Assembly (NCBI GenBank): GCA_024280395.1
Contig: JAJRQG010000063.1
Location: forward strand, 1 to 64,000
DNA from: Gammaproteobacteria bacterium
Lineage (GTDB): Bacteria; Pseudomonadota; Gammaproteobacteria; Xanthomonadales; Marinicellaceae
Direction: 5' to 3'
DNA length: 64,000 bases
Part shown: positions 1 through 64,000 of the stretch, piece by piece
Layout: each line of letters begins with the position of its first letter
How positions within the stretch are numbered: position 1 is the stretch's first letter
Translations under genes and position numbers: made by a program
The notes under the pieces: model-generated
Databases searched by the model: none
What the model was told of the DNA's origin: nothing
The model's input: the letters and a program-made list of their open reading frames with translations, nothing else

Positions 1-87
1 GCATCCGTGCACCTGCACCCTACGGGCGTTTTTTTTAAGGAGGGTCATATGAAACAAACTTGAATTAAGATAAATTATTAAAATATT

Positions 88-140
88 AGTGGCTCACTTT
101 TCAACTGGTGAAGTGGCTCAGTTTTGGACCGGTGTTGACA
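88..140 (+). mobile_element. IS21-family-like right end (remnant)
   Basis: Two direct repeats with a 24-bp period (from 88 and from 112) both read AGTGGCTCA followed by a TTT run and a GG; they are followed at 133-140 by TGTTGACA, ending in CA. Multiple subterminal repeats of this kind next to a TG...CA terminus are typical of IS21-family elements (family knowledge). No transposase is visible: the element would extend left of the window or has decayed. At 38-63 a good ribosome site (AAGGAGG) precedes a four-codon reading frame that stops at once, which may be debris of the element. Confidence 0.5.
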
Positions 141-151
141 CCTGTGGCAGC

Positions 152-1333
152 TCACAAAGCTACTGTTGCCATAAATTGGCCAAATTTAACCGATTGCCGA
201 CCTGTCCCTGATTCATTTATTACCTTTTGCTGGGCAAAATCAATCACAGCAACTTCAGAACCTGACCCCTCTCGCATGTATACCAAAGAATCATCTGAAG
301 AAAAATAACCCGTTGCGATATCAAATGGCGCACTTATTTTTTCTGATTGTATTGAATTATCGACATCAATTAATACAAAATTACTCTTGCTGGCAACTAC
401 AAACCGATTAAATTGATTGCTTATTGATAAAAAAACTGGTTTAAAATCTATTTCAGAATGAGCCAATTCTATTATTTCATTATTCACCAACTGGTTAACA
501 TCAAACCCTTTTCCTTTTCTTGATTTGTTCACAAAATAAACGTCTTTGCCCTCATTTGTTGTTATAAAAGCTGCCGCCACATCACCTATTCTTTCTCGTA
601 ACACCGATTTTCCACTATTTTTATCCAACACAATAATTTCGTAGTCATGCCTCTTTGAACTCAGATAGTCGGCAATAAACAAATTTGACGTTATATTAGA
701 TTTATATTCATATTTTGCTTTCTTTTTTGCAAATTTATTTAAACTTTCTCCATTGTGTATATCAATGATTTCAATGGAAGAATAGCCTCTAACTCCTGGC
801 TTACCGCCTATGTACAAAGTATTCTTGGTTGAGGACTGCCCAATTAACACTGCTTTCTTTTCTAGTATCTTAGAATATAACAAACTACCATCTTCAACCA
901 AATATGCATTGACCATATGTATCTTTTTCGATTTCATGACTTGCAATGAAATAATCGTCTCATCTACATTAAAAAAAGGTTCTATATGTGTGCCATAGTA
1001 GAAAGAAGGTATTTTCATATTTTTCCTGAAAATCTCTGTAAAATCATTGGCTGAATAAACAATCAACTCATCTGTTTCTTTTTTCTTCCTTGTAAGATAG
1101 ACCACTAAATATTTTCCACTTGGAGAAAAATATTGACTCAGGCTGTAGCCAACCCCTACCTTTTGGATTTTCAATACATTAAATTCATCAGAAGAATCCA
1201 TCTTCTTTAATGTAAAAGAAAAAACCTTTTTTTTGATTTTGCTAGCACTTTCCGCATAATAGATTTTTGCTGTCGAGTATTGTGTAGAAAATATTAGAGT
1301 AATAAAAAGACTAACTTTAATGATCAAATTCAT
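152..1333 (-). CDS. Secreted beta-propeller-like protein, unknown function
   Basis: A 393-residue protein with an N-terminal signal peptide (hydrophobic residues 3-18, likely cleavage after STA at about 22). The rest has repeated short beta-strand patterns with SGKYLVV, NTLYIGG and KDVYFVN-like strands, as in WD40/YVTN-type propellers, but I cannot assign a named family. Start ATG at 1333 is preceded by AAGGAAAA at a good distance. The stop lies 12 bp inside the end of the IS21-like remnant, so the gene seems to keep its own 3' end. It stands alone; function is not inferable from context. It could also be an irregular TolB-like propeller. Confidence 0.7.
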   Translation of the reverse strand: MNLIIKVSLFITLIFSTQYSTAKIYYAESASKIKKKVFSFTLKKMDSSDEFNVLKIQKVGVGYSLSQYFSPSGKYLVVYLTRKKKETDELIVYSANDFTEIFRKNMKIPSFYYGTHIEPFFNVDETIISLQVMKSKKIHMVNAYLVEDGSLLYSKILEKKAVLIGQSSTKNTLYIGGKPGVRGYSSIEIIDIHNGESLNKFAKKKAKYEYKSNITSNLFIADYLSSKRHDYEIIVLDKNSGKSVLRERIGDVAAAFITTNEGKDVYFVNKSRKGKGFDVNQLVNNEIIELAHSEIDFKPVFLSISNQFNRFVVASKSNFVLIDVDNSIQSEKISAPFDIATGYFSSDDSLVYMREGSGSEVAVIDFAQQKVINESGTGRQSVKFGQFMATVAL

Positions 1334-1656
1334 GTGTCGTTTTCCTTGTTTAAGAACATATAAAAACGCAAGATTATACAGGATTGTTTTAAATACTTAA
1401 CTACTTGTCCCAAATTTAAAAAAAATGTTTTAAAGTCTACACAATTTCTCCACTTAGCTGCATTGATTTAAGGATTGAAAACTACAAATCGTACAGCAGC
1501 AAAGAGAGCCGAGTGTTTCGATGAGTTATATTGTTGTAGGTTGGCTACTGAGGGTCTAAGCACAATATTCGGATTTTGGCTTAACATATTTTAAGTTTTA
1601 TGGGGCAATTAATACTCTGATGTTGGGCTGCGCAAGCTTTGCCCAACCTTACTGAT
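1334..1656. other. Intergenic region without a gene
   Basis: A 323-bp AT-rich stretch with no convincing reading frame. It contains the promoter side of the gene ending at 152 and, at its right end, the hairpin listed at 1622-1647. I see nothing else that can be supported. Confidence 0.6.
1622..1647. repeat. GTTGGGC...GCCCAAC hairpin, possible terminator
   Basis: A perfect 7-bp stem (GTTGGGC at 1622-1628 with GCCCAAC at 1641-1647) around a 12-nt loop lies just past the stop of the minus-strand gene at 1657. There is no T-run in either direction, so it may be a dispersed palindromic repeat rather than a classical terminator; a similar GC-rich palindrome occurs at 9481-9496. Confidence 0.45.
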
Positions 1657-2061
1657 TTAGTTCAATCTAACAGCACTGTTACGTTTGACAACAGGTCCCT
1701 TTATCAGTTTTTTGTCTTTAAATAAATAAATCACATCCATCACTTTAATTCTTTCATTTGTTTTGTTATCTAAACCATAGAGCTCAACAATTATCCTATC
1801 TTCACTTTGAATAATCTTATTCTGCTTATTTCTTTTAACTTTTTTAAGTATATTTTTATATTGCTTGCTTTGAGGTGAAATAGGAATGTTATGTTCCATT
1901 AAAAACAACAAATCTCTAACTTTCATTTTACCTAAATCATTAACTTCATCCTTCGATAAATATATAGTAGGAGCATTTTTATTCCCTTGAGTTTCTATTT
2001 CTGCACTTTGTGAATTTGACAAAACAAAAACTAAAAAGACTATATATTTTTTAAAAATCAT
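1657..2061 (-). CDS. Small secreted protein, unknown function
   Basis: A protein of about 134 residues with an N-terminal export signal (MIFKKYIVFLVFVLSNSQSA), then a charged, lysine-rich body without a recognisable domain. The reading frame is open back to a TTG at 2073, but the ATG at 2061 has GGAG about 6 bases upstream and gives a normal signal peptide, so I start there. The upstream region is part of the duplicated repeat block from 2069. Not recognised; no cysteine pairs or catalytic motifs seen. Confidence 0.6.
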   Translation of the reverse strand: MIFKKYIVFLVFVLSNSQSAEIETQGNKNAPTIYLSKDEVNDLGKMKVRDLLFLMEHNIPISPQSKQYKNILKKVKRNKQNKIIQSEDRIIVELYGLDNKTNERIKVMDVIYLFKDKKLIKGPVVKRNSAVRLN

Positions 2062-2068
2062 TTGAACT

Positions 2069-2334
2069 CCCAATTTTGATTTAGAATGTTTAGTTTTTGG
2101 CTCCTAAGGGTTGGATTTGCGCACGCAGGATGGGGAGCGTATAGGACATACGCAACCCACCCGAGTACGTAAATACTTCATGGATTCCCGCCTTCGCGAG
2201 AATGACGGTTTAGTTGTACCCAATTTTGATTTAGAATGCTTAGATTTTGCTTCCTATTGGCAGAGTTTGCGCACGGAGAATGTGCGCGTATAGGACATAC
2301 GTAAACATTCGAGTACGCAAACTCTGCCAATAGG
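2069..2334. repeat. Duplicated palindromic repeat block
   Basis: Two diverged copies of an approximately 110-bp unit start at 2071 and 2220 (offset 149 bp), each opening with CAATTTTGATTTAGAATG and carrying the palindromic core CGTATAGGACATACG (2138-2152 and 2287-2301). Copy two is bounded by a perfect 19-bp inverted repeat (2253-2271 with 2316-2334, key sequence GGCAGAGTTTGCG). Between the copies is a palindrome at 2183-2203 (ATTCCCG CCTTCGCG AGAAT) like the dispersed ATTCCCGC repeats known from Neisseria and other proteobacteria. The block separates two minus-strand genes, and could fold into strong hairpins that end transcription. Confidence 0.65.
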
Positions 2335-2365
2335 GAGTAAAAGATACACATTATCAATCAAAATT

Positions 2366-4348
2366 TTACCAGTGGACGCCTTGCATTAGAGAAGCAAATG
2401 CCACTTGCTCTGGCGAAGACTTATGCCCACCACCTTTATTGCCCTTGGCCGCTGCTGAATCTGGAAACATATTAAATGCGGTATTCATGATCACTTCCAT
2501 AGATTTTGGAGCCAGTGCATGGGCCACCTGCATAAAGATTCCGAGACGTGTGGCTATGCGTTGTGGTCGACGAATAATCGCATCTTTAACCATATCTGCA
2601 GCTTCTTCGGGAGAAATGGTTGGCACATTGTCATACATTTTTGTAGGAGCAATCATCGGTGTGCGCACTAAGGGCATGTTTATAGTCGTGAACGCTATAT
2701 TGGTATCATTGAACTCTGCAGCGGCACATCTTGAAAATGCATCTAACGCAGCTTTTGATGACACATACGCTGAAAACCGTGGTGCATTGGTCAACACACC
2801 AATGGATGAAATATTAATTACTTGGCCTTTTTTCTGTTCAGTCATGCCAGGCAAGAAACCCATGATTAAACGCAAACAACCAAAATAATTCAGCTGCATA
2901 GTACGTTCAAAATCATGAAAACGGTCATAACTCAAAGCAATAGAACGTCGAATAGAACGTCCTGCGTTATTGACCAATATATCTACACCACCTAAATCCT
3001 TGGTGACATCTTCAATTAACTTGTCTGCTGAGCTCATGTCCGATAAATCGCAAGTATACAAAGATGTCTTTGAACCTTCTTTCTTCATCATTTTTTGTGT
3101 TTCTAACAATTTTTCCATGCCGCGCGCCACCATAATCACATGTGCTCCAGCCCTGCCCAACATAATAGCAGTGGCTTGACCGATGCCTGAAGATGCACCT
3201 GTTACCATCACACGCTTGCCTTCTACACGGCCACGTAAACTTTTATCGATGAACAGTTCAGGGTCTAAATTACGTTCCCAATAATCCCATAATTTGTAGG
3301 CGTACTTACGTAAATCAGGGACTTTTATATCAGTTCCTTGTAACAGTTTAGCCGTTTCACGGTTATCAAACCGGGTTGGGTAATTAATAAAACTCAATAC
3401 ACCTGGTGGTATTCCTAGACCTTCCATCACCTGTTTTCTAATGCGCCTAACTGGAGATAGCATCATCAAACCTTGTTTAACCGCATTGGGCACAAAATTA
3501 AATATCCTTGCATCAATGCGCATAGTCATCAAAGGTGCATGTGCCGCTTTTGAGAAAATATTCAACACTTCACCAATTTTACGGGGCTTGGGATCTGTTA
3601 AATGAAAACATTTACCGTGCTGGCCTTTGGTGTGTGCAATATGATCCATGGCATCCACCACATAATCCACAGGAACCATATTCAATCGCCCACCTTCAAG
3701 ACCCATGGTTGGCATCCAAGCAGGTAACATCGCACGCATTTTTTGAATGAGTTTAAAGAAATAATAAGGGCCATCAATTTTATCAATCTCGCCCGTTTCT
3801 GAATGTCCCAACACCATAGCAGGACGATAAATTTGAAATGGCACTTTACATTCTCTGCGCACCACACCTTCTGACTCGTGTTTGGTTTTGAAATATGGGT
3901 TGTCCAAACCAGTTGCTTCATCAAACATGTCTTCTCGAAACACACCGTTGTATAAACCTGCAGCAGCAATAGACGAGGTGTGGTGAAAACATTTGGCCTT
4001 GATAGAGTCAGCAAACTCTACAGCACTTCGTGTACCGCCAACATTGGCCGATTCTTGTTGCTCCATTGAGGCACTCATGTCATAAACAGCGGCCAAATGA
4101 AACATGTGGTTGATTTTTCCTTTCAATTCATACCGGTTCTTTTTGCTTACTCCAAGATTGTTCTTGGTTAAATCACCGGTTATGGCAACAACTCTTCCTT
4201 TTGGTGCATTAATTTTCTCTAACAATGCATTTAATTTTTTCTTTGACCCTGATCTAACCAATACATATATTTTGCCTTTTCGTGCAAATAATTTTGGTAG
4301 TAGATGAGAGCCGATAAATCCTGTTGCGCCTGTGACAAAATAAGCCAT
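2366..4348 (-). CDS. Fatty acyl-CoA reductase, two-domain SDR (alcohol-forming type)
   Basis: A 660-residue fusion of an N-terminal extended SDR (TGATGFIG at about 7-14; YFKTK active-site pattern) and a C-terminal classical SDR (TGASSGIG at about 383-390, NNAG, then YVSSK). Length and sequence track the 661-residue Marinobacter fatty acyl-CoA reductase Maqu_2507, which reduces fatty acyl-CoA to fatty alcohol with NADPH (family knowledge; characteristic stretches such as GRSIRRSIALSYDRFHDFER are kept). It is divergent from the acyl-CoA-binding protein and TetR genes across 88 bp, which suggests shared control of acyl-CoA use. Start ATG has AAGGG eight bases upstream. A product role in wax esters is inference: no wax synthase is in the window. 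Confidence 0.88.
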   Translation of the reverse strand: MAYFVTGATGFIGSHLLPKLFARKGKIYVLVRSGSKKKLNALLEKINAPKGRVVAITGDLTKNNLGVSKKNRYELKGKINHMFHLAAVYDMSASMEQQESANVGGTRSAVEFADSIKAKCFHHTSSIAAAGLYNGVFREDMFDEATGLDNPYFKTKHESEGVVRRECKVPFQIYRPAMVLGHSETGEIDKIDGPYYFFKLIQKMRAMLPAWMPTMGLEGGRLNMVPVDYVVDAMDHIAHTKGQHGKCFHLTDPKPRKIGEVLNIFSKAAHAPLMTMRIDARIFNFVPNAVKQGLMMLSPVRRIRKQVMEGLGIPPGVLSFINYPTRFDNRETAKLLQGTDIKVPDLRKYAYKLWDYWERNLDPELFIDKSLRGRVEGKRVMVTGASSGIGQATAIMLGRAGAHVIMVARGMEKLLETQKMMKKEGSKTSLYTCDLSDMSSADKLIEDVTKDLGGVDILVNNAGRSIRRSIALSYDRFHDFERTMQLNYFGCLRLIMGFLPGMTEQKKGQVINISSIGVLTNAPRFSAYVSSKAALDAFSRCAAAEFNDTNIAFTTINMPLVRTPMIAPTKMYDNVPTISPEEAADMVKDAIIRRPQRIATRLGIFMQVAHALAPKSMEVIMNTAFNMFPDSAAAKGNKGGGHKSSPEQVAFASLMQGVHW

Positions 4349-4436
4349 ATTGAATACCCTTGTTTTTTTATTGATTGACGATTAGTATTATACATGTCAA
4401 AATAGTTTTTTTAAGCGTTTATTTGAGAAATTGATT

Positions 4437-4694
4437 ATGACTGATACAGCTGAACTATTTAATAAAGCACAAGAAGACATCAAAACTCTGACTGAAAAAC
4501 CCAGTGATGATGATTTATTAACCTTGTACTCTTTCTACAAACAAGCCACAGATGGTGACGTAACAGGCGACAGACCAGGCTTCTTTGATTTTGCTGGCGG
4601 TGCTAAATTTGATGCCCGTGAAAAAATCAAAGGCATGGATAGCGGTGAAGCCATGCAAAAATATATTGATACTGTAAAAGGTTTAATGGGCTAA
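4437..4694 (+). CDS. Acyl-CoA-binding protein (ACBP)
   Basis: An 85-residue protein matching the full length of the ACBP family. It keeps the family pattern LYSFYKQATDGDVTGDRPG followed by FDFAGGAKFDAREKIKGM, which forms the acyl-CoA pocket. ACBP binds and buffers long-chain acyl-CoA in the cytosol. The frame opens at a TTG (4431), but the ATG at 4437 fits the family start (MTDTAELFN) and is used here. It lies 17 bp before the TetR gene on the same strand and is divergent from the fatty acyl-CoA reductase, whose substrate it could deliver; the link is inferred from position. Confidence 0.9.
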   Translation: MTDTAELFNKAQEDIKTLTEKPSDDDLLTLYSFYKQATDGDVTGDRPGFFDFAGGAKFDAREKIKGMDSGEAMQKYIDTVKGLMG

Positions 4695-4711
4695 AGGACA
4701 ATCAACCTAAC

Positions 4712-5335
4712 ATGAAGACCAAGGATCGAATCATAGAAACAGCCCTTTATCTGTTCAATGAAGAAGGTGAACCCAATGTAACAACAAATCACATTGCCGA
4801 TGAAATGGACATTTCTCCGGGAAATTTGTATTATCACTACCGTTCTAAAGACGATATTATTTGGCAAATATTTCTAAATTATGAAAAAAAGATAAAACAA
4901 GTATTGCTACAAAAAGATGTCAACTATACATCTATGGAAGACATGTGGTTTTATTTACACATGGTGTTTGAAGTAATTGCAGAATACCGTTTTTTGTACC
5001 GAAACTTGATTCAACTAATGAACCGAATTGAATTTTTAAAACGACATTTTAGACACATCTTAGCACTAAAGTCACAAACAGCTCTAAATATCATGACCAG
5101 TCTAGCCGACGAAGAGTTGCTAAATGCAGACAAATCAACCATTGCTTCTTTGGCTGACCAAATCGCACTAACCGCTACTTTCTGGTTAAATTATTCTATT
5201 GCCATTTATGATGACGATTTTGACGAAGAAAAGAAGCTATCTCATGGAATTTTTCATATAATGCGCATGGTTGCACCATTTTTGACAGAAAATGACAAGT
5301 CATTATTGGATGAACTCTCCGCACAATACCTCTAA
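4712..5335 (+). CDS. TetR/AcrR-family transcriptional regulator
   Basis: A 207-residue TetR-type regulator. Residues about 1-50 form the DNA-binding domain: KDRIIETALYLFNEEGEPNVTT, then the helix-turn-helix ISPGNLYYHYRSKDDI. The rest is alpha-helical and would carry the ligand and dimer functions. It sits between the ACBP and guanine deaminase genes, and divergent from the acyl-CoA reductase. Control of that lipid locus, perhaps by acyl-CoA, is a reasonable guess only; I did not find a clear operator palindrome in the 88-bp divergent gap. Confidence 0.88.
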   Translation: MKTKDRIIETALYLFNEEGEPNVTTNHIADEMDISPGNLYYHYRSKDDIIWQIFLNYEKKIKQVLLQKDVNYTSMEDMWFYLHMVFEVIAEYRFLYRNLIQLMNRIEFLKRHFRHILALKSQTALNIMTSLADEELLNADKSTIASLADQIALTATFWLNYSIAIYDDDFDEEKKLSHGIFHIMRMVAPFLTENDKSLLDELSAQYL

Positions 5336-5354
5336 TTACAACAAATACAATACT

Positions 5355-5822
5355 ATGAACAAAGAATTTATGCGCCAAGCCATTGCGCTTTCGATTGATA
5401 ATGTCAAACAAAACAAAGGTGGCCCCTTTGGAGCTGTCGTTGTCAAAGATGGTGAAGTAATTGCAACTGGTGCCAATTGCGTCACTTCTGACAATGATCC
5501 AACCGCCCATGCTGAAGTGACGGCTATTCGCAATGCTTGCAAAGAGTTGGGGACTTTTCAATTAGATGGCTGTGAAATTTACACTTCATGCGAACCATGC
5601 CCAATGTGCTTGGGAGCGATTTACTGGGCAAGGCCAAAAGCTGTTTATTATGGCAACACCAAAGCAGATGCTGCAGAAATTAATTTTGATGACCAGTTTA
5701 TCTACGATGAATTAGACCTGCCTTTAAACAGGCGCAATTTGAAAATCAGACAGCTTCTCAGAGGCGAAGCTTTGGTTGCCTTTCAGCTTTGGCAAAAAAA
5801 TACAGAAAAAACCACCTATTAA
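5355..5822 (+). CDS. guaD: Guanine deaminase, cytidine-deaminase fold (GuaD type)
   Basis: A 155-residue zinc deaminase. The metal site is plain: HAE at 52-54 (H ligand, E proton shuttle) and PCPMC at 81-85 (two Cys ligands). Overall sequence follows Bacillus GuaD closely, including GGPFGAVVVKDG, NDPTAHAEVTAIR and GAIYWARPKAV, so guanine to xanthine plus ammonia is the likely reaction. The frame is open from an ATG at 5292 inside tetR, but 5355 matches the family N-terminus (MNKEF...). No good ribosome site precedes it; it begins 19 bp after the tetR stop and may rely on coupling. A related nucleoside or tRNA adenosine deaminase role is less likely. Confidence 0.85.
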   Translation: MNKEFMRQAIALSIDNVKQNKGGPFGAVVVKDGEVIATGANCVTSDNDPTAHAEVTAIRNACKELGTFQLDGCEIYTSCEPCPMCLGAIYWARPKAVYYGNTKADAAEINFDDQFIYDELDLPLNRRNLKIRQLLRGEALVAFQLWQKNTEKTTY

Positions 5823-5892
5823 TTTAGATTTTATTTAAATTCAGCTACATTTATGCTATATTAGCAAATTCTAATATACAAGGTACTTTGAC

Positions 5893-6198
5893 ATGAAAAA
5901 ACTATTAATCACTGGTGCAATTTTAGCTACTGGCTTAATTTCAACACAATCATTTGCAGCAGATGTTGCAGCTGGTAAGGCAAAAGCAGCAGCTTGTGCA
6001 GCTTGTCATGGCGCAAATGGAATTTCTATTGCACCAATGTGGCCAAACTTAGCTGGACAAAAAGAAGTCTATTTATCTAAACAAATTAAAGCATTCCGTG
6101 ATGGCACAAGAAAAGATCCATCCATGTCACCAATGGCAGCAGGCTTATCTGATGCAGATGCTGATAATTTGGCGGCTTATTTTTCTAGTTTAAAATAA
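5893..6198 (+). CDS. Small periplasmic class I cytochrome c (c553-like)
   Basis: A 101-residue precursor: signal peptide residues 1-22 (ends SFA-A), haem site CAACH at 35-39, and methionines near 78-81 (MSPM) as the likely sixth ligand. Mature size is about 80 residues, normal for c553/c5-type electron carriers. The [19 protein letters not shown]-terminal helix is typical of the family. AAGG lies about nine bases before the ATG, and a clear terminator follows at 6223, so it is a single-gene unit. It would carry electrons in the periplasm, for example to an oxidase; the partner is unknown. Confidence 0.9.
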
Positions 6199-6222
6199 AC
6201 TAAGCATATAAAAATTATAAAG

Positions 6223-6251
6223 AGCCTCAATTATATTGGGGCTTTCTTTTT
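6223..6251 (+). terminator. Rho-independent terminator after cytochrome c gene
   Basis: Stem AGCCTCAA (6223-6230) pairs with TTGGGGCT (6236-6243) with one G-U pair and a five-base loop, followed by TTCTTTTT. It lies 25 bp after the cytochrome c stop. Confidence 0.8.
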
Positions 6252-6347
6252 GACAATTTTTTATTCAGGCTTTTTTATTCCCCAATCATCTTGCTAATCA
6301 AAGTAATTTTATATAACATTATAATCCTATTTTGTTTATAGAGACTT

Positions 6348-9420
<3,073 letters not shown>

Positions 9421-9477
9421 ATGATTAATGGTGAATGATGAATGGAAAATCAAGAGTTTTTTTGCCTCCAAAAGCCG

Positions 9478-9499
9478 TAGGGTGGGCTTGCCCACCAAC
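9478..9499. repeat. Dispersed GC-rich palindrome
   Basis: GGTGGGC (9481-9487) pairs perfectly with GCCCACC (9490-9496) within TAGGGTGGGCTTGCCCACCA. This motif is widespread as an intergenic repeat in proteobacteria. It lies in the frame-open region before the ATG at 9530, an argument that the longer reading frame from 9428 is not the true gene. Confidence 0.55.
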
Positions 9500-9529
9500 A
9501 GTGATTATCGAAATTTAAATTTGATTATT

Positions 9530-9937
9530 ATGAATATAGATAGACTTAAAAAGAAACGTCAAAAAAATGTTCAAGAACAAAATACCCTCAAAAAACACAC
9601 TATTTATAATGAGGCTATTTTCTGGAAAAAAAATACAGTACCTAATGTGTTAAGAAAATTATTAATAACGAAAGGTATAAATACTGATTTGGGTATTTTC
9701 TTAAACTATGAACAAGACTATCCAGGAATATCGACAGATGAAGGAATAGTGTTAACAGTAGATAGGAAATTCTTTAAGTTTGAAATGGATTTAAATACAG
9801 ATAGAACCAAGTTAGTTGAATTTTATTCATTGAAAGATATTACTGCTGACATAGAAATAATTAAATCAAAAAAAGGAACTGGAGCTACTTGGGGCTGGTT
9901 GGCTTTAGAGGTATTAGATGAAATTAATAGCGCTTAA
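9530..9937 (+). CDS. Hypothetical protein, unknown function
   Basis: About 135 residues with a basic N-terminus (MNIDRLKKKRQKN) and a mixed alpha/beta body; no signal peptide or membrane segment. The frame is open from 9428, but 9428-9529 holds a palindromic repeat, so I start at the ATG at 9530. No clear ribosome site precedes it. The C-terminal half (EGIVLTVDRKFFKFEMDLN, then GATWGWLALEVL) has the feel of small immunity-like or contact-system proteins, but I cannot assign it. It stands alone between fadH and the convergent DUF1697 gene. Confidence 0.5.
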   Translation: MNIDRLKKKRQKNVQEQNTLKKHTIYNEAIFWKKNTVPNVLRKLLITKGINTDLGIFLNYEQDYPGISTDEGIVLTVDRKFFKFEMDLNTDRTKLVEFYSLKDITADIEIIKSKKGTGATWGWLALEVLDEINSA

Positions 9938-10026
9938 TGGTAAATTAATTTTTCCACGTACCCTATTATAAGCATCTGAATATTCACACATTATACCCTA
10001 ATTTGTATTTTATCTGTTTTTCTTCA

Positions 10027-10569
10027 CTATTTTAATTCATTCATTATTTCATGTATTTTACAAACCGTTCGCCAATTGCGACTGGTCATTGAAACACCAA
10101 TGGCCTTTTCACTTTGGGCGGCCAATTTTGATCGGCCTATTCCATCCGGGGCATGTAGATAGAATACTTGATTGATCAACTGGAAACGTTCGCTGGTTAT
10201 TTTTAAAGAATCTAATTTATCTAAATTTGCATCTTCAGAAACAGACTCTAAAAAACCAAAATGTAAGGTCTTTGGATCAGATTCTGCCTCAGGGTAAGGG
10301 TTATTGTTAATCGCTTGTAGAAAATCATTACTTGAAAGAATTAATACTTGGGGTTTGAAATTGTGCTGAAGATCAATTTCTTGGCTAAGCTGTTCTGAAA
10401 GTTTGGAAGTGTTTTTGTGATCAGTTTGAAACACAACATTGCCGCTCTGAATGTAGGTTTTTATATTTTGACACCCAAGTGCATCAAGAATAATCACCAA
10501 CTCTTTCATCAATAATTTATTGCGGCCACCGACATTAATGCCTCTAAGCAACATCACGAATGTTTTCAC
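10027..10569 (-). CDS. DUF1697 family protein
   Basis: A protein of about 180 residues with the DUF1697 hallmark MLLRGINVGGRNKLLMKEL at the N-terminus, followed by IKTYIQSGNVVF and a C-terminal GIGRSKLAAQSEKAIGVSMTSRNWRTV stretch. The family is common in bacteria and its function is unknown. The frame is open from a TTG at 10590, but the GTG at 10569 has AGGAGA about seven bases upstream and matches the family start. It follows the gamma-glutamylcyclotransferase-like gene by about 20 bp. Confidence 0.85.
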   Translation of the reverse strand: MKTFVMLLRGINVGGRNKLLMKELVIILDALGCQNIKTYIQSGNVVFQTDHKNTSKLSEQLSQEIDLQHNFKPQVLILSSNDFLQAINNNPYPEAESDPKTLHFGFLESVSEDANLDKLDSLKITSERFQLINQVFYLHAPDGIGRSKLAAQSEKAIGVSMTSRNWRTVCKIHEIMNELK

Positions 10570-10591
10570 TGAACTTCTCCTCTCGAACAAA

Positions 10592-10921
10592 TTATTTCAA
10601 TACATAAACAAAAGCATCAACAAAATTGCCATCATTGAGTTTCGCTTTGGTTAGAACTCGTTGATAGCCTTCTCCTTCAAAATCATCCAACATTTGCCAA
10701 TTATTCGTTAAATTTTCTGATAAAAATAAAAATCCGGAAACTTTTTGCCCGCTATCATCACTAAGAACAATACCAGGATAGCCCATTTCCGCGCCCCACC
10801 CTTGCTGTTTCAACATCCCTTCAACAGTGGCATCCTGCCAAGATCCACCTATATCCGCAAGTATATGCTCATTGGGTCGATTTGGCCCCAGAGTTCCGTA
10901 TACAAACAATCTTTCTACCAC
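10592..10921 (-). CDS. Gamma-glutamylcyclotransferase-like (AIG2/GGCT fold)
   Basis: A 109-residue protein with the GGCT-fold nucleotide-free pocket motif FVYGTL near residues 6-11, and a conserved acidic stretch DDFEGEGYQR near 78-87 that supplies the catalytic glutamate. Family members cleave gamma-glutamyl compounds to 5-oxoproline; the substrate here is not known. Translation starts at GTG with GGAG about nine bases upstream. It lies between the DksA-like gene and the DUF1697 gene on the same strand. Confidence 0.8.
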   Translation of the reverse strand: MVERLFVYGTLGPNRPNEHILADIGGSWQDATVEGMLKQQGWGAEMGYPGIVLSDDSGQKVSGFLFLSENLTNNWQMLDDFEGEGYQRVLTKAKLNDGNFVDAFVYVLK

Positions 10922-10968
10922 AATTTATCACTCCACCCGAATGAATAATATTCGTTCATATATTGCCA

Positions 10969-11304
10969 TCAATCACAACAATTCACACATTTTGTTGCAG
11001 CTGGATCAATAGATAATCGCCCTAAAATGATTTCTTCATCACACACCTCACAAAAACCGTAATCATCATTGTCTATGCGAATCAATGCAGCTTTAATTTG
11101 CACCATACTATTTTTACGTCGACGTTCAACTTCCATTGCCATTTGTTGGGCTTGCATGGCATCCATGCGAGACAAACGGCCCACACTGTTTTGATCTAAC
11201 ACTACCGTAGCTGCCGATGTTTTTAATGACTGTTTTAATTCACCCAGCTCAACTTGCTTTTTCAACAACTGATCTTTTAATTTTAAGATGTCGCTCTGAT
11301 TCAT
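10969..11304 (-). CDS. DksA/TraR-family zinc finger protein
   Basis: A 111-residue protein with a helical N-terminus (coiled coil, residues about 3-35) and a C-terminal four-cysteine zinc site CEVC...CVNC near 85-109. This is the short DksA/TraR type, which can bind the RNA polymerase secondary channel. The acidic DxxDA tip of true DksA is only partly matched (LSRMDAMQAQQ), so a DksA2 or YbiI-like role is possible. Its ATG overlaps the stop of the upstream membrane protein gene (ATGA), so translation is coupled. Confidence 0.82.
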   Translation of the reverse strand: MNQSDILKLKDQLLKKQVELGELKQSLKTSAATVVLDQNSVGRLSRMDAMQAQQMAMEVERRRKNSMVQIKAALIRIDNDDYGFCEVCDEEIILGRLSIDPAATKCVNCCD

Positions 11305-11897
11305 TGGGCAGGTTGTAGCAGTTTCTTGGCCAAAATATCTAAACCCGAACCCAAAATGGTTCTCTTAACCACCAAAATGTCGTCTAATTCTGAAGACAAC
11401 CAGGTGGTTTCAACGTATCTCTTGTCATTAATCACTATTTTTTCTAAACCTGATTTTTCTATTCTTAGGCTTCCATCGTTCTTGGTTCTTTTGTGTTCTA
11501 CTCCTGAATTTCGATAAATAACCACCGAAGCAAAAGGCAAACTGTGGCCATCTTTGGCAACAAAAGTGACATCCTGATAACTGACATAAGAAACAATCGG
11601 TTTTACTACAAACAGCCCAACGACAATGGCAATGACGACATATAGTCCAACCTTACTGCTGTCATCGGATTCTTTTTGTTGGTTGTATTCATTGAACTCT
11701 TCGGTTTTTTTCTTCCTTTTGTAGGGCTTTACTCTTTTCATGGTAAATCCAGTGATGAACAACCCAATAATCAGTTCTATTAACAGCAAAAATAGATTGA
11801 TAATTGCCCCAAAGAACAAAGCAAAACCTTCAAATAAGAATCCAAACAATCCTTCAAAGATTGAAAAGAACACCGCAATTATTTCATCGATTATCAT
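11301..11897 (-). CDS. Membrane protein with C-terminal beta domain, unknown
   Basis: A 198-residue protein. The first about 52 residues are very hydrophobic and form one or two membrane segments; a charged linker (RKKKTEEF) follows, then a second segment (YVVIAIVVGLFVVKPIVSYV). The last 80 residues look like a carboxypeptidase-regulatory or Ig-like fold (FASVVIYRNSGVEHKRTKNDGSLRI). No family is recognised. It is translationally coupled to the DksA-like gene through an ATGA overlap, which hints at a shared unit but gives no function. Confidence 0.65.
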   Translation of the reverse strand: MIIDEIIAVFFSIFEGLFGFLFEGFALFFGAIINLFLLLIELIIGLFITGFTMKRVKPYKRKKKTEEFNEYNQQKESDDSSKVGLYVVIAIVVGLFVVKPIVSYVSYQDVTFVAKDGHSLPFASVVIYRNSGVEHKRTKNDGSLRIEKSGLEKIVINDKRYVETTWLSSELDDILVVKRTILGSGLDILAKKLLQPAQ

Positions 11898-12239
11898 TTT
11901 AAAATATTTTCCTCTTAATTACTGGCCACATCATTACCGCAAAGTAGCAGCTAGTATCCGGTTTAAGTGTAAGGCACGCTCTTCACACAATGGATAATTG
12001 TATAATTGTATACTTGTAAAAATATGATTAAATCAAATAAAACTCGAACGGGTAGTTGGGTTTAGCCAACCAATAAAACCCTTGGTTTTAAAACGTGTTG
12101 ACTAAAGCCAACTACCCGAAGGTTCTTTGGTTTTGTTGACAATATACATTAAATTCCAATGATTTACGTACCTTAATCTTCTAAAGTAGATTCTGGTAAA
12201 ACTCACCTTACTTTTATCTATTATACGCTGTTAAATAAT
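11898..12239. other. Intergenic region with one long hairpin
   Basis: A stretch of 342 bp without a convincing gene. It holds the hairpin at 12049-12118 and AT-rich sequence on both sides. The TTTAACAG at about 12228-12235 (minus strand) is a weak candidate for the lost left arm of a second attC site, but the second arm is not visible. Confidence 0.5.
12049..12118. repeat. 70-bp nearly perfect inverted repeat
   Basis: The arm 12049-12070 (begins CGGGTAGTTGG) pairs with 12097-12118 (ends CCAACTACCCG) at 20 of 22 positions, and the centre has a further AAAACC/GGTTTT stem. This makes a single long hairpin, like a small MITE or a dispersed structured repeat. It has no T-run on either side and no coding capacity. 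Confidence 0.6.
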
Positions 12240-12377
12240 TCATGGTATTTTATTAATACCTTGATGGCCTAGGGTTGCTCTGACAAATAGGAATTTACTC
12301 AGCTCTGTTTCAAGTGCATCAGCATTTAAATTCCATATGGCTTTGGTATCTACCAACACTTCTTCACGCATTTTCAT
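12240..12377 (-). CDS. Possible 45-residue cassette ORF, unknown
   Basis: A short reading frame (MKMREEVLVDTKAIWNLNAD...) that begins 17 bases after the far end of the attC-like site, with AAAGAGA eight bases before its ATG, exactly where a following gene cassette would place its gene. It ends at a TGA at 12240. No homology is recognised, and it is too short for codon statistics; it may be a truncated gene. Confidence rests on position and ribosome site only. Confidence 0.35.
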   Translation of the reverse strand: MKMREEVLVDTKAIWNLNADALETELSKFLFVRATLGHQGINKIP

Positions 12378-12394
12378 TGTGTTTCTCTTTACCA

Positions 12395-12493
12395 GTAACA
12401 CCGTATTAAGCGTGCTAAAACAGTGGTTATAATGTGTAGCGAAGCGAAACCTAATCCACAGTTTTAGTTCAGTTTAAATGCCTTGTTATGTGC
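12395..12493 (-). other. attC-like integron recombination site
   Basis: On the minus strand the site starts with GCACATAACAAGG, contains the acetyltransferase stop codon (TAA), and ends near GTGTTAC at 12395. Inside, CTAAAACTGTGG (12456-12467) pairs with 12415-12426 at 11 of 12 positions around a loop with GCTTCGCT, and the outer arms (TAACAAGGC / GGTGTTAC side) are imperfectly complementary. Length about 95 bp is normal for attC. The left core GCACATAAC is the exact reverse complement of the first nine bases of the cassette (GTTATGTGC at 12959-12967), as expected for a cassette's own pair of core sites. Confidence 0.72.
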
Positions 12494-12947
12494 ATTTCCT
12501 GCATTTTAGTTGCATTGGTACGTAGCGTATACCATTTATATTTAGTTCTTTCGAAGTAGCAACAAAACCTATTTTTGTATAAAATTCTATGGCATTCACT
12601 GAGGCTTTTAACTTAATATAATCAGCATCACTATTTTTTTGGACTTCCTCAACAAGCCTCTTACCTACACCATGGCCTTGATATTTTGATTTCACATAAA
12701 GTTGAGCAATATAATGTTTTTGTCGCCATGCGATATAGCCGATAATTTCGTTTCCTACCATTGCTTTTATAGCAGTATAAATATCTGGGTTTGTAACTTG
12801 CAGGATATCAGGTTTACGGGCTTTTCTCATGGCCTTTTTTCCTTGTTCATTAAGCTTAGGGATAACATACTTTTCATTAACCAACTCTGCCAAATTAAGG
12901 ATTTCTGTTTGATCCTGCGGAGTTATTCTTCCTAGAGTAAAATCCAT
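12486..12947 (-). CDS. GNAT N-acetyltransferase carried on a gene cassette
   Basis: A 153-residue GNAT-fold protein. The acetyl-CoA-binding motif is seen in YVKSKYQGHGVGKRLVEEV (Q-x-x-G-x-G, near residues 93-98), followed by the C-terminal NAIEFYTKIGFV motif B strand. The substrate is unknown. It begins 11 bases after the cassette core site, with AGAGG before the ATG, and its stop codon lies inside the attC-like site, the tight packing typical of integron cassettes. Its surroundings (cbpA to the right, small genes to the left) are ordinary chromosome, so it was probably acquired by insertion. Confidence 0.85.
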   Translation of the reverse strand: MDFTLGRITPQDQTEILNLAELVNEKYVIPKLNEQGKKAMRKARKPDILQVTNPDIYTAIKAMVGNEIIGYIAWRQKHYIAQLYVKSKYQGHGVGKRLVEEVQKNSDADYIKLKASVNAIEFYTKIGFVATSKELNINGIRYVPMQLKCRKCT

Positions 12948-12958
12948 TTATTACCTCT

Positions 12959-12967
12959 GCACATAAC
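12959..12967 (-). other. Cassette 5' boundary core site
   Basis: Minus-strand GTTATGTGC, a GTTRRRY-like integron core, lies 11 bases before the acetyltransferase ATG. It is the exact inverse of 12485-12493. No full attC or attI is visible further upstream, so the cassette may have entered a secondary (G^TT) site. Confidence 0.6.
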
Positions 12968-13024
12968 ATATTATTAAACCAACAAATAAACATGGTTTCA
13001 TCCTATTTGCATATAAACCCACTA

Positions 13025-13948
13025 TCAACCCCTAGGATTAAAATCAAATTGTTCGGCAAGTGCGTTCCATTGTTCTTCTGTTTGATCACTTTCTGGTGGA
13101 TTAACAATTTTAATCACGGCGTATAGATTGCCCGCTACGCTTGTTGCAGTGGCTGGAAATCCTTTGCCTTTGAGGCGCATTTTTTTGCCTGTTTGCATAT
13201 TTTTAGGGACATTCATTCCCACTGAACCCGTTGGAGTCGGAACATTGACTTTGGCACCCAATGCAGCTTCCCATGGTGTGAGCAATAAATCGGTATACAC
13301 ATCTTTGCCTTTTAATTCAAACTTATGGTCTTGGTCTAATTCAATTTTTAGCAATAAATCACCATTGGAACCTCCATTGATTCCCGGCTCTCCTTTGCCT
13401 TTGAGGCGAATACTTTTACCTGGTTCTATGCCCTTGGGGATTTTGACGTTCAACCGTTTTTCGGTCATATAAGCCTGGCCATGTGCACCTTCTTCCACCT
13501 GTTTAATCATAAAAGTACGATTCACTCCAGTGTATAAATCTTTTAAAGGCACTTTGATGGTCTGCTTAATATTTTGGCCTTTTCTAGCAACAGCTTGTCT
13601 TTGCCCACCAAAACCAGCGTGTGCTCCACCTCCTTGTTGACCGAAGACCGATTCAAAAAAATCGCTAAAATCAGCACCGCCACCAAAACCGCCTTGTCCA
13701 CCAGGAGCACCATGTCCTTGCTGACCTTGCTTCCAATTAGAACCCAACTGATCATAAGACGCCCTATTCTCATCATTTTTCAAGACTTCATAGGCTTCGC
13801 TAATTTCTTTGAATTTATCTTCGGCATTGGCGACCTTGCTTCTATCTGGATGGTATTTACCAGCAAGTCGCTTGTATGCTTTCTTTATTTCGGCTTTTGT
13901 GGCTTTTTTATCAACGCCCAATATTTTGTAGTAATCTTTGTAATCCAT
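13025..13948 (-). CDS. cbpA: CbpA-type J-domain co-chaperone
   Basis: A 307-residue class II J-protein. It has an N-terminal J domain (DYYKILGVDKKATKAEIKKAY, HPD at about 33-35), a Gly/Phe-rich linker (residues about 75-120, GGQGGFGGG), and two C-terminal substrate-binding beta domains with the paired LKGKG repeats. There is no zinc-finger domain, which separates it from DnaJ. It would recruit DnaK to clients or the nucleoid. No cbpM modulator gene is next to it; the upstream small gene is DUF4404-like instead. No strong ribosome site precedes the ATG. Confidence 0.9.
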   Translation of the reverse strand: MDYKDYYKILGVDKKATKAEIKKAYKRLAGKYHPDRSKVANAEDKFKEISEAYEVLKNDENRASYDQLGSNWKQGQQGHGAPGGQGGFGGGADFSDFFESVFGQQGGGAHAGFGGQRQAVARKGQNIKQTIKVPLKDLYTGVNRTFMIKQVEEGAHGQAYMTEKRLNVKIPKGIEPGKSIRLKGKGEPGINGGSNGDLLLKIELDQDHKFELKGKDVYTDLLLTPWEAALGAKVNVPTPTGSVGMNVPKNMQTGKKMRLKGKGFPATATSVAGNLYAVIKIVNPPESDQTEEQWNALAEQFDFNPRG

Positions 13949-14020
13949 CGGATATTTATATGTATTTTAGTTATTCTGTAAATGGTGTTTTATTTCAATT
14001 TTTCAACCATTGTCCAATTC

Positions 14021-14284
14021 TTAAATCCCAGCTTTACTCAAAATATCAACCATTTCACGCATTAAATTGGATGCCACAGGATGCTTGGTCAAAAAACTGT
14101 ATTCCACTTGCATTATGCCATCGTAAACATCTTGATGCTGCAAATCCTCTACACTTAACATTTGACTGATGTTGTTGTCCATTTCTTGTAATTGACTGCT
14201 TGTTTCGCCATCCACCTCTTGCTTGGTGTTTTTTAATTCATGTTGTAACTGTTCTAGTAATTCTTTAACTTTTTCTATACTCAC
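14021..14284 (-). CDS. DUF4404-like small helical protein
   Basis: An 87-residue, soluble, helical protein (MSIEKVKELLEQLQHELK...; C-terminal HPVASNLMREMVDILSKAGI) that matches my memory of the DUF4404 family: short proteins with an N-terminal coiled-coil pattern and a conserved final helix. Function is unknown. It starts at GTG with GGAG eight bases upstream, and precedes cbpA by about 70 bp in the same direction. Confidence 0.65.
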   Translation of the reverse strand: MSIEKVKELLEQLQHELKNTKQEVDGETSSQLQEMDNNISQMLSVEDLQHQDVYDGIMQVEYSFLTKHPVASNLMREMVDILSKAGI

Positions 14285-14311
14285 TTTATAAACTCCAATA
14301 AACTTATTGTA

Positions 14312-14845
14312 TTATTTTAACATGGTAGCAGATCTTTTTACTAATTTGTAAGGATAAATTAACCAACAAATGATAGGTGTCAAATAAAGTGTAAAAATTA
14401 AAAGTCGAAACCAATGTGGACTCAAAACGGATCGACTAAGGAATCCATTATTAACCACTTCAGAATAGAATCCATACATCACGTAAAAGCCAAATACCAT
14501 CAAAGCAAGGGCGACAATCAATGATACCCAAATTTCAACTTTACCTAGAGTGCGCTTTGCCAAAATAATATTGGTAAATATCAAAACCAAAATAACCGTT
14601 AATGCCACATACACTGGTGTGCCTAACTTAAACTTCCAAGAGAATAGATTAAAAAATAACACCAATGTCAATATCGCATAAAACAATGCGGCAGAAATTA
14701 GCATCCATAAGATTGAGATTAAAATTGTGCGTTTTGGCATATAGACATCTAATGCAAAAAAGAGCATCATAGCACAGATTAATATTAAAATTATGATACT
14801 TACAATTCTGAGCCAATCAGAGTTTAGTACACTGGAGAACAGCAT
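14312..14845 (-). CDS. Multi-pass membrane protein, unknown
   Basis: About 177 residues with four to five hydrophobic segments (for example IVSIIILILICAMMLFFAL near 14-32, then two central segments and a C-terminal one, LLIFTLYLTPIICWLIYPY). No family recognised. The frame is open to 14932, but that would place it antisense to the signal peptide of the divergent hydrolase; the ATG at 14845 gives a normal first membrane segment. No ribosome site is seen before 14845, so the start is uncertain. If correct, the two divergent start codons overlap by two bases. Confidence 0.55.
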   Translation of the reverse strand: MLFSSVLNSDWLRIVSIIILILICAMMLFFALDVYMPKRTILISILWMLISAALFYAILTLVLFFNLFSWKFKLGTPVYVALTVILVLIFTNIILAKRTLGKVEIWVSLIVALALMVFGFYVMYGFYSEVVNNGFLSRSVLSPHWFRLLIFTLYLTPIICWLIYPYKLVKRSATMLK

Positions 14846-16268
14846 GAAAAAAATACTTTTGCCCTTAATTCTATCACTATTTTGTACCTTAACCACTGCC
14901 TCTGATACAAATCCTCCTGTAACGAATATCATGGGCGACTGGCATGGACAGTTATCGGTAATGGGTACAAAGCTAAGAATTTCATTTCATATCAGTCAAC
15001 AGGGAGAACAATTGACCACAACCATGGACAGTCCCGATCAAGGTGCGATGGGTATTGCCACTACTTCCACTTCATTTGAAAACAATCAATTGTACATTTC
15101 CATAAAAACCCTGGGCGCTGAATACAAAGGCATGATTAAAGATGCTGTCATTGAGGGCATGTTTTCACAAGCTGGCATGGAAATGGAACTTGTTTTGAGC
15201 CGCGAAGTGATAATAGAACAGAAGCTTCAAGCCAGGCCTCAAGACCCAAGCAAACCTTATCCCTATCATTCTGAGGACGTCATATTCAATAACAAACATG
15301 CCAATAACATAAAACTAGCTGCAACATTGACCCTACCCAATAATATTAAAAACCCCACTGTTGCTATCATGATCAGTGGTTCAGGGCCGCAAAATAGAGA
15401 TGAAGAAATAAAAGCCTTTAATCACCGTCCTTTTCTAGTGTGGTCGGATTATTTAACCCGCAATGGTATTGCCGTTCTCAGATACGATGACCGTGGTGTT
15501 GCTGAGTCTGAAGGAACACAAGAAAATGCCACTTCTGAAGATTTTGCAACCGATGTAGAAGCCGCTGTGGAGTATTTGCAAAACAGGCAAGACCTAAACT
15601 TTCGCAACATTGGATTAATTGGCCACAGCGAGGGTGGTTTTATTGCCCCCATGGTTGCTGCTAAAAACAAAGACATTTCCTTTATTGTATTGTTGGCAGG
15701 GACAGGAGTCGATGGCGCAACTATTTTGACCACTCAATCAAGAAAAGCTGCGGAATTGGCCGGAGCAACTGTTGAGCAATTAAAATTCAACGAGAAGATT
15801 TCTAATCAAATTTTTGCCATGGTTAAAAATGAATCAGATACATCAATTCTAAAAAACAAACTGTCAGATTTTTTACAAGCAACCAAATTGAATGCTCCCA
15901 AAGAATTGACAAAAGATTTAACCGAAGCAACCATCAAACAGCAGGTTAAAGTATTAAGTTCCAACTGGTTCAATTATTTCATAAAAACCAATCCAGATGA
16001 TTTTTTATCTCAAGTAAACTGCCCTGTACTTGCCATCAATGGAGAAAAAGATTTCCAAGTTCTTCCCGAGTTAAATTTATCTGGCATTAAGCAATCTTTA
16101 ACTAAAGCCAACAACAAGGATTTTACCCTTAAAGAATTGGTAGGTTTAAACCACTTGTTCCAAACAGCAGAAACAGGTGCCTTGAATGAGTATGCTAAAA
16201 TTGAAGAAACTATTTCTCCAGTTGCATTAAAAATAGTTGCAGACTGGATTAATCAACGATTTAATTAA
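14844..16268 (+). CDS. Exported alpha/beta hydrolase
   Basis: A 474-residue precursor. A signal peptide (MKKILLPLILSLFCTLTTAS) is followed by a beta-rich N-terminal domain (about 25-135; GDWHGQLSVMGTKLRISFHIS) and an alpha/beta hydrolase domain with nucleophile GHSEGG (near residues 260-265), acid in NGEKDFQV, and histidine in GLNHLF. Family members act as esterases or peptidases; the substrate is unknown. I start at the ATG at 14844, with GGAG seven bases upstream, rather than at the in-frame 14793. The stop abuts the MITE-like element at 16269. Confidence 0.85.
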   Translation: MKKILLPLILSLFCTLTTASDTNPPVTNIMGDWHGQLSVMGTKLRISFHISQQGEQLTTTMDSPDQGAMGIATTSTSFENNQLYISIKTLGAEYKGMIKDAVIEGMFSQAGMEMELVLSREVIIEQKLQARPQDPSKPYPYHSEDVIFNNKHANNIKLAATLTLPNNIKNPTVAIMISGSGPQNRDEEIKAFNHRPFLVWSDYLTRNGIAVLRYDDRGVAESEGTQENATSEDFATDVEAAVEYLQNRQDLNFRNIGLIGHSEGGFIAPMVAAKNKDISFIVLLAGTGVDGATILTTQSRKAAELAGATVEQLKFNEKISNQIFAMVKNESDTSILKNKLSDFLQATKLNAPKELTKDLTEATIKQQVKVLSSNWFNYFIKTNPDDFLSQVNCPVLAINGEKDFQVLPELNLSGIKQSLTKANNKDFTLKELVGLNHLFQTAETGALNEYAKIEETISPVALKIVADWINQRFN

Positions 16269-16435
16269 TACCCAAATCCCGATATGGAAAACACTATTAT
16301 AGCACAAACCCTTAGCACCTCTAACAAATCTAAAAAATACCTAACCACCAATAAGGTGGCAACGTATTTTTTAGATTCGCTATACGCACCAAGTGATTGC
16401 ACTCTAATTCGCGTTTCTATATCGGGATTGGGGTA
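16269..16435. mobile_element. MITE-like element with 17-bp terminal inverted repeats
   Basis: Terminal inverted repeats 16269-16285 (TACCCAAATCCCGATAT) and 16419-16435 match at 16 of 17 positions. Inside is a second perfect 14-bp stem (16327-16340 with 16364-16377) capped by CCACC/GGTGG. The element is 167 bp, has no coding capacity, and is bounded by TA on both sides, as in TA-targeting IS630/Tc1-mariner-type elements. It begins directly after the hydrolase stop codon, so it could also serve as its transcription end. Confidence 0.68.
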
Positions 16436-16452
16436 ATAAATGAGAAGATAAA

Positions 16453-17346
16453 ATGCTGAAATATCTACTGTTATTGGTTTGCTTGAATAGCAACGCACAA
16501 ATAATCAAGCCGGTTTTACCCAATATTTCCAAGGATTTTCGAAATATCAGGGACTTTACGTTGTATAAGGATGAAGCCTATTTTAGTGCTCAAAACACAT
16601 TGGGCAACTTATCGACAATCGTCAGAGTTCGCAATGAAAACCAACAATGGATGCACCCTGAAATCGCTTCATTCTCTGGAAAGTATCACGATATTGAACC
16701 GTTTGTCAGTCATGACGGATTGACTTTATTGTTTGCTTCAAATCGCCCAAAAAATAAAACCGACCAATCCAAAGACTACGATATTTGGTATGTGACCAGA
16801 AAAACAATACAAGACCAGTGGTCAAAACCGATAAATTTCGGTAGTCCAATAAACTCTGAAAGAAATGAATTCTATCCTTCTTTAGCAACCAATGGAAATC
16901 TATATTTCACGGCGAACAACACTAATTCTAAAGGCAAAGATGATATTTATATTAGCGAATATAAAAACAACAAATACCAAAAGCCTTATTCTTTAAGCGG
17001 GTCTATAAACAGTATCGGTGATGAATACAATGCTTTTATTGCCCCCAATGAGATGTATATCATATTTGGTGCTTACAAACGCCCTGATAGCATGGGCAGT
17101 GGAGATTTGTATATCAGTTCTAAAGACAAAGATGGAAACTGGAGTCCTGCAGAAAACATGGGAGATAAAGTCAATTCAAAGTATATGGATTATTGCCCTT
17201 ATGTTGATACCAAGAACAATATTCTTTATTTTACCAGCAAAAGAAATAGAAATGATGCTTCTGATTTCAAAACCATACAGAATCTACTTGACTCTTATAA
17301 TGGATATGAAAATGGCATGAGTCGGATTTATAAAACCAATATTTAA
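16453..17346 (+). CDS. Exported PD40 (WD40-like) propeller protein
   Basis: A 297-residue protein with a short signal peptide (MLKYLLLLVCLNSNA) and repeats of the PD40/TolB-like type: EPFVSHDGLTLLFASNRP, NEFYPSLATNGNLYFTAN, EYNAFIAPNEMYIIFGAY and YCPYVDTKNNILYFTSKR. The size fits a single propeller. The LLVC stretch is a poor lipobox, so secretion to the periplasm is more likely than lipidation. Similar proteins are frequent in Bacteroidetes, and function is unknown. It converges on the HIT gene with an 8-bp gap. Confidence 0.75.
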   Translation: MLKYLLLLVCLNSNAQIIKPVLPNISKDFRNIRDFTLYKDEAYFSAQNTLGNLSTIVRVRNENQQWMHPEIASFSGKYHDIEPFVSHDGLTLLFASNRPKNKTDQSKDYDIWYVTRKTIQDQWSKPINFGSPINSERNEFYPSLATNGNLYFTANNTNSKGKDDIYISEYKNNKYQKPYSLSGSINSIGDEYNAFIAPNEMYIIFGAYKRPDSMGSGDLYISSKDKDGNWSPAENMGDKVNSKYMDYCPYVDTKNNILYFTSKRNRNDASDFKTIQNLLDSYNGYENGMSRIYKTNI

Positions 17347-17354
17347 CGCCTAAA

Positions 17355-17705
17355 TCAACCTGGCGGCCACAACATTTGTCGGCCTGCCAAAAAATGTAAG
17401 TGAATATGGTACACTTCTTGACCGCCGTTTTGGTTACAGTTCATGACTAAACGATAACCGTTTTCATCTTCACCAATTTGCTTGGCATAATCTCTTGCAG
17501 CCAAAAACAATTGGCCCGTTAATTCAGCTTGATCGTCTTTAATATCATTAATCGTACTTATCCTAATTTTGGGAATAAACAAAACATGGATGGGGGCTTG
17601 AGGATTGATGTCCTTAAATGCCAACACTGTATCGTTTTCAAAGGCGATTTCTGCGGGGATTTCTTTATTGATGATTTTGTCGAATATAGTTGGTTGATTT
17701 GTCAT
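17355..17705 (-). CDS. HIT-family nucleotide-binding protein (HinT-like)
   Basis: A protein of about 116 residues with the histidine triad HIHLHFLAGR near the C-terminus (H-x-H-x-H-like), and the N-terminal IFDKIINKEIPAEIAFEND pattern of the HinT branch. These enzymes hydrolyse purine nucleoside phosphoramidates. Two in-frame ATGs exist, at 17711 and 17705; AAGG is only one base from the first and seven from the second, so 17705 is preferred. The stop is 8 bp from the stop of the convergent PD40 gene. Confidence 0.9.
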   Translation of the reverse strand: MTNQPTIFDKIINKEIPAEIAFENDTVLAFKDINPQAPIHVLFIPKIRISTINDIKDDQAELTGQLFLAARDYAKQIGEDENGYRLVMNCNQNGGQEVYHIHLHFLAGRQMLWPPG

Positions 17706-17748
17706 GACCATGCCTTAAATGTTGATTTTTATTAATTGTACATTGGTT

Positions 17749-18345
17749 TTATATTGATTCTCGGCTGCCAAAAGCATGTGCGATGGTGTTGGCATCGATG
17801 TACTCCAGTTCACCACCCAAAGGCACACCCTGGGCTAACCCTGTGGCTCTAATATCGGCTTTAGAACACAGTTGAGCAATGTATTGAGCAGTAGTTTGGC
17901 CTTCTAAGGTTGAACTAGTTGCGAGTATGACTTCTTTGATGGGTTCGGTTGATAAAATATCTACCAATTTAGGGAAGCCCAATTCAGTTGGACCCAAGCC
18001 ATCAATCGGACTCAAGTGACCATGCAGTACGAAATAAGTCCCTGAAAAATCAGTCGCCCCTTCTATCTGCATTAAATCAGCAGGCGATTCAACAATGCAT
18101 AACTGATCTGTATTTCTTTTGTCACTTAGACAAATGCGACACAAATCATTTTCTGTTAATGTTCTACAGCGCTGACACTCACCAATTTTCTCACAGGCTT
18201 CTTTTAAGATATCTGCCAGTTTTATGGCATTGTCTTTGTTTTTTTGTAGCAAATTAAAACAGATCCTTTGGGCTGATTTCGGACCAACACCGGGTAGAAT
18301 CTGAAAAGCATTCATGAGTTGTGCAAGTAATGACATATTAGACAT
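17749..18345 (-). CDS. recR: Recombination protein RecR
   Basis: About 198 residues with the RecR layout: N-terminal helix-hairpin-helix (LPGVGPKSAQRI near 17-28), a C4 zinc finger (CQRCRTLTENDLCRIC), and a Toprim domain (LCIVESPADLMQIE; HLSPIDGLGP), ending in the Walker-like EYIDANTIAHAF. RecR works with RecF and RecO in loading RecA at gaps. It lies 5 bp downstream of ybaB and, as usual, in the dnaX-ybaB-recR unit. I start at ATG 18345 (AGG just upstream) rather than the TTG three bases earlier. Confidence 0.95.
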   Translation of the reverse strand: MSNMSLLAQLMNAFQILPGVGPKSAQRICFNLLQKNKDNAIKLADILKEACEKIGECQRCRTLTENDLCRICLSDKRNTDQLCIVESPADLMQIEGATDFSGTYFVLHGHLSPIDGLGPTELGFPKLVDILSTEPIKEVILATSSTLEGQTTAQYIAQLCSKADIRATGLAQGVPLGGELEYIDANTIAHAFGSRESI

Positions 18346-18350
18346 CAAAC

Positions 18351-18674
18351 CTAAAAAGGTAGTTTGAATCCTTCAGGCAGTTGCATGCCACCCATCATGT
18401 CTTGCATAGAACCTTGTTGCTCTGATGAAATTTTGTTTTGTGCATCATTGAAAGCAGCAATTATTAGGTCTTCCATCATTTCCATATCACCATCTAACAT
18501 ATCATAATCAATGTCTAACTTTTTTAATTGATTTTTGCCCGTTAGAGTCACTTTGACAATGCCAGCACCGGCTTCTCCAACAATGATTTTATTGGCTAGC
18601 TCTTCTTGTTGTTTTTGCATTTGCTCTTGCATCTTTTGGGCTTGTTGCATCAAACCACCTAATTGACCTTTCAT
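18351..18674 (-). CDS. ybaB: Nucleoid-associated protein YbaB/EbfC
   Basis: A 107-residue protein with the long N-terminal coiled-coil helix (LGGLMQQAQKMQEQMQKQQE) and the central beta hairpin (VTLTGKNQLKKLDIDYDML) of the family; length is normal. It binds DNA as a dimer. It lies between dnaX (8 bp upstream) and recR (5 bp downstream), the conserved gene order. Confidence 0.95.
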   Translation of the reverse strand: MKGQLGGLMQQAQKMQEQMQKQQEELANKIIVGEAGAGIVKVTLTGKNQLKKLDIDYDMLDGDMEMMEDLIIAAFNDAQNKISSEQQGSMQDMMGGMQLPEGFKLPF

Positions 18675-18681
18675 AATAAAT

Positions 18682-20364
18682 TTATACCTCTAAAAAATTT
18701 TGTCCTTGTTTGATTTGTATCACTTCTGCATCAAAGTTTTCTTGCATGTGTTGTACAAATGAATTTTCATTAACTTGTTGTTTGGTTTGTTGTATGTTTT
18801 TTTCTACAATGTCCTGTTCTTTTTTAGCAATGGTTTTTTCCAAATCCACACCATCTTCTAGTTGGACAGAAATGGTTTCAACCACTAAATTTTCAAGTGC
18901 TGCACACAATTTTCTTTGTGCTCCATCTGTCATAAAAGCTTCGGCCTGTTTGTCAATGGCCAACACCAACTGTCCATCCTGATTGCTCATCACATGTGCA
19001 TTTCTTGCCAATACTTTGGACATGCCTTTTATCGGCAATGCCGCGTAGATAGCTTGCCAATTGTCATTGGTAACCTCTGCCAAAGAATAAGTCTTTGAAT
19101 TTGTTGGAGCATCTTCAACATTTACCTGTTGTTCAACTGATTGTTCAACGGGTTGTATATTGCTCGCAGCCACATTGCTATTTTGATTATTTGCTTGAGA
19201 CAAAGAACCACCTTGCGTAGGGGCAGTAATTGCTTGGACATTGGAGCGTATATTTGCAACAGATTTCTCACTACCAGGGTTGCCAATTTTAAAAGCAAAC
19301 AAACGAATAATCGTCATCTCAAAACCCGTTTTGCTGTCAGGAGCCAATTGTATTTCTTCTTGGCCTTTTATCACGATTTGATAAAACAACTGAATTTGTT
19401 CGGGATTGGTTTTCTTTAATAAGCCATCAAGGGTAGCTCGATCAAACTGAGAACCATCTACAGTTTTATTTAAAATTTGCACCAGTGAAATTTCATGCAG
19501 CAAGTAAGCCAATTCATGCAAAAATCGCGAATAATCGGGCGACATCACAAATATCTGCTCTAGTTGACTGGATAGATTTTCGGCATCTTTATCCAAGATG
19601 CTGTTTAATATACCCACCACCTTATCCTGATCCATGGTGCCTAACATCAGTTTTACGTCTGATTCCATGACCTTACCTGCGCCAAATGCCAAAGATTGGT
19701 CCAATAAACTTAATCCATCGCGCATAGATCCATCAGCAGCACGGGCAATTAACTCAACCGCTTGATTATCAAATTCTGCATTTTGCAATTCTAACAACTT
19801 GGCTAAGTGGTCTTTAATTTGGGTTAAATTTAAGCGTTTTAAATTGAACTGTAAGCAACGAGACAATACCGTGACGGGTAACTTCTTTGGTTCTGTGGTT
19901 GCCAATAAAAATTTAACATGTGGCGGTGGTTCTTCCAATGTTTTCAACAAAGCATTAAAACTACTGTTAGAAAACATATGTACTTCATCAATCAGATATA
20001 TTTTATAGCGGCCTTTTGTAGGTGCGTATTGAACATTTTCCAACAGCTCACGCGTATCATCTACGCCTGTTCGAGAAGCAGCATCCACTTCTATCAAATC
20101 AACAAACCTGCCCTCGCTGATTTCGGTACAAGCACCACAAACACCACAGGGATTTCCCGTAACACCTGTTTCGCAATTCAACGCTTTTGCCAAGATGCGT
20201 GCAACCGTTGTTTTTCCCACACCCCTAGTTCCTGTAAACAAAAAAGCATGATGAATGCGATCTTGCTCCAAGCCATTTATCAATGCCTGAGAAACATGTT
20301 CTTGCCCCACAAGTTCTGTAAAATTTTGTGGCCTGTATTGGCGTGCGAGTGCTTGGTAGCTCAT
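18682..20364 (-). CDS. dnaX: DNA polymerase III subunits gamma/tau
   Basis: A 560-residue clamp-loader ATPase. Walker A GTRGVGKTT (near 45-53), zinc site CETGVTGNPCGVCGAC (near 64-79), Walker B DEVHM and sensor region LLATTEPKKLP are intact. The C-terminal third (Gln/Asn-rich linker, then the tau domain binding polymerase alpha) is weakly conserved as usual. I do not see the classical A AAA AAG slippery heptamer in the right frame, so a separate gamma form is not supported. It is first in the dnaX-ybaB-recR unit; no strong ribosome site precedes its ATG. Confidence 0.95.
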   Translation of the reverse strand: MSYQALARQYRPQNFTELVGQEHVSQALINGLEQDRIHHAFLFTGTRGVGKTTVARILAKALNCETGVTGNPCGVCGACTEISEGRFVDLIEVDAASRTGVDDTRELLENVQYAPTKGRYKIYLIDEVHMFSNSSFNALLKTLEEPPPHVKFLLATTEPKKLPVTVLSRCLQFNLKRLNLTQIKDHLAKLLELQNAEFDNQAVELIARAADGSMRDGLSLLDQSLAFGAGKVMESDVKLMLGTMDQDKVVGILNSILDKDAENLSSQLEQIFVMSPDYSRFLHELAYLLHEISLVQILNKTVDGSQFDRATLDGLLKKTNPEQIQLFYQIVIKGQEEIQLAPDSKTGFEMTIIRLFAFKIGNPGSEKSVANIRSNVQAITAPTQGGSLSQANNQNSNVAASNIQPVEQSVEQQVNVEDAPTNSKTYSLAEVTNDNWQAIYAALPIKGMSKVLARNAHVMSNQDGQLVLAIDKQAEAFMTDGAQRKLCAALENLVVETISVQLEDGVDLEKTIAKKEQDIVEKNIQQTKQQVNENSFVQHMQENFDAEVIQIKQGQNFLEV

Positions 20365-20473
20365 AATTTATATGTAGAAAAATAAAGAATTAAGTATGGA
20401 GATGTTTATCCAAATAATCAAGGATTTTAATTGAAAGTTGAAAATTGAAAATTTTATTCTTAGAGATACTGTC

Positions 20474-20812
20474 TTAATCTTTTTTAAATAACTTACTAAA
20501 ACCAGAAATACTCAAATTCAACCAACCCAACACCAAAAAGCTACCACCTACTGGTGTAATCCATGAAAGGTCGGTTTTGCCGTGAAGCACCAATAAATAC
20601 AAACCTCCACTGAACAATAAAATACCCAACAGCATGCTGACTATTGCCGATTTAATCCAAAAATTAGTTTGTTTTAAACTGCTTAACCACAGCAATAAAA
20701 TTGCATGCAGTAATTGATAGGTAACAGCATTATTGAACAATAGATAATTAACTGAACCACGTTCAATATGAAAAACATGACTACCCATGGCAGCAAGTAT
20801 TACTGCAGTCAT
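20474..20812 (-). CDS. DUF423 membrane protein (YgdD-like)
   Basis: A protein with the DUF423 pattern AAMGSHVF near the N-terminus, then YQLLHAILLLW, LLFSGGLYLL and TPVGGSFLVLGW; four membrane segments are expected. From ATG 20812 it has 112 residues and lacks about 15 N-terminal residues that family members have. The frame stays open upstream with matching sequence (INLQKIAFLIAAVYG) as far as an ATC at 20857, five bases after GGAG that ends the previous gene. A non-AUG start at 20857 is therefore possible. Function of the family is unknown. Confidence 0.8.
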   Translation of the reverse strand: MTAVILAAMGSHVFHIERGSVNYLLFNNAVTYQLLHAILLLWLSSLKQTNFWIKSAIVSMLLGILLFSGGLYLLVLHGKTDLSWITPVGGSFLVLGWLNLSISGFSKLFKKD

Positions 20813-20860
20813 TCCATAGACTGCAGCAATTAAAAAGGCTATTTTCTGTAGGTTGATAAA

Positions 20861-21853
20861 TTACTCCATTGTTTTAGTGGCTGCTGGGATAACTTCAATA
20901 ACATCAGATAATTTCTTATTAAGCGCATCAAATTTATAACTGGGTATCACATATGCCCAATGTGTTAATTGCTTTTCGTAGGTATTGTTATCGCCCAAAT
21001 TTTCGAATACTACTTTCATCAAAGTTTTGTCTTCTTTTGGGTAAAATGACAACTGGTATTGCAAACCAGAAAATAATTCATAAATTACTTTAAGAACGTT
21101 TTGCTCTGGTAAATCTTCATTATTGGCAATGGTTTCAATGGCGAACTTTTGCAATCCATTGGCCAAGGTATTAATTGCCAAGCCTGTTTTTAATTGGTGA
21201 TTTTCTGGTAGATTCTTGATTACAAAACTTTTGTCTTGAGGGCTTAATTTATTGATGGTGAAAGACTCTTTATCATCGGTTTTGAAAACCACTGATTTAA
21301 TTTGTGAAATATCAACATCAAATAGTGTGTTCACAATCCAGTCTTTGCCGGCTAATTTTACATCTAACTTACCCTGTGATAACCAAGTTTGTGCTTCATT
21401 ATTCTTACGCACATAAATTCCTTGTGATTTTTGCGCTTGTTTACCAATTGAAATATTGGCTATCTCTGCACCTCCTTTTTGCAATTTGATGCTCGTTGCT
21501 GCATCGTTGCCTGTTTCTGCCAATGATAACTTTCCATAGTTCTTAGGGTTACTGGTTTTCTTTTCTTTGAGTTTAAATTTTCTCAAATCTAGCAATAAAT
21601 TAGCCACTTTATTGGCATCCGCTATAAAGTTGTCGGCTTGCTGAACCCTCCAAGTACCATCAGTTTTGCTTAGACTAATAATCTTGTTATTTTTACTGAT
21701 AACAATTTCATCAATATCATTGATTTGAGATTGTAATTCAGGAATTAAAAACTCTTCTTGGGTTGATGTTGATTTTTTGCTATTAATCACCATCCAACTT
21801 ATGCCAGCTAGGACGACAAAAGCCGCTACCAATATTTTAATACTACTTTGCAT
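20861..21853 (-). CDS. DUF4340 protein of the Gld-like ABC operon
   Basis: A 330-residue protein with one N-terminal membrane anchor (IKILVAAFVVLAGISWMVI), then a periplasmic beta-rich region with two DUF4340-type halves (DIDEIVISKNNKIISLSKTDGTWRV; YVRKNNEAQTWL). DUF4340 genes commonly follow gliding-type ABC auxiliary genes. Its start overlaps the upstream gene by 11 bp, with GGGAGG before the ATG, so the four genes form one operon. Molecular role is unknown. Confidence 0.8.
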   Translation of the reverse strand: MQSSIKILVAAFVVLAGISWMVINSKKSTSTQEEFLIPELQSQINDIDEIVISKNNKIISLSKTDGTWRVQQADNFIADANKVANLLLDLRKFKLKEKKTSNPKNYGKLSLAETGNDAATSIKLQKGGAEIANISIGKQAQKSQGIYVRKNNEAQTWLSQGKLDVKLAGKDWIVNTLFDVDISQIKSVVFKTDDKESFTINKLSPQDKSFVIKNLPENHQLKTGLAINTLANGLQKFAIETIANNEDLPEQNVLKVIYELFSGLQYQLSFYPKEDKTLMKVVFENLGDNNTYEKQLTHWAYVIPSYKFDALNKKLSDVIEVIPAATKTME

Positions 21854-23693
21854 ATTTTCCTCCCTTCTTTTTGGGCCTTAACCTCAATACAAACACACCA
21901 AAAATACTGATTAAAAGAGGTATCATTCCTATGTTTATCATCTTCAAGTTACTGCCTAAGTTTTTAATGTCTTTATCAAGATTGCGCCTTACTTCTCTTA
22001 GTTTCTTTCTCACTTCGAGTTTTTCTGTTTGGAATTTTTGCAATTCTTGTTCCTGCTCTTGGCTCATTATCATGCGATTTTGTTGGCCTTTTTGCTTTTG
22101 TATTTCATTCAGTTTTCCCTCTGTTTCTCTTAAGCGTTGTTTCAATACGTTTTCTTGTTCGCGAAATTTCTTGTCCGAAGCTTTTTGTATTTCTATCACT
22201 TTTGTAAACGGTCGTGCCGAATTTTTTCGACCTCGAATATTGATCAAATCAACACTGCCTGCCATATTGTCCAATAGGTTGGTTATCATATTCCCATTAT
22301 CCGCAAAGGCACTGAATACTTTTCTTCCAAAAAAGTTTTGACTTCTTACCCACATTTGATCAAATAAAACATCTACATCTGCAAATAAGACAATTTTAGG
22401 GTCATTGTTTTCAGTTACAACACTGGACTTATCAACTCCATCAATGCCTTCTGGAAATGCGGTTTTGATACTTCCTGTTAATCTGCCCGCAATAGTTTTA
22501 CTTTTCTCATCGGATTTAAATGTTTTATACAAAGTACTCGGATCAAACAAAAACTTTATAGTGTCTGTAAGTACCGTACTTGACTCTTTTGAAGAGGACA
22601 ATATACTTTGTAAATTATCAGATTCAAAGAAACCAGCCGTTGCCAAGTTAATGGTATCCAGTTCTCTGGTAATGATATCTTTTTTGTTAAAAGCTTCACC
22701 TTTTAACGCCAAGTAACCCAAATGACGTGTGGGCCTTGAACTTTGTTGAGTTTGTATATTTAACGCATATTTATCATCCAACACCACTTGCTTAGGATTA
22801 TATGTTACATTCCAAGCTGCAAATAAAGCACTCAAATCAGAAGTTTTGTCAGCTTGATAGGCGGCCATTGGATTTTGAGGGTCAGCAATGACCACTTCTG
22901 ATTGGGCAAGTGGATCAACAAACACCAACAATCTACCACCTTTCAATGCAAATTGGTCAATGGCAAATTGGGTTTTTTCTGATAGCTCTTTGGGGTGAAT
23001 CAACATTAAAACATCAATGTCTTTATCAATACTTTCACTGTTTATATCCAAATGTTTGATTAAATAGTCTTTACTCAATTGCGTCAAAAAGACTTGAGCA
23101 GGCACTGATTCTCCTTTGACTTGATCGAATCTGGCTTTAATTTCGATCGAGCTCATTATACCAATGGTGTTTTTCTCAGGACTATTCAAACTATTGATTA
23201 ACTGAGCAATATCATACTCAAGAAAAGATTCTCTATCAGGTTGCATAAAAGGTATCACTTCCAAACCGTCCAAAGTATTTTGGCCCACAAGTCCAAAAAA
23301 TATATTTTCACCACCATCTCCAACAGGCAAGGCTTGCAAACCAAATTGTGCCGCTTCGTCTTCTTGAGGTGAAAAGATTTTTGGATCGATGAAAGAAACT
23401 TCTAACTTGCTATCAGAATACCGCTTCATTTCATTCAATAAGTCCAACACTGTGTTTTTATAAGTTCTCAATATAGGAATATGGTGTGTAGCTTCATCTG
23501 AAAAATACAATTTTATGTGTATGTTTTCATCTATATTTTTCAAGATGTTCTTTGTCCCATCATTGAGTGTAAACAATTTGTTTTCGGTTAAATCCAGACG
23601 TGTTCGAGAGAACAGACCAGATTGACTGATTATGACTGACCCTAAAAAGAAGATGCCAATCAGAAATAATATTTTAGTTGTGTTTGATTTCAT
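21843..23693 (-). CDS. GldG-like ABC auxiliary substrate-binding protein
   Basis: A protein of 616 residues: N-terminal membrane segment (KILFLIGIFFLGSVIISQSGL), the hallmark RLDLTENKLFTLNDGTKNIL, a large periplasmic domain, a coiled coil (about residues 510-580, QEQENVLKQRLRETEGK-like), and a C-terminal membrane segment (MINIGMIPLLISIFGVFVLRL). This is the GldG/ABC_transp_aux layout. I start at ATG 23693, preceded by AAGGAG, and not at the ORF opening at 23753. Substrate unknown; in gliding bacteria GldAFG are an ABC complex, but here gliding should not be assumed. Confidence 0.82.
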   Translation of the reverse strand: MKSNTTKILFLIGIFFLGSVIISQSGLFSRTRLDLTENKLFTLNDGTKNILKNIDENIHIKLYFSDEATHHIPILRTYKNTVLDLLNEMKRYSDSKLEVSFIDPKIFSPQEDEAAQFGLQALPVGDGGENIFFGLVGQNTLDGLEVIPFMQPDRESFLEYDIAQLINSLNSPEKNTIGIMSSIEIKARFDQVKGESVPAQVFLTQLSKDYLIKHLDINSESIDKDIDVLMLIHPKELSEKTQFAIDQFALKGGRLLVFVDPLAQSEVVIADPQNPMAAYQADKTSDLSALFAAWNVTYNPKQVVLDDKYALNIQTQQSSRPTRHLGYLALKGEAFNKKDIITRELDTINLATAGFFESDNLQSILSSSKESSTVLTDTIKFLFDPSTLYKTFKSDEKSKTIAGRLTGSIKTAFPEGIDGVDKSSVVTENNDPKIVLFADVDVLFDQMWVRSQNFFGRKVFSAFADNGNMITNLLDNMAGSVDLINIRGRKNSARPFTKVIEIQKASDKKFREQENVLKQRLRETEGKLNEIQKQKGQQNRMIMSQEQEQELQKFQTEKLEVRKKLREVRRNLDKDIKNLGSNLKMINIGMIPLLISIFGVFVLRLRPKKKGGKYAK

Positions 23694-23704
23694 TGTTATT
23701 CTCC

Positions 23705-24439
23705 TTAATCTGCTTTTTTTATGTCGAGTACAATCGATGTTGCATACAACCACACACTGATTATCATCGTAAAATAGACGAGGTCACCCAAATCTAACAC
23801 GCCTTTATTAATACTTGAATAGTGGGTTAAAAAACTGGTTGATGCAATCGAATCTACAAAAACTTGTGGCAACCAAGCCGAAAACACATCAAGTACCATT
23901 GGCATACCCGCCAACAGAAACAGAAAACAAATAACTGCTGTGAGTATAAAAGCAATTACTTGGTTTTTACTGGATGCTGAAATACAAGAACCAATAGCCA
24001 AAAATGCACCTGCCAATAGCAAACTACCAACATAACTGGCAATAATCAAACCATTATCGGGTTCACCCAAATAATTAATGGACATCCAAATAGGAAAGGT
24101 AAAAAATAAAGCAATACCAATAAATATCCAAGCAGAAAAAAACTTACCTAAAACCAAATCCCTTTGCCTAACTGGCAGTGTCATCAACAGTTCGATGTTA
24201 CCACTGCGTCTTTCTTCTGACCACATGCGCATTGATACTGCTGGCACCAAAAACAAATACAGCCATGGGTGGAAATTAAAAAACGGTGTCAAATCTGCTT
24301 GGTTACGTTCATACAAACCTCCCAGATAAAAAGCAAAAACCCCACTTAATATTAAAAATATAACGATAAAGACATACGCAATAGGGGTTGAAAAATAGCC
24401 CTGTAGTTCTCTTTTAATAATGGCTAACATTGGGTTCAT
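23705..24439 (-). CDS. ABC-2 type permease (GldF-like)
   Basis: A 244-residue membrane protein with six segments: an N-terminal IAYVFIVIFLILSGVFAFYL, and the ABC-2 motif region RMWSEERRSGNIELLMTLPV following the first loop. This belongs to the GldF/NosY-like permeases. It overlaps the ATPase gene upstream by 4 bp (ATGA) and is followed after 11 bp by the GldG-like gene. Confidence 0.88.
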   Translation of the reverse strand: MNPMLAIIKRELQGYFSTPIAYVFIVIFLILSGVFAFYLGGLYERNQADLTPFFNFHPWLYLFLVPAVSMRMWSEERRSGNIELLMTLPVRQRDLVLGKFFSAWIFIGIALFFTFPIWMSINYLGEPDNGLIIASYVGSLLLAGAFLAIGSCISASSKNQVIAFILTAVICFLFLLAGMPMVLDVFSAWLPQVFVDSIASTSFLTHYSSINKGVLDLGDLVYFTMIISVWLYATSIVLDIKKAD

Positions 24440-25386
24440 CGTACTGCCTCCTTTTGTCTCTTATCGGTATTTTCCATAGTAATGTTTCTAAATACTTCGT
24501 CCAATCGTCCTGGCTCCATGGTCAATCTTGTCACAGATATTTTGTGTTGTTTTAAAAAGGCACTGATTTCATCAAATATATAGACGCCTTGTGCTGGAAA
24601 AACAGTCGTTTTCTTTCTCCGAGCATCAAACTCAACATCTCGAACACATGACATGTTTCTGATCTCTGATAACAAGGGAAATTCTATTTCAGCTTCAAAG
24701 GTAACAGCATTGTGATACTTTGACATATTCTCTAGTTCTGAAGGGCTGTTGTCGGCAACAATTTTACCATCAGCAATAATAATGGCGCGGTCACACACTT
24801 CGTGAACTTCTTCCAATATATGGGTTGAAATTATGATTGTCTTATCTTTTGCCATGGAAATAATAAGTTGACGAACGTCGTGTTTTTGATTGGGATCTAA
24901 TCCATCAGTTGGCTCATCCAATATCAACACTTCTGGATCGTGAATAATGGCTTGTGCCAAGCCGACCCTTCTTTTAAAACCTTTTGACAAGGTTTCTATT
25001 CGTTGGTAGTAAACCTGCTCCAAGTTTATCCTATCAATAATTTCATCTGTTTTGGTTTGAATCAATTCTTTAGGGATACCACGCATTTGGGCAATGAATT
25101 TAATGAAGTCGCAGACACGCATCTCATCATAACTGGGAGCTCCTTCAGGTAGGTAACCAATTTTATTTTTCAAACCAATTGGGTTATCAAACAAGTCTAT
25201 ACCACAAACTTTTATACTTCCTGAACTGGGTTGTAAAAAACCTGTAATCATTTTCATGGTTGTGGACTTACCTGCACCATTGGGACCTAAAAACCCAAGA
25301 ACCTCTCCTTTGTTGGCGACAAAGGACAAGTTATCAACGGCAGTAAACTGATTAAAAACCTTACTTAAGTTTTTACATTCTATCAT
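24436..25386 (-). CDS. ABC transporter ATPase (GldA-like)
   Basis: A 316-residue ATPase. Walker A GPNGAGKST, signature LSKGFKRRVGLAQ and Walker B LILDEPTDGLDP are intact, with the H-loop in STHILEEVHEV. A C-terminal extension of about 95 residues follows the ATPase domain, as in GldA and similar exporters. The ORF opens at a TTG (25398), but ATG 25386 is preceded by GAGGAAG and fits the family start MIECKNLSKVF. First gene of the four-gene unit with GldF-like, GldG-like and DUF4340 genes. Confidence 0.92.
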   Translation of the reverse strand: MIECKNLSKVFNQFTAVDNLSFVANKGEVLGFLGPNGAGKSTTMKMITGFLQPSSGSIKVCGIDLFDNPIGLKNKIGYLPEGAPSYDEMRVCDFIKFIAQMRGIPKELIQTKTDEIIDRINLEQVYYQRIETLSKGFKRRVGLAQAIIHDPEVLILDEPTDGLDPNQKHDVRQLIISMAKDKTIIISTHILEEVHEVCDRAIIIADGKIVADNSPSELENMSKYHNAVTFEAEIEFPLLSEIRNMSCVRDVEFDARRKKTTVFPAQGVYIFDEISAFLKQHKISVTRLTMEPGRLDEVFRNITMENTDKRQKEAVR

Positions 25387-25424
25387 TTTCTTCCTCAAAT
25401 ATTTACTAACAAAACTTATGCATA

Positions 25425-25430
25425 ATTATA
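25425..25430 (-). promoter_or_regulatory. Possible -10 box (TATAAT) of the ABC operon
   Basis: On the minus strand a perfect TATAAT lies about 40 bases before the ATPase ATG, with only a weak -35 (TTCATT-like) 17 bases further up. The 184-bp gap between the divergent ABC operon and the M14 gene has no other clear elements. Confidence 0.3.
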
Positions 25431-25582
25431 AGGTAAAAGTCACTATTAATGAACCAAATTTCTGTCCTAGAATTAGCAACCGTTATTTTTAACAAAAATA
25501 TTAAAAAAATCAAGCATAATTAATGATTTTAAATTAACATCACTTGTTAGTTTATAGTAGCCCGAAATAGTTCAAAAAATAT

Positions 25583-26605
25583 ATGATAAAACAACTCAAC
25601 AGCTTACCAGATGGATTACTAGAATTAACTGCTGACAAGTTGTATACCAAAATTGACAATCATACTTTGGTTCATCTAAATGGTAAGGTTCAACGACCAA
25701 TTTTCATCTCAATTTTACAACACGGTGACGAATATACAGGTTGGGATGCGCTTAAAGATTATTTAAACAATCACCAACACCAACTTCCACGCTCGATGAC
25801 TATTCTTTTTGGCAATATACAGGCAGCAAGGTTTAATGTTAGACAATTAGACAACCAACCTGATTTTAATCGTTCGTGGCCTAGCTATTTAAACCTAAAT
25901 GACCCAACCGCTAATACCATGCGAGAGGTCACCGATCTGATGAAACTCCGAAAGCCTTTCGCCAGCGTTGACATACACAATAACTCAGGTAGGAATCCAC
26001 ACTATTCAGGCATAAATTCTCTGGACCAGGAGTTTTTGAATCTGGCTTCATTGTTTTCAGACACCATGATTTATTTTACCAGCCCTGTGGGGATTCAATC
26101 TGCCGCTTTTGCTGAATTTTGTCCCTCCGTTACCGTGGAATGCGGTTTATCTGGAGCTTCAGATGGCACTGAGCAAACACACACTTTTTTAGAATTGTTA
26201 TTTAACCAATACAATTTAAAAAATGTACCTGGTATTCTCGAACACCAAAGGGTGTTTAAAATACATGCTACGGTAAAAATCAAACCTGAAATTGACATCA
26301 GTTTCGAACAAGACAATATTGACTTAGAATTGGTCAAAGATTTAGATGTATTAAACTTCCATCAGATCCAATCTGGCGAAGTGTTTGGCAAACTCAACAA
26401 GCAATTGTTTGACAATCAAGTAATGCCATTTGTTGTTACGGACAAAAATAACAATATTATCACTGATGAATATTTTAAGTTAGCAGATGGTAAGGTCTGT
26501 TGTAAAAGTTCATTTGTACCCGCCATGATCACTCAAAATATCCAAGCAATTCGTCATGATTGCTTGTGTTACATTATGCAACCAATCGATGTTGCTTTCA
26601 ATTAA
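25583..26605 (+). CDS. M14/AstE-AspA-like deacylase
   Basis: A 340-residue protein of the succinylglutamate desuccinylase/aspartoacylase branch. Zinc-site features: QHGDEYTGWDA (H and E, near 47-50), the substrate-arginine region FNVRQLDNQPDFNRSW, and SVDIHNNSG (third zinc histidine). TVECGLSG supplies the usual catalytic glutamate. The C-terminal part is a beta domain. Substrate is not known; members deacylate N-acyl amino acids or trim amino acids from small peptides. No ribosome site is seen before ATG 25583. Stop is 10 bp before the SDR start, so the two likely form one unit. Confidence 0.78.
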   Translation: MIKQLNSLPDGLLELTADKLYTKIDNHTLVHLNGKVQRPIFISILQHGDEYTGWDALKDYLNNHQHQLPRSMTILFGNIQAARFNVRQLDNQPDFNRSWPSYLNLNDPTANTMREVTDLMKLRKPFASVDIHNNSGRNPHYSGINSLDQEFLNLASLFSDTMIYFTSPVGIQSAAFAEFCPSVTVECGLSGASDGTEQTHTFLELLFNQYNLKNVPGILEHQRVFKIHATVKIKPEIDISFEQDNIDLELVKDLDVLNFHQIQSGEVFGKLNKQLFDNQVMPFVVTDKNNNIITDEYFKLADGKVCCKSSFVPAMITQNIQAIRHDCLCYIMQPIDVAFN

Positions 26606-26615
26606 AGGTAAATCT

Positions 26616-27383
26616 ATGAAAACTAACAATGTAAAAGCCATTATCACTGGTGGTGTATCAGGACTGGGACTTGCGTGCGCAAGAAAAATTATAGCAGATG
26701 GTGGAGAAGTCTTTCTATTTGATATTAATCAAGAAGCTGCAGATGCTGTTTTAACTGAACTTGGGTCTCGCGCACATTTCGCAAAAACCGATGTTAGCAA
26801 TGAGAAGAATGTTGAAGAGTCTTGTCAACAAGCTGCTGATACAATGGACGGTATTAATGTGGCCATTAATTGTGCTGGAGTATTATCTGCTGGAAGAGTC
26901 TTGGGCAGAGAAGCACCGATGGCTACTGATTATTTTTCTAAAGCGATAATGATTAATTTAATTGGCAGCTTTAATATTTCTAAAACTGCTGCCAATATCA
27001 TGCAGAATAATGAAGCTGATGCTGATGGACAACGAGGAGTTATTATAAATACAGCGTCTATCGCTGCTTATGAAGGGCAAATTGGTCAAGCGGCTTATTC
27101 TGCTTCAAAAGCAGGAATCATTGGCATGACTTTGCCCATGGCAAGAGAGTTTACACGCATTGGAGTTAGAGTCATGACCATTGCACCTGGCGTATTTATG
27201 ACGCCGATGGTGTCAGGCATGCCAGAGAATGTTAAAGAGGCTTTAGGATCTGCAGTTCCTTTTCCTTCAAGATTGGGTTATCCAGCTGAATTTGCCGATA
27301 CCATGGCTCATATTGTTGAGAATACTTATTTAAACGGTTCTGTGATTCGTTTAGATGGTGCCATCCGTTTACAAGCCAAGTAA
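26616..27383 (+). CDS. Short-chain dehydrogenase (3-hydroxyacyl-CoA type)
   Basis: A 255-residue classical SDR: TGGVSGLG for NAD binding (near 11-18), NCAG, catalytic Ser in NTASIAAYEG, and YSASK (Y-x-x-x-K). The stretch GQIGQAAYSASKAGIIGMTLPMARE and the PFPSRLGYPAEFA ending are typical of HSD17B10-like 3-hydroxyacyl-CoA dehydrogenases of beta-oxidation. I use ATG 26616 (AAAGG upstream), not the ORF opening at 26556 inside the preceding gene. A perfect terminator follows at 27401. Confidence 0.88.
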   Translation: MKTNNVKAIITGGVSGLGLACARKIIADGGEVFLFDINQEAADAVLTELGSRAHFAKTDVSNEKNVEESCQQAADTMDGINVAINCAGVLSAGRVLGREAPMATDYFSKAIMINLIGSFNISKTAANIMQNNEADADGQRGVIINTASIAAYEGQIGQAAYSASKAGIIGMTLPMAREFTRIGVRVMTIAPGVFMTPMVSGMPENVKEALGSAVPFPSRLGYPAEFADTMAHIVENTYLNGSVIRLDGAIRLQAK

Positions 27384-27400
27384 ATATAATTCAGATTTAT

Positions 27401-27430
27401 ATAGAGCGTTATCCAGCAATAACGCTCTAT
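27401..27430. terminator. Bidirectional terminator between convergent genes
   Basis: A perfect 12-bp stem (ATAGAGCGTTAT at 27401-27412 with ATAACGCTCTAT at 27419-27430) and a six-base loop CCAGCA, followed by ATTTT on the plus strand and AT-rich sequence on the other. It lies between the SDR stop (27383) and the stop of the minus-strand operon (27447), and can serve both. Confidence 0.85.
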
Positions 27431-27446
27431 ATTTTATACATACTAT

Positions 27447-29723
27447 TTATTCAAAACCATCTGCAAACAATACAAGGATTGGTTCAGGAATATGTGTTTT
27501 AAACACCACAAGTGCATTGTCAATACCTGCAGCTACAATTAACCAACTGCCATCGCTGGTAATTGCCAGTGATGTAGGACCATTCATTTTGGTTACTCCT
27601 CCCACCTCATCTTGTTCTAAATCCGCAAACTCTAAATCTCCATAACCAATAGATGTGGTTACATTGTCACGAGTAAATGAAACCATTGTAGAATCATCAA
27701 AGCCCAATACATATGCACGATCATCACTGGGGTTTGTAATGATTGCACTGGGAGAATTCAAACCTATAAAGTCTGGATTGGCCTTGGTGAGTGTGGTATT
27801 AAATGTCAAAACACCATCAGCATTATTTCGATTAAATACAACTACAGCATCATCAGCTCTACCCAATGCATATACTTGTGCACCATCAGCACTAACAACG
27901 AGGTCTGCGGCAGCACCCAAGTCTGTCACACCTCCTATACCTGATTTAAACGAACTCATATAATTTAATTTTCCTGTAGAGATGTCTCTATTGAAAACAT
28001 TCAAAGCAGAACTATTATCAGCAACAACGTAAACATTTTTACCATCTGGTGAAACTTTTAAATTAATTGGTCTATCCATAAATGCAACAGTCACACCTGA
28101 ATCATTGCTGTCATTCACACCATTCTTTTCAGTTTCCAATAGGGTCAACAGCCCTGTCATATCATCTATACTAAATGCAGTTATAGTGTCAGAAGCACTG
28201 CCTGCAGCATACAAATGCAAGCCATCATCACTAATAGCCAAACCATATACTTCTTGCAGCCCAAATTCACCTGCAACTGCTTCAATAAAATTAGTTATGA
28301 AAGTGAGTTCACCAGTGATTGAATCGATACCGAAAACAGACACTGTATTGTTACCACTGGCAGCGGCATACAAATACTTACCATTAGGTGACAACACAAT
28401 TTGCCTGATCAATTTAAAAGAAGCTGTTTCAAAACCGACCGTTGTGTTGTTAACGACCGATAGAAAATTTAAAACGCCACTGCTAAATGAAAAGTGCAAA
28501 AGACTACCATTCCCATCCAATGATGAGACATAGACATGGCGATTATTATTACTAATAGCCACATCTGATGGACTAACCAATTCTGGAACAACACTATTAT
28601 CCACTTCAACGGGATCTTTGGTTTGTTGTTCACGGTTGGCATCCATAATAAATCCAGTTAAAGTGGGTGTAATCAACTGCGCATTATTGACATTACTAAT
28701 TTGCAATTTAATCACCTCAATTCCCTCAACAACAGCATCGGATAAGAAATCTACTGGAATAGTCACTTGTTGCTGTCCTGCGGTAATTATTTTGTTTCCA
28801 GCTGTTTGTGTATAATCAGCACCTTCAGTCGCTGTACCTGCAGCAGTTGTATAGTCAAAACTAATATCTTGCTCAAATGTTCTGGATAAAGTTAAAACGA
28901 AACCTTGAGTTAAAGTACCACTGGCTGGTTCAAACACCACCATGTCATTTCCTCTTAATTCCGGCAAGCCATCATCGTCAAGAATCGTTGCTGTTCCGAT
29001 AGGAAACTGAATAATAGCATTATTAGGATTGGACAAGAACACTTCAAAAGTTTCACTACTTTCAATCAAAGTATCTCCACAAATTTCAACTTCAATCGTC
29101 GTTGATAACGATTGAGCTGCAATTGTCGCCACACCATTTTTATTGACATAATCAAAATCACCCGTACAAGCATCTCCTTCAAGAGCCGATGTAGGAGAAG
29201 TTTGCTGGGTTCTCCAATCTACTGTGACCACTTCATCCGATACTTCTGATAAAGTTATTTGCATACTTAACAAACTTGTTCCTGAATTTCCTTCTAACTT
29301 TTCGCCAGGCAATATATTTAGTACTCCCGAACTAGCCGCCAAATTTAATGGATCAAGATCCAAGCGTTCTGCTGTGCCATAGTTTCCAACCAACACTTCA
29401 GCAACTAAATTTCCATTGATGAATACTGAGGCTGGGTCTCCCGGACGAGCATTACCATGTTTTCTGGGGTCCACATCATCCATAGGAACTCTTAGTGCAT
29501 ATAAGCCACCCAATGAATCATCACTTCCCATCGAATAAATAGCCACTGTCAATAGCTGACTCTCAATAAAGATAGAAATTTCAGAATTGTTGGCTAAAGG
29601 TTCACCAAACCAAGTAGCAGTTCCATACAAAACAAAATCTGGTTGAGACAATTTTGCATGAACTTGACTTGTCATGATTGAAAGAATCAATACGATAAAT
29701 ATCACTTTTTTATTAATTTTCAT
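27447..29723 (-). CDS. Secreted Calx-beta / seven-bladed propeller protein
   Basis: A 758-residue precursor. After a signal peptide (MKINKKVIFIVLILSIMTSQVHA) comes a beta domain, then two Calx-beta domains (about 130-250, 258-365; FDYTTAAGTATEGADYTQTAG is the hallmark of the second), then seven lactonase-like propeller blades (about 375-745, about 53 residues each; pattern SPDGKNVYVV...FNRD...TGKL). The C-terminus ends ILVLFADGFE directly at the stop. Last gene of the five-gene operon, two bases after the 2786-residue gene. Probably a surface or matrix protein; no catalytic residues are evident. Confidence 0.82.
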   Translation of the reverse strand: MKINKKVIFIVLILSIMTSQVHAKLSQPDFVLYGTATWFGEPLANNSEISIFIESQLLTVAIYSMGSDDSLGGLYALRVPMDDVDPRKHGNARPGDPASVFINGNLVAEVLVGNYGTAERLDLDPLNLAASSGVLNILPGEKLEGNSGTSLLSMQITLSEVSDEVVTVDWRTQQTSPTSALEGDACTGDFDYVNKNGVATIAAQSLSTTIEVEICGDTLIESSETFEVFLSNPNNAIIQFPIGTATILDDDGLPELRGNDMVVFEPASGTLTQGFVLTLSRTFEQDISFDYTTAAGTATEGADYTQTAGNKIITAGQQQVTIPVDFLSDAVVEGIEVIKLQISNVNNAQLITPTLTGFIMDANREQQTKDPVEVDNSVVPELVSPSDVAISNNNRHVYVSSLDGNGSLLHFSFSSGVLNFLSVVNNTTVGFETASFKLIRQIVLSPNGKYLYAAASGNNTVSVFGIDSITGELTFITNFIEAVAGEFGLQEVYGLAISDDGLHLYAAGSASDTITAFSIDDMTGLLTLLETEKNGVNDSNDSGVTVAFMDRPINLKVSPDGKNVYVVADNSSALNVFNRDISTGKLNYMSSFKSGIGGVTDLGAAADLVVSADGAQVYALGRADDAVVVFNRNNADGVLTFNTTLTKANPDFIGLNSPSAIITNPSDDRAYVLGFDDSTMVSFTRDNVTTSIGYGDLEFADLEQDEVGGVTKMNGPTSLAITSDGSWLIVAAGIDNALVVFKTHIPEPILVLFADGFE

Positions 29724-29725
29724 GA

Positions 29726-32700
29726 TTAATTACCTGAGTAAGAATAAGTTGTAAAGAACAAGTGAATATCACTGACACCATTGCCATCTCTTTCACCATT
29801 GCCACCGGGTATTAATTGGCCTTCTATGAATGTATCTAATCCTTCTTTAGGATCATTTAAGAAACTGGCTCCGGGAATTATCATCATCCATTTCCTGTTC
29901 CATACCGATCGTCCAATTAATCGAGAGCTAGATATAATCTCACTGGCATCAAACGGTTCGGAATAATGAAAAGCCAAATATTGAGAATGTTTTCTTATGT
30001 CTGTTGAATTCCCTATTTGAGCATCTACTATTGGCAACCAATCAAATCGATCTAAATCTGTAGCCCCCAATTGAAGTGGAATAGGTAATTTTTGATCAAT
30101 AACTTGCCACTGACGAACACTGAAATTGTTGGCTCCAGGAGAACGCATCATGTCAGCCCCTATGGGGAACAAATACATTCTTGGTGTGTTGGATAATGGC
30201 AAGTCAGCATAATTTTCAAACCAAGTACCTACACCCTTTATTCGAGTAGAAAATTGACTTGAATCATATGCACTGTCACCTGGTCCAAGCTTGTTACCAA
30301 AGAAGTTTTGACCAAATAAAACAGATGTATCAAATGTTAGCACAATCGCGGGTTGTGGTCCTGCGGACTCAGGTGCAAATGGTCTAGCATACCGTTTGAA
30401 CTCAGGTATATCCCAAATATTTTCGACTGTTTTCGATATTAATTGTTCTCTCCATGTGGCACTTGAATCTACATCATCTGCAATTCTAAACAACTCATAC
30501 CTCAACGAAAATCTATTGGTTTCTACATCTGGATTATTAAAGCCCATTTGTGATCTTAACACATCAAAACTTTGTTTCATGCGAGCCATAGGATCGGCTA
30601 GTCCATTTGAACCTGCAACTGGTGAACCATCCAATATTTGACCTATGGATCGTTCTTTAACAATATCTGTCAAGAAATTTTGCCCTGATTGCGCATCAGT
30701 TCCCAATAAGTTGGTTTCATAGTCATAAGCTGCTGCCGCTAAATAAACATATCGAGCTGCTTGATCAAATGCTGCACGGTATTTTTGCAAAGCATCATTT
30801 CTGAATATTCTAAATGCCATGTCTTCATAGCGATACTCTTGAATAGCCGCTGAACCCTGTCGTCTAAATGTCTCATATTGTTCCATTATTTCCGCACCAT
30901 TGGCTAGTATAGTGTTGTATTTACCGATTAACTGTTGTGCGGATTCTGCTCTTAGATAAATTTCTGCACGCAAAGCGGGTTCCTCCTGCATAAGCAAGTC
31001 AATTTCACCTTTAACATTAAACAAATCCAAAGCAGTGTTATTTAACTCAACATCAAGCTCTGCAGCAGATCCGACTCTTTCTGCCGCAAAATCGGTAATA
31101 CTGGCAACTGCCTCTAAACCATCGGCAACCGTATCAACAATAAAGGCTGATATTTCACCACCTGCTTGAATTGCACACCTTGGGCCACTGGCCACATCCC
31201 CTCCAACAGCAAATCCACCAATCAAATTTTTGGGAATACATTCTGAAGTTGTTTCAAAACTCGCATCGATTCCTAAGGCCACACGATGACCAATTGCTGC
31301 AGCTGTATTCAAAGCCAAGGATGTTGTCGTTAATGCAACAATTTCATCATTTGCCTTATTGGTAATATCAATATTACTTTCAGAAATTTCAAAGGTAGCT
31401 CTTAGAGTATCAATCGCGGTATTGATTCTTTGCTTTAGTAGGTCGTAGTCCAATATGGCTTGCCTTATTTCAATTCTTGCCAATACCATTTCATACATCA
31501 CGTCCTGAATTTGACCTTCTGCTCTTCTGCTTCCTGTCCATTCTTTGGGTTTGTTAAAGGCAAAACCTATATCTGCTGATTCGATTGTTTGGTATTCAAC
31601 ATCCAGTGTTTCACTGGTCAAAGTTCCCAATGAACAACCACTGCCTAAAGGCTCACCAACACAAGAAGCTCTTTCATTTGATGTACCTGCAGGACCAGGT
31701 GATATGTCAAAGAAATTAATGCCGTTTTCTACTGGAGTATAGGTACCAGTAAAGGATTTAATTACTGCCACCGTGTTGTTGTCAGCATCATAACCATTGG
31801 TACAATTACCATCACTGTCCGTAGATTTACAACTGAAATCAAAATCAGTTCCTGCAAGCGCAGGAGTATCAATGTACATGTAATGGTACATATCATAGCC
31901 GGCAAAATTATCTGGGTAAGTACCTCCTACACCAATATCATCATCATAAGGTGCACCAAATATTTCTATCAATTGATTCTCAAAATCATTTTCAGTACTC
32001 TTAGAATCTATGGTTATATCTTCTAATGAATCTTGATTCCTGCGCATCAAATTGTTAATTTGATTGGCAAAGTCCCAAACACCTACTAAGTTATCCATGG
32101 CGATTTCTGCCCGTTCATAGATTTGCTCAAAATGAGTCAGGCCATTGCTGTTACTGTCTTCTACAACCAAAACAGGATCAATATCAAATGGTACAACTCC
32201 ACTGGCTAGCCCCAAAGGATTTAACCCTCTATCTGCTTCGTCAATTTGGCTTTGGATATTATCGTAGTGACTAACAATTTGATCTAATTCAGGGATATTG
32301 TTCCTTTCAATTTTTTCAATACCAGAATGATCTGGATCTAAGTCCTCGGAAGGAATAATGGCATTGGCTGTCGCCCAATCAAAATAAGCTCCCATACCCG
32401 CACGGTGACCCCATTCTGATACACCCCAAGCCCTATCCTCTACTGGATCAGTATAACCTTGGTACTGCCCTGCCGGATCTTCGACATAAAAACTTCGGTA
32501 AGTCAAATCTACAATTTCGGCTCCTACTCTTGCCTTAGCAGCTGCTGTTTCCGCAAATTGTCTTTCATCTAGAAAATCTACTTTAAAATCTCCACCCGCA
32601 ATGGTAATTGCCTCAGTCCTTACATTCCAACTATAAAATGGATGGCGAAGTAACTGATAATAAATATCAAGGGCTGTTAAATAATGCCCCCATGCGTCTC

Positions 32701-35700
32701 CATGCCCTTGTGGATACAATATACGTGCATCAAATTCATTGATATTTCCTGAATCATCTATATCTGATATGTTATAAGACAATGCGTATGCAACTTCACC
32801 ATCACCCGTTGAAAAATTCCAAACCAGTCGATTGTATATAGGATTAACTATCGGCCCATTAGAGCCATCCCTACCTCTTAGTAATACCAATTCCTCTTCT
32901 AGCAATGAACCCAATTGATTTTGAAAATTAAATATGGAAGAAGCTACAGAAAAAGAACCATCATCTGTTGAAATTCCTATCATTGGATCTTGTGCATCAG
33001 CATAAGCTTCGTTGCCCAACAAAGTATAAAAGTCCACTAATCTAGAAGCTACCTGTAATATAGCTGTATTAGCAGGATCGTAATTAACCGGAGGTGTTGA
33101 ATCTATACTTAATGCCATTGCCCGTTTCATCACGGTTGTATAAGCTTCAATCAAACCAATACTGTTTAGGTTTTCAGGGTCGTTATTCATGGCTATATCG
33201 CCTTCGTAACGTTCTCCCAATTGTACCAACATACTGGCAAAATTATTGGTGGCTGCTTTTGCAAAATCCTTAACTCTGTTATCAAAAGGATTAAGTCTAT
33301 TTAATACACGTTTAACCCAACCTTGCGCCAACTTGCCTTGTTCAGTTAAAGCAGTTGCTCCTGGCTGACCTGCCCATAAGCTCCAATCAGTTTGGTTGTT
33401 ACAACCTGGCAACCCTTTGTATCTGGCTATATACCAATTGTCAGATAAAGTTTGAATATTGGCTCCAGCAATTGTAATTTCATTGGCTCCTACAGGATTA
33501 GCCACTGGATATTTAACCCAACCATTGAGCTGTCCATTTTCAGGAACTGGCAATGGCATAGGTGGAGACCCATCTTGATCTGGGTGGAAGAACCACTCGA
33601 ATTCTAATACGTCTGGGTTACCTCCAAAGTCACCGCTGTGTCTGAGCACTATTTGCTCATCAAAAATATTTTCTGGTTCCAGTACTTGTAGCTGCCCTTG
33701 ATAGGTGGCATAGATATCAAAAGGAGGTATAGCCGGTGGAGGGGGTGATTGCAAACAACCGACTCTAATAATATTTAAACTAATAGGCAAAGGCGTAAGA
33801 GATGCATCGTTGTTAAAAGCCAAAGTCATAAATCCGCTGCTTTGTGCACTGCCTGCAGTTAATGCAGATTGTCCACCCACTGCTTGAAAAGGTTCCAACA
33901 CAAAATCATTGTTCTTATCTTGAAACCCAATTAAGACATCGTCTTCAGAAACAGGCTGAGAAATTAGACACTCACGTCTGCCATCGACAATTTGTGAACT
34001 GGTACATATGCGCTGGATACCACTGGGGTTTCTGCTCAATCTAAACAGTGCTTCTACGGCTTGATCCCAATTACAACTGCCAGTTACTTGGCATAAACCA
34101 GTAAACCCTGACTCTTCAGAGCCATTGCCTCCATCTAATTTCTTTAATGCAACTCGATCATTCTTGGATAAAACGTTAGGTACCAATAATGGTTCACCTA
34201 AACCTGTAGCATCGTATAGGCCTTCTAAAATTAATTTTTTATTTAAAGGATCAAAAGACATGCGTTTTAGAATCGCAGCAGGCAATTTAATTGTTCCATC
34301 TGCTGAGCCCAATATAGTGCGTTTACCTGTGGTTTCTAATTCAGTAGCAATACTTGATGGAATAGCAGCTAATTTTACAAACCTTTGGCTAATTGGATCC
34401 ATCATCTGGGCCAGGGTATCCGTTGGCAAAGGATCTGGTAATGAGTTATACAAATCATCATAAACCACCTCAATTGCAGCTTGATTGACAATATCAGGTA
34501 AGCCAGCTTTAGACTCTAGCAATGTTTCGCCTATTGTTAGTTGTGGTACATTTGTTGGCCAAGTAATATCATATCTTATCTTAATTGGATCAGTAGGGTT
34601 TGGCGTACCACCTTCGTTGACAGATAATCGAGCTAACCAAGGCACACAAGTGCTATCGAAATCAGGCTGACCATTGTTATCTATATCATCTTGGATATCA
34701 TTGTTGTCTAAATCATAGAAAAATCCAGGTTGCAATGGATAGTAATACATCAATTCTCCACTGCCAGCGGATTTTGCCCAAATTTGGGCTTTGTAATCTT
34801 GAAAAAATGGTGGTGGCGGTTGCTCACCGAGTGCTTGGCCCACGGCTTTTGATTCAACACAACCAGGTAATGATCTTACAGGATAAGGAGGAGATACTGT
34901 CGTTGCAGCAATCCCAGTGAACTGGAAATTATTGTAACCAGCACCAGTTGCCAATACTTCAAAAATCCTCATCTTCCATTCAAAGACATTTTCATCGTAA
35001 TATTTGACCAACACATAAGGGTCCGATGATGCACTGGCATCACCATCAAGCTTGTCACCAAAATCTGACCTTAAAGCAAAGATTGCTTCTATGCCTGTTC
35101 CTGTATTGGATGGGGCAAATATTGCATGTTCATCATTGGGATTAAAACCAGGTAAATTTGGATTACTTTGAATATAAAGCGACAAAGAAGGATAGGCCAA
35201 GGGATCTAATGGATCCTGACCCAATACTTCACCACCCAATTGGCTAGCAATAATTATCTTATCGGGGTCAAACGGCCAAACTGGTGCATATCTTACCGCT
35301 TTTTCTGGCCAAAACACACCTCTAAAATCATTGTGATACCAAGCTATGCTTAATTCTCTATCTGAATCTTGCGGTCTTGAAGTCTCAGTCCGATTAACTG
35401 GTATAATTTGACCTGTTCTGGCTTCACGGTTATACGCCGCATTGGATCCTGTACCATCATAATAGGCCAGTTCATTGAGTACATAACCTGTCCTACCTAT
35501 CTCATTGTGATAAGAATCATCAATTTTAGTACCAATTATCCAGGATTCATTGTCTTCAAACTTAGGAACCGATTCAAACGGAATTGAGCGAACAATTTGT
35601 ACTTCAATTGGAAACAGTTGAATACTTGGTGATGGTCCATTGATATAGATAATGGTTGAAAAACCCGAGAGTTCATTATTAAATACACGGTTTTCTATCG

Positions 35701-38086
35701 CAGCATTACCCCCTGCAAAGGATAAATCTAATACCAAATATTCCCCAGAAGCAGGTTCTATTTCCACAGGTGCCCCTATTGTATGTACCTGATAACATTC
35801 TGAGATGACTTGACTGCTACATTCAGTCGATGGCCAATTGGCTTGACCGGTACTAACTATTCTATCCGTATCTTCAGCAACTCCAGTTGCACGCCAATGA
35901 ACTTCTAATTCCCCAAATGGTTGCAATGGTATCAATCTCCCATTTTCTCCAGCATTAAGAGGCTGAGCCCAATAGAGTAACTTTTGTGCTATAGCTTCTA
36001 TTTTTATTCCGTCTTGATAGAAATCTGGTAACAATGTTGCATTCAATAAATAGGCACCATTGGGTGGAATTAAATCAACTCCAACTGGCCATGATTCTAC
36101 TTGAAATGGACGGCCGTCTGTACCCCATGTTTCTACATAAATATCCGTGCCGCCTGCTCCATCAAATCGATCAGTTTCACCAAACAATATACTCGACTCT
36201 AAATTACCTGTAATATACAAACTGGTTAAACCATTGGTCGATATGTCTATACCCGTTTCATTTTCTAATTCACCGATAATAGCAGGATAAGAGTCACTTT
36301 CATCATAGGTATCACCACCGGTTAACCAACAAGCCACTTGATCCTTATTAAAGGACACCATAAACACATCATTTGAACCATTGTTATTGTGACTATTTAT
36401 TGTTTCATTGACCCCAGCTACTCCAGGAGGAGGAGGACATTGGTTTTCAATATTGACATAAGTTAATGAGCCGTTGAATGACCCAATTTGGTAAATATTA
36501 CCACTGTTATCAACAGTAACACCTTGTCCTACAGAATTACTTGCTGTTTGTGGGTGTCTCATCCAAGAACCCGCTGAACAAAAATCCAATGACACATTTT
36601 TATTTATACTTGCTAGAAATGCACCCCTAGGAATAGATAGTCCACAAAAACTGGCACCATCTGTTAGATTTTCACCAGAAACAATGAGTCTATTATTATT
36701 ATTGTCAAAAACAACATCATTGATTTCTAAACTTTGAGGAATAGCTCTGGCAGTACCAAGTGTTGGGCTTGTTCCTAAAGTGTTGCTGATCTCAAATACG
36801 AATTTCTCAGGTTGTACTACAGCTTTAATTTCTAAATTATCAATATGCCAATAATCATAACAAGGACCGTAGCCAACTCCCTTAATAAAGACCATTTTAA
36901 ATCCATTATAGGTCACTCCAGGACCAGATCTCACAAAGTTTGCAGTACCAATGGTTCTTGCACCACCACCATAATATCTTTGGAAATACTGTAAATTACC
37001 ATTGTTATCAATGTAATGAACCGATATATCATCGCCGCTATCTGGTCTTTCACTTCCTGGAAAACCACCTTCGATAATATCATAACTAATCTGCAAACTC
37101 TTCATTCCCGCAGCATTTATAGGAGGTGTATAAGTAGCATAACCACCATCAGCAAAAAATAGGTCTTTGCCATTGGGTGCGTTATAGGTTATTGCATGAT
37201 CCCATGCACCACTGACACAACTACCTGGATTACCTGACCAACCTGCTGGAAGCGTGTTATTGGGTGTGGAATCAAAATTTTCACTAAATAATATTGCTTC
37301 ACCACCGGCTTCTCCAAATAAATAAACTCGACCATTGTCATCAACTTCCATGGATGTAGTCATATCAAACCCTGTTGAATTAGCACCACGGTCACGTGCC
37401 CAAACCCAACCACCATCGTGTTCCATACGAACAACAAAAAGTTCTGAAGTCTTGTTTGATGTAGAACCATGAGTCAGAGTGCCTGCCCCACCAAAATTTG
37501 CGGATTTGCGGTAAAATCCCGAAACAAATATTGAGCCTTCAATTTGGGGAATTGTACTGGGGTCGCCTTCTATAGACTTAATTACCTTTACCTCACTTTC
37601 ATTTCCTGTAGTACCAAATTTTCTTGCCCATTTCCATGTGCCAGATGAATTTAACTTTGCCACGAAGCCATTTTTAACAGAAGTTGAGGCTGTCAATTGA
37701 ATTCCACCAATTTCTATAGTCCCGTAATAAGACCCACCAATATAAACATTGTCTGACTCGTCGACTTCTATAGTTGTGGGTATTTCATCTGATGTACCAC
37801 CGGCTTTAACCGCCCATTGAATAACTCCACTCGAATTCATCTTCAATACATAAATATCATTCAATCCAGTGCTGTTAAGTTCAATACCACCAAAATAAGC
37901 AGTGCCTTGAAATTGTCCAACTGTATAGGTACTTCCTGAAGAAGAAGTCACAATGGCTATTGCATTTTCATTATTTGCGCCACCACCACCTGTTGGCCAT
38001 GAAGCTGCCAACAAATCTGTAGTAGTAATGAACAGAAATGTTAATAACAAGGAGTAAGACATAGATTTTTTTATAGTATTTTTCAT
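29726..38086 (-). CDS. Giant secreted protein with SBBP-like N-terminus, unknown family
   Basis: A 2786-residue precursor with a signal peptide (ends TTTDLLAA). Residues about 35-640 hold SBBP-like propeller repeats (DIYVLKMNSSGVIQWAVKAGG, then GFVAKLNSSGTWKWARKFG) around an inserted jelly-roll-like stretch (NFDSTPNNTLPAGWSG to YDYWHIDNLEIK). The middle (about 700-2100) is not recognised; it has repeat-poor, well-formed motifs such as FNPNDEHAIFAPS and FGAPYDDDIGVGGTYPDNF. Residues about 2220-2560 are long helices (coiled-coil-like), and the end is beta-rich, without the DGFE tail. It lies 10 bp after the 603-residue gene with AAGGAG upstream. I can give no function. Confidence 0.75.
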   Translation of the reverse strand: MKNTIKKSMSYSLLLTFLFITTTDLLAASWPTGGGGANNENAIAIVTSSSGSTYTVGQFQGTAYFGGIELNSTGLNDIYVLKMNSSGVIQWAVKAGGTSDEIPTTIEVDESDNVYIGGSYYGTIEIGGIQLTASTSVKNGFVAKLNSSGTWKWARKFGTTGNESEVKVIKSIEGDPSTIPQIEGSIFVSGFYRKSANFGGAGTLTHGSTSNKTSELFVVRMEHDGGWVWARDRGANSTGFDMTTSMEVDDNGRVYLFGEAGGEAILFSENFDSTPNNTLPAGWSGNPGSCVSGAWDHAITYNAPNGKDLFFADGGYATYTPPINAAGMKSLQISYDIIEGGFPGSERPDSGDDISVHYIDNNGNLQYFQRYYGGGARTIGTANFVRSGPGVTYNGFKMVFIKGVGYGPCYDYWHIDNLEIKAVVQPEKFVFEISNTLGTSPTLGTARAIPQSLEINDVVFDNNNNRLIVSGENLTDGASFCGLSIPRGAFLASINKNVSLDFCSAGSWMRHPQTASNSVGQGVTVDNSGNIYQIGSFNGSLTYVNIENQCPPPPGVAGVNETINSHNNNGSNDVFMVSFNKDQVACWLTGGDTYDESDSYPAIIGELENETGIDISTNGLTSLYITGNLESSILFGETDRFDGAGGTDIYVETWGTDGRPFQVESWPVGVDLIPPNGAYLLNATLLPDFYQDGIKIEAIAQKLLYWAQPLNAGENGRLIPLQPFGELEVHWRATGVAEDTDRIVSTGQANWPSTECSSQVISECYQVHTIGAPVEIEPASGEYLVLDLSFAGGNAAIENRVFNNELSGFSTIIYINGPSPSIQLFPIEVQIVRSIPFESVPKFEDNESWIIGTKIDDSYHNEIGRTGYVLNELAYYDGTGSNAAYNREARTGQIIPVNRTETSRPQDSDRELSIAWYHNDFRGVFWPEKAVRYAPVWPFDPDKIIIASQLGGEVLGQDPLDPLAYPSLSLYIQSNPNLPGFNPNDEHAIFAPSNTGTGIEAIFALRSDFGDKLDGDASASSDPYVLVKYYDENVFEWKMRIFEVLATGAGYNNFQFTGIAATTVSPPYPVRSLPGCVESKAVGQALGEQPPPPFFQDYKAQIWAKSAGSGELMYYYPLQPGFFYDLDNNDIQDDIDNNGQPDFDSTCVPWLARLSVNEGGTPNPTDPIKIRYDITWPTNVPQLTIGETLLESKAGLPDIVNQAAIEVVYDDLYNSLPDPLPTDTLAQMMDPISQRFVKLAAIPSSIATELETTGKRTILGSADGTIKLPAAILKRMSFDPLNKKLILEGLYDATGLGEPLLVPNVLSKNDRVALKKLDGGNGSEESGFTGLCQVTGSCNWDQAVEALFRLSRNPSGIQRICTSSQIVDGRRECLISQPVSEDDVLIGFQDKNNDFVLEPFQAVGGQSALTAGSAQSSGFMTLAFNNDASLTPLPISLNIIRVGCLQSPPPPAIPPFDIYATYQGQLQVLEPENIFDEQIVLRHSGDFGGNPDVLEFEWFFHPDQDGSPPMPLPVPENGQLNGWVKYPVANPVGANEITIAGANIQTLSDNWYIARYKGLPGCNNQTDWSLWAGQPGATALTEQGKLAQGWVKRVLNRLNPFDNRVKDFAKAATNNFASMLVQLGERYEGDIAMNNDPENLNSIGLIEAYTTVMKRAMALSIDSTPPVNYDPANTAILQVASRLVDFYTLLGNEAYADAQDPMIGISTDDGSFSVASSIFNFQNQLGSLLEEELVLLRGRDGSNGPIVNPIYNRLVWNFSTGDGEVAYALSYNISDIDDSGNINEFDARILYPQGHGDAWGHYLTALDIYYQLLRHPFYSWNVRTEAITIAGGDFKVDFLDERQFAETAAAKARVGAEIVDLTYRSFYVEDPAGQYQGYTDPVEDRAWGVSEWGHRAGMGAYFDWATANAIIPSEDLDPDHSGIEKIERNNIPELDQIVSHYDNIQSQIDEADRGLNPLGLASGVVPFDIDPVLVVEDSNSNGLTHFEQIYERAEIAMDNLVGVWDFANQINNLMRRNQDSLEDITIDSKSTENDFENQLIEIFGAPYDDDIGVGGTYPDNFAGYDMYHYMYIDTPALAGTDFDFSCKSTDSDGNCTNGYDADNNTVAVIKSFTGTYTPVENGINFFDISPGPAGTSNERASCVGEPLGSGCSLGTLTSETLDVEYQTIESADIGFAFNKPKEWTGSRRAEGQIQDVMYEMVLARIEIRQAILDYDLLKQRINTAIDTLRATFEISESNIDITNKANDEIVALTTTSLALNTAAAIGHRVALGIDASFETTSECIPKNLIGGFAVGGDVASGPRCAIQAGGEISAFIVDTVADGLEAVASITDFAAERVGSAAELDVELNNTALDLFNVKGEIDLLMQEEPALRAEIYLRAESAQQLIGKYNTILANGAEIMEQYETFRRQGSAAIQEYRYEDMAFRIFRNDALQKYRAAFDQAARYVYLAAAAYDYETNLLGTDAQSGQNFLTDIVKERSIGQILDGSPVAGSNGLADPMARMKQSFDVLRSQMGFNNPDVETNRFSLRYELFRIADDVDSSATWREQLISKTVENIWDIPEFKRYARPFAPESAGPQPAIVLTFDTSVLFGQNFFGNKLGPGDSAYDSSQFSTRIKGVGTWFENYADLPLSNTPRMYLFPIGADMMRSPGANNFSVRQWQVIDQKLPIPLQLGATDLDRFDWLPIVDAQIGNSTDIRKHSQYLAFHYSEPFDASEIISSSRLIGRSVWNRKWMMIIPGASFLNDPKEGLDTFIEGQLIPGGNGERDGNGVSDIHLFFTTYSYSGN

Positions 38087-38096
38087 AATTTTCTCC

Positions 38097-39908
38097 TTAT
38101 TGGTTTAACACAGTGGTTGCAGCAACACGGCGCAAACTAAAATCACCTTGCACAAATATGGTATTCTTGTGTAAGCCTGTGATGCTTTCACGGAATACAC
38201 CTCCCATGTCTTGTACGCCCCATCCTGGAGAGTCAGCAACTGATGGATAGTAAGGATTATGCACAGAAAAAGAAAACTCCATTTCACGAGTTACTTGCAA
38301 TGCTTCTTGAACGGTAGGCAATCCTTGTTCATCTAAATTATTATGATCAGGATGATATTTATGATAAAAAGGGTTGGTTGGCATGGATGAACCCACCAAT
38401 AAACTGACATTTAACGTTTCTCCAATCGCAAGTCCACCAGTCATTTCCACCTCTAAACCTTCAAAATCATAACCAATCGTACTGTATCTAATTCCAGCTG
38501 ATTGGCCGTTTCTATTGGTAACTCCAGAATAATTTGGAATCAAGCTATCATCGGTTAACAAGACATAATGACCTGGTATATCCACTTCTAAGAAATTGGG
38601 GTTTTTAATGCTGGGTTTAAAAGTACCATCTTGCCACATTTGTACTACGCTTTTTATTAATTTAGCATTACCAATTGAATCTATATGTATGATTATTCTT
38701 AAAATAAATGGATTACCTACAGGCAAAGGTTCTGTTCCGGCTCTTTGTGCCTCACTTACCTTATTTACACGAGCTGTACCAATCCATAATCCTGCATTTG
38801 TAGAGGGGATAGCTTTTGCCTGTACTCCTCCTAACTTTTTAGTTGGTAATACCAGTGGTTGTATAGTGTTGCCACCAGAGTTCATTAAATATCTGATGCC
38901 TTGCTCATTTTTAATACTAAATATTTGTTCCATTCTGTCTTCCAAAAACCCAGCTCTATCAACAGCCATAGTAACAAATACATCTTCACCTGGAAGTAAT
39001 TCAAATACTTTGTTATTCGGCAATAATGGCCATGCAATCTCTCCTGTTTCTGGATCTACATTTTTAAATTTCATTGGCATGGTATTGCCAGCAACCCTAG
39101 AGATAGTAATAAAATTGGTAACATCGCTTAAATTGCTGATAGAGAAATCAAGTTCGGTAAACATACTTCTAAAATCTAAACTTGTTCCTTGCTGAAGAGT
39201 AATATTCATCAAACCTTGAAATGTTGAGGGACCCTGAGTAAATACCCAGTAGGCTTCTCCTGACTTTGTCACACTTGTAAAAGGATCTGTCACTAACTCC
39301 CATATACCTGCAGCACTTAATTTATATATAGGCTGTCCAGCATGAGCATTAGACCCTTCAAAATACTCACCAAATGTGGGCTCGTTACCTGGATCTACTG
39401 GCAGACCTGTAAAAGTAAATGAGTTACTTCTCCAAATGTTCTTTTTTAAACTTGGGGTGCCTGTAATAGTTAAAGTGTGATTCACAGTATCGTCTAATTT
39501 TATCAAATAAGCAGTATTTGCAGAAAGCGTATAAAGATTGGATAAAAATGCTTCTGGTTTGGGCTCTGGAAAATAGCCAAACCATCCATCTAAGCTCAAT
39601 AATCCCTCTGCAGGATCTGTAATGAAGTCTTTGCCCAAATCTTTTGGTATCCACCGCCAAACACTCGATACAGGAATTCCTGAAAATATTGTTTCGATAT
39701 TATCATTTACAGGCAACAATTCTATATTCACTGCATTCCAACCAGGTCTTAATTCAATAGTTTGCTGCATGGTTGCAGTGGCAGAATACAAATTATATGA
39801 CATGAGTAATAGCGTTAAGACAACAACATTTACGATTGTGTTTTTAGTCTGACGGTACATATTTAGCACTCCACTTGATTTTTTATTTGTGTTGTTAAAT
39901 GATTTCAT
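38097..39908 (-). CDS. Secreted beta-rich protein, unknown function
   Basis: A 603-residue precursor with an unusually long n-region before its signal peptide; an alternative ATG at 39860, with GTGGAG upstream, would give a normal signal peptide (MYRQTKNTIVNVVVLTLLLM). The start at 39908 has GGAGG and overlaps the prolyl isomerase stop by one base (TAATG), so both are plausible. The mature part begins with an LRPGWNAVNIELLP motif followed by alternating Trp-rich strands (VWRWIPKDLG; DGWFGYFPEP) and later beta-sandwich-like domains. Not recognised as a named family. It is the third gene of the giant operon. Confidence 0.7.
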   Translation of the reverse strand: MKSFNNTNKKSSGVLNMYRQTKNTIVNVVVLTLLLMSYNLYSATATMQQTIELRPGWNAVNIELLPVNDNIETIFSGIPVSSVWRWIPKDLGKDFITDPAEGLLSLDGWFGYFPEPKPEAFLSNLYTLSANTAYLIKLDDTVNHTLTITGTPSLKKNIWRSNSFTFTGLPVDPGNEPTFGEYFEGSNAHAGQPIYKLSAAGIWELVTDPFTSVTKSGEAYWVFTQGPSTFQGLMNITLQQGTSLDFRSMFTELDFSISNLSDVTNFITISRVAGNTMPMKFKNVDPETGEIAWPLLPNNKVFELLPGEDVFVTMAVDRAGFLEDRMEQIFSIKNEQGIRYLMNSGGNTIQPLVLPTKKLGGVQAKAIPSTNAGLWIGTARVNKVSEAQRAGTEPLPVGNPFILRIIIHIDSIGNAKLIKSVVQMWQDGTFKPSIKNPNFLEVDIPGHYVLLTDDSLIPNYSGVTNRNGQSAGIRYSTIGYDFEGLEVEMTGGLAIGETLNVSLLVGSSMPTNPFYHKYHPDHNNLDEQGLPTVQEALQVTREMEFSFSVHNPYYPSVADSPGWGVQDMGGVFRESITGLHKNTIFVQGDFSLRRVAATTVLNQ

Positions 39909-40906
39909 TATAAATTTCCTCCAGTACCAGGTAGCGCTGGTGGTCTTTTTTTGTTTTTAGAAGCTGCTTTTGACAATGGTTCTATATTAGCCAATAATTC
40001 TTTATTAATCCTAATATCAGCAGAATTTATTAATGACACAATAAATTCTTCTTTAATCTGTTTTTTCTTTTTTTGTAACAAGCTGTTTTTTATACCTTTT
40101 TCTACTCTCGACAATTTTCTTTCTTGTTGTTTTTCTGCTGATACCAATCTAACAATATAAAACCCATTGTCAGTTTCAAGTATGGGCGAGATATCACCAT
40201 CATTTTCTAGCGAGAATAAAGTTTTAACAACCACCTCATCCCACTTATATTTTCTTGATGGGTGATTGATTAACCACCCGATTACACCACCTTGATAACG
40301 AGAACTTCTATCGTCAGAAAATGTTTTTGCTAATTGACCAAAGTGTTTTATTTTGTCATCAAGGTCAGTAATCTTTGCATAAGCTTCTTCTATTTTTTCT
40401 TTTTTCTTCGCCAAAACCTCAGCACTGTCTTTTATTGAAGTTTTTACGTAGATGATAGCACCACGTCTTCTGGCAGGCTTTTCATAAGACTTTTTATTTT
40501 TTTCAAAATACTTTTGTACGTCTAAAGGAGAAACTTTTGCTCTAGCCAATAAAGGCTTTAATTCAAGTTCTAAATACCTATCAATTACTGCTTTCTTGTA
40601 CAAGGACTTAACAGCTTCGTCATCTGCAAAACCTTTTAGCATGGCTTGATTGAACATAACTTCCTGATTGATAAGAAAGGTCAATAATGACTCTCTTTGT
40701 TCAATCTTATGATACTGTCCTGTTTTAAGCCCGCCATGAGACTTCATTTGAGTAATAAATGCCTCTTTACTTATTGCTTTGTTATTAACGACAGCAACTG
40801 TATTGGCATCAATTTTTGCATCTATATCTGTTTGCTCTCGCTGACCAATGTACCAACCAACAAAACCAGAAACCAATAACCCCAACACCATCAATAATTT
40901 ATTCAT
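39908..40906 (-). CDS. Membrane-anchored PpiC-type prolyl isomerase/chaperone
   Basis: A 332-residue protein: N-terminal anchor (KLLMVLGLLVSGFVGWYIG), a SurA/PrsA-like helical N-domain (about 35-140), and a parvulin-like domain (about 145-255; FSDDRSSRYQGGVIGWL and ISPILETDNGFYIVRLV are the PpiC landmarks), then a basic C-terminus (PLSKAASKNKKRPPALPG). It should act in the periplasm on proteins crossing the inner membrane. Its ATG overlaps the stop of the 4535-residue gene (ATGA) and its stop overlaps the next start, so its synthesis is tied to its neighbours. A dedicated folding helper for the giant proteins is the natural inference. Confidence 0.85.
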   Translation of the reverse strand: MNKLLMVLGLLVSGFVGWYIGQREQTDIDAKIDANTVAVVNNKAISKEAFITQMKSHGGLKTGQYHKIEQRESLLTFLINQEVMFNQAMLKGFADDEAVKSLYKKAVIDRYLELELKPLLARAKVSPLDVQKYFEKNKKSYEKPARRRGAIIYVKTSIKDSAEVLAKKKEKIEEAYAKITDLDDKIKHFGQLAKTFSDDRSSRYQGGVIGWLINHPSRKYKWDEVVVKTLFSLENDGDISPILETDNGFYIVRLVSAEKQQERKLSRVEKGIKNSLLQKKKKQIKEEFIVSLINSADIRINKELLANIEPLSKAASKNKKRPPALPGTGGNL

Positions 40907-43900
40907 GGCACGCTCCCTTCAAATCCATCAATGAAAATAATTCTCAACAACACATCTGTATCGGTAGCTGTGTTATTTAACAATTGATAATCTTGTTCTA
41001 CAATTGGAGTTACCATTGTGGCTTCAACCGTATTAGATATTTCAGTTAGTACCAAATTAGGTAATGCTGGATCAACTAATGCTTCTACAACAATTTCTAT
41101 TACTCCACCAGAGGGCAAATTGCCTGTTGCACTGATAACACTTGATGCATTACTTATCAAACATGTCGCTCCATTTGAAGCACTACAAGTCCATGTTCCA
41201 TTTAACAATTCAGCAGGCATTGTTTCAACAATATTTATATTTCCTGCATCAATGGAACCGATATTGTCAATTCTAATAAAGTAGGTGGTTTGAAAACCCA
41301 ATCTCAAAATATTCGAACCATTGCTCTTGGTTACTCTAATATCAATACCTGTTAACAATTCAGTATCTAACATGCTGGTATTGTTATTTAAATCGGGGTC
41401 AAATGTAGTGGCTGTCACTATCGCTGTTGAAGTAATCGTCGTTGGCGTTGCTTCAACCAATCTGTAGTCTATTGCAATCTTCTTATTTTCACCTGCTACC
41501 ATGTAACCGATATCACACAACAGTACTAACGATGTTTGTTCTACACATCTAAATGGTATTTGATAAGTAGCATTGGCAGCAATATCAAATGTCGCCATCA
41601 CATTTCGTGCATCTGATGGGCCAACATTGGTAATATCTATCAAGAAAGGTAAGTTTACGGGACCATCTGGATCATACGGATTGATATCTGAGGTTAATTC
41701 AATCATCACATCTGCAACAATATCCGTGGTATCTGTATCAACGGCATTGTTATTTGATAGATTCGGATCTGTAGCTGGCTGTCTCACTTCAACATCAACA
41801 CTATTGGATATTACTCCAACTTCGGTAGCAGAAGGTAAAAATGCAGTTACTTGATAGGTTAACTGACCATTTGCCGATATATAAGTAATGTCATTAATAT
41901 TACCAGTCCCTGTTGCAGAACAGTTTGATGCCGCATCTGTCATACAAGTCCAAGTCACATTGGTTAACAAACTTGGCATGATATCTGTCACCAAATTATC
42001 CGGAGCATCACTTGGCCCATTATTCGTTACTACTATTTCATAAACAATGGTTTCTCCAGCTATCAAGACTGTTTGGTTATTGGTCTTGGTTACTGCAACA
42101 TCTGCGACCATTGTCACTGTTGTAGAAATCATGATAGTATTGTTACTTAGATCTGTATCTGTATTGAAACCTTCTTCAATAACAATTGCTGTTGCTGAAT
42201 TATCTAGGGTTCCTAGAAAAGCAGGATCAACAGTTGCTGAGATATTAATTTCAACTTGGCCATTAATAGCTACATTTACTATTGTATCAACACTGCCTGT
42301 TCCATTCACATTATTACACAATGATCTACCTGTTGAACTACACAGCCATGTTGCATTAATAATTGCAGCATCAAATATATCAGTAACCCTTACATCCAAT
42401 GCATCACTTGGTCCTGTATTGGTCAAGATTAATGTATATTCAATGGCTTCTCCTGCTATCGCATTAGCAGGTCCCGTTTTAATTATCTCGACGTCTGTTT
42501 CAATAGTAATAGTCGTTGTATCTAAGCCGAAATTATTTGCCAAATTATCATCACCTGCTCCAAGAATTGGAGTTATGGCTGCTGTATTATTTATAATTCC
42601 ACGTGCCGAAGGATGCACCAATGCCTGAACGTTAATACCACCTGCTGAGCCTGGTGTCATAAATAAATTTGCAGCAGCGATATTGGGATCAGTGTTATCA
42701 ACCAAGCATTCAGAGTGTGCAGTAATACGCAAAGCAACCAATGCACTTGAAACTTCCGAGACAACCAAAATATTGATTCCATCTGTTACCAGTGATTTGG
42801 GTTCATTCATTAATGCAGAACCGTGAACAATATTGGTAAATACATCTACCAATGCTAAAGTGCCTGTACTGATATTTCTATCAAACAAACTGACAGAATC
42901 CGTGTTTGCATCTGTAATTAATAAACGTCCACCATCTGGTGTTATTGTTACAGAAGTCGGTGTCATTATTTCTCCCGAATCTGCATCACCCACTTGTAAG
43001 ACACGTTGATAAGTTAAAGTACCATCAATGTCATTTCTTGAAAAGGTTAACAACGAGCTATCAGTGGAAGCAACAGCATAAAAATATCTGCTACCTGGAC
43101 TCATCGTTATGGATTGTAAACCATCCATTCCTGCCACGGTCAACCCTCCGTTGCTGTCTCCACTTCTAATGACTTCTACAAAAGTCAGGGATTGAGTTGT
43201 TAGATCTCTCGAAAATACTGCTATTGCCGAAAAGAATTTAGTAGACGAGGTGTACACAAACTTTCCATCATAGGAAATCTTTATATCGTTAATTCCTGCT
43301 ATCACATCAACCACCGGAATCGTTCCAAAACCATCTTTAATGCGTTCAACAAATGACAGCATTCCAGTACTTTCATCCCTTGCCAAAACAGTAATTGAAT
43401 CGGAACCTTTTGCAGCAACATAAACAGCCTTGTTATCAGGGGTAACAACCAATCCAACAGGGCCAGTCATTCCCACAATACCATCCACTCCTGAACTAAC
43501 TTTTTGAATAAAATCCAATAATCCCGTATTGGTATCTCGGCTAAAGACCACTACACTATTGGCCATTTCACTGACAATATAGAGATATTGTTCTGTTGAA
43601 TCAAAACTTAGACTAGCAGCACCTGCCAATCCTTCAACCATACCACCTATTAGCATATCGCCTTCATTCACAACTGAATCAAAAGTTAATTCACCCGATA
43701 TATTTCTGTTGAATATGCTTACTGAACCATCTATTGAACTGGTGGCATAAGCATACAGACCATCACTGCTTACGATGACATCACTGACACCATTTAAACC
43801 ATTGGCCATATCGTCAGAGTACTCTTGGCTAAACTGTACCGTTTTATTCAAAGCACATTGCCATTGAATCGTTCCTTCAAAAAATCCAGCATTGTCTGTT

Positions 43901-46900
43901 GGGAACAACGGAACCATATCTACCAAGCTTGCGTTAACAGTACTGGGGCCTGCTGCAAAGGCAGAAATATCATAAGCCAAAGGTGTACCTGCAACCACTT
44001 CTGTCAAACCATCTGTTTTGATCACACTTAAATCTGAAATCGGTGTTAAAGGATCTGTATCAGTGGCACTGTTGTCTGGAGAGAATAATTCTACAAAACC
44101 TGTCCCAGTCAATGCAGTAGCAGTGTTAGATAAGACTCCTGTAACTGCTGGCTGTACATCGCCTTGAACAGTATAAGTTAAGTGACCACCTGAAGATATA
44201 TCTGCCATATCGTTCACATTGCCTGTTCCTTGAGATTGACAATTTGAGCCATTGAGCAAAGAAGCCAACACCAAGTCATCGCTCAAAGCATAAAAGAAAC
44301 CACCTTGTGGATCAATCAATATTTCACTGACGTTATCTAGCCCAGCAATAGTTGAGGTATCGTATACAACATTTAGCGCTGATAAGACTTCATTTTCTAA
44401 TGCAAACAAAGTGACCGAACCACTAATACTACTGGCCACATACAACTCATTGCCAGTATCACTGAATACCAAACTTTCGGGTCCTTCCAATGCACTAACA
44501 CTGGTATCACCATGATGAATGACATAGTTGTAGCTTAACTCTCCTGTTAATGCATTCATATCAAATACACTGACCGCATCACTGGCATAACTTGCTACAT
44601 AAACCTTGCCTGCTTGAATAATGACATCCCTGGGTTGTTTTAACACAGATCCTGCGACTTCAAAATCTTGAATAACATCAGCCGGAACCAATATACCAGA
44701 GCCTGCTGTACGTTTGAATGATGCCAAAGAATCATTGGACTCGCCGGCTACCAACAAGAATTGACCGGTTGCATCAAACACCATTGCCTCAACACCACTT
44801 AACCCTTCGACACCAGTTAACACAGTATTGAAACTTAATACACCTGTAATAGGATTGCGATTAAATTGGGCTATGGCATTGTCTAATTTAGCTGCTACAT
44901 AAACATGTATACCATCAATAGATAGCACAATATCTGTAGCTCCACCTAAACCATTAACACCGGACAACCCATCTGTAAGTATGCCTACAAAAGACAATTG
45001 ATTAGTCATTCCATCAATTGAGAAAGTAACAACTGAATCATCGACATCACTGGCTACATATAAATATTTCTGATCAGGGCTTAAGGCAACTCCGTTGGCA
45101 CCTGCTAGTCCACTGACTCCATTTGTTGCATTGGTTAAGCGTTGAATTTCAAGCAATTCACCTGTTCTTAAATTTCTTTCATAAACCAAAACCACACTAG
45201 AACCAGATGAAACACCGGTTACATAGGCATGTGTTCCAGATTGATTGATCACCATGTCATTGTGAAAATCAAGATCATTATAGCTGGTAAAATTATTAAT
45301 TAAATCATTCCCATCGGCATCATCCAATAACCCTGGCTGAGGAAAAGCTTGACAACTCCATGTCACATTTGAAATTTCTTCAGGAACTATATCAGTTATT
45401 AGAACATTGTTGATATCAGCTGGTTCATTGTTGCCTGGCATCATTGCATCATTTGAGACCACAATGGTATAAGTAACTGAAGTTCCTGGAATTACTGCAT
45501 TTACCCCATTTTCTTTTGTTACAACCAAATTTACAGCGGGTGACAAAAGAGTATCATCATCTGTTGCTGAATTATTGGTTAAATCTGGGTCAGAAATTGC
45601 ATCACTCGGATTGGTTGATGAGGCTACTGTCGCGGTATTGACCAATACACCTGTCACATCACTTTTAATCATCCCTTTGGCAATAATTTCAACACTAGAG
45701 CCCACAGGCAAATCAGCCACAATATTAACATTACCTGTGTGTAAACCCATGGGGCACATGGCGCCAGCAACAGGGAAACATTCATAAGTAATTTGTTCAA
45801 ATTCTGGAGGAAATACATCTACTATTTCAGCTTTCTTAACATTACTTGGACCTGCATTACTGACTACTATTGTATAAGTCACTTCGGTTCCAGGAGAAAC
45901 ACCTCCTTCTCCATCTATTAAAGATTGTTGGAATACAATATTACCATTTTGACCGATTGTTCCCGAGTTATCGCGGCCAAAAGCGGCAATTGAATTATCA
46001 CCCGATGCTGCAATGTACACATGTGTATCATCACTCGGTAAAAACACACCTGAGGCGCCACTCAACCCATCAATATTTTCACCTGGCAATAACAGAGGAT
46101 CTCCATCATTCAATGCATTAACAAATAGCAAAGTACCATCTGTGGTGTTTCTATCAAATTGAACCAATGCATTTTCGGTAAAGCCTGCTACGTACAAAGA
46201 TGTTTCATCGGCATTTAACATTAAATCTCTTCCCAATGTTAATCCTTCTACACTACTGGTTCCATTCTGTTTAAATTCTACAAAAGTTAATACACCTGTT
46301 GAAACATCTCTACTAAAGACTACTACAGATTGCTCTGCTGATCCCAATACATAGACGAAATCACCATCATTGGCTTTAGATAGTGTCAAAGCTGATGCGC
46401 CTGATAAGCCAGCTACACCATCTACTCCATTGGTGTATGATGCCATATATGACAATTGACCAAAGCCTAAACTGGACGAATTTGGATTTCTTAGAAAGAC
46501 ATTAACACTGTTATCAATATCAGAAGTGACATAGACATGCTTGCCATCCACTGAAACAGCAACATCACTGGCAGAAATTAAGCCAGAAGCTCCATCCACA
46601 GCATTTTGTAAACTTTGTTCAAAACTTAATCTGCCATCAGTTTGATCAACTGTAAACACTGCCATGGAATTGGTTAAAGGTCCAGTTGCATAAAGATGCA
46701 TACCATCATCACTCAAAGCAATAGACTTAACACCTTCAATCCCAATTACTCCAAAAACACCACTGCTGTGTCTTTCTAAAAAGGTTAATGAACCATCTGC
46801 TAAACTTCTGGAAAACACCACAACAGAATTATCGCCAGAGCCTGCAGCATATAAAGTTTTACCATCCGCACTTAATAACACATCAGAAACAGCCAACAAA

Positions 46901-49900
46901 CCTGAAACGCCATCAATACCATTTTGTACATTTCCAAGATAGTTTAAATTGCCAAAATCGGCATCAGCTCCATTGTCATTTCTTGCAAAAATTCCTATGG
47001 CATTTTCTCCTTTTGCTGCCACATAAAGATTTTCATTGTTACCTGTCACCTTCACAGCACCAGATAAACCATCGTATTGCGACAAACCATCTGTTTTGGT
47101 AATCATTAAATCTGCAACAGGATTAACAGAATCCGTATCCGTATCGGTATTATTGGTGTTTACATTATCTGAACCACTACAAGTCGACAAGTCCATTGGT
47201 ACTGGCGTATAACAACTGGACACACTGGCTGTATTTGAGATTGAACCAGTTACGCCTGCTGCCACTGTAGCATTAACAAGAAATGTTAAACTGCCATTGA
47301 CCGCTATATCAACATTGGTTTGAATATCTCCAGTCCCGCCTGCCAAACAAAATGAATCATCTAACCTTGATAGTACAGCTATACCGTTGTCTTTACTCCC
47401 AGCAACATAAACAAAATTTCCTGATACATCTACCACAACTGAAATTGCACCATCTAAACCATCGACATTGGATGTAATGTCATTAATGATTCCGCCAAAT
47501 GTTAGATTCCCTGTATCTAAGTTTCTTGCAAACCACACGACTGAATCTGATTGTTCACTGGCAACATAAACATGCCTCCCATCAACACTTGCAGTTACTT
47601 CTGCAGGAGACAGTAACCCAATAACATTATCAGTATTTTGATAGAGCGCCTGTTGCAAACTTAAACTACCATAGGTTGAGTCACTTAATGGTACATCATT
47701 CTTACGAGTAAACACATATACCGCATTATTTGACGCACTGCTCACATAGACTTGTTTGCCATCATTACTTACATGTATAGATGAAACTCCAGTTAAAGTT
47801 ACTCCAGTTGAACTTGAATCTTGAACTTCTACCAATGACAAAGAACCATCAACCAAGTTTCGCTTATAGACGCCCAATTTACCGTTGTTAACACCACTGG
47901 TATAAATAGAGTTATTGTCACCAGAAATAGCCAATGCATTAACACCGGATAGTCCTAACGAACCATTAGCATCACCTTGAGTGATGACGGAAGTTGGTGT
48001 TAACACACCCGTCATCAAATCCCTTGAAAATACAACCACCGAGTTGTCGTTGGCACCAGCAACATAGATATTCTTGCCATCATTAGAAGCCACCAAGCTC
48101 ACCGCTTGATTTAAACCAAATGCACCACTTGAAAAATTATGGTTGGCCACCCAAGATAATGTTAAACCACTACTATCACTGGCTTTAAATGCGACCAACG
48201 AATCATCAACTTTACTGGCCACATATACATCATTGTCGATAACGATGACATCACGTGCTCCTGTTAAATTTATATTGCCTGTCGCTTGAACAAAATCTCC
48301 TGCTTCAAGAACTTGTGTTAATTCTCCAGTGGTTTGATTAATTGAGAAAGCCAGCAAACCATTGTCTAACACACTGGTTGCCAACACATGAGGACCAAGT
48401 CCTGCCAAATCTGAGGCAATTGCCAGAGAAGAGACACCTTGCAATCCTACAGTATTATTGTTGCCATTCTTAACCACTTGTGTAAATGCCAATGATCCAG
48501 AACCTGTTGCATCACATGTCCAGTTAACAGATCCGGAATCAAAATCACTGCCCAATAAATCAGTAATGGTGATCACTTCAGATGCAGTTGATTTGGCATT
48601 ACTGGGTCCAATATTACTGACTACTATTTCGTATTGAATGGGCTCACCGGCAATTGCAGATAATCTGTTGTCTGTTTTGGTTATGGTTAAATCTGTTTTT
48701 GGCACCAAAGTTATATTGTCTAAATCACAATTTTCATTGGCCATACCAGCTGCAGAAGTACAGTTATTAACTGGCATAATGGTTGTAAAATTATCTGGAG
48801 AAATTAGACTCGCTTCAGTCGTTAATACACCTGTTGCATCTGGTCTAATTTTTGCAGTAACGGAATAAGTCAATGTTCCGTTTACACCAACATCAACAAT
48901 ATCATCGATATTACCAGATCCTTTTGCACTACAAGAAGACCCTGATCCTAGAACAAATGCAGAAATAGCATTGGCTGAGAAACCTGCTGTATAGACGTGT
49001 TTTGAATCCTTACTGACAACTAAATCATAAATTTGACTCAGGACTTCTACTTGATTGGCATTGTCAGTTTCTACCTGAATAGCAACTTGTACTTCAATCA
49101 ACGCCAACTGCCCAAATGTTACACTATTGGAGTTTTGTTCTCTATCCATCATAGAAATAGCATTGTCAAACTCAGACCCAACGTACACCTTACTGCCATC
49201 ATTGCTAACAGCTACAGTTCGGGCTCCTAATAAATAATCAAAACCAGCGATGCCATCTGAATAAGAGGTAATATTCGACAAACGTCCAAAATTGTCTGAC
49301 CCAGTTACGCGTTTTAATACTGTTAATCGACTGTCATTGGCAGAAACCACATAAACATGCTCGCCATCTGGAGAAATAGCCAAATCCATGGGTTGATCAC
49401 CAACAGAAAATAAACTCTGCATAAATGTAATCTTACCATCCATTGCATCTCTTGATAGCACCACAACACTGTCATCTATGCTATTGGCTACTATCACATG
49501 TTGACCATCTGGACTTATTGCTATAGACCTGGCACCAGCCAATCCATTAACTCCTGCATCACCATTGGCTACTGCATCTACAAAAGTTAGTTTACCATCG
49601 GCTGAATTTATCGAATAATGAGCCACTGATGCTTCAAATTTACCAGCAATGTATAAGTCTTGGCTTGTAGCATCAACTGCCAATGCTGCAACGCCCAACA
49701 ATCCATCAATGGTATTGCTAGCATGCGAATGGGATTCTACTTGTGTCAACGTACCATCAGAAGCCGTTTTAAATACCGCCAAAGTTGACTGGTCAGCACT
49801 GCCCACATACAAATATTTATCATTGGGAGTAATGACCATAGAATCAACATCTATAATATTACTAATACCACTGTCATTGTTGTTATAACTGGCAATAAAA

Positions 49901-52900
49901 TTCAAGTGAAGACCTTTTGTTTCATTGGTCGACCCTTTGGATTTGTCTCTTGCGAATACAGAAATACTGTTATCACCCAAGCCTGCTGCATAAACATACT
50001 TACCATCATAGCTAACCACAACAGCACTGGCTCCCAACAAACCGTCAACCACACCACCTGTGTCTATTGTGTCATTGTATCCATCAATTTCAGATTCTAC
50101 AAAAGCAAAAACAGGATCTGGTTGGCGTCTTTCCAACACAGTTAAAGTTTTACCTTGAAGCCCTGAAGCTGTTGTCATCACATGCTTGCCATCAATCGTA
50201 ATGATCACATCATTAACTTCATCCAATCCAACAACATTAATTTTTTCTTGCTTGTTTAACGCTCCTTGAGAAGTTCTGTTTAATACAAAAACAGCATCCG
50301 CAATCGGGTTTCCAACAAACACATGCTGTCCATCTTTACTGATTGCAACCGATGTTAAACCCACTAAAGTTTCAGTAGCATTGAATAATAAGTTAATATC
50401 ATTATAAGCAGTATTGTAGGCAACTGCTATCGGTCCACCACCTGAAATTTGATCAAGTACTACCAATTTATTGGTGCCTGTAGAAGCCAGGTATAAATTC
50501 ATCCCATCATCACTTGAAACGACATCGTTGACACTCCCAATGTTGGCATCATTAAGGGTATTAATAAACGTTAAATCGCCCGTCATGCTATTGCTAGTAT
50601 AAGCATTAACATTACCGCCTGTTGCGTCTACCACATAGACAATTGAACCATCCGGATTTTGCGCCATTGCTCCTGCATCTGACTGTAATATTGTACTCAC
50701 ATGTGCAAGCAAACCTGAACCCGTATCTCGAGAATAAACATTGATTTCGTCATCGCCAGTTATATAAACATATTTCTGATTGTTACTAAGAAGAATATCT
50801 ACGGGTGCTGCAGGGATATTATCTGCCATTGGACCCAAATAAGTTAACTTTCCAAAATTGGCTGAGAACGGATTTGTATCTCGCCCAAATGTGGCTATTG
50901 TAGGTGCCATACCTGTTACTACATCTGACAATACATACAAATGTTGTCCAGAATTACTCATACTCATCGCTAAAGGCGTCTCTATCCCATCAACAGAATC
51001 TACACCTTGTGTGATTGTTTCAACAATATTAATGTCGCCAAATTGACTACCAACAACCGTATTGCGCTTAAATACATACAATTTTGAATCAATTCCATTT
51101 ATATTGGGCGAAGTAACATAAATATGATTGTCATCTGGACTAGCAATCATATGCGTGCCACTGGCACTTAGTAAAGATGTTTGGAATGCCGTTAAGCCAC
51201 CTGGCACAGGTGATACAGCTGAACACGACCACTCTACATCACTTAGTTCTGGAGGAAACACATCCACAACATTTGCCCCAAAAGCATCATCAGGACCTTC
51301 ATTCGTTACATTAATGGTATAGCTAACTGGCTTGCCAGGAGTAGCTACAGATGGAGATCCACTGTTTGAAATGGTTAATTTTGAGGTTCCGGACAAAGAA
51401 TACTCAACACTGTCGGAATTATTACTATCAACAGGATCAAATCCAGCCGTAGTTGCACTGGCAACATTGACAACTTTACCTGTTTTATTGGCTTGGGTGC
51501 TAACTTCAACCATAAAAGTAGCTGTAGAGTTCACCTCCAGTGACACTTGTGTATTAATTGCTGCATTGGTTACCGGCCCTGCGCTCACACAAGATCCCTG
51601 ACCGGTAATGGCACATGTCCAACTGCGTGTGGACAGATCGAATTTCAAATCACTCAATTGGTCAACAACATTGATATTACTTGCACTCGAAGGTCCTAAA
51701 TTTGTAACCACTATTTTATAAGTAAGATTAGTAATTGTAGGATCATTAGTATTTTGCGTTATTGGCCCTAAAGTTTTTTCCAACTTAATATCAGACACCT
51801 CTCCAAGAGAGGTTGTATCAACAATATTGGTATTATTAAGCGGATTCGTTTCATCAACATCTGCTGGCAAAGTCGCAGTCACGCTATTAGATATGATACC
51901 TGTCGCATTGGCTGCAATATCACCAGTTATGGTAAAAGTGACCTCTGTTTGAGCTTCTAAATCTATGCTTGCATTTAACTGATCACTATTCTCAGGTGAA
52001 GTGGGTGAACCCAAACCGCAAATGTTACTTAGCGTATTACAACATGCCCCAGCATCACTGGTCGTACAAGTCCATGAAATACTGTTAGTTTCATACCCTC
52101 CTAAATTTGTTGGATACAAAGGCATAACATCTGTAACCGTAATCCCAATTGCAGGAACAAAACCGTTATTCCTGACCACAATGTCATAACTGTTACTTGT
52201 TCCGGATGCTGTTGTTATTTTACCATCTGTTTTAGTTACAACTAAATCTGTTCCATTGGTAATCTCGTTAGAAACATCGTCAGTCAACGCATCGGCACCT
52301 ACATTTTGTGTAGTCAGAGGCTCTGCAATACTAATAGTAACCGTATTACACACTTCATTGTCCGCTGCGGTGGCTATATCACAATCACTGCCACCTGCAG
52401 ATTTCAAACGTGTATGTATTCTAATTTCTGAGCTATTACCACTAGCAACACGCAATGGCACACTGAGCACTTCCCCTGTTCCTTTTACAATCTCAGAAGT
52501 AAGCGGACAATTATCTGGAGTTATATCTCCATCAATCGCTCCTCTGTCACTGCTACAATACTCCCAGCAAGGTGTCGTTAATACAGGGTCCTCAGGCTGA
52601 AGGTTGACATTACAATTTGTTGGGTGATCTCCCAATAAGTTAACATCTAAATTATCGACTAAATTCACACCATTTTCTGTTTGCACAAACACGCCATTGG
52701 TATCAATCATAAAACCAGCACCTAAGTCACTGGGACCAGCATTACTGACCACTATTGAATAGGTGAAAGGTTCATTGGGGACCAAGCTGCCATTTTTACT
52801 GGTCTTGGTGATGGATAAATTTACTTTTCTGTCAAGAACATCATCACTATCAGTGCCTGATACGTTGGTTGTACCTCTAACTCCCATAGGATTGTTTGCT

Positions 52901-54510
52901 GTCGCCGTATAAACCAACGGATTGGTTACCGCACTAGAGTCAAAAGCACCTGTAATGGTGAATGTTGCATTATCTGAAGCTGGAATATTGACTAAGGTAT
53001 TAACATTATTAACATTAGATGCAGTGCCACAAGAAGTGATATTATCATCCAATAAACAGGTCCAAGATACACCTGCCGTTTCAAATTCAGCAATGACATT
53101 GTCAATTACAGATACTCCGGTTACATCAGATGGCCCAGTATTGCCTACTACCAAAGTGAACAACCCATTTTCACCTGGTGTATATGTAGTTTTAGAATCA
53201 TCCAATGTTAATGATAAATTTGATTCAGGGTCATAAATCAATGACTTGCTGTCATTAACAGGACTGGTACCTGTGACCACTGGTGTTCCAGTAGGATTGG
53301 TTGCCGTAACCGTATATATTAATGGGTCAGTTGTGGTTGCAGAATCATAGCTTACTGTCACTGTATAGGTGACACTGCCACCAGCAACAATATCTGCAGT
53401 GGTATTCAAGCGTGAATTAACAGTCCCAGCGGTACAACTACTACCAACTGAAAAAGAACAAGTCCAACTGATGGCAGAAAATTCACTTAAATTATTATCA
53501 ATAACCGTGGCTGCTAATACATCACTGTCTCCACTGTTACTTACTGTTACCGTATAAGTTTGACCATTTCCTGGAGTATAATTGGTATCTCCAGAGATTG
53601 TTGTATCCACAACAATGGACAAATTTGATACCAAATTTAAAGCATCAGAATCTGTTGCTATTGCAGGTGTTGGACCACTGGGATCAGTAGCATTGGTATC
53701 AAGTATATTGGCACTTACTGCATAAACCAAATTAATGGTTCTAATCCCGCTATCATAATCTGCCGTTGCCACTATTATCGTAGTTTCACCAGAGGCTACA
53801 TCTAATGACAAATCATTTAGCGGAGCTGGTGGTGAACAACTGCTACTAACAGTCTGTGGCGTACACGTATAACCAGTCACTGTCATACCAGGTGGCACAA
53901 CATGTGAAAAGTCTACATTCAATGCATCACTGGGCCCTGCATTGAGCACTTGAATTGTATAATCAACACCAGAAACCCCTGGTGTGTAGGTAGTAGAACT
54001 ATCATTAACATTAACATTGATATCTGTTTGTGAAGCGCGTGTAATGGTTTTACTATCCATATCATCATTGTTGGTGCCAGTATTATTGGTGGCAACCAAA
54101 AAATCCATATCAGTAAAAACATCAGACAATATCTGGACATTGGTAAAAGTAAAAACCACACCATCCGTATCAGCCAAATCAATCAATGTATTGATTGCTC
54201 CTGTACCACCTGCAGTAAGACAATCAGAAGCTCCCGTTGGAACTACAGTGCATGTCCAAGCCAGGCCTGTCAACTTAGCAATAATATCGAAAGAGGCTGT
54301 TACCGATAAACCTGAAATAGTTCCGGCGGCTGCAGTGGGAGTTTTTTTAACCGTAAAGCTATAGGAACTACCTTGACTTGTACCTGGAGTAAAAGTACCA
54401 ACTGTTCCCGGTGTTATTTCAACAATGACATCAATTTGCGCCATTACCAACCCAGAAAAAAGTACCAATAAGGCACACAAGCCATTTTTAAATGTGATTC
54501 CACTATTCAT
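40903..54510 (-). CDS. Giant secreted DUF11 / beta-propeller protein (4535 residues)
   Basis: A signal peptide (ALLVLFSGLVMAQ) is followed by about 16 DUF11-like Ig-fold units. Most have a W-T-C or similar then a second Cys 7-11 residues later. Four units carry beta-propeller blocks between those cysteines (C1096/C1860, C1999/C2388, C3053/C3424, C3552/C3935), and one carries a propeller at an earlier loop (about 2476-2868). I count 42 blades of about 53 residues with the YVTN/lactonase pattern (SPDGKHVYVA...VFSRD...TGxLTF). The C-terminus ends RIIFIDGFEGSVP. First gene of the operon; its ribosome site (GGGAA) is modest. Likely a surface adhesin or matrix fibre; no enzyme motif is visible. Confidence 0.85.
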   Translation of the reverse strand: MNSGITFKNGLCALLVLFSGLVMAQIDVIVEITPGTVGTFTPGTSQGSSYSFTVKKTPTAAAGTISGLSVTASFDIIAKLTGLAWTCTVVPTGASDCLTAGGTGAINTLIDLADTDGVVFTFTNVQILSDVFTDMDFLVATNNTGTNNDDMDSKTITRASQTDINVNVNDSSTTYTPGVSGVDYTIQVLNAGPSDALNVDFSHVVPPGMTVTGYTCTPQTVSSSCSPPAPLNDLSLDVASGETTIIVATADYDSGIRTINLVYAVSANILDTNATDPSGPTPAIATDSDALNLVSNLSIVVDTTISGDTNYTPGNGQTYTVTVSNSGDSDVLAATVIDNNLSEFSAISWTCSFSVGSSCTAGTVNSRLNTTADIVAGGSVTYTVTVSYDSATTTDPLIYTVTATNPTGTPVVTGTSPVNDSKSLIYDPESNLSLTLDDSKTTYTPGENGLFTLVVGNTGPSDVTGVSVIDNVIAEFETAGVSWTCLLDDNITSCGTASNVNNVNTLVNIPASDNATFTITGAFDSSAVTNPLVYTATANNPMGVRGTTNVSGTDSDDVLDRKVNLSITKTSKNGSLVPNEPFTYSIVVSNAGPSDLGAGFMIDTNGVFVQTENGVNLVDNLDVNLLGDHPTNCNVNLQPEDPVLTTPCWEYCSSDRGAIDGDITPDNCPLTSEIVKGTGEVLSVPLRVASGNSSEIRIHTRLKSAGGSDCDIATAADNEVCNTVTISIAEPLTTQNVGADALTDDVSNEITNGTDLVVTKTDGKITTASGTSNSYDIVVRNNGFVPAIGITVTDVMPLYPTNLGGYETNSISWTCTTSDAGACCNTLSNICGLGSPTSPENSDQLNASIDLEAQTEVTFTITGDIAANATGIISNSVTATLPADVDETNPLNNTNIVDTTSLGEVSDIKLEKTLGPITQNTNDPTITNLTYKIVVTNLGPSSASNINVVDQLSDLKFDLSTRSWTCAITGQGSCVSAGPVTNAAINTQVSLEVNSTATFMVEVSTQANKTGKVVNVASATTAGFDPVDSNNSDSVEYSLSGTSKLTISNSGSPSVATPGKPVSYTINVTNEGPDDAFGANVVDVFPPELSDVEWSCSAVSPVPGGLTAFQTSLLSASGTHMIASPDDNHIYVTSPNINGIDSKLYVFKRNTVVGSQFGDINIVETITQGVDSVDGIETPLAMSMSNSGQHLYVLSDVVTGMAPTIATFGRDTNPFSANFGKLTYLGPMADNIPAAPVDILLSNNQKYVYITGDDEINVYSRDTGSGLLAHVSTILQSDAGAMAQNPDGSIVYVVDATGGNVNAYTSNSMTGDLTFINTLNDANIGSVNDVVSSDDGMNLYLASTGTNKLVVLDQISGGGPIAVAYNTAYNDINLLFNATETLVGLTSVAISKDGQHVFVGNPIADAVFVLNRTSQGALNKQEKINVVGLDEVNDVIITIDGKHVMTTASGLQGKTLTVLERRQPDPVFAFVESEIDGYNDTIDTGGVVDGLLGASAVVVSYDGKYVYAAGLGDNSISVFARDKSKGSTNETKGLHLNFIASYNNNDSGISNIIDVDSMVITPNDKYLYVGSADQSTLAVFKTASDGTLTQVESHSHASNTIDGLLGVAALAVDATSQDLYIAGKFEASVAHYSINSADGKLTFVDAVANGDAGVNGLAGARSIAISPDGQHVIVANSIDDSVVVLSRDAMDGKITFMQSLFSVGDQPMDLAISPDGEHVYVVSANDSRLTVLKRVTGSDNFGRLSNITSYSDGIAGFDYLLGARTVAVSNDGSKVYVGSEFDNAISMMDREQNSNSVTFGQLALIEVQVAIQVETDNANQVEVLSQIYDLVVSKDSKHVYTAGFSANAISAFVLGSGSSCSAKGSGNIDDIVDVGVNGTLTYSVTAKIRPDATGVLTTEASLISPDNFTTIMPVNNCTSAAGMANENCDLDNITLVPKTDLTITKTDNRLSAIAGEPIQYEIVVSNIGPSNAKSTASEVITITDLLGSDFDSGSVNWTCDATGSGSLAFTQVVKNGNNNTVGLQGVSSLAIASDLAGLGPHVLATSVLDNGLLAFSINQTTGELTQVLEAGDFVQATGNINLTGARDVIVIDNDVYVASKVDDSLVAFKASDSSGLTLSWVANHNFSSGAFGLNQAVSLVASNDGKNIYVAGANDNSVVVFSRDLMTGVLTPTSVITQGDANGSLGLSGVNALAISGDNNSIYTSGVNNGKLGVYKRNLVDGSLSLVEVQDSSSTGVTLTGVSSIHVSNDGKQVYVSSASNNAVYVFTRKNDVPLSDSTYGSLSLQQALYQNTDNVIGLLSPAEVTASVDGRHVYVASEQSDSVVWFARNLDTGNLTFGGIINDITSNVDGLDGAISVVVDVSGNFVYVAGSKDNGIAVLSRLDDSFCLAGGTGDIQTNVDIAVNGSLTFLVNATVAAGVTGSISNTASVSSCYTPVPMDLSTCSGSDNVNTNNTDTDTDSVNPVADLMITKTDGLSQYDGLSGAVKVTGNNENLYVAAKGENAIGIFARNDNGADADFGNLNYLGNVQNGIDGVSGLLAVSDVLLSADGKTLYAAGSGDNSVVVFSRSLADGSLTFLERHSSGVFGVIGIEGVKSIALSDDGMHLYATGPLTNSMAVFTVDQTDGRLSFEQSLQNAVDGASGLISASDVAVSVDGKHVYVTSDIDNSVNVFLRNPNSSSLGFGQLSYMASYTNGVDGVAGLSGASALTLSKANDGDFVYVLGSAEQSVVVFSRDVSTGVLTFVEFKQNGTSSVEGLTLGRDLMLNADETSLYVAGFTENALVQFDRNTTDGTLLFVNALNDGDPLLLPGENIDGLSGASGVFLPSDDTHVYIAASGDNSIAAFGRDNSGTIGQNGNIVFQQSLIDGEGGVSPGTEVTYTIVVSNAGPSNVKKAEIVDVFPPEFEQITYECFPVAGAMCPMGLHTGNVNIVADLPVGSSVEIIAKGMIKSDVTGVLVNTATVASSTNPSDAISDPDLTNNSATDDDTLLSPAVNLVVTKENGVNAVIPGTSVTYTIVVSNDAMMPGNNEPADINNVLITDIVPEEISNVTWSCQAFPQPGLLDDADGNDLINNFTSYNDLDFHNDMVINQSGTHAYVTGVSSGSSVVLVYERNLRTGELLEIQRLTNATNGVSGLAGANGVALSPDQKYLYVASDVDDSVVTFSIDGMTNQLSFVGILTDGLSGVNGLGGATDIVLSIDGIHVYVAAKLDNAIAQFNRNPITGVLSFNTVLTGVEGLSGVEAMVFDATGQFLLVAGESNDSLASFKRTAGSGILVPADVIQDFEVAGSVLKQPRDVIIQAGKVYVASYASDAVSVFDMNALTGELSYNYVIHHGDTSVSALEGPESLVFSDTGNELYVASSISGSVTLFALENEVLSALNVVYDTSTIAGLDNVSEILIDPQGGFFYALSDDLVLASLLNGSNCQSQGTGNVNDMADISSGGHLTYTVQGDVQPAVTGVLSNTATALTGTGFVELFSPDNSATDTDPLTPISDLSVIKTDGLTEVVAGTPLAYDISAFAAGPSTVNASLVDMVPLFPTDNAGFFEGTIQWQCALNKTVQFSQEYSDDMANGLNGVSDVIVSSDGLYAYATSSIDGSVSIFNRNISGELTFDSVVNEGDMLIGGMVEGLAGAASLSFDSTEQYLYIVSEMANSVVVFSRDTNTGLLDFIQKVSSGVDGIVGMTGPVGLVVTPDNKAVYVAAKGSDSITVLARDESTGMLSFVERIKDGFGTIPVVDVIAGINDIKISYDGKFVYTSSTKFFSAIAVFSRDLTTQSLTFVEVIRSGDSNGGLTVAGMDGLQSITMSPGSRYFYAVASTDSSLLTFSRNDIDGTLTYQRVLQVGDADSGEIMTPTSVTITPDGGRLLITDANTDSVSLFDRNISTGTLALVDVFTNIVHGSALMNEPKSLVTDGINILVVSEVSSALVALRITAHSECLVDNTDPNIAAANLFMTPGSAGGINVQALVHPSARGIINNTAAITPILGAGDDNLANNFGLDTTTITIETDVEIIKTGPANAIAGEAIEYTLILTNTGPSDALDVRVTDIFDAAIINATWLCSSTGRSLCNNVNGTGSVDTIVNVAINGQVEINISATVDPAFLGTLDNSATAIVIEEGFNTDTDLSNNTIMISTTVTMVADVAVTKTNNQTVLIAGETIVYEIVVTNNGPSDAPDNLVTDIMPSLLTNVTWTCMTDAASNCSATGTGNINDITYISANGQLTYQVTAFLPSATEVGVISNSVDVEVRQPATDPNLSNNNAVDTDTTDIVADVMIELTSDINPYDPDGPVNLPFLIDITNVGPSDARNVMATFDIAANATYQIPFRCVEQTSLVLLCDIGYMVAGENKKIAIDYRLVEATPTTITSTAIVTATTFDPDLNNNTSMLDTELLTGIDIRVTKSNGSNILRLGFQTTYFIRIDNIGSIDAGNINIVETMPAELLNGTWTCSASNGATCLISNASSVISATGNLPSGGVIEIVVEALVDPALPNLVLTEISNTVEATMVTPIVEQDYQLLNNTATDTDVLLRIIFIDGFEGSVP
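42709..43854 (-). repeat. Insertion block 5: one seven-bladed propeller
   Basis: Residues about 3553-3934, between C3552 (IQWQCALN) and C3935 (HSECLVDN). Seven blades are countable. The four units after this block (from about residue 3990) are plain DUF11-like domains. Confidence 0.72.
44242..45351 (-). repeat. Insertion block 4: one seven-bladed propeller
   Basis: Residues about 3054-3423, between C3053 (VTWSCQAFP) and C3424 (GSNCQSQGTGNV). Seven blades are countable. Confidence 0.72.
45903..47085 (-). repeat. Insertion block 3: propeller at a different DUF11 loop
   Basis: Residues about 2476-2869. Seven blades lie between the first strand of a DUF11 unit (ADLMITKTDGL) and its second (VSPGTEVTYTIVV), not between the cysteines. 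The inter-cysteine loop of this unit (ITYECFPVAGAMCPMG) is short and intact. Confidence 0.7.
47350..48513 (-). repeat. Insertion block 2: one seven-bladed propeller
   Basis: Residues about 2000-2387, between C1999 (NWTCDATG) and C2388 (SFCLAGGTGDI). Seven blades are countable, and the DUF11 sequence resumes at once after the second cysteine. Confidence 0.75.
48934..51222 (-). repeat. Insertion block 1: two tandem seven-bladed propellers
   Basis: Residues about 1097-1859 of the giant protein. By eye it holds 14 blades, that is two full seven-bladed propellers, between C1096 (VEWSC) and C1860 (SSCSAKGSGNI) of a DUF11 unit. Blades share the features DGxxVYVxS and a V-F-x-R turn. It is twice the length of the other blocks. 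Confidence 0.75.
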
Positions 54511-55017
54511 GATTGATTCCCGATATTTATTGTTTTTAGTTGTTTAACTTGAACAAGTGAAGTCCTAGAATAATATTTTTGAAGGCAATCTGAAAATAAA
54601 ATTTTCATCAATGCAAATGTTTTATTACAGACTTTAGTATTTTTTTGAATGGAAGTTTGCAAAGTATTATCCCCTTAATAACAACTCTTTAAAAACCCTA
54701 TTATAAAATTTTACTGCGTTCTATCGTTATAACAAATGATGCAAATGTTTGTACAAATGGAGCAAACAGAAAATTTATTAGTCGTAAACCTATGAATTAT
54801 ATAGCTTTAGGTTTTATACAAGAAAGGCAAAAATATTTAATATAAAAGTCATTACTCATAAAATAAAACCACAAAGTCAGTTTTTATTTGTCCTTAAATT
54901 AAATCGATATAGCTTGAAACCTCCTCAATGACAACGCACGGGCTTATCGATTTCTGGGTTTGATAAATTTCAAACTCTCATTAAATTTCTATGCTTCAAG
55001 GTTTAAAAACCTTATCT
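54511..55017. other. 507-bp leader region of the giant operon
   Basis: No gene is seen. It must hold the operon promoter, which I cannot fix. Notable signals: the 12-mer ATGCAAATGTTT occurs at 54611-54622 and again at 54739-54750; see the 21-bp direct repeats at 54732-54767. A weak stem without T-run (AAGGTTT/AAACCTT at 54998-55013) follows the SpoIID-like gene stop. Confidence 0.5.
54732..54767. promoter_or_regulatory. Direct repeats with 21-bp period, possible regulator site
   Basis: ACAAATGATGCAAAT (54732-54746) and ACAAATGGAGCAAAC (54753-54767) match at 12 of 15 positions with a spacing of 21 bp, two helical turns; the palindrome TTTGTACAAA sits between them. It lies about 220 bp upstream of the giant gene start. 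A regulator site is a guess from spacing; AT-rich chance repeats are possible. Confidence 0.3.
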
Positions 55018-56826
55018 TTATTCTTCAAAAGAATCTACAAACAATAAATCAGGTAATTGCTCTATGGTAATGACATTGTTTGTCCTGAAAGTCATAAGAG
55101 CCCAATCAGCACCAGTAATAATATTGTCGTTATTAACATCTAAATATACAGCAGTTAATAAATCATAAACTCCAAGTTGAACATTTGAAGGCAAACTAAA
55201 ATTTCGATTCAGGTCATTAATACCAGCTTGCATTAAAGTAAAAACATCATCATTTGATGAATCAGAATAGACAGCACTACTATTAATTAAGCTTGCACCA
55301 AGAACAATAGGGCCAAATGAAGTGGCATTTGCGTTAAAAACTTGAAAATTTATTGTAAAGGTTTGATTGGCATGCACTGTGCTTACACTACTGGTAATGG
55401 CGTCAATTCTTATTGGCGAAGTATTGTATTGACTTCGGTTTCCCGAAGGGTTATTTTGGGCGTTATAATAGAAATCGACAATATCGGCAAATCCTTCACC
55501 TGCCAGAGCATTGAATTGCGTACCCCATTGAGACATGCCTCGACCATGTCCGAAACATCCGCGACCAGTTGAAGAAGGATCACTCAAACAAGACCAGTCT
55601 GTCGCGGGAGAACCAACAGATCCGTCCCCACAGGACAAGTCCGCATTGGTACAGGACAAGCCATCACCCGGATCATTCCAACTGTTGTTTTGTGCTGAGT
55701 ATTCTGAACGGGCAAGTTCTCCATTTTTTTCAAGCATGATACCAGTTGTTGCTTTTGCCGCATTTACTGTGGCCGTATAACTGGTACTGCCAAAAGCTTG
55801 GCAACATGGTCCTGCACAGATATCATAGCCGTTATATGGTGGATTTAACACATGCCAAGCGCCATAAGAACGGAAAGGAATGCTACCAGCCTTGAGACTT
55901 TCAGTATTCCACGATGAAATCCATTCATTGTCTAGACCTTTTTGCACATAACTCTCAAGGGAATACACTTGACTGCTTGTACAATTTGAGCCACAACATG
56001 TACCTCCAGAACTGCTAAAACCAACTCGAATGTTTGCTGGTGGTTGCATGAAAATGCCACCACCAGCACGTTCAGTTATCTCTGGTGGCAATTCACTTGC
56101 TTTTTGATATAACTTATCTTGCAACCATTCTTGATCGACTTTATTATTGAGTACATCAGATAAAGGATGATGCATACTGTGTTCAACAACTCCCATGCCC
56201 GGCTTTAAATCAATGATCATATTAAATGAAGATTTCGATTCAATAGCACTCCAAATTTGAGATATGTACCCTCTACTACTGAAAATTAACGTGGCATTAT
56301 CTGGAATCTCATCATCGAACATAAAAAACCCATCAGAATCACTTTTGGTCAAATATCGCACTTGGTTATTTGATAATTCGATGGTTACATTTTCAAGAGG
56401 GTTAATGGAATTTTTATCATAGATATAACCACAAATTCGGTTATTTTGACAGAGACTGTTTTTGGTCAGTCCCTCAAATCTATCTAAATTTATTTGCGTT
56501 AGTTTTACTTTACTTTCAGGCTCAATATAAGTTATTAAAGGTTTATAATTCCTAGCCTTTATTGATAACAATTGAGTTTTCTGGCTTGAAATCAGAGTAA
56601 TTTTGTTGTTCTGGACTTGAATTTTTTGTTTGTTAAAACCACTATTAAAAGAAAATTTTCCAAGCTTGATTTGTTGCCATTGACGTGTACTTAATTTATC
56701 TTTATCTACTTCTACAATTGTAATTTGGACATCAACTACTTCACCTGTTTGACTATCGCGAACGCTGAATTCATGCGCATTAGCTGTAAAATTTAAAATA
56801 AAAACAAAAGCAATTAATAGTGGCAT
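55018..56826 (-). CDS. Secreted SpoIID/LytB-domain protein
   Basis: A 602-residue precursor: signal peptide (MPLLIAFVFILNFTANA), a carboxypeptidase-regulatory-like beta domain (about 125-210; GYIYDKNSINPLENVTIELS), and a SpoIID/LytB domain (about 285-460) with SLESYVQKGLDNEW (the glutamate near 299 matches the catalytic one of SpoIID), SLKAGSIPFRSYGAW, and the hallmark GHGRGMSQWGTQ near 423. SpoIID enzymes cut peptidoglycan glycan strands at denuded sites. Cys-rich inserts (GGTCCGSNC; CAGPCC) suggest disulfides and export. It ends LLFVDSFEE, like two proteins of the neighbouring operon. No ribosome site precedes the ATG; the gene lies 508 bp upstream of the giant operon on the same strand. 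Confidence 0.85.
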   Translation of the reverse strand: MPLLIAFVFILNFTANAHEFSVRDSQTGEVVDVQITIVEVDKDKLSTRQWQQIKLGKFSFNSGFNKQKIQVQNNKITLISSQKTQLLSIKARNYKPLITYIEPESKVKLTQINLDRFEGLTKNSLCQNNRICGYIYDKNSINPLENVTIELSNNQVRYLTKSDSDGFFMFDDEIPDNATLIFSSRGYISQIWSAIESKSSFNMIIDLKPGMGVVEHSMHHPLSDVLNNKVDQEWLQDKLYQKASELPPEITERAGGGIFMQPPANIRVGFSSSGGTCCGSNCTSSQVYSLESYVQKGLDNEWISSWNTESLKAGSIPFRSYGAWHVLNPPYNGYDICAGPCCQAFGSTSYTATVNAAKATTGIMLEKNGELARSEYSAQNNSWNDPGDGLSCTNADLSCGDGSVGSPATDWSCLSDPSSTGRGCFGHGRGMSQWGTQFNALAGEGFADIVDFYYNAQNNPSGNRSQYNTSPIRIDAITSSVSTVHANQTFTINFQVFNANATSFGPIVLGASLINSSAVYSDSSNDDVFTLMQAGINDLNRNFSLPSNVQLGVYDLLTAVYLDVNNDNIITGADWALMTFRTNNVITIEQLPDLLFVDSFEE

Positions 56827-57019
56827 TATTTTGAATATTTTTTATGAGAGCTAATTATAGTTTATCTCAAATCAAAATGGGCAACTACTTTTTAATTTTA
56901 TCTAGGCCATAGTTGGCAAGCGCCTATTTTCAACTCCCATAATTTTTTATCTCATATTGAAAAATAACAATCGCTAATTTGGCTCTTCTTATTTCTGTCA
57001 TGCACATACTTATTAGCCT

Positions 57020-58465
57020 TTACAAACTTTCAATCGCCTTAATACAATAACCCAATATAGAAGGAATAAACAACAACAATGCCAATTGCAATAGTGCGTT
57101 GAAACTCAAGATAGATTTCACATCAAAACCAGCAGTGATTTCTTGGTCACTTTCTGACTCATCGAAGTACATGACTTTTATAAGTTTCAAATAGTAGAAT
57201 GAACCTATGACAGCAAAAATAACCGCAATGCTTGCTAGCACATAAAACCCTTGATCTACTACTGCTTTTAACACATACAATTTTGAGAAGAAACCAACCA
57301 AAGGTGGGAAACCTGCCATTGATGCTACAATTAATAGCATCATAAAAGCAAACCAGCCATTGCGTTGATTTAAGCCTTTGAAATCAGATATGTTTTCCGC
57401 TTCGAATCCTTTGCACGATAAAACGATGATCATACCGAAACCTGCAACACTCATTAATGCGTAAGTGATGATATAAAACATAGAGGCCGAATAACCTTCT
57501 TCACCGCCCAAGAATCCCAGTAACATAAAACCAATATGGGAAATGGTTGAATAAGCAAATAATCGTTTAATATTGGTTTGTTGTAAGGCAAATAAATTAC
57601 CAATAATGATAGACAACAAGGCAATCACTGCAATGATGTGCTGCCATTGAGCAAAAACACCGTCTAAACTTTGGCCCAATATTCTTACTGCAAAAGCGAA
57701 TGCAGCGATTTTTGGAGCAGATGATATAAATAAGGTTGTGGCTGTTGGTGCGCCCTGATAAACATCAGGAACCCACATATGAAAAGGTGCAGCGCCCAAT
57801 TTAAATGCAACTCCTACTAAAACAAAGACCAAGCCAAATACAACCAACATGGTGTCTTGTGATTGACCAATAGCTGCTGAAATTTGGTCAATTTGCAATG
57901 AACCAGTGGCTCCGTAGATCATACTCATGCCGTACAACAACATGCCTGAAGCGATTGCACCCAAGATAAAATACTTCATTGCTGACTCGTTTGATTGTGC
58001 ATTGTCCCGATCATATGCTACCAATGCATAAGAACTCAATGCCAATAACTCTAAACCCAAATACAATGTAATGTAATTATAACCAGAAATCATAATCATG
58101 ATACCCAGTAAACCAAATAACATTAGCGCAAAAAATTCACCTTTGAAGATATTCTTATTTCGCAAATATTGTTTTGAGTATATGAACACAAACAACATAA
58201 TAAAATACACGGCAACTTTTAACACATCTCCCATATAGTCGCGAACGAAGTTTCCGTTAAACAAAACTTGCTTAACCAACTCTTGGGTTCCCATATGGCT
58301 TTTAGCCGTTGCAATCGCTGCAAAAACCACACCTGCAATAGAGGTTAGCACCAATAACCCACCTTTTTCATGAGTGGTAAAAAGACCCAATATTAATACA
58401 ATACAGGCTGTAGCTAGAATAATTAATTCTGGTAAAACTGGGGTTAATTCAGACCATCCAAACAT
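57020..58465 (-). CDS. nuoN: NADH-quinone oxidoreductase subunit N
   Basis: A 481-residue antiporter-like subunit of complex I with 14 expected membrane segments. Typical motifs: YLGLELLALSSYALVAY (with conserved Glu), FKLGAAPFHMWVPDVYQGAPT (lysine and proton-channel region), and FAYSTISHIGFMLLGFLGG. Last gene of the nuo operon, four bases after nuoM. It translocates protons with L and M. Confidence 0.96.
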   Translation of the reverse strand: MFGWSELTPVLPELIILATACIVLILGLFTTHEKGGLLVLTSIAGVVFAAIATAKSHMGTQELVKQVLFNGNFVRDYMGDVLKVAVYFIMLFVFIYSKQYLRNKNIFKGEFFALMLFGLLGIMIMISGYNYITLYLGLELLALSSYALVAYDRDNAQSNESAMKYFILGAIASGMLLYGMSMIYGATGSLQIDQISAAIGQSQDTMLVVFGLVFVLVGVAFKLGAAPFHMWVPDVYQGAPTATTLFISSAPKIAAFAFAVRILGQSLDGVFAQWQHIIAVIALLSIIIGNLFALQQTNIKRLFAYSTISHIGFMLLGFLGGEEGYSASMFYIITYALMSVAGFGMIIVLSCKGFEAENISDFKGLNQRNGWFAFMMLLIVASMAGFPPLVGFFSKLYVLKAVVDQGFYVLASIAVIFAVIGSFYYLKLIKVMYFDESESDQEITAGFDVKSILSFNALLQLALLLFIPSILGYCIKAIESL

Positions 58466-58468
58466 AGT

Positions 58469-59971
58469 TTATACCTTCGTCACTGAAATTTGTTGAATAA
58501 GATGTTCTACAGATACACGCATCACATCAATTAAAGGCTCAGGATATAAACCCAAACCAAGTACGGCAAGCGCTAACACTGCCAAGATAAAAGACTCACG
58601 CTTTGTAATATCCGTTAATTGTGCAACAGATTCAGATTTCACTTCACCGAATACTACCCGCTTCACCATCCACAATGAATACGCTGCACCAAAAATCAAA
58701 GTCAATGCTGCTAAAAATGCAAACCAGAAACTGGCTTGAAAACTGCTTAAAATAATCATGAATTCACCAACGAATCCAGAAGTACCTGGAAGTCCAGCAT
58801 TACTCATGGCAAAAAATACAAAGAATGCACCAAATATTGGCATGGTATTTATCACACCGCCATAAGAGCTTATCTTTCTGGTATGCATACGATCATACAA
58901 CACACCAACACACAAGAACAATGCCGCTGATATGAATCCATGTGAAACCATTTGCACCATTGCCCCTTCAAGAGCCATATTGGTATCAGCGCTTTTTCCT
59001 ATCAAAGCAAATGCTATAAATATTCCCAATGTTACAAAACCCATATGTGAAATCGATGAATAAGCAATCAATTTCTTCATGTCTTTCTGCACCATGGCAA
59101 TCAACCCGATATAGACAATAGCAATCAAAGACAATGCAATTACGATGCCGGCTAAATCACTGCTGGCATCTGGTGTAATCGGCAATGAAAACCTCAAAAA
59201 ACCATAACCACCAATCTTCAACATGATCGCTGCTAGAATCACAGAACCAGCTGTTGGCGCTTCAACGTGAGCATCAGGTAACCAAGTATGTACGGGAAAC
59301 ATCGGAATCTTGACAGCAAATGCCAAGAAGAATGCAAAGAATATCCATGTTTGTTCTTTTAATGACAAGGTTAATTCGGCCATATCAGCAATCGCAAAAC
59401 TTCCACCTTTCATGTATAAATAGATTAATGCAATCAACATAAATACCGATCCAAAAAAGGTATAAATGAAGAACTTAATCGTTGCATAGACTCTATTTGG
59501 TCCGCCCCAAATCCCGATAATTAAAAACATGGGGATTAACATCGCTTCAAAGAAGATATAAAACAACATGGCATCTTGTGCACAAAATACACCAATCATG
59601 AAGGCTTCTAACATTAAAAAAGCAGCCATAAACTGATGAACATTCTTAGTAATTACTTTCCAAGCTGACAATACTGTAAGAACCGTTATAAATGTAGTTA
59701 ATACAATCAAAGGCATAGCAATACCATCAACACCTAGATGATAATTGATGTTTAATGAAGGAATCCAAGCTACTTTTTCAACAAACTGCATAGCTGCAGT
59801 AGTTGTATCAAAGTTTTGCCACAATGGAATACTCAATAACAAAGTCAACACTGCTGTCAACATAGCCAACAATCTTGCTAGACCTGCTCTATTTGGGCCC
59901 AATGCCAGTATTGCAAATGCTGCAATGATAGGTAACCAAATCAATAAACTTAATAATGACCAACTGTTCAT
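58469..59971 (-). CDS. nuoM: NADH-quinone oxidoreductase subunit M
   Basis: A 500-residue membrane subunit. Key parts are FYIFFEAMLIPMFLIIGIWGG (conserved Glu of the antiporter fold), AFAVKIPMFPVHTWLPDAHVEAPT (lysine and His), and LIAYSSISHMGFVTLGIF. Overlaps nuoL by 4 bp (ATGA), so the two are translationally coupled. Confidence 0.97.
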   Translation of the reverse strand: MNSWSLLSLLIWLPIIAAFAILALGPNRAGLARLLAMLTAVLTLLLSIPLWQNFDTTTAAMQFVEKVAWIPSLNINYHLGVDGIAMPLIVLTTFITVLTVLSAWKVITKNVHQFMAAFLMLEAFMIGVFCAQDAMLFYIFFEAMLIPMFLIIGIWGGPNRVYATIKFFIYTFFGSVFMLIALIYLYMKGGSFAIADMAELTLSLKEQTWIFFAFFLAFAVKIPMFPVHTWLPDAHVEAPTAGSVILAAIMLKIGGYGFLRFSLPITPDASSDLAGIVIALSLIAIVYIGLIAMVQKDMKKLIAYSSISHMGFVTLGIFIAFALIGKSADTNMALEGAMVQMVSHGFISAALFLCVGVLYDRMHTRKISSYGGVINTMPIFGAFFVFFAMSNAGLPGTSGFVGEFMIILSSFQASFWFAFLAALTLIFGAAYSLWMVKRVVFGEVKSESVAQLTDITKRESFILAVLALAVLGLGLYPEPLIDVMRVSVEHLIQQISVTKV

Positions 59972-61923
59972 AATACGTACGTTCCTACAAAGAATATTAC
60001 CGCTACAACCATCACCAATGCATAGTGATATATGTATCCTGATTGAAACCCTCTAAAGGCTTGCGACACTTTATTGACCAATTTAGCAGAGCCATTGACG
60101 ACAAAACCATCAATCAACTTGCTATCACTCCATTTCCAAAGAAAATTACCCAGTTTAATCAAACCACCTGCAATGTATTTTTGATTAAAACTGTCAAATC
60201 CATATTTGTTCACTAACAAGTTATAAATAGGTTTAAATGTTTTCTTGGCATTTTCTGCCACTGAGATTTTCTTCAAATAAACCCAAGTAGCTAATGCAAA
60301 ACCAGCAAGTGCTAAGAAAAATGGCAACTGAGTTAAACCGTGTAATGCAAAACTGCCTGCACCATGAAATTCATATTCACCAATATGCGCAACCACATCA
60401 TTGGCTGGATTAACATGAATCGCTTCTTTTAAAAAGTCACCGAATAATAATGGTTCAATAGTCATCCAACCAATAACAACTGAAGGAATAGCCAATAAAA
60501 CCAAAGGCAATGTCACCACCCAAGGAGATTCTTTTAAATGCTCTTTGGTGTGATTGTCCATTCTTTCTTTGCCATGGAATGTTAAGTAAATAAGTCTAAA
60601 GCTGTACAAAGCAGTGATAAACACGCCCAGCAAGACAGCAATATATGCAACGCCTGAACCCCAACGAGTGGATGCATGAGTCGCTTCAATGATTATATCT
60701 TTAGAAAAGAATCCTGAAAATCCTGGCATACCAGTTAATGCCAAGGTTCCTATCCACATGGTAATAAAAGTCATTGGCATGTATTTTTTCAATCCACCCA
60801 TTTCACTCATGTCTTGCTTATGATGCATGGCGATAATCACTGAACCTGCACCCAGGAACAATAAAGCTTTAAAGAATGCATGTGTCATCAAGTGGAAAAT
60901 TGCCGCTGAATAGGCTGATACACCCAAAGCAACTGTCATATAACCCAATTGTGATAAAGTTGAATAAGCGATTACCCGTTTAATGTCATTTTGAACAATA
61001 CCAACTAAACCCATAAAGAAAGCGGTAAATGCACCAATCAACATCACAAAGCTTAATGCAGTATCTGACATCTCAAAAATGGGTGACATACGTGCCACCA
61101 TAAATATACCCGCTGTTACCATGGTTGCAGCATGAATTAATGCTGAAATAGGTGTAGGTCCTTCCATTGAATCCGGCAACCACACATGTAATGGTGCTTG
61201 AGCTGATTTACCCATAGCTCCAATAAACAAAGATATGGCAATAAATGTCATCAACGACCACTCAACTCCAGGGAATATAGAAATAGTTTTGTCTGTAAAA
61301 TCAGGTAATTGATTAAATACCTCAACATAATCCAAAGTACCAAAACTCATCATCACTGCAGCAATTCCGATTAGGAAACCAAAGTCACCCACACGATTCA
61401 CCAAGAATGCTTTCATATTGGCGAAAATTGCTGATTCTTTTTTGAACCAGAAACCAATTAATAGGTAAGAAACTAAACCTACCGCTTCCCAACCAAAGAA
61501 CAATTGTAAGAAGTTATTGGACATAACCAACATCAACATAGCAAAAGTAAACAAAGAAATGTAAGAAAAGAAACGTTGATAGCCAGGATCATCATGCATA
61601 TATCCAATGGTATAAATATGTACCATCAATGACACAAAAGTGACCACTGACATCATCAATGCTGTTAATGAATCAATCATAAAGCCAACATTAAAAGTCA
61701 CGTTACCAGTGACCATCCAGGTATAAACATTTTCATTGAAAGCTTGTAGCTCACCATCAATCAAACCCATCAACACTTGAATAGACAAAACACATGAAAC
61801 TGCAACCGAAGCTATAGTGACAATATGTGAACCAATTCGACCAATTTTGCGGCCAAAAAATCCTGCAATAATCGCACCAGCTAATGGCGACAATGCAATG
61901 ATTAATAAAGTATTCATACTCAT
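59968..61923 (-). CDS. nuoL: NADH-quinone oxidoreductase subunit L
   Basis: A 651-residue subunit, the most distal antiporter-like part of complex I, with the lateral helix near the C-terminus (NLLVNKYGFDSFNQKYIAGG region). Landmarks: LQLFFGWEAVGLVSYLLIGFW, GKSAQAPLHVWLPDSMEGPTPISALIHAATMV, and VIAYSTLSQLGYM. Two in-frame ATGs (MSM) at the start; 61923 is kept. Normal length. Confidence 0.97.
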   Translation of the reverse strand: MSMNTLLIIALSPLAGAIIAGFFGRKIGRIGSHIVTIASVAVSCVLSIQVLMGLIDGELQAFNENVYTWMVTGNVTFNVGFMIDSLTALMMSVVTFVSLMVHIYTIGYMHDDPGYQRFFSYISLFTFAMLMLVMSNNFLQLFFGWEAVGLVSYLLIGFWFKKESAIFANMKAFLVNRVGDFGFLIGIAAVMMSFGTLDYVEVFNQLPDFTDKTISIFPGVEWSLMTFIAISLFIGAMGKSAQAPLHVWLPDSMEGPTPISALIHAATMVTAGIFMVARMSPIFEMSDTALSFVMLIGAFTAFFMGLVGIVQNDIKRVIAYSTLSQLGYMTVALGVSAYSAAIFHLMTHAFFKALLFLGAGSVIIAMHHKQDMSEMGGLKKYMPMTFITMWIGTLALTGMPGFSGFFSKDIIIEATHASTRWGSGVAYIAVLLGVFITALYSFRLIYLTFHGKERMDNHTKEHLKESPWVVTLPLVLLAIPSVVIGWMTIEPLLFGDFLKEAIHVNPANDVVAHIGEYEFHGAGSFALHGLTQLPFFLALAGFALATWVYLKKISVAENAKKTFKPIYNLLVNKYGFDSFNQKYIAGGLIKLGNFLWKWSDSKLIDGFVVNGSAKLVNKVSQAFRGFQSGYIYHYALVMVVAVIFFVGTYVL

Positions 61924-61927
61924 GGCT

Positions 61928-62230
61928 TTACCCCTTTAACTCGTTAAGCTTATCCACTTCAAGCGATCTACGCTGACGGAAAATAACCACCAATATGGCC
62001 AATCCAATTGCAGCTTCTGCAGCTGCAACAGTTAAGATAAAGAAAACAAATACTTGCCCTTGAATATCATTAAGATAACTAGAAAAGGCGATAAAGTTTA
62101 TGTTTACAGCCAATAACATCAACTCAATTGACATCAACAGTATCAATACATTTCTGCGGTTGATAAAAATACCCGCAAGACTAATAACAAACAAAATACC
62201 AGCCAGCACCAAATAATGAATTAAACTCAT
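61928..62230 (-). CDS. nuoK: NADH-quinone oxidoreductase subunit K
   Basis: A 100-residue three-helix subunit with the family motif [20 protein letters not shown] and the second conserved glutamate in [13 protein letters not shown]. It overlaps nuoJ by 4 bp and precedes nuoL by a 4-base gap. Confidence 0.96.
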
Positions 62231-62874
62231 TCGTCACCCCCGATATAATTGCCCTTTTCTGTTTCCATCTTAACCACTCTCATTCTGTTCTTATTGGCCT
62301 TCACATGTACCTGTGACTCTGGGCTTACATATTTATAGTCTGATCGTTTTCTTAAAGTCAATAGTATCGCTGCAACGATTGCCACCAACAATATCACTGA
62401 TGCCAACTCGAATGGTAAAATATATTGTGTATATAAATTCTCAGCCACTTCTTTCACATTACTGTAACCTTTAACATGTTTAACCAAATCGTCTTGTGGT
62501 AATACATGGGCCATTTTTTTACCCAATAACATAATCATTTCAAGTGCCATTAACAATGCCACAAAAATACCAACTTTGGTATACATGCTTATGCCTGATT
62601 TTGGCTTGATTTTTACGTCCAGCATCATAATCACAAATAGGAATAATACCATGACAGCCCCTACATAGACCAAAACCAATGTCAAAGCCAAAAATTCAGC
62701 TTCCAACAACAACCACAAAGCTGCTGCGCTAAAGAAAGCCAATATTAAAAACAAGGCTGAATAAATCGAATTGCGCATGGTAACTACAGCCAGTGCGGCA
62801 CCAATTAAAATTCCTGAATAAACATAAAACAGTAAAATTTGGTAGAACTCAGCAGATATCAAATATTCTATCAT
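62227..62874 (-). CDS. nuoJ: NADH-quinone oxidoreductase subunit J
   Basis: A 215-residue membrane subunit with [26 protein letters not shown] and the TMH3-like [27 protein letters not shown] pi-bulge region. The C-terminal about 35 residues form a charged cytoplasmic tail ([20 protein letters not shown]). One-base overlap with nuoI (TAATG). Confidence 0.96.
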
Positions 62875-63359
62875 TATCTATACTCCGCATCGTTTGTGCG
62901 ACATTCTGCGATTTCTTTCTCGCGCATATCGCCAATTTCTAATAATTGTGCTTTGTTCAAAACATTTTTTCCTTCACTTTCGAAATGAAACTCGTGAATA
63001 TCGGTTAATACGATTGAATCAACAGGACAAGATTCTTCACAAAACCCACAATAAATACACTTGAACAAGTCAATTTCATATTTTGTTGTGCGACGAGATC
63101 CATCTTCACGTTGTTCCGAATCAATGGTAATCGCCAGCGCAGGACAAACTGCTTCACACAATTTACAAGCGATACATCTTTCTTCGCCATTTTCATAGCG
63201 GCGTAAAGCATGTAAACCTCTAAAACGATCTGATTTTGGTGTTTTCTCTTCTGGATAACGAATGGTAAATTTACGTTTAAAGAAATATTTACCCGTTACT
63301 GTCATACCCTTTAACAATTCTTTAAGGGTTAAACTTTTTAAATAGTTAAAAATTTTCAT
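62874..63359 (-). CDS. nuoI: NADH-quinone oxidoreductase subunit I (2 x 4Fe-4S)
   Basis: A 161-residue ferredoxin-like subunit with two 4Fe-4S sites, [12 protein letters not shown] and [12 protein letters not shown] (near 60-71 and 101-112), carrying clusters N6a and N6b that pass electrons toward the quinone site. The N-terminal helix ([15 protein letters not shown]) is the usual membrane-contact part. One base separates it from nuoH. Confidence 0.97.
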
Positions 63360-63360
63360 A

Positions 63361-64000
63361 TCAGCTAAACCATGGTCCTATTTGATAAACTTTTAATACG
63401 GCTATAACCATAATCCACGCGATGGTAATGGGAATAAATATCTTCCAACCCAAACGCATAATTTGATCATATCTAAACCGTGGGAAGGTTGCTCTGAACC
63501 ACAAATACAACAATAGGAAGAATCCTGTTTTCATAAAGAACCACAAGATGCTCGGTTGAGCAATCCATGAATTTCCAGTAAATGGAGAATACCAACCACC
63601 CATAAACATAATCGCCGTTAAAGACGAAATCATGATCATATTGGCGTATTCACCTAAGAAGAATAGTGCAAAAGCAGCACCTGAGTATTCCACATGGAAA
63701 CCTGCAACAATCTCAGACTCACCTTCAGCTACATCAAATGGTGCACGATTTGTTTCTGCCACACCTGAAATAAAGTAAATCACAAATAAAGGCAACAAAG
63801 GAATAAAGAACCAATGCCCAATACCACCGGCTTGTGAGTTAACGATTTCTGAAAGATTTAACGAGCCAGAAGCAATTAACACACCTACCAATGCAAAACC
63901 CATGGCAATTTCATAAGATACAATTTGTGCTGCGCTTCGTAAAGCACCCAGTATTGCATATTTAGAGTTTGATGCCCAACCTGCTATAATTACGCCATAT
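63361..64000 (-). CDS. nuoH: NADH-quinone oxidoreductase subunit H, 5' end outside window
   Basis: The C-terminal about 212 residues of NuoH. The frame remains open to the window edge (upstream of the internal ATG at 63903 it reads [19 protein letters not shown], a NuoH core motif), so the start is to the right of position 64000. Visible landmarks are [27 protein letters not shown], which forms the quinone entry region, and [15 protein letters not shown]. NuoH is the membrane subunit at the quinone site. Only the partial 3' part is in this window. Confidence 0.97.

Follow-up and report, generated by a model that had tools for sequence, protein, structure and literature searches.

A single integron-type cassette with a GNAT acetyltransferase gene at a chromosomal GTT site behind a cbpA-type gene

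Organization of the cassette locus

The window, that is, the whole stretch of 64,000 nucleotides analysed here, lies on contig C94 of a genome assembly (G000) of 3.77 Mb in 158 contigs with a completeness of 99.31%. On its minus strand a cbpA-type DnaJ gene (13025–13948) is followed in the same direction by an ORF for a GNAT N-acetyltransferase of 153 amino acid residues (12486–12947; Pfam PF13673, 89.4 bits). This one short gene fills a gene cassette of 568 bp (12399–12966, minus strand; GC content 0.352), which was delimited by the closure test and appears to lie between two G^TT recombination points. Read along the minus strand, the cassette has the order core G^TTATGTGC, Shine-Dalgarno sequence, GNAT gene, inverse core, attC-like hairpin and G^TTACTGG end. 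The 5′ core GTTATGTGC (12959–12967, minus) is made up of what is probably a cassette-borne R′ and the target G at 12967, and it is followed by AGAGG (12954–12958, minus), which reads as a Shine-Dalgarno-like sequence with the start codon 6 nt further on. The initial annotation had noticed that this nine-base core returns as its exact inverse and that the acetyltransferase stop codon sits inside the second copy, and both observations hold: the R″ core GCACATAAC (12485–12493, minus) is the exact complement of the 5′ edge over 9 nt and overlaps the TAA stop codon (12488–12486), and the inverted pair reaches 11 exact nt when extended (12484–12494 and 12958–12968). In its present chromosomal form the attC-like site spans 12393–12493 (minus), with the last 6 bases presumably derived from the host. 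The imperfect palindrome of attC size described before was found again within it, as two central stem arms (12415–12426 and 12456–12467, plus strand) that are 92% complementary and enclose a GCTTCGCT loop. The site ends with the 3′ core GTTACTG (12393–12399, minus), where the cut is placed between G 12399 and T 12398. The marks of a cassette, namely complementary R″ and R′ cores and GTT at the cut, are therefore present. The 5′ junction reads ..TTGGTTTAATAATATG|TTATGTGCAGAGGTAATAAATG.. on the minus strand from 12990 down, and the 3′ junction, after the imperfect palindrome, ..AATACGGTG|TTACTGGTAAAG.. on the same strand.

The core GTTATGTGC occurs three times in the window (12959–12967 on the minus strand, 12485–12493 on the plus strand and 55944–55952), compared with a mean of 0.83 in shuffled sequences, and three copies were reached in 2 of 100 shuffles; the whole genome has 20 occurrences versus 23 for the reversed control 9-mer. 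The third copy lies within an unrelated ORF of 602 amino acid residues (55018–56826) and was taken as chance, not as part of the cassette. The 57 nt between the cbpA stop codon and the 5′ junction of the cassette are too few to hold an attC or attI, and the attI search of the window was negative, which agrees with the earlier statement that neither precedes the cassette. The GNAT gene begins 77 nt behind cbpA in the same direction, so that read-through expression may occur. Directly past the cassette there is an ORF of 45 amino acid residues (12245–12379, minus), which matches no Pfam family and lacks relatives among the searched loci. Further on, a 22-nt inverted repeat, CGGGTAGTTGGGTTTAGCCAAC and GTTGACTAAAGCCAACTACCCG with the arms 26 nt apart, lies at 12049–12118 and is REP- or MITE-like; the motif AACCAACTACCC, related to it, was seen near a lone cassette on contig C19 (L093) of the same genome.

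The GNAT protein reached the cut-off of no NCBIfam equivalog, and no close relative was present in the 10 same-genus genomes searched; the best match in 60 related genomes has 36% identity over 76 residues. Close relatives were also not found in the plasmid records or the genome collection. Among 72,556 plasmid records, 22 contain relatives, all with less than 60% identity (the best, 33–36%, from Vibrio coralliilyticus), and the one plasmid region with such a relative that was inspected carries no integron annotation. Among solved structures, the closest ones belong to GNAT proteins that are distantly related.

Scoring and folding of the attC-like site

Candidate sites were scored by a motif matrix plus pairing. 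The training set comprised 28 attC sites from arrays next to intI in genomes of the same family, which remained of 32 after four doubtful ones (L068_2950, L071_241, L071_4276 and L076_5979) had been removed by eye. A first matrix, contaminated by readings of sites on both strands, was replaced by this one, and a lax pair search, which gave an excess of matches, was used solely to find seeds. The stems of the 28 training sites covary strongly, and real attC sites score 21.8–71.1 when left out one at a time. The linear site of the GNAT cassette scores 30.4, the top value in 64 kb (runner-up 20.6), and when it is closed on itself, its own 5′ edge serving as R′, it scores 42.0, within the range of real sites. 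The linear score was reached, without a core, by 2 of 150 Markov-1 null windows. These null windows contain 1240 attC-like sites scoring at least 12, of which 16 have an upstream core (exact over 9 nt, 150–2000 nt upstream), the best of them scoring 18.6, while the GNAT cassette's is the one closed attC site in the window. A cassette with its own attC, as had been proposed, is thus supported by a top score together with a closure unmatched in the 150 nulls.

It is known that attC sites recombine via the folded bottom strand. With RNA energies, the standing site forms a full hairpin on its bottom strand, with a z-score of −2.70, compared with +0.27 for the top strand; in the closed form the bottom strand has −5.64 (RNA) and −2.99 (DNA) versus −2.12 (RNA) and −2.27 (DNA) for the top strand. 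With DNA energies the linear site folds no better than shuffled sequences (−0.56 and −0.69). The L″ and L′ boxes are degenerate, the fold shows pairing with a bulge, and the GCTTCGCT loop resembles that of a real array attC in a relative.

The covariance check that the initial annotation had suggested did not bear the site out, as the home-made models R1 and R2 (the latter from 23 listed sites, two more having been dropped and those below 66 nt excluded, 20 of them aligned) gave no match at the linear site with E up to 10 and filters off. This miss is a weak test, since the models are home-made and R1 missed training sites of its own (18 rows recovered versus 28 sites, with true sites lost). 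R2 found 33 rows in 15 loci, the window site not among them. Judging from the sequence, the models probably miss it because of the host-derived R′ (CTG for TGT) and the degenerate L boxes. The search of Rfam returned nothing.

Integron parts and target sites in the genome and the genus

The statement that no integrase is nearby stands for the window, since contig C94 has no intI match and the window has neither an intI remnant nor similarity to attI, but it fails for the genome as a whole, where one intI above the cut-off, full-length, is located on contig C99 (399.5 bits, cut-off 265). The locus therefore lacks the intI and attI that stand beside the cassettes of a complete integron. Past the integrase match, contig C99 continues for 205 bp and ends at a core resembling attI, ..CACATATAATAAGTTG|TTA, and contig C98 starts with a second version of attI (92% identity over 140 nt to that of C99), followed by one cassette with a gene for 195 amino acid residues and an attC. 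The presence of two attI versions in one assembly (L126 1–140 on C98 and the end of L038 on C99) could reflect a duplicated attI or a mixture of strains. Besides these parts, the genome-wide search for further attC sites and intI, which had also been proposed, gave two further lone cassettes that pass closure, on C19 (a gene for 124 amino acid residues) and C36 (a protein kinase gene). The closed attC scores are 39.5 for C19, 53.6 for C36 and 27.7 for C98, the last below the 42.0 of the window. In the kinase cassette (L092 1561–2469) the listed ORF begins within the kinase domain, and its 5′ part may be frameshifted. The pattern TAACAAN{10,13}GGAC has 30 places in the genome versus 81 for the reversed control, and C19, C36 and C98 alone passed; the window site has no GGAC, and sites of this kind escape such scans. 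Moreover, the genome searches scored 150 out of 742 candidates and 150 out of 1155, so that the four cassettes (window, C19, C36 and C98) are a lower bound. Two other sites were not counted as cassettes: an attC-like hairpin on C37 (L117 2413–2491; 28.2 and 16.6 bits), which has no upstream core and stands just before a gene that we take to be rplU, a ribosomal protein gene, and a site on C119 (18.9), where a 9-nt core does lie 153 nt upstream but the score is at null level.

The target flank of the window cassette on the 5′ side, TTGGTTTAATAATAT (12968–12982, minus), recurs in part at two further cassette junctions in the genus: the flanks TTTAATAATATG in the window and GTTAATAATATG on C19 agree, and ATTAATAATATG stands before the cassette on contig C121 of another genome (G010). 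The sequence TTAATAATATG^TTATG is common to the 5′ junction of the window and one other lone cassette of the genome; the GTTATG within the shared 16-mer belongs to the cassettes themselves. The 12-mer AATAATATGTTA has 6 exact places in the genome, two of which are cassette 5′ junctions (C94 and C19), and its core is common to G010:C121; with one mismatch it is no commoner than the reversed control (67 versus 77). At a further exact copy, on C41 (L098), a complementary 9-mer follows 1221 nt on without an attC-like site, and this candidate was rejected. When scored by a 16-nt core matrix that was built from 14 other junctions in the genus and leaves out the window's own, the 3′ core ranks first and the 5′ junction 20th among the 2607 GTT sites of the window; with attI-type flanks alone the 5′ junction ranks 44th, and with the four other flanks alone 83rd. 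The shared 5′ flanks are suggestive of attI-like targeting, short of proof.

Across the own genus, family and order, intI above the family cut-off is found in 39 of 61 genomes, own genome included, and in genomes of the same family it is accompanied by cassette arrays. With R2 there are 31 matches (E up to 1) spread over all 11 genomes of the genus, 8 on intI contigs (G009:C22, 2; G005:C356, 3; G003:C155, 1; G001:C7, 2) and 23 elsewhere, a split that overstates dispersal since draft contigs break at cassette repeats. Sequences that are attI-like or core-like, each with one cassette, lie beside intI remnants in G009:C4 (L179) and G010:C36 (L180), and both genomes have an intact intI elsewhere. 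Dispersed attI copies were considered as a new kind of landing site and given up, because these two adjoin intI remnants; decayed integrons explain at least those two. The cbpA gene is present in 8 of the 11 genus genomes (own included), and its named relatives in the genome collection come from MAGs labelled Lysobacterales and Alcanivoracaceae. Behind it, a GTPase gene, presumably of the YlqF type, follows within 4–18 bp in four other relatives and different genes follow in three; the cassette is absent from all of them. Relatives of the gene on the downstream flank (11304–11897) occur in three same-genus genomes in a different setting. Both flanks are kept in none of the seven relatives with cbpA, so that no empty site was seen and the cassette lies at a break in synteny.

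Origin of the lone cassette

Based on these results, we consider it likely, with a probability of about 0.7, that one integron cassette, consisting of the GNAT gene and its own attC, was inserted by IntI at a plain chromosomal site of the attG type behind the cbpA-type gene. The target is neither attI nor attC, as judged from the attI search of the window and the short distance to cbpA. The cassette would have started as a circle whose attC had GTTATGTGC as R′. Through its folded bottom strand, this attC would then have undergone recombination with double-stranded genomic DNA at a G^TT site, so that the 5′ edge came to read G|TTATGTGC and the 3′ edge G|TTACTGG, the latter with a host-derived R′. 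The predicted empty-site junction is ..AATAATATG^TTACTGG.., i.e. ..TTTAATAATATG^TTACTGGTAAAG... The enzyme was probably the IntI encoded elsewhere in the genome. Both readings offered at the outset, a lone cassette and an insertion at a secondary site, fit this picture.

A less likely, though by no means negligible, explanation is that the cassette is the last survivor of a former array or decayed integron, whose other cassettes, along with intI and attI, disappeared or were relocated by chromosomal rearrangement. In the genus, synteny breaks behind cbpA (GTPase gene in four distinct relatives, other genes in three), and attI copies beside intI remnants in G009:C4 and G010:C36 show that decayed integrons exist in the lineage; however, the 57-nt gap to cbpA bears no trace of attI or attC, the window has no intI fragment, and the sequence past the 3′ G^TT is not attC-like. 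It is very improbable that the acetyltransferase gene is an ordinary one next to AT-rich intergenic DNA in which the repeat and the hairpin arose by chance: the covariance models are silent at the site and its linear score is attained in 2 of the 150 null windows, but score plus closure are unequalled in the nulls (best 18.6), the stop codon, Shine-Dalgarno sequence and edges stand at cassette positions, and the folding differs between the strands. That the cassette arrived on another mobile element such as a plasmid or phage with an integron of its own, the resident IntI being uninvolved, can practically be dismissed: the lack of close GNAT relatives in the 60 related genomes, plasmid records and genome collection would suit it, whereas the flanks showed no noticeable trace of a mobile element, there is no phage match, and the genome has its own intI and more lone cassettes.

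Thus, the ordinary interpretation, a single cassette placed by the resident integrase in an attG-type insertion, is the most likely one. The locus matches a SALIN in having one attC, one gene and no neighbouring intI on contig C94, and differs in that intI is encoded elsewhere in the genome and in that home-made models, rather than those of IntegronFinder, were used to score the attC. Insertion of cassettes into attG sites (Loot et al. 2024, as cited in passages of PMC12690207, PMC11023631 and PMC12444791) is alike in that a cassette enters the chromosome at a GTT site other than attI or attC, but that was an experiment in E. coli, while the present case is a natural one in an uncultured Lysobacterales-related lineage, with the empty site unseen. 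The aadB cassette at a secondary site of the IncQ plasmid RSF1010 (Recchia and Hall 1995, as cited in a passage of PMC10127599) is likewise a single cassette precisely inserted outside an integron; here the site is chromosomal and the cassette is not known as a resistance cassette. The own chromosomal integron (intI and attI on C99; attI copy and cassette on C98) has the same rule of core closure and the same attC type, but its cassette follows attI, while the window cassette stands without one. Lone cassettes, SALIN and attG insertion are already published, as passages of PMC9024848, PMC12690207, PMC11023631, PMC10127599 and PMC12444791 show, and our literature search found no paper on this lineage or locus. 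A bolder idea, that the resident IntI regularly scatters single cassettes into mimics of the attI core (..TTAATAATATG^TTA.. compared with ..TATAATAAGTTG^TTA.. in attI) and that much of the cassette pool lies off-array, is rather doubtful. Off-array insertion of cassettes is known experimentally and seldom documented, and there is value in natural cases whose genome also encodes the enzyme: they give native target sites for testing the attG rule, of which the genus has several, and they show integron genes turning into ordinary chromosomal genes and scattering through the genome.

Follow-up and report, generated by a model that had tools for sequence, protein, structure and literature searches.

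Arrays of domains are commonly read as beads on a string. Does this reading hold for a 4535-residue protein of a member of the Marinicellaceae, in which DUF11 (Ig-like) units and beta-propellers occur in one chain, or are the propellers placed inside the DUF11 units? The protein is encoded in the window, by which we mean the whole 64,000-nucleotide stretch of DNA that was analysed. A preliminary description of the window had placed its gene at 40903-54510 and had proposed that propellers were inserted into one loop of the host fold. The open reading frame is indeed present there, on the minus strand (Table 1). The nested architecture of this protein (hereafter the giant) is well supported, as described below.

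The giant reaches the Pfam gathering scores of both families: 320.8 bits (against 24.6) in 11 stretches for DUF11 (PF01345), and 445.5 bits (against 21.7) in 14 stretches for Lactonase (PF10282). TIGR01451 repeats (NCBIfam) are likewise present. Three HMMs were built from the giant itself, representing the N-half of DUF11, the C-half of DUF11, and the propeller blade. Because these profiles are derived from the same protein, it is the orthologues that provide an independent test of the domain map. The blade HMM finds 42 blades. They form six groups of seven, which together with full-length fold matches gives six seven-bladed propellers of the Lactonase type. The first element of the DUF11 array behind the signal peptide is an N-half, and the last is a C-half. 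The N-half continues directly into the C-half in plain units, and this continuity is broken by propellers in five units.

In plain DUF11 units the W-x-C motif is followed by a second Cys, for which a distance of 7-11 residues had been given. This is correct in general, but the spacing is 16 in the unit with residues 815/831. Another DUF11-like unit (window 52276-52854, residues 553-745) has no plain hairpin and carries a short Cys-rich insert (six Cys, residues 633-721). The four widely spaced pairs reported before (C1096/C1860, C1999/C2388, C3053/C3424, and C3552/C3935) are found at exactly these residues, and the sequence between them is propeller sequence as claimed, with 14, 7, 7, and 7 blade matches, respectively. 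On either side of these long gaps, the N-half is matched to its end with 64-79 bits (profile position 67-68 of 68), and the match to the C-half begins again at profile position 1 (56-74 bits). That is, ordinary DUF11 sequence runs up to W-x-C and resumes directly at the second Cys, just as had been observed. While all four of these units stand, the longest insert consists of two propellers, and a further propeller (residues 2481-2868) had been missed. This one is located in another loop, after strand A of its host, where the N-half profile is cut at positions 28/27 around 390 residues. Two loops of the host fold, rather than one, are thus used for insertion.

Table 1. Features of the giant gene and its neighbours (positions in the window; residues are those of the giant).
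Feature	Position	Strand	Evidence
Giant ORF, 4535 aa: signal-peptide-like N-terminus, DUF11 array, six propellers, FIDGFE-type tail	40903..54510	-	ORF list, Pfam, custom HMMs
Unit 1 host DUF11, N-half (1030-1096, W-S-C end)	51223..51423	-	78.9 bits, profile 1-68
Unit 1 insert, two tandem 7-bladed propellers (1097-1859), C1096-C1860	48934..51222	-	14 blade matches
Unit 1 host DUF11, C-half (1860-1919)	48754..48933	-	64.3 bits, profile 1-60
Unit 2 host DUF11, N-half (1927-1999)	48514..48732	-	N-half HMM; AF2 strands
Unit 2 insert, one 7-bladed propeller (2000-2387), C1999-C2388	47350..48513	-	7 blades; pLDDT mostly >85; WD40 fold match
Unit 2 host DUF11, C-half (2388-2448)	47167..47349	-	C-half HMM; AF2 strands
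First strand of next DUF11 host (2453-2480, 'ADLMITKTDG')	47071..47154	-	N-half profile 1-28
A-B loop insert, one 7-bladed propeller, whole four-strand blades (2475-2870)	45901..47088	-	7 blade matches at 2481-2868
Remainder of A-B-split DUF11 host (2871-2984), plain C2911/C2919 hairpin	45559..45900	-	N-half profile 27-67, C-half 1-61
Unit 3 host DUF11, N-half (2979-3053)	45352..45576	-	N-half HMM
Unit 3 insert, one 7-bladed propeller (3054-3423), C3053-C3424	44242..45351	-	7 blade matches, last weak
Unit 3 host DUF11, C-half (3424-3484)	44059..44241	-	73.7 bits
Unit 4 host DUF11, N-half (3480-3552)	43855..44073	-	N-half HMM
Unit 4 insert, one 7-bladed propeller (3553-3934), C3552-C3935	42709..43854	-	7 blade matches, last weak
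Unit 4 host DUF11, C-half (3935-3996)	42523..42708	-	56.3 bits
C-terminal tail of the giant, IIFIDGFEGSVP	40906..40941	-	FxDGFE-near-stop pattern
PpiC/parvulin-type peptidyl-prolyl isomerase, 332 aa; start overlaps the stop of the giant	39908..40906	-	Pfam Rotamase 1.8e-12
603-aa protein, conserved partner gene	38097..39908	-	40-65% identity across two phyla
2786-aa protein: SBBP propeller N-terminus and very conserved region of ~2000 residues	29726..38086	-	Co-occurrence with operon
758-aa protein: Calx-beta and lactonase-type propeller, LFADGFE tail	27447..29723	-	Pfam

Structure prediction with AlphaFold2 (AF2) for residues 1930-2985 (20 aligned rows) gives a pLDDT of 87.9 and a pTM of 0.52, the latter meaning that the relative placement of the domains is unsure. 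In unit 2, four host strands (model residues 12-17, 28-37, 49-55, and 67-73) precede a complete seven-bladed propeller and three (467-470, 478-487, and 494-505) follow it, with both junctions modelled at high confidence. In the host split at the A-B loop the division is 1+6, with strand 539-544 ahead of the propeller and the remaining strands from 947. In neither host is one half alone a complete Ig domain, and we infer that the host fold closes around its insert. The unit 2 propeller (model 73-455) matches seven-bladed WD40 chains end to end (Z about 35-36) and the A-B propeller (model 562-938) matches 6-phosphogluconolactonase (6nau/1ri6, Z 38). Note that the Foldseek and VIA match lists are filled by propellers, so that the host Ig missing there carries no meaning. 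When the plain DUF11 units were used as a profile against PDB sequences, no significant solved relative of DUF11 was found. For unit 1 (residues 1030-1925, six rows, pLDDT 76.1) the prediction is only partly informative: the propellers are good, but the host Ig is unreliable, and this model was left out of the argument for host closure. The possibility that the unit 1 insert is a single 14-bladed ring was rejected, because its second seven blades (model 436-827) match complete seven-bladed WD40 structures on their own (Z about 35-37).

The two loops appear to receive propellers in two circular registers. By sequence, the first element of each hairpin insert is an outer D strand and the last is the C strand of blade 7. 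Both ends would thus fall in the final blade, next to each other (1+3 closure). In the hairpin that follows the fourth host strand (W-x-C ... C), one unit carries two such propellers and three units carry one each. The A-B loop insert consists of seven whole A-B-C-D blades, a register that would suit the loop after the first host strand. The DUF11 domains would thus act as brackets for propeller heads in a tandem stalk. In the model of unit 2, the junction Cys (model residues 70 and 459) are located just beyond the first and last aligned propeller residues, and a disulfide between such Cys would lock the head to the stalk.

Conservation adds to this picture. When contigs of 84,980 species genomes were searched with short patterns, full-length matches were found in Marinicella and in one Acidobacteria metagenome-assembled genome (MAG). 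The order of halves and blades is identical to that of the giant in L013, L032, L047, L050, and L014, and also in five further Marinicellaceae regions, all of 4522-4537 aa (one is apparently on the same contig as L013). Three additional Acidobacteriota proteins have the same layout and are 4921, 5017, and at least 4804 aa long; the last exceeds the examined stretch, with 5091 aa in its complete reading frame. The Acidobacteriota proteins have one extra nested propeller near the N-terminus. In one of them (L166, G929:C1:108000-127900) four more blades, with a DUF11 C-half directly after them, stand at the start of the stretch and hint at an eighth nested propeller. The nested arrangement, for which a profile search had been suggested, is present together with neighbouring 603-aa and 2786-aa genes in Marinicellaceae and four Acidobacteriota genomes, and nowhere else in the samples that were searched. 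The giant occurs in 4 of 396 Acidobacteriota, and among 398 genomes of its own phylum the nested-unit alignment has an end-to-end match only in its own genome; only three candidates were scored per genome in both searches, so that these counts do not prove absence elsewhere.

In 12 full or near-full homologues from the two phyla, the gap between N-half and C-half falls into only three classes (0-25, 362-413, and 753-815 residues), which are zero, one, or two propellers. Such a trimodal gap over 12 homologues in two phyla excludes chance. The A-B split is present in 11 of the 12. Nesting of propellers in DUF11 hosts, as read from sequence and model, is thus supported by profile continuity, insert lengths in whole multiples, conservation in the 12 homologues, and the AF2 model.

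The suggested disulfide closure gains indirect support. In nine Marinicellaceae sequences (that of the window and eight others with 44-55% identity to it) all 42 mature Cys are invariant, compared with 21.7% of all residues, and the sole variable Cys of the giant is in the signal peptide. Together with the position of the junction Cys just outside the propeller strands in the AF2 model, this makes a disulfide that locks head onto stalk the most likely arrangement. In a quick tree of the propellers, each Marinicellaceae position forms its own clade and U1b of both phyla are joined (99). The deep forks are unresolved, so one insertion followed by duplication and several insertions are indistinguishable.

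The tail of the giant may be of a wider kind. The FxDGFE pattern near a stop occurs at about 37 sites in the genome, including 40906-40941 and 27447-27467 of the window, while reversed-pattern controls gave 0 and 1. The Acidobacteriota homologues have a longer tail, FADGFESGDTSRWS. The FxDGFE tail has the look of a so far undescribed signal for sorting or processing at the C-terminus.

The giant gene has conserved neighbours. In the Marinicellaceae loci it is adjoined by the PpiC isomerase gene, after which come the genes of the 603-aa and 2786-aa proteins, in this order. In Acidobacteriota loci the order is giant, 603 aa, 2786 aa, with the Calx-beta/propeller gene next where the contig extends (a similar gene of 1280-1307 aa follows the 2786-aa gene in two Acidobacteriota), and PpiC is located at the far end in one locus. 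The 603-aa neighbour, which has no Pfam match, occurs in 10 of the 33 family genomes; in a sample of 273 other genomes of the class it was not found, its own genome aside. All tested operon-bearing genomes have the 2786-aa protein, and it was absent from the six operon-less genomes of the family that were examined. Its ~2000 C-terminal residues are extremely conserved between the two phyla and have no Pfam or PDB relative. Its N-terminal SBBP propeller resembles CylK, and at residues about 280-440 an InhA-like MAM jelly-roll (a weak Pfam match, below the cut-off, in orthologue L164) seems to be set into this propeller, which would be the reverse nesting. Upstream of the giant there are a 602-aa SpoIID-domain protein (window 55018-56826) with a related tail, LLFVDSFEE, and Proton_antipo_M proteins (NADH:quinone oxidoreductase/Mrp antiporter type; window 57020-61923).

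What would such a protein do? The giant is predicted to be secreted. A signal-peptide-like start, conserved Cys, an adjacent foldase, and the DUF11 stalk suggest that it is extracellular, where its Ig units would form a fibre. Propellers are frequent binding platforms, and lateral binding heads (for adhesion or matrix) are therefore the most likely role. We read the giant as a secreted, disulfide-rich DUF11 stalk with lateral propeller heads that are probably used for binding, and give this a probability of roughly two in three. The result would be a long oxidised stalk with heads at its sides; the adjacent PpiC isomerase would help to fold it, and the 603-aa and 2786-aa proteins, which are conserved along with the giant, would be its working partners.

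The main alternative to binding heads is docking inside a larger complex. The giant would then be a structural or assembly part of a surface or secretion complex with the 603-aa and 2786-aa proteins, whose tight co-occurrence and gene order in two phyla are in line with this, as is the fact that the 2786-aa partner is more conserved than the giant itself (46-72% versus 32-55% identity). Against it, no known secretion or assembly domain was found in the partners. We consider it rather unlikely, if the strongest of the alternatives. Less probable still is that the propellers are working enzymes, lactonase-type or other, carried on a stalk. Although the best families are Lactonase (PF10282) and the 6-phosphogluconolactonase family PRK11028 (NF008258), and 6nau and 1ri6 are among the nearest solved folds, the whole protein misses the NCBIfam equivalog cut-off of PRK11028 (171.2 versus 370 bits), identity to the solved enzymes is about 16-22%, and six divergent copies per chain would fit display more than metabolism. 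A reading in which the true unit is a C-half plus the following N-half (a circularly permuted DUF11), with propellers between complete domains, is very improbable: a tandem N-C-N-C array can be parsed both ways by sequence alone, but the C-N parse orphans both ends of an array that has its N-half first and its C-half last, AF2 places a lower-confidence linker of ~20-30 residues between C-half and next N-half while the inner junction of unit 2 is of high confidence, the insert at 2475-2870 splits a host in either parse, and serial comparison proteins have a complete N-C DUF11 ahead of the propeller.

Returning to the stalk with lateral heads, a broader proposal may tentatively be made, for which the odds are clearly below even. 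DUF11 domains may be general mounting brackets, into two loops of which closed propellers in two registers are set, singly or paired, and locked by disulfides; with the 603-aa and 2786-aa proteins they would form a multi-head surface machine common to Marinicellaceae and Acidobacteriota. The giant is a case in which whole propellers are repeatedly grafted into Ig-like loops (two loops, two registers) and kept across two phyla. This layout is a natural template for stalk-displayed heads with disulfide clamps. It also implies that half-length DUF11 matches in annotations may be split domains, and the locus points to an uncharacterised multi-gene surface system of marine bacteria.

Nested domains in surface proteins are already known; nesting of propellers in DUF11 was not found described in the literature searched. 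Nothing on the giant turned up in searches that paired DUF11 with propellers or with Marinicella, which is weak evidence of novelty. In integrin beta, the beta-I recognition domain is inside a loop of the Ig-like hybrid domain, but this is a eukaryotic receptor with an I-domain insert in single copy. The pilus-1 tip adhesin RrgA of Streptococcus pneumoniae has D3 within D2 and D2/D3 within D1, with internal covalent cross-links (PMC5333627). It shares the nested layout (that of the giant being read from sequence and AF2 strand order), and no sequence relation is claimed. RrgA differs in several respects: it has a single nested head of a non-propeller fold, isopeptide bonds take the place of disulfides, the protein is sortase-anchored in a Gram-positive bacterium, and its D2 is given as non Ig-like (PMC5333627) while the hosts in the giant are Ig-like DUF11. 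The 7651-aa Ig-like adhesin of Mobiluncus mulieris is also a very long array with covalent cross-links including disulfides; the abstract gives 51 Ig-like repeat domains and does not mention propeller heads (PMC10619420). In BapP of Pseudoalteromonas tunicata, a marine surface adhesin with a demonstrated biofilm role, a predicted beta-propeller is found alongside numerous beta-sandwich repeats of the Ig-like type (PMC12153261). Unlike in the giant, the single 5-bladed propeller of BapP is N-terminal and in series, the repeats are Calx-beta and BIg_9, and secretion is possibly of type 1. An archaeal S-layer protein (1l0q, YVTN propeller and PKD; Z 36.4) similarly joins a 7-bladed propeller to an Ig-like domain, but in tandem, according to its title, and not nested. 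DUF11 and lactonase families are found in one long protein in MAGs of Thioploca, Parabeggiatoa, and Thiomargarita as well (L030, L019, and L040), where DUF11 is finished ahead of the propeller. In these serial propellers the D strand comes first and the C strand last, as in the hairpin inserts, and a propeller with such adjacent ends is an obvious candidate for grafting into a hairpin.
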